A stretch of DNA of 26,922 bases from a virus. The translations under genes were made by a program, and so were the position numbers. Shown one piece after another: positions 1-26,922 of this stretch; the first letter of the stretch is position 1, and each line of letters opens with the position of its first letter. The notes below the pieces were generated by a model that saw nothing but the letters and a program-made list of their open reading frames with translations, did not search any database and had not been told where the DNA came from. Location: positions 1 to 26,922 of IMG/VR virus record IMGVR_UViG_3300009149_008379. One strand, given 5' to 3'.

Positions 1-495
1 ACATATCAAGCAATCGTAAGGTGTTGTATTAATAGCTTGGAAATCTGGAACATACTTGTTGACAAGTTTTTCTTTATTTCCACGACCTTCTTTGAATTGC
101 TCCTTCTTGCCGTAGATTGCTTTGAGACCTTCGTAGTTAATAATGTGGAACTTGCCAAAATCATTCTTCTGTATAGCTTTCTTATCTGCCGCTGATCCTT
201 CTAACACTGCTCCACAAAGATTTGTGTGTCCTGATATCTCATCTAACCAAGTTTTGATAACGGAAGTGGGAGATATTACAAGCACTCTATCGCAGTCCCA
301 CATATGAGTTACTGTGTATAAAGACGCAAGTGTCTTGCCTGTACCTATAGCATGAAGGAACATACAGTAGTTCATATATCGAGCCCACAGCATTGAAGCA
401 TACTGATGTTCCATAGGTTCAGTTTTAAAGTTGTACTTTTCGAAGATGTATTCAAAGTCTTCGCGTAATAGACTTTTTACTTCACTCTGAGTCAT
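1..495 (-). CDS. SF2/SNF2-like DNA helicase, N-terminal part (runs off the window)
   Basis: Partial gene; 165 codons are visible from an ATG at 495. The residues seen fit the first RecA-like domain of a superfamily 2 (SNF2/UvsW-type) helicase: an HQ element near residues 30-31, a Walker A AIGTGKT at 49-55, motif Ia VLVISPTSVIKTW after it, and a motif Ib-like HIINYEGLK. The DExx box should lie just beyond the edge. The start overlaps the 3' end of the replicative helicase gene by 14 bp, so the two are probably translationally coupled. Phage proteins of this type remodel replication forks or recombination intermediates (T4 UvsW is a functional model), which suits the RecA/UvsX gene upstream. 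No strong Shine-Dalgarno precedes the ATG. The exact subfamily cannot be judged without the C-terminal half. Confidence 0.8.
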   Translation of the reverse strand, partial: MTQSEVKSLLREDFEYIFEKYNFKTEPMEHQYASMLWARYMNYCMFLHAIGTGKTLASLYTVTHMWDCDRVLVISPTSVIKTWLDEISGHTNLCGAVLEGSAADKKAIQKNDFGKFHIINYEGLKAIYGKKEQFKEGRGNKEKLVNKYVPDFQAINTTPYDCLIC

Positions 496-1861
496 CTTCA
501 TCAGCGACTTGTACTCCTAGCTTGGCTGGAAATGATTGGGTAGCGAATTGTCCTATGTCTAAATTCTGGCAGATACCACATCCTACATCTGATGCTCCGG
601 TCCTTGCTGCCAAAACATACAAAGTGGCAAGACCTGCTTCAGATTGTGCATCTGTCTGGCAAATACCAATGGCAACATCGCAGTTAGCAACTTTACGTAT
701 ATCTTCTGCAAAGTCTTTCATTGTGAGACGTTTAGCCCTAATTGCTTCTCTTCGAGCTTGTGATACAACTGCGACTAACATATTTCTATCATCTGCCCAT
801 CTCTTATGCTTCATGTATAAAACATTTAGATTGTCACGATTGGCATTTGACTCATTTGTTTTCATGATATCAGGATAATCATTGATGAGTATGTCAGGCA
901 CGAAGTTCTCAAATCGTTCAAGGTAATCAAGATATCTTTCAATCTCATCAGCTGTGCAAGAATACATAGGATACTTCTTAACAATAAGTCTCCCACCAAA
1001 CTTCCGCATAACATCACGAGCTTTCTGTGGTACTTCAGGATCACGAATGCAATGACGGAATTCTTCATCATATGCTAATTTTTCAGTGTCGTCGTCAACA
1101 TAACATATCTTGACAGGCTCTCTCTTATCCCAATACCGTCCAGTGGCACCTATAATCATCCTATCATATCTGTCAACTGTCTCCTGCTCAGAATTCTCAT
1201 GCGAAATATGAAGGACATTTCTGCCTTGTAGAAGCCCTTCTTTCCCTAGATGTGTTAATGCCCATGACTTCTTACCTTTTGGACCTCCAAGGAAAACAAC
1301 GAGATCCTGCCGCTTCAAGACTCTAATCTTATCGAAGTGCGTTAATCCCATGGAGACTAGACGCTCTTCAACATCAGGAGTAACTGGAGCATCATGCAGA
1401 TAATCGTATCCTACCTCTTCACTAACTATCCCTGTCTTCAGGGCTTCATACATTATTAATTCCGCTTCAGAGAATCGTTGCTTCTCGACTAACTTAACGA
1501 AATCAACTGCCGCTACTTCTAATGTACGAGTCTTTGCATATGTATTCAATTGCTGAATAACATACTTGGTGTTAGGTGGTTTCATTTGTGAGACTCTATC
1601 AAGAAAATGATAGACAAGCTCTTTCTTAGATTCTGAAATCCCACTTAGCTCTTCTTGAATGACATCACAGATGTGATCTCCAGGCGCTTCCTTGGTGAGA
1701 TCATAATACTTATAGCAAGCTTTAACTGTTCTAAAAGCCACATCGGAAGGAAGGATGTCAGGCTTAATAGCTAATCGAGCAACTCGAAGGAACTCTACAG
1801 ACGTGATAGTCAGGTAAGCTATGGAATCTTGAATATGTGGACTCAATTCCTGCTGTGCCAC
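482..1861 (-). CDS. dnaB: DnaB-type replicative DNA helicase
   Basis: 459 aa, GTG start; the upstream TAG stop and this GTG share one base (TAGTG). The N-terminal ~150 residues are helical, like the DnaB N-terminal domain. The C-terminal half is a RecA-fold helicase: P-loop GGPKGKKS at 192-199, Walker B ILINDYPDIM with Asp328, a VVSQARREA sensor/H3-like stretch and a C-terminal strand region. It would unwind the fork 5'-3' as a hexamer and work with the short primase at 4284-5243. The P-loop is odd: the glycine before the invariant lysine is itself lysine (GKKS rather than xGKS). The domain match is clear; assignment to DnaB rather than a T4 gp41-like subgroup is by general resemblance. A protein of unknown function is encoded immediately upstream. 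Confidence 0.85.
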   Translation of the reverse strand: MAQQELSPHIQDSIAYLTITSVEFLRVARLAIKPDILPSDVAFRTVKACYKYYDLTKEAPGDHICDVIQEELSGISESKKELVYHFLDRVSQMKPPNTKYVIQQLNTYAKTRTLEVAAVDFVKLVEKQRFSEAELIMYEALKTGIVSEEVGYDYLHDAPVTPDVEERLVSMGLTHFDKIRVLKRQDLVVFLGGPKGKKSWALTHLGKEGLLQGRNVLHISHENSEQETVDRYDRMIIGATGRYWDKREPVKICYVDDDTEKLAYDEEFRHCIRDPEVPQKARDVMRKFGGRLIVKKYPMYSCTADEIERYLDYLERFENFVPDILINDYPDIMKTNESNANRDNLNVLYMKHKRWADDRNMLVAVVSQARREAIRAKRLTMKDFAEDIRKVANCDVAIGICQTDAQSEAGLATLYVLAARTGASDVGCGICQNLDIGQFATQSFPAKLGVQVADEDDSE

Positions 1862-2724
1862 TATAGTAAACCTTTCTCAGATAAGTATTGAGGGAAAGAA
1901 GCCCAAACAGCACTTGAAGATAAATGTGCTGGATATACAACATCGCCCTGTTCATTGAATAGATCCATAACGAACTCAAGTAAGTATGTTATCATCTGTG
2001 TCTCGGTCAATTCAACCCCTTGCCTCTTCTTCCTATTAATGTAACTAACAATCTGTGCTGCCGTTTTGATGAAATGACCATGCTCTTTAGAACCTACTTC
2101 AAGAGGAAACTTCTTTTCCTCCATAAAAGTCTGTGCAAATGAATTAGCTACTCGATTTGTGAGCTTGGTATTTAGATCATGAACTTGTGTCGCTGGAGCT
2201 TCCATTTGTGTCCACCACGGTTCTGTCTTTTCCTTCTTTAATCTAATCAGCTTTTCAAGAAAACCTGTCAGTGTCTTAAAACCATGATTTCTACCATCCC
2301 ATATATGACCACCCGTCGCACAGAAAGCAAAATATGATTTCATGTATTTCAAGATGTTAGCAACTTCTACTTCACGAATAGCTCTTGATACCAATGGCAA
2401 ATTCTCTCTTATCTTATTAAAAGGAAGAGGAAAGTTACGAACTTCTCTATCAGCCACTGACTCTAGAGCCAAGATGTATTCATTATTATTCCATGCCTTG
2501 ATTACATTTCTTTGATTAACAGTAGCACGACAGACATTCCGATACTTCTTAGTGTTAGTGATGTGAGCTTCAATCGCATTGATCCGGCCCTTGCCGTTAG
2601 CAACTTTGGGAGTGACATTGACGCGACCCCTCCACCGTTCTTTCTGAGTAATTGCTTCAATAGCATCTTCAGGAAGTACGATAGAGAAATCTACGCCTTC
2701 AAAAGTAGCATGAACTGTTGTCAT
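1861..2724 (-). CDS. Hypothetical protein next to the replicative helicase
   Basis: 287 aa, ATG start directly after the queE TAG stop, with GAGG just upstream. I recognise no family. It begins with a short beta-like segment (residues 1-20), continues as a basic, mixed helical protein with several Trp/Phe positions (WDGRNHGF near 145, EPWWTQM near 170), and ends in a helical segment. It has no P-loop, cysteine cluster, signal peptide or membrane segment. Being translationally coupled to the DnaB-type helicase raises the possibility of a helicase loader or fork accessory factor, but this is inference from position only. Confidence 0.7.
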   Translation of the reverse strand: MTTVHATFEGVDFSIVLPEDAIEAITQKERWRGRVNVTPKVANGKGRINAIEAHITNTKKYRNVCRATVNQRNVIKAWNNNEYILALESVADREVRNFPLPFNKIRENLPLVSRAIREVEVANILKYMKSYFAFCATGGHIWDGRNHGFKTLTGFLEKLIRLKKEKTEPWWTQMEAPATQVHDLNTKLTNRVANSFAQTFMEEKKFPLEVGSKEHGHFIKTAAQIVSYINRKKRQGVELTETQMITYLLEFVMDLFNEQGDVVYPAHLSSSAVWASFPQYLSEKGLL

Positions 2725-3408
2725 CTACCTCATCTTGAATAATTTGTGGAGCTGGACACCAATGCGGAATTCGTATCTCTCAAGCAAAGAGTCCCATCCC
2801 AGGAGAGTTGTTGATAACCAGTTAGCAGGCTCACCTCCTAATGCGTGAAAGAGAACAACTGGCCTTGTGTTTTCTTTTCGTATCTTCTCTAGGAACACCC
2901 TGGCGTACTCCATATCTTCTTCATCTCTGCAGATGAACTTGATCACATCTCTAGGAGCAAGAGAAGTAAAATTAGATTCCAACATCTGCTCATGCTTTCC
3001 TGTACTTGGTAATTTGAAGTCAATAGAAAGATGAGTAACATTTCTGAAAGGTTTGTTTAGCAACCAGCTTACATCCTGGGCACCATTCGTTTCAATAACG
3101 ATGGATTCTAAACCAGCTCCTCCATGCCATCCCTGTAAAGCCTGAAGAAGACTAAACATTTCTTCCTGTGGCTGTTCCAGAGGTTCGCCTCCAGTGATGC
3201 AAATATGACGAGGACGATGTGAAACGTCTTTTACAACTTCAACGATATAAGGAACTCCGACATCATCAAATTCGTCATTCTTCCAAGCCTGTAATGTATC
3301 GCATTCCGGACACTTTAAAGAGCATCCTGCGAATCGAATGAACGTAGTTACGGCACCTGCGTATAAACCTTCACCCTGTATAGTCTCAAATATCTCAAAT
3401 ACCTTCAT
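2725..3408 (-). CDS. queE: 7-carboxy-7-deazaguanine synthase QueE (radical SAM)
   Basis: 227 aa, ATG with a good Shine-Dalgarno (AAGGAG). QueE converts 6-carboxy-5,6,7,8-tetrahydropterin to 7-carboxy-7-deazaguanine, using SAM and a [4Fe-4S] cluster. Signatures: N-terminal FETIQGEGLYAG, the CX3CX2C cluster motif (C29, C33, C36) in FAGCSLKCPECDT, and ITGGEPLEQP at 71-80, which is the SAM-binding GGEP element. The length is typical of the family. It lies about 10 kb downstream of the queC-folE-queF-dpdA block, embedded among replication genes, but belongs to the same preQ0 pathway. The gene ends in TAG, and the next ATG follows immediately. Confidence 0.92.
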   Translation of the reverse strand: MKVFEIFETIQGEGLYAGAVTTFIRFAGCSLKCPECDTLQAWKNDEFDDVGVPYIVEVVKDVSHRPRHICITGGEPLEQPQEEMFSLLQALQGWHGGAGLESIVIETNGAQDVSWLLNKPFRNVTHLSIDFKLPSTGKHEQMLESNFTSLAPRDVIKFICRDEEDMEYARVFLEKIRKENTRPVVLFHALGGEPANWLSTTLLGWDSLLERYEFRIGVQLHKLFKMR

Positions 3409-3418
3409 CTCTTGCTCC

Positions 3419-3742
3419 TTATCTTACCATGTAATAACGTTGACGTCCTTCTATTCTTACATCAATTAGCCCCTTTTTCTTCAGAATATTCAAGTAGTAG
3501 TAAATGTTTATTTGCTTACTGCCATATCTATTCTCAAGTTCCTTCTTAATATCATCCACTGAAGATCTTTCATTCGTTGATATGATATTTAAAATTGATA
3601 TCGTATAACCACTCTTCACAAGAGGCTCTGTAGGAAGGACAGAAAAACCACTCCAGCAATCTAATGCTCTCTTGCAGACCTGACATTCCTTGGCTCTATG
3701 GTCGTACTTATTTCCAAAACATGACGGTACTTGTTCCATCAT
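3419..3742 (-). CDS. Small zinc-ribbon-like plus winged-helix protein, putative DNA-binding regulator
   Basis: 107 aa. Two adjacent ATGs (3742 and 3739) can start it; the first overlaps the upstream TGA as ATGA. Residues 8-29 hold a cysteine cluster (C8-X11-C20-X2-C23-X5-C29) that probably binds zinc. Residues 45-107 look like a winged helix: ISILNIIST, SVDDIKKELENRYG as the second helix, a recognition-type helix INIYYYLNILKKKGLI, and a beta wing DVRIEGRQRYYMVR. The likely role is transcriptional control or DNA binding during infection. A related cysteine cluster occurs in the 257-aa protein at 16365-17138. No close named relative is recognised. Confidence 0.75.
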   Translation of the reverse strand: MMEQVPSCFGNKYDHRAKECQVCKRALDCWSGFSVLPTEPLVKSGYTISILNIISTNERSSVDDIKKELENRYGSKQINIYYYLNILKKKGLIDVRIEGRQRYYMVR

Positions 3743-4287
3743 CCTTCCTTTAAAATATGTTTAGTTGTTGTTCTAAGCTCGTCACGTAAGTAATTTACAT
3801 CTCTTTCAGACAAGTTCAGCTCTTTTGATAAATCTGATAAGCAAACTCTTGGATTTTTCTCTAAGTTCTCCATAAAAAGAAAGCATCGAGGCGATAAAAC
3901 TTTTTTCAATGTGATAATCAGATCGTTATACGTACATTCCATCTCTGGTGTGGTTTTATTCTTTGATTGTAGAGAAGGAAACTCTTCGATGTCATCCCAT
4001 TTCTGAGTCTTATTGTATTCTTTCTGGGCAAAGCTTGTGAGGATGTCTTTAACGACCATGTAAACCCATGACGTTACCTTGCCTTTATTCTCATCAAAAT
4101 GGTACTGGTACTTGATTACTTCTTTCCAGCCTTCCTGTATCAAATCATCAGTTACCAGGAATGGGAATCTCTTGGAGAAATCAACAGACAAGCTCACAAT
4201 GATTTTAGCTATTGAAGTGACTTGATCATCAGTGACTTTGTCAAATAGACTTGTTCGTTCTTCTTTTGGTTCTTTTTCTTCAGTCAT
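3739..4287 (-). CDS. Sigma-70-like RNA polymerase sigma factor (phage)
   Basis: 182 aa; the ATG overlaps the primase stop by 4 bp (ATGA). Residues ~25-90 resemble sigma region 2: DDLIQEGWKEVIKYQYHFD, then NKGKVTSWVYMVVKDIL, matching the usual DLIQEG...FDxxKG.FxxwaY pattern of region 2.1-2.4. Residues ~128-178 look like a region 4 helix-turn-helix (CLSDLSKELNLSERDVNYL). It could redirect host RNA polymerase to phage middle or late promoters, as T4 gp55 does. A second sigma-like gene lies at 17238-17834. Assignment rests on residue patterns only; an ECF-like or other HTH regulator remains possible. Confidence 0.7.
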   Translation of the reverse strand: MTEEKEPKEERTSLFDKVTDDQVTSIAKIIVSLSVDFSKRFPFLVTDDLIQEGWKEVIKYQYHFDENKGKVTSWVYMVVKDILTSFAQKEYNKTQKWDDIEEFPSLQSKNKTTPEMECTYNDLIITLKKVLSPRCFLFMENLEKNPRVCLSDLSKELNLSERDVNYLRDELRTTTKHILKEG

Positions 4288-5243
4288 ACAACACCTACAG
4301 AGTTTTCTAAAATTTCCTTCACCTTAGCAGACCCAAGAGAACTAAGATCTTCACCGGCAGGTAATGTAACATAGTTTATCTTTTCACCACCGAATATCAC
4401 AAGTAGCTCTTTGAGAACCTTCTTTGATTTCCAGTACGCATCAGATCCATCTTCGCCAATATCCCACGCAAGTATCCAATAAGGTGGATCCTTCTCTAAC
4501 ATTAAGCATATCTGCTCATGAGATAGTGCTGCTGTAAAACTGGCTACTCCATTATCACAAACCCAACAATCGAAGATACCTTCTGTAACTGCTACAGGTT
4601 TTGATTCATCTACATTGTCGAAATTGTATAGAAAATAAGATATATCGCCTTCAGTAAGATACTTGGCATCTGATTTGCCTGTCATATCTCTTGCCTGGAA
4701 GGCTACAACAACACCTTCAAAGATTACAGGAATGATAAATCGTCCTGTGTATCTACCACTCATCCCAATCCAAACATCATGCTGTATTGCGAAATCGTAA
4801 GAAATGCCTCTTGTTTCTAAGAATTGTAATGCTTGTGGATCAGCATACTTGGCAAGTGATACTGAACCTGGCGGAGGCCATTGCACATCTCTGGCAGGTG
4901 CGAACTCAACATCTTCTTTTCCATTAACAATGTCTTTGATTTGTGATAAGACGCTTTTCTCATCAAGAGGACGTGAACTATCAAAGAATTCATCAAAATC
5001 TTCTCTTGTTATTCCTGACAGTTCGTTAATGACATCGAATAAGGAACCTCCTGTTTTGCACTTCCAGCAGGAGAAGGTTAACTTGTCTAGGAAAAGGCCT
5101 AGATGTTGCCCTTCATCGTCTGGACAATAAGGACAGTCAATATTAAGAGCTATTCTTGTTTTTGATTCAAACTTGATATCAAGGTATTCAAGAAGCCGCT
5201 CCAGTTTTTCCCGATTTTCTTCATGCATTTGCTCAATTCCCAA
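4284..5243 (-). CDS. DnaG-type DNA primase (zinc-binding plus TOPRIM), short phage form
   Basis: 319 aa, much shorter than bacterial DnaG (~580 aa). It has an N-terminal zinc-binding element with C37-X2-C40 and C59-X2-C62 (CPYC ... CWKC), then a linker and a catalytic core. The TOPRIM motif is visible: VAVTEGIFDCWV with catalytic Glu221, and LAWDIGEDGSDAY with acidic residues at 261-265. It should synthesise RNA primers for lagging-strand replication beside the DnaB-type helicase. It lacks an obvious C-terminal helicase-binding domain. Its ATG overlaps the recA stop by 11 bp and its own stop overlaps the sigma-like gene by 4 bp, so these genes are one translational unit. Confidence 0.87.
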   Translation of the reverse strand: MGIEQMHEENREKLERLLEYLDIKFESKTRIALNIDCPYCPDDEGQHLGLFLDKLTFSCWKCKTGGSLFDVINELSGITREDFDEFFDSSRPLDEKSVLSQIKDIVNGKEDVEFAPARDVQWPPPGSVSLAKYADPQALQFLETRGISYDFAIQHDVWIGMSGRYTGRFIIPVIFEGVVVAFQARDMTGKSDAKYLTEGDISYFLYNFDNVDESKPVAVTEGIFDCWVCDNGVASFTAALSHEQICLMLEKDPPYWILAWDIGEDGSDAYWKSKKVLKELLVIFGGEKINYVTLPAGEDLSSLGSAKVKEILENSVGVV

Positions 5244-6348
5244 ACCTCACACGTTTCTTACGCTCTATAGGAGCATAAACAATACGCCAAACTCTTTCAA
5301 CTTCTTTAGCTAATTCTTCTTCTAAATTCTGCTCTTCCACTTTTTCAGCGAGTGCATTCAAAGTCCTGCCTGTTAATTCCAGACGTGGTACTGACCAAGG
5401 TATGCGAGTTTTCGTTTCACTCTTGCGTTCTCGCTTTTTCGTAGCCGCCTTACCACTCTTCTTCTCTTCTTCTTCCTTCTTCTGCTTTGCTAACTCAGGC
5501 AATTCTGGATCATTCTCATGTAACCAATTAAGAGAAGTGGAGATATCGTCAATGCCGTAATCGAAAAGTATTCTTATGATGCCTTCTCTGAATGGAGGGG
5601 CTATCTTATTCTTTCTGACCAGGAACTTCAATTCAACACCTATTACTCTTTCAAGAGAATTTAGTATCTTAGCGCCTGGAGAAAGTTTTAGTCGTGTTGA
5701 AGCATAGAACTTTAAAGCTTCGCCTCCTGATGCTACTAAATTGTCACCATAACCACCTACATTGTGCCGAGTCTGGTCAACAAACAGCATTGCTAAATTA
5801 GCATTTGAGATGTCAGTCCTGCATTTTCTAAATGCTAAGCTTAGTTGCTTTGCTCTAGAAGTACCATATGTACTATCTGTTAATTTAGAATCAAGCTCAG
5901 CATCTGAACAAATAGATGACAAGCTGTCAATAACTGCGCATCGAGGGCCTTTTATCTTTTCACATTTCTTAATAGTCTTTGGAACGTAATTATCGAAAAG
6001 ATCTTCGATAGACTCTGAGGCAGGGTCTGGATAATCCCAGAATGTTTCGCCTTTTACATTCATACCATGAAGGGTTGCGCCTCTATCAAAATCGAAAGTT
6101 CCTTCAGCATCGTTAAGACTACCGAAGCCTTTCTGCCTCTGTGCACTCCCTATAGCTTCCTGCACAAGCACTGACTTGCCAGTAGATTCGTTTCCGTAGA
6201 TCTGGCATATTCGACCTGCAGGGAAACCTCCTGGTAATCTATCTGCTAAAGCTAAATCTAAAAGCGTACATCCTGAGGAAAGATAATGAGATACAGGAGG
6301 CAATCTCTTTAAAATGTCAGCTGGTTGTGTTTCGTCTTCTTCTGCCAT
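5233..6348 (-). CDS. recA: RecA/UvsX-type recombinase
   Basis: 371 aa, ATG with AAGGAG ideally spaced. It forms filaments on single-stranded DNA and drives strand exchange in recombination-dependent replication. Seen: RecA fold with Walker A GNESTGKS at 52-59, catalytic-type Glu in DAEGTFD near residue 82, Walker B CAVIDSLSSI with Asp141, and a loop-2-like segment FVDQTRHNVGGYGDNLVASG. The C-terminal ~80 residues are highly charged, with Lys/Glu runs (KKEEEEKKSGKAATKKRERK) not typical of bacterial RecA. The gene overlaps the end of the upstream coiled-coil gene by 32 bp. Both RecA and UvsX features are mixed, so the subfamily is not settled. Confidence 0.9.
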   Translation of the reverse strand: MAEEDETQPADILKRLPPVSHYLSSGCTLLDLALADRLPGGFPAGRICQIYGNESTGKSVLVQEAIGSAQRQKGFGSLNDAEGTFDFDRGATLHGMNVKGETFWDYPDPASESIEDLFDNYVPKTIKKCEKIKGPRCAVIDSLSSICSDAELDSKLTDSTYGTSRAKQLSLAFRKCRTDISNANLAMLFVDQTRHNVGGYGDNLVASGGEALKFYASTRLKLSPGAKILNSLERVIGVELKFLVRKNKIAPPFREGIIRILFDYGIDDISTSLNWLHENDPELPELAKQKKEEEEKKSGKAATKKRERKSETKTRIPWSVPRLELTGRTLNALAEKVEEQNLEEELAKEVERVWRIVYAPIERKKRVRFGN

Positions 6349-6823
6349 TGGGTCTCCTTGCTTGGGTTATTTCCGCTTGGACGTCTGCTACTTTTGTAGT
6401 GCTTAATGTTTGCGGCGTTATACCTTTCATGTTAAACATCTCATGTAGCATAAGCTCAACCATATATTTGATCATTGATCTTTTCTGTTCGTATGCCCCT
6501 ACTAAACCATCCATCTTTGAAGCTGTTCGTTCTGCTTCAATAACAGCTAGCTTGCAGGCAACAACATCTTCATGCTTATCCACTAATGCAGTAACTGATG
6601 TCTCTGTTATTTTAACATCAGTTGATATCAAACCTCGTCGGTACTGAATAGCAATGTCAGCTTTCTTTGCATCCAGATTCGCTTTCGCCGCTTTCGCTTC
6701 TGCTCGAGTATCTGCTGCTAGATCACTAACATCACTAAACAATTCCGGTTGCTGTGCGATGTCGAGATCAATTTCATCGACATCTACAGCACGTCTTGCA
6801 CGAAGTTCATCAACTGATAGCAT
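6317..6823 (-). CDS. Hypothetical helical/coiled-coil protein upstream of RecA
   Basis: 168 aa; ATG with AAGGAAATT before it, directly after the ssDNA-binding protein stop. It is mostly alpha-helical and Ala/Lys/Glu/Asp-rich (residues ~30-55 and ~85-130 suit coiled coils), and ends in an Arg-rich tail (RRPNGRRRRN). No catalytic motif is seen. It sits between the single-strand binding protein and the RecA-like recombinase and overlaps the latter by 32 bp, so a recombination mediator or replisome accessory role is a reasonable guess, but no family is recognised. Confidence 0.7.
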   Translation of the reverse strand: MLSVDELRARRAVDVDEIDLDIAQQPELFSDVSDLAADTRAEAKAAKANLDAKKADIAIQYRRGLISTDVKITETSVTALVDKHEDVVACKLAVIEAERTASKMDGLVGAYEQKRSMIKYMVELMLHEMFNMKGITPQTLSTTKVADVQAEITQARRPNGRRRRNTTS

Positions 6824-6830
6824 AATTTCC

Positions 6831-7907
6831 TTACTCAGAATCGCCAGTACGCTTCTTCAACCTGTCTCTGACCCTTTGGCTAACATCGTCACCACTTGCA
6901 GGTGCATCAGCTTCTGCGGCTGGTGCTTCTGCTGGTGCGTTAGCAGGTTCTGCTGATGCGCCTCTTCTACGACGTCTAACAGGCTCACCTTCAGCCGCAG
7001 GAGCTGGTGCTTCAGCCGCTGGTGCTGGTTCTGCTGGAGCTTCTGCTTCTGCACCTCTTCTACGCCTTGGTGCTGGTTCTGCTGGTTCTGCCGCTGGTGC
7101 TTCTGCTGGTGCTTCAGCTGCTGGTGCTTCTGCTTCTGCGCCTCTTCTACGCCTTGGTTCTGCTGCTGGTGTAGGTGAGGAGCTAGAAGGAGGCGGTTCA
7201 GGAGGTTCAGCTCCTCTTTCTTTAAAGGAAGCTCCCATAGCCTTCTCAATATCTTCAATTGAAGCATACTTCAACACTTCGTCAAAGGTTGGGATGTCCA
7301 GCCAATCATCTGGAATAGGTTCGTCATCTTCCAATTCATAACCCAAGTACCTGGTGGAAGTTGGTCCTGTACCTTCACGATCGAACAGCAGAAGTTTGCC
7401 GTTATCAATATCACTGATGTCACAAACTTCACCAGTCCTGCGATTCTTAGAAAGCTTAATGATAGCATCATTAATTGACTGAGGGGCATCATAAAGCTGA
7501 GGACCTTTCTTTTCTGTTTCTGCTGACGTCCTGTCAACAATCATGAAAAGGTATCTTGGAGGAAAGCAGGACAACGACTTGATAACATCTTTGGGTGCTT
7601 CAGCCGCTATCAACTTGTCCCTTTTCTCGCAAAGAGGGCAAAGTTCGCCTTTCATCATCTTGGCACAGAGGAAAGCGTCCTTGTTAGGACCTACCTCGTA
7701 ATGTACGAATATCTTCTTTCCGAAGTATTCGTTAACATCTTCAGGTGGGATAACACGCACGAAGTTAGTACCTACACCTGCTTTAAACTGTTCCATTTCA
7801 TTCTTTTCAAGGGCTTCACTGTCTATGTACCAAGCCCTATCGTTTCCGTAACCGCCTTCTTCGTTCTGCTTAATCTCTTTCCTGATCGCATCTAATCTAG
7901 TGCTCAT
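6831..7907 (-). CDS. gp32-like single-stranded DNA-binding protein with low-complexity tail
   Basis: 358 aa. Residues ~40-215 resemble T4 gp32-type proteins: a basic N terminus, FVRVIPPEDVNEYFGKKIF, and a zinc-site pattern H69-X11-C81-X8-C90-X2-C93 close to the His/Cys3 site of gp32. Residues ~235-345 are low-complexity Pro/Ala/Glu with three Arg blocks (RRRRGAEAEAPA-type repeats), replacing the usual acidic tail; a short end DVSQRVRDRLKKRTGDSE follows. It should coat ssDNA at the fork and recruit partners. Its ATG overlaps the upstream membrane-protein stop by 11 bp with GGAG about 9 nt upstream. Confidence is good for ssDNA binding; the tail function is unknown. Confidence 0.78.
   Translation of the reverse strand: MSTRLDAIRKEIKQNEEGGYGNDRAWYIDSEALEKNEMEQFKAGVGTNFVRVIPPEDVNEYFGKKIFVHYEVGPNKDAFLCAKMMKGELCPLCEKRDKLIAAEAPKDVIKSLSCFPPRYLFMIVDRTSAETEKKGPQLYDAPQSINDAIIKLSKNRRTGEVCDISDIDNGKLLLFDREGTGPTSTRYLGYELEDDEPIPDDWLDIPTFDEVLKYASIEDIEKAMGASFKERGAEPPEPPPSSSSPTPAAEPRRRRGAEAEAPAAEAPAEAPAAEPAEPAPRRRRGAEAEAPAEPAPAAEAPAPAAEGEPVRRRRRGASAEPANAPAEAPAAEADAPASGDDVSQRVRDRLKKRTGDSE
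6870..7165 (-). repeat. Coding low-complexity repeats (Ala/Glu/Pro with Arg blocks)
   Basis: This stretch encodes the tail of the ssDNA-binding protein. It consists of imperfect direct repeats of codons for RRRRGAEAEAPA and AEAPAEAP-like units, strongly biased to GCA/CCA/GAA triplets. It opens long spurious reading frames on other frames and strands. Such repeats are prone to length change by slippage or recombination. Confidence 0.8.
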
Positions 7908-8088
7908 GCTTTGACTCTCCTTCTTTTAACTGGTTGTAGTACCTTTTCCTGGCTGAAAAATAACCTGCTGAAATTGCTTTCGTAAGCATGTATAAGCAAA
8001 ACATGACTACGAAAAGCCCTATCAATGCCACGATGACAAGGAACAAGTATTTTAAAACACTTACTATTAATTGAATCATTATATCCAT
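7897..8088 (-). CDS. Small single-pass membrane protein
   Basis: 63 aa. Residues ~5-37 are a continuous hydrophobic stretch (IVSVLKYLFLVIVALIGLFV and onward) that would span the membrane, followed by a basic, charged tail (SARKRYYNQLKEGESKHEH) that would face the cytoplasm by the positive-inside rule. No catalytic motif is present. It lies between clamp loader and ssDNA-binding protein genes and shares 11 bp with the latter, so expression is coupled to replication genes. Possible roles (superinfection exclusion, membrane anchoring of replication) are speculative. The Shine-Dalgarno is weak. Confidence 0.65.
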   Translation of the reverse strand: MDIMIQLIVSVLKYLFLVIVALIGLFVVMFCLYMLTKAISAGYFSARKRYYNQLKEGESKHEH

Positions 8089-8105
8089 AACGCTTATTAT
8101 TACAA

Positions 8106-9053
8106 CTATTGAACTAGAGTTGCTTCAAAAATCATACGTACAATAGAAGCTTGTCCGCCACTGTATGTATTCTTCTCAAATATGATTATCATCTCTGCAG
8201 CACGTGCTGCCGTATCAAGACTTTTAGAATTTAGCATAATGGATTTCAGATAGCCTAGCAAAGATAATCTGACTGTTTCAGGATCAGCTTGTAATGCTTT
8301 GTAGATGTCCAGACACTTCCTCCATCTGTTTGAGGATGTGCCTGTGATAGCTTTGCATAGCTCAAGGACTTCTTTCTTTGTTGATTCTGCAACAGCGAAA
8401 ACTTCAACAGCCTCTTCTATCTCTGCCACAGTGTCGTAATCCCTGACTTGCTCAAGAATCATTATAGCTTCTCTAGGACATCCTTCGGCTACCTTAGCAA
8501 TCAAATTGATAACTTCATCATCAATGACATCAGGCATCTTCTCTATGTCAGCTATTGTTGTTAGCAAATCTCTCATTTCAGAAGGTCTTAGAGACTTAAC
8601 ACCATACTTGGCACAGCGATTCTTGATTGTCTTTATGATCTTGTCAGGATCAGTTGTACAAAACATGAAGTAGACATGAGGTGGGCAGTCCTCTATAATC
8701 TTTAAGAGCGCTTCTTGTGCGGCTTTTGTTAACTGATGTGACTCATCAAATATATAGCACTTACAACTACCAAAAAGAGCGCCTGTTAATGCTGAATCAC
8801 AAACTTCCCTGATGGAATCGATACCGCGAGTGTTTGCCGCATTCAATTCAATAAGACCCATATCTTCACACCCCAATTCTCGAGCAAAAACTCTGGCGAA
8901 TGTTGTTTTTCCACATCCTGTTGGTCCATGAAATAAATATGTGTGCGGTCTCTTCTTAGGCTTAGAAGCAACAACCTTCTGCAGGCCTGTAACTACTGCT
9001 TTGTTACCTACAATTTCTTTGAAAGTCTTTGGTCTTATTGCTTGATATAACAT
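8106..9053 (-). CDS. DNA polymerase clamp loader ATPase subunit (DnaX/RFC-like)
   Basis: 315 aa; ATG one base after the polymerase stop, with GAGGT upstream. An AAA+ clamp loader that opens the sliding clamp and places it on primed DNA. Visible: RPKTFKEIVGN at 7-17 (typical clamp-loader N terminus), Walker A GPTGCGKT at 43-50, Walker B YIFDESHQL (D103, E104), sensor FCTTDPDKI near 131, and a KNRCAKY segment (Arg146) corresponding to the SRC motif. Length suits a phage large subunit such as T4 gp44. No separate small subunit (gp62-like) is recognised in the window. Confidence 0.9.
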   Translation of the reverse strand: MLYQAIRPKTFKEIVGNKAVVTGLQKVVASKPKKRPHTYLFHGPTGCGKTTFARVFARELGCEDMGLIELNAANTRGIDSIREVCDSALTGALFGSCKCYIFDESHQLTKAAQEALLKIIEDCPPHVYFMFCTTDPDKIIKTIKNRCAKYGVKSLRPSEMRDLLTTIADIEKMPDVIDDEVINLIAKVAEGCPREAIMILEQVRDYDTVAEIEEAVEVFAVAESTKKEVLELCKAITGTSSNRWRKCLDIYKALQADPETVRLSLLGYLKSIMLNSKSLDTAARAAEMIIIFEKNTYSGGQASIVRMIFEATLVQ

Positions 9054-9054
9054 C

Positions 9055-11601
9055 TTACACCTCTATCTCTTTCTGTTCACCCCAGTTAGGACCTTGTAAC
9101 CATTCAGCCTTTCTTGGAACATCACCTTGCCAAGCAAATTGCTTCTTAGTCATCTCTTCCCACTGGATCTTTCTGACATCTTCAACTTCCTCTTCAACAA
9201 AATCTGTGACAATACTATCATGAACTTCAAGAATCATAAGAGACCGCATCCCTTTTTCTATCATCCTTCTATCCGATTCTTTGCAAGCTTCGAGAAGCAT
9301 ATGAAAACTTGTTCCTTGAACAGGTGTATTCAATATCTGATTCTTAGATAAAGGAGCGTAACGTCTGAAGCCCATCGGCATATCAATGTATCCATGACGA
9401 TTGTAAAATCTGACAAGTGTTTCCTGCCACTGCTTAGCAACCTTGTACATTTTCCAGAACTCTGTCTCAATCCTCTTAACATGCTTCTCAGGAAGATTAA
9501 GATCTTTAGCACAAGTCTTGTACCAACTTCCATAGAACTCTGGAAATATAAACTTGTTCTTAGTTAGGAATCGCTGTAATTTATTAACGTTATCTTCAGT
9601 AACTTCAAATAACTTGCTTGCCCAATATCTATGAGGATCAAAACCAGCCTGTACCTGTTTACCCAAAACAGGATCTTTCGATAGCATTGCTATGGTAGCA
9701 ACCTCTGAACCTCCGGCATCTATTTCACTAATACCATCAAACCGGGGAATAACTAAATTCCTGAATGCTGCCATTTCGGAATCTCGTTTAGGTAAGTTCT
9801 GAGGATTAGGATTTGCTCCACTGGATCGATAGCTTTGGACTGTATGAAGAAAAAGGTTTGGATGTATGAGACCGTCATCACAAATAGCTCTTTCGAAACC
9901 TCCAAGGAATGTGGACAGTAATGTGTCAAGTTTCCTCCATCGCATCATCTTGTCGCAAAATTCTTTTAAGTCAGAGGCTTCATCTGTAACTGATTTTAGA
10001 ATGTGCTCTACTGCAAACTTGTCTGCTGGTAATCCTCCTCCAGATGTTGTCCAAGGAGGAGGTTCAAGTTCTAACGTTTTGTAGAACATATCAATGAAAT
10101 CTTTGTCAGATCCAGGACCAAAGGAATCTCTACCGGTGTTGCTTTTGAACTTATCTACGAAAGGGCTATTATCCATGAAGTCTTTTGCCTCATCCTGCCT
10201 TGTATGAGCATCTTTTGTTTGCTCTACAAGAAGCTCCTGATCAACTTTGAAGCCTCTCTTTTCCATATTAATCAAAGAAGGATAAGAGTCTAAGAAGAAT
10301 TGAGTACCTGCTTGTACTTTAGGATTCTTCTTAAGAAATACCTGCTGGTCTCGATGTGATAACAACGTGTACTGAGAGTCATAGCAAGAATACTTTACTA
10401 TCTTCTCCTCAGGTTCTATATCAGCCCAGCCCTCTTTCTTGACATTGATAATCCCTTTGTAATCAACACCTCGCAAACGAAAACACTGGAAATCTAAACC
10501 GCTTGTTTTCGGTCTATTAACAATGCAATGATTAGTGACCATTGTATCACTCTTAAGATTCTTAATTGAAGCAAACAATTTTACAGATGACCACGATTCC
10601 TCCATGGATAAATTCTGTACAACTTTTGGACATTCAGATCCGATCCATTTACCTAATGCTTCCATGATATCAACTAACTCATCTTCAGTCCAGTAATCTC
10701 TGAATTCCAAAGGAAGGAAAAAGCCTTCATCAGGATCATCACTGAAAGAGCAACAATGAATTTTGGCAGACTTTGAGTAAGGGCGTATCATATTTGTTTC
10801 GTAATCAAACGCTGTGTCATCCTTTGACTTACACAAATCTTCCAGAAAGCTAATAGCATCATCTTTATTATCAAGTATGAAATGGTTTGCTGGTAGAATG
10901 CTTGGTACTGGACGATCCATAAAACTAAGTGCTGTTGCTAAATCATCTTTGTAGTACTCCAGTAATTTGTCTTGATCCCTTGCTACAAAAGAAGGATGCC
11001 AAGCACAACCGACCCAGCATTTGTACTTTAAAGAAGGAATAACAAGTCCTCTATACTTATTAGAAGATGGTTGCTCGAAGTCAGGACGCAAGACCGCTCG
11101 CATAGCTTCTGCTCCAAGAGCCAGTATGAGCTGTGGCTCGAAGTCAGTCAACTGCTTCTCAAGACGTTCCCTACAGCAATCTGTCCATAACTTTAACTTT
11201 GCTTTAGTTTTCTTCTTCTTAGCTGAAGGAGCAACACACTGGAAAGCATTAGTGAGATAGCAATCCCTGTCCATGGATATACCAAACTCTTTGAGACATT
11301 TGGAAAGAAGCCTGCCACTATCACCTGCGAAGGGTCTTCCTTTTCTATCCTCTTGAGCTCCTGGAGATTCTCCTACGATTGCAATCCGAAGTTGTCCTTG
11401 GCCAAAAGGTTCCATCTTAGGAGTTCTACAATCTTTGTCAAGCTCACAAACAGAACAATCTCTGATTGCTGTAGAGACCCTTCTTTTGCCTCCTGGAGTT
11501 TTCTTCTTGTTGCCGGCTTGACGTCGTCTGCGTGATTTCCCTACTTTGGAAAGTACGGCGTCGTCAACGATAAATGCTCGCTGGATTACTTCGTCAGCCA
11601 T
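9055..11601 (-). CDS. Uracil-DNA glycosylase (family 4-like) fused to proofreading family A DNA polymerase
   Basis: 848 aa, three domains. Residues ~45-230 match a family 4-type uracil-DNA glycosylase: putative [4Fe-4S] cysteines C49, C52, C122 and C142/C143, motif 1 GESPGAQEDRKGRPFAGDSG from 77, and motif 2 WHPSFVAR at 201. Residues ~240-440 are a DnaQ-like 3'-5' exonuclease: Exo I AFDYETN (D266, E268), Exo II-like QNLSMEES (N330; Glu where Asp is usual), Exo III YSCYD (Y404, D408). Residues ~500-848 are polymerase A: motif A EIDAGGSEVATI (D628), motif B region TKNKFIFPEFYGS, motif C LEVHDSIV (H794, D795). There is no 5'-3' exonuclease. It is the likely replicative polymerase, with built-in uracil removal. 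ATG overlaps the clamp TAA (TAATG). Confidence 0.9.
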   Translation of the reverse strand: MADEVIQRAFIVDDAVLSKVGKSRRRRQAGNKKKTPGGKRRVSTAIRDCSVCELDKDCRTPKMEPFGQGQLRIAIVGESPGAQEDRKGRPFAGDSGRLLSKCLKEFGISMDRDCYLTNAFQCVAPSAKKKKTKAKLKLWTDCCRERLEKQLTDFEPQLILALGAEAMRAVLRPDFEQPSSNKYRGLVIPSLKYKCWVGCAWHPSFVARDQDKLLEYYKDDLATALSFMDRPVPSILPANHFILDNKDDAISFLEDLCKSKDDTAFDYETNMIRPYSKSAKIHCCSFSDDPDEGFFLPLEFRDYWTEDELVDIMEALGKWIGSECPKVVQNLSMEESWSSVKLFASIKNLKSDTMVTNHCIVNRPKTSGLDFQCFRLRGVDYKGIINVKKEGWADIEPEEKIVKYSCYDSQYTLLSHRDQQVFLKKNPKVQAGTQFFLDSYPSLINMEKRGFKVDQELLVEQTKDAHTRQDEAKDFMDNSPFVDKFKSNTGRDSFGPGSDKDFIDMFYKTLELEPPPWTTSGGGLPADKFAVEHILKSVTDEASDLKEFCDKMMRWRKLDTLLSTFLGGFERAICDDGLIHPNLFLHTVQSYRSSGANPNPQNLPKRDSEMAAFRNLVIPRFDGISEIDAGGSEVATIAMLSKDPVLGKQVQAGFDPHRYWASKLFEVTEDNVNKLQRFLTKNKFIFPEFYGSWYKTCAKDLNLPEKHVKRIETEFWKMYKVAKQWQETLVRFYNRHGYIDMPMGFRRYAPLSKNQILNTPVQGTSFHMLLEACKESDRRMIEKGMRSLMILEVHDSIVTDFVEEEVEDVRKIQWEEMTKKQFAWQGDVPRKAEWLQGPNWGEQKEIEV

Positions 11602-12665
11602 TATTTTGCGTCTTCCGCTGTTACTGGGGATTTTGTTTTAACTAGGTGGATAAATCGAGCACCTTCGAAAGCTGCTATCTGACCTTCTTCGGCATACAGG
11701 AGCCATTTTGTATCCTCAAATGTACGTAATAAGAATACAGGATTGATAAAGAATTCAAAGTCTGGACAATCTTCTTTATCACTCTTGCCCAAGCTTTCTT
11801 CAATGATTCCTACTTCTTTATTTTCAGCGAATAATGTAATGTTACCGTTAACAACTGAAAACTTTGTGTTCCTGTCAAACTCAAGAACACCTTCTTGAAT
11901 AATGTTTTGTCGCTTGCCTGCCTCAGAAATATTCTTTTTCAACTCATCCGATATTATCAGCTTTGAGGCTTTGTCAACCATGTCAACGCCTTGTAGCAAC
12001 GTTTCAGTAGGATAATCACCTGGAACCAACTGTGCTCCAATGATACCGGTTCCTAGATTAAAATAGATAGTTGAGTCTTTAACAGCATAACCTTCGATGT
12101 ATTTTGAAAATCTACTTAACTGATCTATCAAAGAAACTGGCAGAGTGATTCCTATATCTATTCCTGTATCTTCCTTTAGTGTAAATAAGGAAATACGCCA
12201 GCGATCAGTTGATAGTATTGAGTTACCTTCAACCCTAACTCCAGTTAACGGACCTGCTGTTTGATCAGGACAAGCTGTGAATCTGCACAATTCAAGACCT
12301 TCAATGAAGCCTTCTGGAATTTCTTGCCAAGCTTCAACGTCGAAATCAATTGTAGAATCAAGCTTTTCAGCTGGTAACGACAATTCTGTTTTGAGCTTCT
12401 TAGTTGTTAGAAGGAGTTTGTTATCTTCAACAACCATTTCAATTTCTTTGTCTTTGACTGTACGAAGAAGAGAATGTAAAACAGTTGCTCCAATAGTAAA
12501 CTCAGGAGCAGGATCAGCTAATTCAGCTCTTATTAAAAGAGATCCATCAGTTGCTTGTACATACTTGTCATTGAAATACAAGAATGTGAATTCTTGCACT
12601 AGGCCTTTTGAGTCTACTGCAGGTGCTATCATTGATATTGCTTCAAGAAGTGGTTTAACTTTCAT
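11601..12665 (-). CDS. dnaN: DNA polymerase sliding clamp (beta-clamp-like)
   Basis: 354 aa from the ATG at 12665. A longer in-frame reading to 12740 is possible, but it would overlap the upstream gene by 86 bp and add a basic non-conserved extension (MFGNVLKLV...), whereas the internal ATG gives the MKVKPLLEAISMIAPAV start expected of a beta clamp and the 11-bp overlap common here. Repeated beta-alpha-beta segments of clamp type are visible, including YVQATDGSLLIRAEL near 35, ILSTDRWRISLFTL near 150 and the C-terminal ~110 residues. Three-domain size matches DnaN (~366 aa). It would tether the polymerase encoded just downstream. Sequence divergence from bacterial DnaN is high. Confidence 0.8.
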   Translation of the reverse strand: MKVKPLLEAISMIAPAVDSKGLVQEFTFLYFNDKYVQATDGSLLIRAELADPAPEFTIGATVLHSLLRTVKDKEIEMVVEDNKLLLTTKKLKTELSLPAEKLDSTIDFDVEAWQEIPEGFIEGLELCRFTACPDQTAGPLTGVRVEGNSILSTDRWRISLFTLKEDTGIDIGITLPVSLIDQLSRFSKYIEGYAVKDSTIYFNLGTGIIGAQLVPGDYPTETLLQGVDMVDKASKLIISDELKKNISEAGKRQNIIQEGVLEFDRNTKFSVVNGNITLFAENKEVGIIEESLGKSDKEDCPDFEFFINPVFLLRTFEDTKWLLYAEEGQIAAFEGARFIHLVKTKSPVTAEDAK

Positions 12666-13062
12666 CTTTTTCTTTGCCTTCCAATTGTACTTTTGATTCT
12701 TCCGACATTTGCTCACTAGTTTGAGAACGTTTCCAAACAAATATAGCTTTTAGTTCCAGTTCTATCTCTGGAATATTAAGGCTTGATCCGCCCATCCCTG
12801 TTTGTATGACTTCAAAATATGTAATTATTGAAAAGCCTTCATCATCAACACCTATAGCATCAAGTTGTTTTGCAAGTGTTGCCTCTTCACTCATTTCAAA
12901 TCGAGTACCTTTAGTATTTGCCAGTTCGTAAACCGCAGGAGAAAAAATCCCATCAGGGCAAGAACCGCTTCTTATTTTGTAAGAATTGATCTTCATTTCA
13001 TCCTTAAGATACGCTAAGAGTTCTTCATGTGTACCTATCAACAATTCTGATTTCCTAATCAT
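12655..13062 (-). CDS. Hypothetical protein before the sliding clamp
   Basis: 135 aa, ATG with AAGGAG ideally placed in the 9-bp gap after dpdA. It is predicted soluble and mixed alpha/beta: ELLIGTHEELLAYLKDEMKI at the start, a hydrophobic strand pair IITYFEVIQT and IELELKAIFVW around 80-110, and an acidic/Ser-rich tail. No known motif is recognised. Its stop lies 11 bp inside the sliding clamp gene, indicating coupling to replication genes. Function unknown. Confidence 0.7.
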   Translation of the reverse strand: MIRKSELLIGTHEELLAYLKDEMKINSYKIRSGSCPDGIFSPAVYELANTKGTRFEMSEEATLAKQLDAIGVDDEGFSIITYFEVIQTGMGGSSLNIPEIELELKAIFVWKRSQTSEQMSEESKVQLEGKEKDES

Positions 13063-13071
13063 GAGTTCTCC

Positions 13072-14064
13072 TTATATAAATGTAGCTTGGATAGGTTTCC
13101 AACGCGTATCCATCTCATTCAATTCTTTGTTAATTACTTTAAAATAGTGGACATTAGCTGTCTGACGAGCAAGAACTCCAAGATTTTCATCCTGTGCGAC
13201 ATCCTCAATTGTAAGACCTAACTGTTCAAGGTAATCATGGACAGCCACTTTCTCTTTATCGCTTAAGCTTCCGTAGTGCCTACTTGCTTGAGTTATGCCG
13301 CAACCTGCTGTGACGGAAACTTGGAGCTTGGAATCAATATAGCGTTTGCCAGGAAGAGGTACTCTAATCTGTCCGTAAGCTCCAGGCCGCATCCATGAAG
13401 TACTATCAGCAGTAAACCAAGGGTATCTTCTGAGAATGTCAAATGAAGTGACACCAAAACCATGCCACTTAACTCGAGCTGAACCGTCAGGATTTGTTAC
13501 ATAAGGCATAACCTGCTCCAGCCACAAAATCTTCTGCTTGGTAGTTCTATCATTCGCAGGAGATAGTCCAATGTAAAGACCTTCCTTACCTTCTGCTAAT
13601 TGCTTATCATGGTACGCCATCAACTTCTCTAACCACGCAAAGTCTTCACCCTGATGGAATACATGAACAACCTTATCAGCCGGCAGACCCTTTTCTTCTA
13701 CAAGGCACAAGAAGTTATCCCACCCTTTTGCTGCTGAAGCGAGTACTTCTTCTTTTGTAGGCACTCTCCCATACTCGCCAGGAATAACATCAACACCTAC
13801 AACTGCATTGAACGCATTGTCTTCAAGACCCTTCTTACAATATTCTGAGTAAGCGTCAAGGTCAACTTCATGTCCAAGTGTCCACGTCGAGAAGACACCT
13901 GAATCAAGAAGCATAAACCAATCTTCTTCTCTTTCTTCGCTAAGCAACCATTCATACAGTTTCTCATCTGCTTTCAGCTTTGGCCAAGCTTCCAGAATGT
14001 TCTCAGTCTTCTGAAGAAGTCCATACTGCCTTTGGAAAGTTGCTGTAGCGAAGAGAATAATCAT
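13072..14064 (-). CDS. dpdA: DpdA-like DNA 7-deazaguanine transglycosylase (TGT paralogue)
   Basis: 330 aa; the ATG overlaps the queF stop as ATGA. DpdA is a paralogue of tRNA-guanine transglycosylase that swaps guanine in DNA for a 7-deazaguanine base. The sequence shows a TIM-barrel-like pattern: FMLLDSGVFSTWTLG near 51, AVVGVDVIPGEYG near 87, VVHVFHQGEDFAWL near 132, YIGLSPANDRTT near 164, and HGFGVTSFDILRRYPWFTAD followed by STSWMRPGAYGQIRV near 201-235, the phage DpdA-like signature I recognise best. Placement beside queF, folE and queC strongly supports the role. The catalytic Asp was not assigned with certainty. A cell-type TGT acting on tRNA is less likely because of the sequence type and context. 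Confidence 0.78.
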   Translation of the reverse strand: MIILFATATFQRQYGLLQKTENILEAWPKLKADEKLYEWLLSEEREEDWFMLLDSGVFSTWTLGHEVDLDAYSEYCKKGLEDNAFNAVVGVDVIPGEYGRVPTKEEVLASAAKGWDNFLCLVEEKGLPADKVVHVFHQGEDFAWLEKLMAYHDKQLAEGKEGLYIGLSPANDRTTKQKILWLEQVMPYVTNPDGSARVKWHGFGVTSFDILRRYPWFTADSTSWMRPGAYGQIRVPLPGKRYIDSKLQVSVTAGCGITQASRHYGSLSDKEKVAVHDYLEQLGLTIEDVAQDENLGVLARQTANVHYFKVINKELNEMDTRWKPIQATFI

Positions 14065-14531
14065 ACTGTTTCAGATCCTTGCGTTTCAACAATAACACCT
14101 TCACCACGAATGTACTTTGCAATCACAACCATGCCAATACCACCACGAGGTGCAAAGTCACCATGGATTGTCATTTCATGAGGCTTAACTAACTCTACCA
14201 GGTGTGTTAGTATGTTGTTAGTTATAGTCTCCATGAAGGAACCTTCGTTCCTGTAGCTGAACATATACAGCTTGAGACCTTTACTTTCGATACACCACTC
14301 ATCAGGCGTATACTCAACGCTGATAGTAGCGAAATCAGGCTGTCCTGTCTTTGGACAAAGTGAAGTGAACTCATCTGTAAGGAAAGTTACCTGATATTTT
14401 CTTTCAGGAAACTTGTTGGGGAACTTTTCCAAAACATTAGGATCAGCTCCACCTTGGTTTGGGTAGTCGGTGTGTCCGCTACCAAGTGACTTTACACCAC
14501 TAGTATCATCAGTTTGTTTCTCAGAACCCAT
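14061..14531 (-). CDS. queF: QueF-type preQ0 reductase family protein (unimodular)
   Basis: 156 aa from the ATG at 14531, chosen because AGAGG sits 5 nt upstream and the overlap with the preceding gene is then 11 bp; an in-frame ATG at 14582 has no clear ribosome-binding site. QueF reduces preQ0 to preQ1 with NADPH. Seen: EFTSLCPKTGQPDFATI with the thioimide-forming Cys59 and Asp66, the NADPH-associated ESKGLKLYMFSYRN at 82-95, and FAPRGGIG near the C terminus. The FHE site of Bacillus QueF reads FME here (Met100, Glu101), so a conserved active-site His is missing. It could thus be a reductase with altered kinetics or a QueF-like variant with another product. dPreQ1 in DNA is the default prediction. 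Confidence 0.88.
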   Translation of the reverse strand: MGSEKQTDDTSGVKSLGSGHTDYPNQGGADPNVLEKFPNKFPERKYQVTFLTDEFTSLCPKTGQPDFATISVEYTPDEWCIESKGLKLYMFSYRNEGSFMETITNNILTHLVELVKPHEMTIHGDFAPRGGIGMVVIAKYIRGEGVIVETQGSETV

Positions 14532-14997
14532 AATAACCTCTTTTTTCTTGGCTTCGTCTTTCTCTTTCATTCTGACTCTCATATGGAAATCTTATCCATT
14601 CAACTTCCTTAACGTCAACTACACTTACATCTGCTGGTGGAGTATTGTTTGCAGGAAGATAAGATTTGTCATACAGCACTGCAAAGTGGGGAATATCCTC
14701 AATTTCAAAAAGTGCGCATAACTCATCCCTTGTCTTGCCTGTCTCAAGAATGTCGTCAACAACTACAACGTTGTCTAGACCTGTGTCTTCCAAGCAGATA
14801 TTTTTGGATACAACAGAGTAAATCTCATTAATGTAGGAAAGATGCAATGCTACTAAAAGACCACCTCTAGGCAATCCAAGTAGTAAAATGTGTTCTGTAC
14901 CTTCGAGAGCATACTCTTCCATTATCAGTGTATCTAACACCTGGAGAGATGCCATGTATTCTTCCCATGTAATGTCTTTAACTTTTGGTGTATTCAT
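14521..14997 (-). CDS. Type I phosphoribosyltransferase
   Basis: 158 aa. The start at 14997 is chosen for its ATG with AAGGA 4 nt upstream; a longer reading from a TTG at 15021 would overlap folE. The PRPP-binding motif is clear: NVVVVDDILETGKTRDEL at ~76-93, with two acidic residues and the TGKT loop. An earlier loop HILLLGLPRGGLLVA at ~36-50 fits the purine/xanthine PRTase PPi-binding region. It would transfer ribose 5-phosphate from PRPP to a base. It lies between folE and queF in the 7-deazaguanine cluster and shares 11 bp with queF. The base specificity cannot be read from sequence: guanine/xanthine salvage is conventional, a deazapurine substrate is conceivable. Confidence 0.82.
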   Translation of the reverse strand: MNTPKVKDITWEEYMASLQVLDTLIMEEYALEGTEHILLLGLPRGGLLVALHLSYINEIYSVVSKNICLEDTGLDNVVVVDDILETGKTRDELCALFEIEDIPHFAVLYDKSYLPANNTPPADVSVVDVKEVEWIRFPYESQNERERRSQEKRGYYGF

Positions 14998-15004
14998 AAG
15001 TTCC

Positions 15005-15628
15005 TTAGATACTAAGATCAACAGATGATGATAATTTTATCAAGTCGAAGAATTCAGAACGAGTTGCTGGCTCATCTCTGAATTTCCCTCTTGTTTCTGA
15101 TACAGTCATCTTACTAGTTGCATTCTTTACACCTCTAGCAGTCATGCAAAGATGCTTACCTACCATGACAACAGCAACACCTTGTGGTTTAAGAACCTCC
15201 ATCAAAGTGTCAGCTATCTTACAACAAAGACCTTCTTGGATCTGTAGCCTTGCAGCATACGCCTCAACAAGTCTGACTATCTTTGAAATACCAACTACCT
15301 TCTTGTTAGGAAGATAGCCTACATGACACATTCCATAGAAAGGTATCATGTGATGTTCACAGGTTGACCAGAAACTGATGTGGTCACACATTACAATCCC
15401 ATCAGTTAAGGACGCACAATCTTCTTCAAAGAAAGTACCTAGCACGGTTTTTGGATCATCCTGATAACCGCCATACAATTCCATGTACGATTTGACAACC
15501 CTATAAGGAGTATCTCTCAGACCTTCACGATCAGGATCCTCTCCAATTGATTCCAGCAATGCTCTGACATGACCCATAGCTTCAGGAAACTTAATCTCCA
15601 TCGCCTTCTTTTCTTCTTCAGTTGCCAT
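15005..15628 (-). CDS. folE: GTP cyclohydrolase I (FolE)
   Basis: 207 aa, close to the E. coli protein (222 aa). FolE turns GTP into 7,8-dihydroneopterin triphosphate, the first step to 7-deazaguanines (and folate). Signatures: GLRDTPYRV near 36, WSTCEHHMIPFYG with zinc/active-site C90, H92 and H93, GISKIVRLVEAYAARLQIQE near 113-132, and KHLCMTARGV with C161; all metal and catalytic residues appear intact. The ATG lies 2 bp after the queC stop. Having its own folE would raise flux of GTP into base modification during infection. The product of FolE is normally passed to QueD, which is not encoded here. Confidence 0.95.
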   Translation of the reverse strand: MATEEEKKAMEIKFPEAMGHVRALLESIGEDPDREGLRDTPYRVVKSYMELYGGYQDDPKTVLGTFFEEDCASLTDGIVMCDHISFWSTCEHHMIPFYGMCHVGYLPNKKVVGISKIVRLVEAYAARLQIQEGLCCKIADTLMEVLKPQGVAVVMVGKHLCMTARGVKNATSKMTVSETRGKFRDEPATRSEFFDLIKLSSSVDLSI

Positions 15629-15630
15629 AA

Positions 15631-16356
15631 TTATTTTTTCTCCGGACCATTTGCTACCATCAACTTAGCATCTGCTAAGACTTCTTCCCAGGATTTCACG
15701 TAATCAATAGGATCTGGAATGCCTGCTTTATCAAATGCAAGTATCCTTTCTCCACAAGCACCACACTTTCCACAGGCCTTTTCATTGCCTTTATAGCAAG
15801 TCCATGTGAGTGAATAATCCACTTGTAGCTGTTTTCCTATCTCAACAATGTCCCCTTTATCGGAATCAACGTAAGGAGCTTCCAATTCTACTTCCTTCCA
15901 GTCACAAAGTTTTGTTACAGCTTTCATAGCTTCAACAAACTCTTTCCTGCAATCTGGATATATAGCATGATCCCCAGCATGTGCTCCGTAGAATACAGCT
16001 TTAGCATCAGAGGAGACTGCGTAACCAATAGCTAACGAAAGCAATATCATATTTCTATTTGGTACCACAGTGGACTTCATTGATTCTTCCTCATAGTGAC
16101 CTTCTGGAACATCAATGCCACTTGTTAAAGAACTTCCTGCTAGCAAAGAGCTTCCTATAGAAGCCATGTCAACAATTTTATGAGAGACACCTAGCTTCTC
16201 ACAAGTCTTTGCCGCAAGATCAAGCTCTTTGGAATGTCGTTGTCCATAATTAACGCTAAGAGCTAAAACCTCAGCATATTTCCCACTGTTAAGGATGTCC
16301 CATAAAAGCGTTGTGGAATCCATTCCGCCACTTAATACTACTACTGCTTTACTCAT
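15631..16356 (-). CDS. queC: 7-cyano-7-deazaguanine (preQ0) synthase QueC
   Basis: 241 aa, family-typical length. QueC converts 7-carboxy-7-deazaguanine to preQ0 with ATP and ammonia. Seen: PP-loop [12 protein letters not shown] at 8-19, [17 protein letters not shown] near 97-113, [15 protein letters not shown] at 123-137, and the zinc site C187-X7-C195-X2-C198-X2-C201 ([10 protein letters not shown]). The active site looks complete. There is no fused glutamine amidotransferase (Gat) domain, unlike Gat-QueC of phages that make archaeosine-like dG+. AAAGGAG occurs upstream, overlapping the TAG of the preceding gene. Confidence 0.95.
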
Positions 16357-16364
16357 ATCTAAAT

Positions 16365-17138
16365 CTACTCCTTTGTCTTGTAGATAATTTCATCGCCTTC
16401 TACTGTTATTACAAATTCGAAGTCCCTTTCAGTACCAGCCCACACGCCTTTTTTCCATTCCCATACATATCCCTTAACATTCTCAAGCGCTTTAGCATGC
16501 TCAACTTCACATTCTTTTGAAATGAACTCTGCTGCTTTCTCATAAGTGATCTTTCCAACAGACGCTAGATGCTTGATTAATACATCAGCCCTTGAACCTT
16601 TTCGGAAACCTTTGAAATCGCCTTTGCTCTTAGGAGCCTCAGCAGGTTTTGAAACTGTAGTATCTTTCGCAGGATCAGGTGCAGGTGCTGGTGCTGATGG
16701 AGGAGTTTGCTTTGCTTCGCACGCTGATTTGCATGCTGTGTATTCCTCCGAGAAATGTTCTGCACAATCTTTGCATTCTTTTACTTCTGCATCCCAATGC
16801 TTTTCGAAACTAGGGCATTCTGATTTCATATTATCCTCCGATGATCTTCTTACAATTTCTGTTGAGGTTTCTCTTCGATGTTCAGGCATAGTAAGACCCA
16901 TTGCATCAAGAAGTTTTTGCATAGGATCATTGATTTGGACGCCATTAACTGTGAAATGATAGAATGATTCTTTATTCACCTCGAATCCATCATCAAGTTG
17001 TTTGAAATCTGTATAAATCTCAAACATATTAACTTGGTGATTTGAGGAGAATACTCTTGTAACTAGAATCGGATAAGGAGCAATCTTAAAATGAGCTGCT
17101 CCTATTGACATTGTAACAACACCATTATCTATCCGCAT
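16365..17138 (-). CDS. Hypothetical protein with cysteine cluster and winged-helix-like C terminus
   Basis: 257 aa, ATG with a weak ribosome-binding site. Three parts are visible. Residues 1-80 are beta-rich ([20 protein letters not shown], then [16 protein letters not shown]). Residues 105-140 hold a cysteine cluster C108-X13-C122-X2-C125-X10-C136-X3-C140 with the pattern C-P-x-F ... W-D ... E-C-x-x-C, reminiscent of the cluster at the start of the 3419-3742 protein. Residues 143-170 are a Pro/Ala linker. Residues 178-257 look like a winged helix ([20 protein letters not shown], then a beta hairpin). A nucleic-acid-binding or regulatory role is likely but not provable. It is the second gene of the operon. 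Confidence 0.65.
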
Positions 17139-17176
17139 AAATATCTCACTTTCTAACTAACCGTCTATCTATTATT

Positions 17177-17208
17177 ACAGTATATCAATGGGAATCATAT
17201 TATACTGT
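17177..17208. promoter_or_regulatory. 8-bp perfect inverted repeat around a TATAAT in the leader of the modification genes
   Basis: In the 99-bp gap between the sigma-like gene and the next gene, acagtata (17177-17184) and tatactgt (17201-17208) form a perfect inverted repeat with a 16-nt spacer. The minus-strand arm contains TATAAT (17204-17199). No -35 box with 16-18 bp spacing is found for it and no U-tract follows the hairpin, so it is neither a convincing sigma70 promoter nor a standard terminator. An operator, an mRNA processing site or a promoter for a phage sigma factor are the options. Confidence 0.4.
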
Positions 17209-17290
17209 TGTCAAAGGTATGTAGATACACTTGTTCTTCAACTAATGGTGGGTGTTGTCAAAGGTGTATAGACACACTTATTCTTCAACT
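17206..17290 (-). repeat. 38-bp imperfect direct repeat (47-bp period) at the 3' end of the sigma-like gene
   Basis: Copy 1 at 17206-17243 and copy 2 at 17253-17290 differ at 4 of 38 positions, all transitions. Copy 2 lies wholly within the coding region; copy 1 begins in the gap and covers the stop codon. Both can encode L-K-N-K-C-[V/I]-Y-x-P-L-T-T, but the 47-bp period shifts the frame, so the duplicated downstream copy is out of frame and the gene now ends shortly after the first. This looks like a tandem duplication of the gene end. Confidence 0.75.
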
Positions 17291-17834
17291 CATCCCGAAT
17301 AAAGTTGTACTCGTCATAGCCAATCTTCAGCCAATCCAAGATAACTGGGAGTATGCTTTTGGAATAAGGCTTTCCGGAAGTAACTTTGCTCTTGATTTTC
17401 GATTTCAAAGCAGGAGCAGGTGAGAAGATACATGATAGAAATTCAAGCGCTTCTCCGCTAAGAGATGTTATGACTTCTAGATCCTCAAATCGAGGCATCA
17501 AATCCTGTATCACATCTGGAATATTGTTGACCACTTCAGGATTGTCAAACGTATAGTTGAATTGCCTGTTAGTTTTTGCAATCCAATTCTTCAACTCACC
17601 TTGTATTCCGAGCACAAGGTAAGGATCAAAAGCCGCCATAGGACTCTTAGATTTGGAAAAATACTTCAGGGTAACTAACATACCTTTGTATGCTTCTTGG
17701 AGCACATCCTCATAGGAAATGACACCTGTTTCTAAAAAGAATTTGTTCCACATTCTTTTAGCTTCTCTTTCAGCTAGGTGACCTTTTTCGTTGATGTAAC
17801 CTTCGACTGCGGCGGGTGATAAGTCTATCTTCAT
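17238..17834 (-). CDS. Divergent sigma-70-like factor, first gene of the early operon
   Basis: 198 aa, ATG with a perfect GGAGGAG 5 nt upstream. Residues ~15-90 resemble sigma region 2: SYEDVLQEAYKGMLVTLKYF and FDPYLVLGIQGELKNWIAK follow the DLxQEA...l..a...F.......y....I...l..wi pattern. Residues ~125-186 could be a region 4-like helix-turn-helix (ILPVILDWLKIGYDEYNFIRDELK). It is a diverged relative of the 182-aa sigma-like protein at 3739-4287, with the same two-part layout. As first gene behind a strong host-type promoter it is suited to switch transcription to later phage promoters. The last ~10 residues come from a duplicated gene end. Confidence 0.6.
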   Translation of the reverse strand: MKIDLSPAAVEGYINEKGHLAEREAKRMWNKFFLETGVISYEDVLQEAYKGMLVTLKYFSKSKSPMAAFDPYLVLGIQGELKNWIAKTNRQFNYTFDNPEVVNNIPDVIQDLMPRFEDLEVITSLSGEALEFLSCIFSPAPALKSKIKSKVTSGKPYSKSILPVILDWLKIGYDEYNFIRDELKNKCVYTPLTTPTIS

Positions 17835-17839
17835 GCTAA

Positions 17840-17846
17840 CTCCTCC
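17840..17846 (-). promoter_or_regulatory. Strong ribosome binding site of the sigma-like gene
   Basis: GGAGGAG lies 5 nt before the ATG at 17834 and matches the 16S rRNA tail almost perfectly. It is one of the strongest translation signals in the window and fixes the start codon. Confidence 0.85.
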
Positions 17847-17879
17847 ATGTTAATAATGTATGTTTTATTCTACATATAC

Positions 17880-17908
17880 ATTGTATGTTACTACATGGCA
17901 GAAGTCAA
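17880..17908 (-). promoter_or_regulatory. Sigma70-type promoter of the replication/modification operon
   Basis: On the minus strand, TTGACT (17908-17903) is followed after exactly 17 bp by TACAAT (17885-17880), each matching consensus at 5 of 6 positions. Immediately upstream is a run of A/T (17911-17931, AAAAATTTTTT then T-rich) of the kind used as an UP element. The start site would be near 17873, giving a ~39-nt leader before the sigma-like gene. Nothing comparable was found between the downstream genes, so this promoter probably feeds much of the co-directional stretch below it. Confidence 0.75.
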
Positions 17909-17933
17909 GGAAAAAAATAAAAAATTTTTGTTT

Positions 17934-18365
17934 CTAGGATTTTAAGGTAACAGTCCAGGTAAAATCAAAGGCATAATCAGATGTTTTCGATTGTGATGCA
18001 AAGGTCGCTCGAGCAACTAACTTGTCACCTGCAGTGAGTAGCCCTGCCTCCGCAATAGGAAATCCATTAGCTTCACTTGATCCTAATGTAGCTGTAAAGG
18101 TAACAGTGTAATTTGGAGCATCAACAGATACTGACACAGCTTTTGTAGGTGTGATTGGTTTCTGTAGGAATGTCTGGTCTGCTGCTGCAGCAAGAGTTCC
18201 TGTACCATACTGCATCTCATTCACGTAGGCGTCAGCATCACCACCAGATATCAGCTGTATTAGCTGTTCGTACATCTGATCAAGTACCAGATTGTTGGTT
18301 CGCATAATTTCTTTCCGTCTACCTGTTTTTAAGTGACGGGATGTTATTAGTAGTTCGCCTTTCAT
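17934..18365 (-). CDS. Putative small virion (tail/fibre-type) protein, paralogue A
   Basis: 143 aa; ATG one base after the acyl carrier protein stop. Homologous over its length to the 151-aa protein at 18625-19080: both start with a TxRH-x-x-(S/T)G-x-(R/K)-K-x-I element, then NLVLDQMYEQLIQLISGGD, a MQYGTGT-like 'G-(T/S)-G/D' turn, a beta-rich middle, E-A-G-L-(L/F) and a closing ARATF...W beta strand. This pattern occurs in small phage tail or fibre proteins (head domain with LxxLLSGG and 'I.E.GLF' elements). No catalytic motifs. It is the last gene of the virion module before the early promoter; an AT-rich stretch, without a GC stem, follows its TAG stop. Confidence 0.6.
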   Translation of the reverse strand: MKGELLITSRHLKTGRRKEIMRTNNLVLDQMYEQLIQLISGGDADAYVNEMQYGTGTLAAAADQTFLQKPITPTKAVSVSVDAPNYTVTFTATLGSSEANGFPIAEAGLLTAGDKLVARATFASQSKTSDYAFDFTWTVTLKS

Positions 18366-18366
18366 A

Positions 18367-18612
18367 TCAGTACTTTACCTCTCTTTTTATCAAATAAGCA
18401 ACAATCTTATTGACTGTATCTAAAGCTTCTGCTTCGTTATCTGGAATTTCAATATTGTAATCTTCTTCTATGCACATGAGCAATTCCACAACATCAAGAG
18501 AGTCAGCTCCCAGCTCAAGAATATTGGTATCCATCTCTATCGAGCTTCTTTCGATTCTAAGCTGAATAGCTACGGCATTCTTGACTTTATCTATCAAGAC
18601 TCTATTCTTCAT
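18367..18612 (-). CDS. Acyl carrier protein
   Basis: 81 aa, classic ACP size. The phosphopantetheine site is intact: LELGADSLDVVELLMCIEED with Ser38 in the DSL motif, after VAIQLRIERSSIEMDTNI and before YNIEIPDNEAEALDTVNKIV, the expected four-helix acidic carrier pattern. It would be charged by a host phosphopantetheinyl transferase and carry acyl or other thioester-bound groups. No ketosynthase, acyltransferase or transferase partner is visible nearby. It sits between two homologous virion-type genes, with 1 and 12 bp to its neighbours, inside a region rich in glycosyltransferases. A role in a virion or surface modification is inference from position; fatty-acid metabolism hijack is the alternative. 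Confidence 0.92.
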   Translation of the reverse strand: MKNRVLIDKVKNAVAIQLRIERSSIEMDTNILELGADSLDVVELLMCIEEDYNIEIPDNEAEALDTVNKIVAYLIKREVKY

Positions 18613-18624
18613 AACTAACTTCCT

Positions 18625-19080
18625 TTACACTGCGTAGATCAAAGTCCATTCAATAACCCATTCCCATCCTGCAGATTTCTTCATCTCCTGGAATACAGTT
18701 CTTGCTACCATTGTGTTGTCTGCACAAAACAATCCTAATTCCTGGATGGTTTGGATGTTATTAACTGCTGCAGGCCATGTAGCGCTAAATTTAACTGCAT
18801 AAATGGATGGATAAGAAGGAACAACACTTAACCAAACAGCAGGTATTAGATGTGTTATAGTAGTATCATTTACAGTAGGTGCGGTATCATCAGAACCAAA
18901 AGCAAGCTTGGTTATCTCATTGTTAACTAAATCACCTGAAAGTAATCTTGGTAACTGCTCGTAAGCTCCATCGACAATAAGATTTGATTGTACAATCTTT
19001 TTCTCACCTGATTCAACGTGCCGCTGGGTAATCGTGACGGCACCTCTCAAACCTAACTTTAACTTATCCTGTGCCTTCAT
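18625..19080 (-). CDS. Putative small virion (tail/fibre-type) protein, paralogue B
   Basis: 151 aa, ATG with AAAGGAG ideally spaced inside the end of the GT2 gene (17-bp overlap). It is a paralogue of the 143-aa protein at 17934-18365: VTITQRHVESGEKKIVQSNL, YEQLPRLLSGD, KLAFGSDDTAPTVNDTT, IQELGLFCADNTMVARTVF and a final WEWVIEWTL strand. The 'FGSDDTAPTVNDT' turn and 'ELGLF...VARTVF' close are typical of small phage tail-fibre or collar-type proteins. No enzymatic motif. The pair flanking an acyl carrier protein suggests duplication around, or insertion of, the ACP gene. Confidence 0.62.
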   Translation of the reverse strand: MKAQDKLKLGLRGAVTITQRHVESGEKKIVQSNLIVDGAYEQLPRLLSGDLVNNEITKLAFGSDDTAPTVNDTTITHLIPAVWLSVVPSYPSIYAVKFSATWPAAVNNIQTIQELGLFCADNTMVARTVFQEMKKSAGWEWVIEWTLIYAV

Positions 19081-19936
19081 GAGGTACTCCTTTTGTTCTC
19101 AAATAATAATGAGGAGCTTCCGCGCCTCCAATTTTATTTACAATATCAGCATACTGTAATACATCAAATCCTTGTACTCTAACTATTCGTCTTGGAGAAA
19201 CATGAGTCCAGTAAGGTCTCATTGTCCAAGGAGGTCTTTTGGCCTTATCTTTATAGATAGTAGTACCACCTTCTCCGATACCTATATGCTGTACTTGATA
19301 AGGAGGACTGACTTTTGTCCAGTAAACCATCCCTGCTTTCGTTATCTCTTGTATCTGAGTATCTGCAAATCCTTTATAGTGGCCTCCAAAATGGTTCCCC
19401 ACCTTCTGCAGATGGTCTTTACGAAAAAACATATGTGCATCACCAGTTAATGTAACGTTAGCAAAACCTTTATCATCAATGATTTGTATATCACCGACAT
19501 GACCAAGCGCATGCAGAGTGGCTCCTCCTATATTCTGTGTCTCAGACAACATCTCGTAATCTTTTATGGCATCTGTAATAGTTTGCTTAGTTATGATAAC
19601 ATCGCTATCCAACAGCATAACGTAATCTGATGTGCTGAAATCCTTGTTCTTTAGAAATCTGTCTATCGCTTCTTGTCGACGCTTGCCAATACGAGCATCA
19701 GGGTCAGTTGTTTCTTTGTCCATCGGAACATACAATTTATCTGAATGATTTTCTAAGAATCCTAGCATGCGAGAATCCTTGCTACCATCATCAATGGCAG
19801 AAAATTCAAAGTCGTATCCTTCTACATCAGGACTATTGTATAACCAACGCAAACACAACTCCACATGATAGAATCTATCAAGAGTAAATATGTTTACACT
19901 TATTTTTATTTCATCATCCTTTGCATTCGTTCGCAT
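19064..19936 (-). CDS. Glycosyltransferase family 2 (GT-A fold)
   Basis: 290 aa. Residues ~10-230 form a GT2 domain: ISVNIFTLDRFYHVELCLRW at the start, FEFSAIDDGSKDSR (DDG at 49-51), ARIGKRRQEAIDRFL, and the metal-binding DxD as VMLLDSDVIIT (DSD at 110-112). A later GDAHMFFRKDHLQKVGN and YKGFADTQIQE suit the ED-type acceptor region. It would transfer a sugar from a nucleotide sugar with inversion. The ATG at 19936 overlaps the upstream GT9 gene by 31 bp and has no clear Shine-Dalgarno, so the start is less sure. Acceptor unknown. Confidence 0.85.
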   Translation of the reverse strand: MRTNAKDDEIKISVNIFTLDRFYHVELCLRWLYNSPDVEGYDFEFSAIDDGSKDSRMLGFLENHSDKLYVPMDKETTDPDARIGKRRQEAIDRFLKNKDFSTSDYVMLLDSDVIITKQTITDAIKDYEMLSETQNIGGATLHALGHVGDIQIIDDKGFANVTLTGDAHMFFRKDHLQKVGNHFGGHYKGFADTQIQEITKAGMVYWTKVSPPYQVQHIGIGEGGTTIYKDKAKRPPWTMRPYWTHVSPRRIVRVQGFDVLQYADIVNKIGGAEAPHYYLRTKGVPHEGTG

Positions 19937-21126
19937 TGGAAAGTAGGATTTCCTGCTATCTGCATAACTTTCTGGAGTGAAATTTTAATATCGTCTACTG
20001 ACAACTCTAACATTCTACGACATCCAGTACAGCAGTCATCACCGAAACCTTTAGATATTGCTCTGTTACAAGGCATCTTGCAGCGTTCTAATTCTTTTTC
20101 GTACTGGACAACTTCTAAGAAAGGATAGAAATCCTCATATGGAGCTGAATCAGTTAGTGAAAAGATACCGACAGTGGGCAATCTAAGTGCTGCCGCTAAA
20201 TGAAGTATACTTGTATCTACAGTTATTATTATGTCACATTGCTCTGCTATGGCAGCAGATTGTAAGAAATCGCAATTGAACCACTCCAGACTATTATTCT
20301 CTAACAGAACTTCTGGCTTGACGCAATCAAGATATGCTACATTCATATTCATATCAAATAGATACGTCAGAAGCTCATTAATAAATTCAGTTGTTAAGTT
20401 AGACGCAGGCTTTGTTCCTCTTGGAGCAAACCCCACTAAAGGGCCAGACGAAGAAGATGGAAATGCTTCTGCAATCATATGAGTAGCTTTTAAACGTTCT
20501 TCTGGAGTAGATGTCCATTCTGGGATAGCTTTTGTAAGGACAGAACATCCAGCTTCTGCTGCAAATATCTGGCTTCGAGTGTATTCAATGCGATCTTTCT
20601 GTGTCTTCTCGTAAAGAGTTGCAGGGCACCATAAATCAACAAAACCATTTTCTGGTATTTCAAGGATACTTAAATATAGATCTCTTGTGTAATCCGGCTT
20701 CTCACCACGTGCACGCCTGTGAGATACTAAGTAGTCAAGAGGTCCGACTCCTATTACGGAGTCAACATATTTTAAATGCTCACCAATGCTAACAAACTCA
20801 TTTGGCACACATATATTAACGACAGCATCAGGATGCTCGATCTTGCATTGTGCTGCGGCACCTCCCATACTAATAATATCACCTACACCGCCAGCTTCTC
20901 TGACTAGGAATATTTTCTTTCTGGAAGGTTTGTGACAAGTTCCTTTTCTAGGAATCAATTCCATTCTACGTGTTGGTGTAAGTTTTGATAGTATTCTTGC
21001 ACCGCATTCAATCCAAAGCTTCTTGAATTCACAAGCAACAGGATCACATTCCTTAATGGATTTCATTACTCCTATTGAATGCTCTCTGCAAGGACCTCCG
21101 CAAGCATGCCGATAGTTACATTTCAC
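19906..21126 (-). CDS. GT9 heptosyltransferase-like protein carrying the tail of a SPASM domain at its N terminus
   Basis: 406 codons from a GTG at 21126. Residues 1-45 (KCNYRHACGGPCREHS, then ECDPVACEFKK) are not part of a glycosyltransferase; they are the distal cysteine motif of a radical-SAM SPASM domain. Residues ~70-400 are GT9/GT-B: IFLVREAGGVGDIISMGG (nucleotide/acceptor loop), LVGFAPRGTKPASN and DIIITVDTSILHLAAALRLP (donor site), followed by a Cys-rich end. The frame is open upstream back to a TAG at 21163-21165, beyond which the same frame encodes the radical-SAM protein. No good Shine-Dalgarno precedes the GTG, nor the internal ATGs at 21066 (AGGAG only 2 nt away) and 20964. It may be translated by readthrough or only as a truncated glycosyltransferase. 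Confidence 0.72.
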   Translation of the reverse strand: MKCNYRHACGGPCREHSIGVMKSIKECDPVACEFKKLWIECGARILSKLTPTRRMELIPRKGTCHKPSRKKIFLVREAGGVGDIISMGGAAAQCKIEHPDAVVNICVPNEFVSIGEHLKYVDSVIGVGPLDYLVSHRRARGEKPDYTRDLYLSILEIPENGFVDLWCPATLYEKTQKDRIEYTRSQIFAAEAGCSVLTKAIPEWTSTPEERLKATHMIAEAFPSSSSGPLVGFAPRGTKPASNLTTEFINELLTYLFDMNMNVAYLDCVKPEVLLENNSLEWFNCDFLQSAAIAEQCDIIITVDTSILHLAAALRLPTVGIFSLTDSAPYEDFYPFLEVVQYEKELERCKMPCNRAISKGFGDDCCTGCRRMLELSVDDIKISLQKVMQIAGNPTFQCERMQRMMK

Positions 21127-21165
21127 ACATTTTGCATTCTGATACCATCTGTTTTCAACCCACTA
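21127..21165 (-). other. In-frame amber codon interrupting a radical-SAM/SPASM-GT9 fusion
   Basis: The radical-SAM gene ends SEQDRA then TAG (21165-21163). The same frame continues without another stop as WVENRWYQNAKC and VKCNYRHACGGPC, the C-X2-C...C-G-G-x-C signature that SPASM domains need. The next codons run on into the GT9 domain. A one-base change of TAG (for example from CAG or TGG) would give one 785-residue protein. TAG is an ordinary stop at several other genes here (for example queE, clamp loader and the 143-aa protein), so TAG is not globally reassigned. Confidence 0.85.
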
Positions 21166-22263
21166 TGCTCTGTCCTGTTCGGAAACTCCTCCATCTGATA
21201 ACTTTCCTATTAATGAGTTCATTTCTCTATGGCAAGCAAATATAAAACCATCAGGATTTACAGACATGAAACCAACGCCTGCACCACACTCACTTGGTGA
21301 ATGCTGTTTGTAAAGCAATCTTTGCGCATAAACCATGATGTTTTTGAAGTATGCTGTCTTTCCTTGACTCAATCTATCTACTAAGTAATCAGCTACATCA
21401 ACATACTCTTGACGTAGTGACCCTTCTATCTCAGTAATGGCAAACATATTCTCAGGAGGTATCTTTACACAGGATGTTTCAGTTAGAAATGCAGGCTCAA
21501 CAGAGATGTTTGTTCCATACCCTTTGTCACAAAGCTGGTTCAGATATTTTGTTCTTTTTAACAACTGCGTATTACTGGGAAGGTATGTGGCTCGCAAGGA
21601 TACTTTCTTGACACTTGCTTCTTTTAGTAACTTCAAGCCTTTTAGTACTTTGGCATGTGTAGGTTTACCATTCACATCTTTGCGATTCTCATCATGCAAA
21701 GAAGGAGGACCATCAATAGATACTACTAATGAGAAGTTTTCTGCCGCAAGAAATTCTGCTATCCTCTTTGTAATCAAGCAACCATTTGTTGTTAATGTAA
21801 AACTTACCTTTGCACCAAATTTAGCACGAGCGTATGAAACTACTTGCTCAATAAGAGAAAAGTTCAACAAAGCTTCTCCTCCAAAGAAACCTAACTGGAA
21901 TCCATAACGTTCTACTACTCTTGGATCTATAAGAGTATCAATGGCTTCTTGTGCTGTATCAAAATCCATCACTGAAGACATTTCATCATAGTACTGTGAG
22001 ACATAGCAGTAACTACAACGTAACTGGCAAGCATGAGTGACTTCTAACACCAAAGCTCTCAAATGCTTATTAGGGCAGATAGGGTACTGAGGAGCTAATG
22101 ATGCAGGTATAGGCAACTCACTCTCATCACCTTCATACAGATCAAGTGTATTAGTATCCATGAAGATGGATTGGTCAGAATAGGTGAATTCCTGGTATCC
22201 AGTTGTTCTTGTAGATCGTGTTCTGAACTTATTCAAACATTCAATGTTATTATGGTGTTTCAT
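21163..22263 (-). CDS. Radical SAM/SPASM peptide-maturase-like protein, truncated by an in-frame TAG
   Basis: 366 aa from the ATG at 22263, chosen because GAGGA lies 5 nt upstream and the ATG is one base after the previous stop; the longer reading to 22353 would overlap that gene by 89 bp. Radical SAM core: LVLEVTHACQLRCSYCYVSQ with C79, C83, C86; FFGGEALLNFSLIEQVV; LTTNGCLITKRIAEFL; VVSIDGPPSLHDENRKD. This set is typical of SPASM maturases that crosslink or modify peptides. The first SPASM cysteines are present (SECGAGVGFM, C326; FIFACHREMN, C344), but the final C-X2-C...CGGxC lies past the TAG in the next ORF. Translated alone it would lack an auxiliary-cluster half and probably be inactive. 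No precursor peptide is evident nearby. Confidence 0.88.
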   Translation of the reverse strand: MKHHNNIECLNKFRTRSTRTTGYQEFTYSDQSIFMDTNTLDLYEGDESELPIPASLAPQYPICPNKHLRALVLEVTHACQLRCSYCYVSQYYDEMSSVMDFDTAQEAIDTLIDPRVVERYGFQLGFFGGEALLNFSLIEQVVSYARAKFGAKVSFTLTTNGCLITKRIAEFLAAENFSLVVSIDGPPSLHDENRKDVNGKPTHAKVLKGLKLLKEASVKKVSLRATYLPSNTQLLKRTKYLNQLCDKGYGTNISVEPAFLTETSCVKIPPENMFAITEIEGSLRQEYVDVADYLVDRLSQGKTAYFKNIMVYAQRLLYKQHSPSECGAGVGFMSVNPDGFIFACHREMNSLIGKLSDGGVSEQDRA

Positions 22264-22264
22264 A

Positions 22265-23956
22265 TTATTCCTCATCTTCAAATAACCATGACATCTCAAC
22301 ACGTAGGATCTTACATATGGACTCGAACTTTGGTTGATGCCCTTCGTCTCCATAATATCTTACAGGAACACCAAAAGGATTCCATAATTTATTATAGCGT
22401 ATTTTAGTTGAACCATCTCCTGACCACACTAATTGTGGCAAACCACATAAGGATGCTAGATGCATTGGACCGCTTGAAGGTCCGATTATTAATCTGCTAC
22501 TAGCCATGACATCAAACAATTCAACTAAAGGAATATTTCGTAAATCTTTTGTTCCTTCTACATGATAAGCTCCTGTAGACGTGCCAATGGAAGCGATAGA
22601 AAGGTTACTGAAAGAATTAACTAAAAGTTTCCATTTCTCAATGTCCCAATTGTGCTTTCCGGAACCATTTTTTGGTGTACTTCGAGCATGCAATAAAATA
22701 TCATGCTTACAATCTTCTTTAAAAGTACCGTATTTTATGAAATCTTGCTTGGAAAATTCTTTCGAAGGTTTCCATGTGTTACTCAACTTTCGAAACCCCA
22801 TATTAAATTCACCTGATCGGTATGAGGTATGTTCTATTGTGTCTCGAAAATGCTTTCCAGGGTCACCTCCATTGCATTTCCAACAATCAGTATTTGTGCT
22901 TCCTGGATCATGTTCAATGTATTCATCGCAAAAATCATCATATAGACCTTTATGATCAGGGCGTCCTATAACGATTGTACGATCTACTTGTTTCGATAAT
23001 CTTCTAATGTATCCTTGCCAATGGAATAATTCCCATCCAAGCTCACCAATCCAAGGACCCGCCAAGAGCACTCTTCCTTGTTCTCCATGTAATGATTCTT
23101 GGATGGTTCCGTAACTACCATACTTACCAATCATCTCTTGCGCAGTGTTTTTCCATACCTTATTAATTAGAGAATCTTGATTAGCATTTGAATACCAAGG
23201 CATTATTCTATCTTTCCCTTGTCCACAGAAATGAAGGATCTTAATATTCTGGATGTACTTCATAAATAATTTTGAATGTGGAAAGATGAAATTATACATC
23301 GGAGGTAGCTTAAATAGATGTGTATTTAACTGCCTTCCAAAATATCTATTGATAATAGGCTGATCAGCTAAAAAAGTCTTTCCTTTTGGTACCATGCTAA
23401 TAAGTTTGTTATACACCATAGGGTTGAGATATTTGTTATCCACAATCATGAAACCTGTATTAATTTCAAGACTATTCCATCTTTCAGCACTTAAAGGAAG
23501 ATTAACAGGTAAATTATTTAGAACACTTTCATTCAGTTTAACATAGTGTCGTGCTGCAAGAAAACCAGCGTCTAACGATAGAAGAAATGAAAAGTCTCTA
23601 AAGCAGTATGCGTCTGCATCGATAAATACCATCTTGTCATATTTGTATTCTTTAAAAGCTTCAAGTGTCAAAAATGCAGGTCTATGATCTTCGACCTTTG
23701 TTGCTACATCTGTGTAAGGTAAATTAGGTGTATTATCAAACTGAATATTAGGAATAATTTTCTTTAAGTAATCTCTGTTCTTCTTTGAAAGCGGAGCAAT
23801 AATGTCGTTGTAAATAACTTTCACATCACATGAAGGTAGACTCTTGAAATTCTTTCGTAAAGAATATAGCATGACACAAGCACCTGGGAAGTAATTGTCA
23901 TCACAAACAGTACAGAAAATAATCTTGTTAGGAGCAGATGCTTTTCTTTGTATCAT
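22265..23956 (-). CDS. GT8-GT9 two-domain glycosyltransferase
   Basis: 563 aa from the ATG at 23956; alternative starts are a GTG about 21 nt upstream, overlapping the preceding stop, or a codon at 24019. Residues ~10-255 are a GT8 (glycogenin/LPS galactosyl-type) domain: IIFCTVCDDNYFPGACVMLY, MVFIDADAYCF with DxD at 113-115, LEINTGFMIVDNKYL, and the closing HFCGQGKDR metal/phosphate motif at 242-250. Residues ~290-560 are GT9/GT-B-like: LLAGPWIGELGWELFHWQGY and LIIGPSSGPMHLASLCGLP. Fusion of a retaining and an inverting transferase suggests two successive sugar additions to one acceptor. It would act in the cytoplasm; acceptor and donors are unknown. TAA stop directly before the radical-SAM gene. 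Confidence 0.83.
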   Translation of the reverse strand: MIQRKASAPNKIIFCTVCDDNYFPGACVMLYSLRKNFKSLPSCDVKVIYNDIIAPLSKKNRDYLKKIIPNIQFDNTPNLPYTDVATKVEDHRPAFLTLEAFKEYKYDKMVFIDADAYCFRDFSFLLSLDAGFLAARHYVKLNESVLNNLPVNLPLSAERWNSLEINTGFMIVDNKYLNPMVYNKLISMVPKGKTFLADQPIINRYFGRQLNTHLFKLPPMYNFIFPHSKLFMKYIQNIKILHFCGQGKDRIMPWYSNANQDSLINKVWKNTAQEMIGKYGSYGTIQESLHGEQGRVLLAGPWIGELGWELFHWQGYIRRLSKQVDRTIVIGRPDHKGLYDDFCDEYIEHDPGSTNTDCWKCNGGDPGKHFRDTIEHTSYRSGEFNMGFRKLSNTWKPSKEFSKQDFIKYGTFKEDCKHDILLHARSTPKNGSGKHNWDIEKWKLLVNSFSNLSIASIGTSTGAYHVEGTKDLRNIPLVELFDVMASSRLIIGPSSGPMHLASLCGLPQLVWSGDGSTKIRYNKLWNPFGVPVRYYGDEGHQPKFESICKILRVEMSWLFEDEE

Positions 23957-23973
23957 GACTTGTTCTTCGTTGT

Positions 23974-25377
23974 TCACATTCTGTCTCTTATATGCTGTTT
24001 GCCTGTAGGTCCTGTCCAATGCATTGTGACTAGACCTCCTCTGTCACCTTCAATTCGCATCCTGTGTTCCGTCTTTGGCAAAGGGTGTATTGGCATTCCC
24101 ATTTCATACAATGTTATAGAAAGTACTTCATGGTCTCCAAAGTAGTAAGTTCTAGGCGCTGTTATAATTTTTCTACACCACTCCTCAAGAATAACATTAC
24201 CATGTTCAACAGCTAAAACTCCTGAATCATATAGCTCTGCATCCTTTTCCATATGTTTCCTGAAAGCTCTTGGATTATGACTATCAAGCCCTGCTGCAAT
24301 TTTACCATCTTTAGCGTAGTCAAAAAACTTGTTTAGATTTCCTCTCACTTCAACATCAAGATCAAGCCATATTACTTTCTTGAATGGAGCCTTCAAGATA
24401 GCAAAAGGTTTTCGGAACCAGCCTTCTACAAAGGAAGCTGTAACTGGAATGACTTTGCCATGCTTGAGACAGATATCCTTGCATCTGTCTGATATTCCAA
24501 AGTCAGCGAAAACAACTGGATAATTGTTATGTCGTTTGTAATTTTTAATCCACCATTCAATCATGTCTTCATGAACAGGAGCAACACCTACCATGACACC
24601 TTTTGGATGCTCTATTAAAGGTTTCCATTCACATTGTGTTGCATCAGTAGCATGAAGTAACTGACCTTTTGTCTCAGGAACTCTTTGCTGAGAGTATTGT
24701 AATGATTCTTCCACATCAACGTAATCAAGAAATCTGTTGATAGGTGAATCAGGAGTGCAAGATGTTATCTTAATGTTATATCGTGCAGCATCTTTGGCGA
24801 AAGATTTTAAGAAGAGTACTTGCTGTTTATACAATTTCCTATTGTATTCCCGTTGTTCATCAGTAAGAACTCTATCATCATAGTAATCTTTGTCTCCACC
24901 AAAATCAGTACCTACTAAGAAAATGTACTTGGCACCCATCCATATCATAATATGTAGTGCAATAGCTAATGTGTTACCTGTCCATATAAAGATAGTATCA
25001 TGTGCTCTTTTGTCTAACATTGTGGAAGGATCTTTACAGGGAGTACAATCAGCAAAGTAAGTTTGGGGGCAATCCTTTATAGGATAAGCATTACATCTTT
25101 GATTCTGAAAACCTCCTCTTACTATTTTGATAAAAGGTTCCCACCATAAACTTCTTTCATAGCATAGAGGAGTGTCCATACCTACCCATACATCAGGCTT
25201 TATATGAGGATACGATGTATTTATGCCGAAAGTAAAAACGCCAGGAACTTTAAAAGATTGGGGATTTACATTTTTTAATGATGGTCCAGGACAACATAGA
25301 TATGCATCAGCACCTAAATCGCAACGAGCAAAATGTGCTTTTACAAATCCGTTTCCACAATCATACCATAAAGACAT
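23974..25377 (-). CDS. MptE/DUF115-like plus GT8 two-domain protein
   Basis: 467 aa, ATG with AGAGGA upstream. Residues ~20-215 resemble the DUF115/MptE-like Rossmann domain found with surface-glycan genes: YLCCPGPSLKNV near 27-38 (GPS loop), VWVGMDTP near 63-70, TGNTLAIALHIMIWMGAKYI near 133-152, and LVGTDFGGDKDYY. Residues ~255-460 look like a GT8-type GT-A domain: KVIWLDLDVEVRGNL with DLD at 339-341, AAGLDSHNPRAF, ELYDSGVLAVEHGN, FGDHEVLSI, and the closing TMHWTGP His motif. It is probably a bifunctional sugar transferase or glycan-assembly enzyme. The stop is 17 bp before the next ATG. The DUF115 assignment is by loop pattern and order only. Confidence 0.75.
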   Translation of the reverse strand: MSLWYDCGNGFVKAHFARCDLGADAYLCCPGPSLKNVNPQSFKVPGVFTFGINTSYPHIKPDVWVGMDTPLCYERSLWWEPFIKIVRGGFQNQRCNAYPIKDCPQTYFADCTPCKDPSTMLDKRAHDTIFIWTGNTLAIALHIMIWMGAKYIFLVGTDFGGDKDYYDDRVLTDEQREYNRKLYKQQVLFLKSFAKDAARYNIKITSCTPDSPINRFLDYVDVEESLQYSQQRVPETKGQLLHATDATQCEWKPLIEHPKGVMVGVAPVHEDMIEWWIKNYKRHNNYPVVFADFGISDRCKDICLKHGKVIPVTASFVEGWFRKPFAILKAPFKKVIWLDLDVEVRGNLNKFFDYAKDGKIAAGLDSHNPRAFRKHMEKDAELYDSGVLAVEHGNVILEEWCRKIITAPRTYYFGDHEVLSITLYEMGMPIHPLPKTEHRMRIEGDRGGLVTMHWTGPTGKQHIRDRM

Positions 25378-25443
25378 TCTATATCCTCTAAGTAGTTTAA
25401 CAACAATTTAGGAAGTACCTTCGAAAAAATACCATTAGCTGTA
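25378..25443. other. Short gap without a gene
   Basis: 66 bp, AT-rich. It holds the Shine-Dalgarno (AGAGGA) of the downstream gene, and a weak GAAG-GTA-CTTC dyad on the minus strand, too short for a terminator. No promoter is convincing here. Confidence 0.5.
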
Positions 25444-26619
25444 TTAATCGCTATTAGTGAATTCCCACTCATATACACAAAAAGTGAATACTACCAGAAA
25501 ATCAAGGATGTCTTCGGTTGGGTTACTCGGCCCCGCACCCTGAATGGTGAAATTACATGTCGTTATAGGTGATTGAGTATAGTTACCTGGTGTTCCACCG
25601 TTACACTGATACACCTGATGTGACCCCGCAAAGCCACTCAGATACTCAGTAGCGGCTGTAGACCCTGACCCTGACCATATCTTATCCATTACACGTTTCG
25701 TAGCAATAGTCGTTGTGCCTGGAACATACGTAGCAAAAAAACTCCCATCACCGACATCAATAGCCACGTCCATAAACCCCGTCACTATTTGGCTTTTGTG
25801 TTCCCAAAAATACATCTGAGCATACATATCAACGGAGACACCTAGTATTACTGGTGCACCTTCTATTGCGAATGTTGGCAACGCGACCATAGGGGGTTCG
25901 GACCAAACATCTTCTGCATAACGGTTTACTGTGTCGTAATTTCGTCTTGCTTCGTTGTACACAAAGATTTCGCCGAAAGTGGCGGATTTTGCGGATGAAG
26001 ATTCGAACGCGTGTGCAGCGATTGCCGCAGCTCTTCCATCAACAAAACCACTTCCATTACCCCACTTTTGGGCCACAGGGTCCTGATAAATCAGGCGGTC
26101 CCCAGGACTGATTTGAAAGGTGCTTACCCGCGCTTTCAATAGGGAAAGCGTTGCTCTTAGTGATGCGAAAATATCTTCAGTGAAGAAATCACCGTTGTCC
26201 ATCCGACCGAATGTGTCTACTATAACTCCTCCACCATCTCTATACTTCCTCGGCCAACCATTGGGATACCCAGCGTCTGACAGTAGAGTAGCGACGGTAT
26301 AATATTCTACAGTATAGGTTCCTGCCTCATTGTCAACTACCACATATGTACTAGTAGGTAGCCTGACATAGCTAGGCGCCATAGCTTCAATCTCATCCTG
26401 CATGCTGCGCCACCCATACCAATCCCATTCATCATAAGGAGGGGTGATAATTTTGAAAGGGTCAAGATTCTGAATACAGTCACCTTCCGTAACAAGTTTA
26501 TCTTTTGCATGGGACCTACCAATCAATTGCGCTCTTTCCGATACTGCTTGTATGAGTTCATTTACTTTACCAGCATCTTGCCAATTATTCCATTGTATAG
26601 TAAAAGGAGTACTGCTCAT
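25444..26619 (-). CDS. Putative tail fibre or adhesin protein with distinct composition
   Basis: 391 aa from the ATG at 26619, which overlaps the collagen-like gene stop as ATGA; a longer reading to 26646 is unlikely. No known domain is recognised. The N terminus ([20 protein letters not shown]) is Trp-rich, residues ~100-130 are beta-rich ([19 protein letters not shown]), the middle is Ala/Ser-rich and the end ([14 protein letters not shown]) resembles the W-rich end of the preceding collagen-like protein. It is visibly richer in G+C and CG dinucleotides than its neighbours (for example 25840-26060). Following a collagen-like tail protein, a receptor-binding or fibre-tip role is likely. Confidence 0.55.
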
Positions 26620-26922
26620 GTGTACACCGCCTTTATCCAGTCCCATTCAACATCGAAATCATCACTTGAGCTCTTCTGAAGCACCATGTATTGATCTCCT
26701 CCTGTAGGTAAAGGATACTGTGGGCCTGTTGGGCCGGTGATACCAGTTATGCCAGTAGGGCCGGTAGGTCCAATCCCTGTAGGTCCGGTTGGGCCTGTAG
26801 GGCCGGTAGGTCCAATCCCTGTAGGTCCGGTAGGGCCGGTAGGTCCAATCCCTGTAGGTCCTGTAGCTCCAGTAGGTCCGGTTGGGCCGGTAGGGCCGGT
26901 GGGTCCAGTAGGTCCTGTAGCT
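26616..26922 (-). CDS. Collagen-like tail fibre protein, C-terminal end (runs off the window)
   Basis: Partial; 101 codons plus a stop are visible. Residues up to about position 26715 are Gly-X-Y repeats, mostly GPTGPTG with periodic GIGPTG interruptions, which fold as collagen triple helices. The remainder ([20 protein letters not shown] and [15 protein letters not shown]) has the pattern of the junction that follows collagen repeats in phage tail proteins, similar to the 'vLxKxSxxDyDxeW' element. Its TGA overlaps the next ATG (ATGA). It forms a trimeric stalk, presumably carrying the 391-aa protein or its own tip at the distal end. Confidence 0.85.
26712..26922 (-). repeat. Tandem GPT-type collagen codon repeats
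   Basis: The stretch is built from near-identical units such as cctacagggattggacctac and ccggccctaccggacctac on the minus strand, encoding GPTGPTG with GIG breaks. Repeat number is likely to vary between relatives by slippage or recombination. Confidence 0.8.

Follow-up and report, generated by a model that had tools for sequence, protein, structure and literature searches.

An amber codon in the 26,922-nucleotide stretch of phage DNA analysed here (IMGVR_UViG_3300009149_008379; hereafter the window) interrupts a gene that encodes a putative radical SAM/SPASM maturase fused to a GT9 glycosyltransferase. With a probability of roughly 85%, we attribute this stop to a nonsense mutation of recent date or to an error in the sequence, not to a programmed switch. 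A real nonsense mutation in the phage or in a variant of it appears slightly better than an even bet, and a wrong consensus base in the metagenome assembly is possible but less probable. In this view, one nonsense codon, private to the window, interrupts the SPASM domain of the gene where the residue is not conserved. There is nothing unusual about the amber codon as such; the interrupted gene is more interesting, and the cassette around it merits a study of its own.

One open frame across the amber codon

The longest radical SAM ORF runs from 22353 to 21163 on the minus strand and, as the first-pass annotation had described, ends at the TAG at 21163-21165. Beyond this stop, a further 418 codons of the frame are open, up to a TAA at 19906-19908 (minus strand); at the composition of the window, the chance of so long an open stretch is about 1e-13. 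The accompanying claim that this extension encodes the rest of a SPASM domain and a GT9 domain was borne out as well, with the GT9 domain scoring above the Pfam cut-off. Read across the TAG, the frame gives an 815-residue protein comprising a radical SAM core, a complete SPASM motif and a GT9 domain (Table 1). Translation likely starts at the ATG at 22263, residue 31 of the longest ORF, which is favoured by its better ribosome-binding site and by its position at the stop of the upstream gene.

The radical SAM motif CX3CX2C is present (C109-x3-C113-x2-C116), and the core matched PF04055 with 67.3 bits. Across the TAG, the frame holds a canonical seven-cysteine SPASM arrangement, C356-x12-G369-x4-C374 followed by C409-x2-C412-x5-C418-x3-C422 and C441. 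The TAG lies between the second and third of these cysteines, two preceding and five following it. The motif CX9-15GX4C ... CX2CX5CX3C ... C is complete in relatives and in the window frame read across the TAG; in the window record it is split by the TAG and does not occur in one polypeptide. By sequence, the closest solved structure is CteB (5wgg), whose alignment covers residues 98-454 and so extends across the TAG. We set aside an AlphaFold model of the fusion, built from three sequences, because of its low quality in the SPASM region (mean pLDDT 59.9).

Relatives with both radical SAM/SPASM and GT9 parts were recovered by two degenerate-pattern scans of viral contigs. Radical SAM/SPASM relatives found in phage records were only distant, a scan of genome contigs gave only a distant radical SAM match, and searches with the fusion protein, the DNA polymerase and the A1 alignment found no close copy of the window phage. 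Two of the viral contigs encode the fusion as one unbroken frame, G001 (IMGVR_UViG_3300028920_000039, 135 kb) with 804 aa and G004 (IMGVR_UViG_3300036761_003285, 58 kb) with 881 aa. Nearly all of the window is colinear with the latter, at approximately 31-62% protein identity. For the GT9 part, identity was about 46-47% to G004 and 40% to G001. In an alignment of 23 homologous frames, which include two pairs of near-identical phages, every frame has a sense codon at the TAG column. The column itself is variable (Q, P, M, E, K, V, A and S), with Q (codon CAG) in G004 and P in G001. The homologue comparison proposed in the first-pass annotation thus upheld its reading of the interrupted frame as one polyprotein, and supports the view that the radical SAM, SPASM and GT9 parts form one gene. 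In the other phages in which both were seen, the two enzymes are encoded by adjacent genes, and the border always follows the SPASM domain and never falls inside it. The pattern that the first-pass annotation had named as a refutation, two separate complete proteins in homologues, holds for part of the family, but at a border after and not within SPASM.

Table 1. Features of the interrupted gene and its surroundings in the window (positions as window coordinates)
Feature	Position	Strand	Basis
RS-SPASM-GT9 (RS, radical SAM) fusion gene, complete frame to TAA, interrupted once by TAG	19906..22263	-	unbroken in G001 and G004
Radical SAM core, residues ~98-263, C109-x3-C113-x2-C116	21565..22062	-	PF04055, E 2.5e-18; CteB 5wgg alignment
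SPASM part 5' of TAG (C356, G369, C374)	21166..21288	-	homologue alignment
In-frame TAG, residue 397, within SPASM domain	21163..21165	-	sense codon in 23/23 aligned homologues
SPASM part 3' of TAG (C409, C412, C418, C422, C441)	21031..21162	-	homologue alignment; CteB alignment crosses TAG to residue 454
Internal ATG, residue 430, AGGAG 3 nt upstream; candidate restart for GT9-only product	21064..21066	-	ribosome-binding-site score
GT9-like glycosyltransferase domain	19924..20916	-	PF01075, 30.8 bits (cut-off 22); GT9 part of G004/G001
GT2-like glycosyltransferase, next cassette gene	19064..19936	-	48% identity to G004, 44% to G001
tail151, small phrog_5417 protein (annotated as of unknown function; tail role inferred)	18625..19080	-	
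tail143, phrog_5417 protein, weak similarity to baseplate wedge subunit; ends in TAG at homologous C-terminus	17934..18365	-	
GT8 and GT9-like protein, between GT8-like gene and radical SAM gene	22265..24019	-	domain match
GT8-like glycosyltransferase of the cassette	23974..25377	-	domain match and relatives
Collagen-like (GPT-repeat) protein, C-terminal end, cut by contig end	26619..26921	-	
TAG-ended genes matching G004 homologue ends	1861-2724, 2725-3408, 8106-9053, 16365-17138, 17934-18365		G004 homologue comparison

Origin of the stop and use of TAG in the phage

Conservation does not drop beyond the TAG. Within SPASM, identity to G004 is 63% before and 54% after the stop, and the deviations of the window in the GT9 part fall within the range of the family. 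The window deviates at one of 45 columns that are invariant in the other members, which themselves deviate at zero to two. Neither a frameshift nor a further lesion was seen in the fusion gene. As the gene displays no other decay, the stop should be recent, a base error, or suppressed. We prefer a recent mutation or a base error to suppression, since neither needs a further assumption.

The first-pass annotation had offered three explanations, namely readthrough, a nonsense mutation and an assembly error, of which the latter two fit the data. Programmed or suppressor-dependent readthrough, which would yield a short product with the radical SAM part only and a long radical SAM-SPASM-GT9 enzyme, is compatible with a frame that is open and undamaged beyond the TAG; efficient suppression, too, would keep the downstream half intact. 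The stop, however, is conserved in none of the 23 homologues and lies in a variable column, and the short product would hold only half a SPASM domain. Folding of the 123 nucleotides that begin with the TAG is no more stable than that of shuffled sequences (z -0.11), and stimulation of readthrough by RNA structure was rejected on these grounds. The search for suppressor tRNA-CUA genes, suggested as a check, lent no support either: there is no tRNA gene in the 27-kb window, which is a fragment of the phage, and none in G004, and no resolved tRNA of G001 or of the related phage G007 carries a CUA anticodon, the anticodon of one G001 tRNA not being determined. Taken together, we consider readthrough improbable, although a suppressor tRNA might be encoded outside the window, in the rest of the phage genome or by its host. 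Both G001 (near 14.5-16.2 kb) and G007 (near 114 kb) carry tRNAs together with a tmRNA-like gene.

Decoding of TAG as an amino acid (code 15 or a similar code), throughout the phage or in its late genes, has a precedent in gut phages: the TAG-recoded phage phAss-1 has TAG inside 41 ORFs and encodes three suppressor tRNAs (PMC10607447). The window shares with phAss-1 and other code-15 phages such as the crAss-like phages an in-frame TAG within a phage gene. In contrast to them, it has one such codon and not dozens (a single in-frame TAG in about 7,850 codons), still uses TAG as a stop, and holds no suppressor tRNA that we could find. TAG terminates seven of the 30 window genes, five of which end within one or two positions of where their G004 homologues end. 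This confirms the earlier view that TAG is an ordinary stop elsewhere and that whole-genome recoding is unlikely. The same annotation had left room for recoding of late genes only, but the late gene at 17934-18365 terminates at TAG at the homologous C-terminus, and its G004 homologue also ends in TAG. No phage-encoded peptide-chain release factor (PF03462) was found in the window, G001, G004 or G007. From TAG usage and the C-termini of homologues, we conclude that TAG is an ordinary stop in this phage and reject recoding, whether genome-wide or of late genes, as highly improbable. Establishing that the amber codon is ordinary averts a false claim of recoding.

Alternatively, the locus might consist of two genuine genes, one for a radical SAM protein that terminates at the TAG and the other for a GT9 protein translated from the ATG at 21066 by way of a ribosome-binding site of its own. 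The first-pass annotation had stated that no start of the second ORF has a proper Shine-Dalgarno sequence; this did not hold, as the ATG at 21064-21066 is preceded at 3 nt by AGGAG (duplex energy -6.1 kcal/mol). A GT9-only product from this ATG is therefore possible, and radical SAM/SPASM and GT9 proteins are indeed separate in many relatives. In those split relatives, however, the first gene retains the whole SPASM domain, whereas in the window the stop would deprive the first product of this domain and the second product would start within its remnant. Nor is the ribosome-binding site distinctive: at this place G004 has nothing comparable (-3.1), a site with nearly the same score (-6.2) occurs close by in G001, yet inside an unbroken gene, and approximately 9% of the internal ATGs in the window score equally well. 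Two genuine genes seem about as improbable as readthrough.

We therefore return to one gene with a private nonsense codon. If the TAG is real, translation would halt after half of the SPASM domain, leaving a product without five of the seven SPASM cysteines. These cysteines are ligands of the auxiliary clusters, as established for CteB and anSME. Their loss implies that neither auxiliary Fe-S cluster would form and that the maturase would be dead. Without a restart of translation at the ATG at 21066, GT9 activity would disappear as well, so that the TAG would abolish the maturase and probably also the glycosyltransferase.

Relation to known enzymes and the surrounding cassette

The radical SAM core and the layout of the SPASM cysteines are shared with CteB, the SCIFF maturase (TIGR03974; PDB 5wgg, 5why), but the match to TIGR03974 (187 bits) lies under the cut-off of 425. 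Unlike CteB, the window protein is fused to GT9, and no SCIFF-type precursor was seen in the window. The best NCBIfam match was to the PapB-type ranthipeptide maturases (NF047865, E 7.8e-56), again under the cut-off (189.7 against 340 bits); these differ from the window protein, which has a C-terminal GT9 domain and sits among glycosyltransferase and tail genes. Similarity to the CXXX-repeat radical SAM maturases (TIGR04115) was significant but distant (E 6.7e-22; 78.5 bits, cut-off 350). A parallel to this family is that several phage relatives adjoin CxxxC-repeat proteins, but in the window the neighbours are tail proteins of the phage, and CxxxC arrays are absent from the window, G001 and G004. 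The glycosyltransferase domain exceeds the Pfam gathering score of the heptosyltransferase family GT9 (PF01075) and, unlike ordinary GT9 enzymes, is fused to a radical SAM/SPASM enzyme in a phage late region.

As judged from gene order and sequence similarity, the fusion gene is part of a conserved, little-known phage cassette. The order radical SAM/SPASM, GT9, GT2 and one or two phrog_5417 domains was found in the window, G001, G004 and the loci L131, L139, L065, L117, L153 and L134, of which L117 is G007 and L134 and L153 are nearly identical matches. The GT2 is fused to a phrog_5417 domain resembling tail151 (Table 1) in L139, L117, L153 and L134. Between the two phrog_5417 genes of the window lies an acyl carrier protein gene (18367-18612; PF00550, E 3.7e-14); in G004 and G001 the two phrog_5417 genes overlap with no such gene between them. 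No homologue of the GT8 and GT9-like gene at 22265-24019 was found in G004.

The GPT-repeat protein at 26619-26921 adjoins several glycosyltransferase genes and is a possible target of threonine glycosylation. Elsewhere in the window (2725-3408 and 13072-16356), several genes resemble, by eye, those for 7-deazaguanine synthesis and its insertion into DNA (QueE-, QueC-, FolE-, QueF- and DpdA-like); only the gene at 14061-14582 matched a family (phrog_5949). These genes suggest that the phage DNA is modified.

Repeat-bearing tail proteins

Proteins with at least eight CxxxC units are encoded upstream of radical SAM/SPASM genes in seven retrieved loci. In L117, two such proteins lie directly upstream at 1397-2566 and 2521-3786; others occur directly upstream in L139, L153, L157, L098/L121, L093 and L056, and a 1050-aa frame in L157 has 57 CxxxC units. 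In these proteins the repeat is often CExxCQxx. Several have an N-terminus similar to Tail_P2_I/TIGR02242, two of them above the Pfam cut-off and the rest weakly. At the corresponding place, G001 and G004 encode proteins with many cysteines that combine a Tail_P2_I-like N-terminus (by eye) with collagen-like GxT repeats. In the radical SAM/SPASM protein of L117 (3753-6182), the CxxxCxxC radical SAM motif is itself interrupted by an insertion that matches Hint/intein and LAGLIDADG domains.

A CxxxC protein was present in six of eight independent radical SAM/SPASM loci with enough upstream DNA compared with four of 148 loci without radical SAM/SPASM (Fisher p 3e-7, indicative only, as the loci were gathered by sequence patterns and are non-random). 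A first reverse search for CxxxC proteins was discarded, since its matches were mostly low-complexity DNA. A second pattern scan was aimed at C[EQ]xxC repeats and yielded 71 loci that contain a repeat frame of this kind, many of them simple low-complexity repeats; about 11 have a radical SAM/SPASM homologue in the retrieved piece, compared with none of 48 loci without a repeat frame.

From this gene neighbourhood we tentatively propose, at somewhat less than even odds, that the intact gene belongs to an undescribed system by which phages modify the tail proteins of their virions, and that the amber codon marks the natural loss of this maturase in a single phage. The radical SAM/SPASM maturase and two or more glycosyltransferases would act on repeat-bearing tail proteins in a RiPP-like manner, but on a structural substrate. 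Candidate substrates are the CxxxC arrays in some phages and cysteine-containing collagen-like GxT repeats in the clade of the window. In the literature searched, no description of a phage radical SAM/SPASM tail cassette was found. The ordered cassette, from a repeat-bearing tail protein through radical SAM/SPASM, GT9 and GT2 to small phrog_5417 proteins, is kept across a range of diverged phages, some of whose tail proteins have CxxxC repeats by the dozen. Should these proteins be the substrates of the enzymes, phages would apply RiPP-type chemistry to their own virions.
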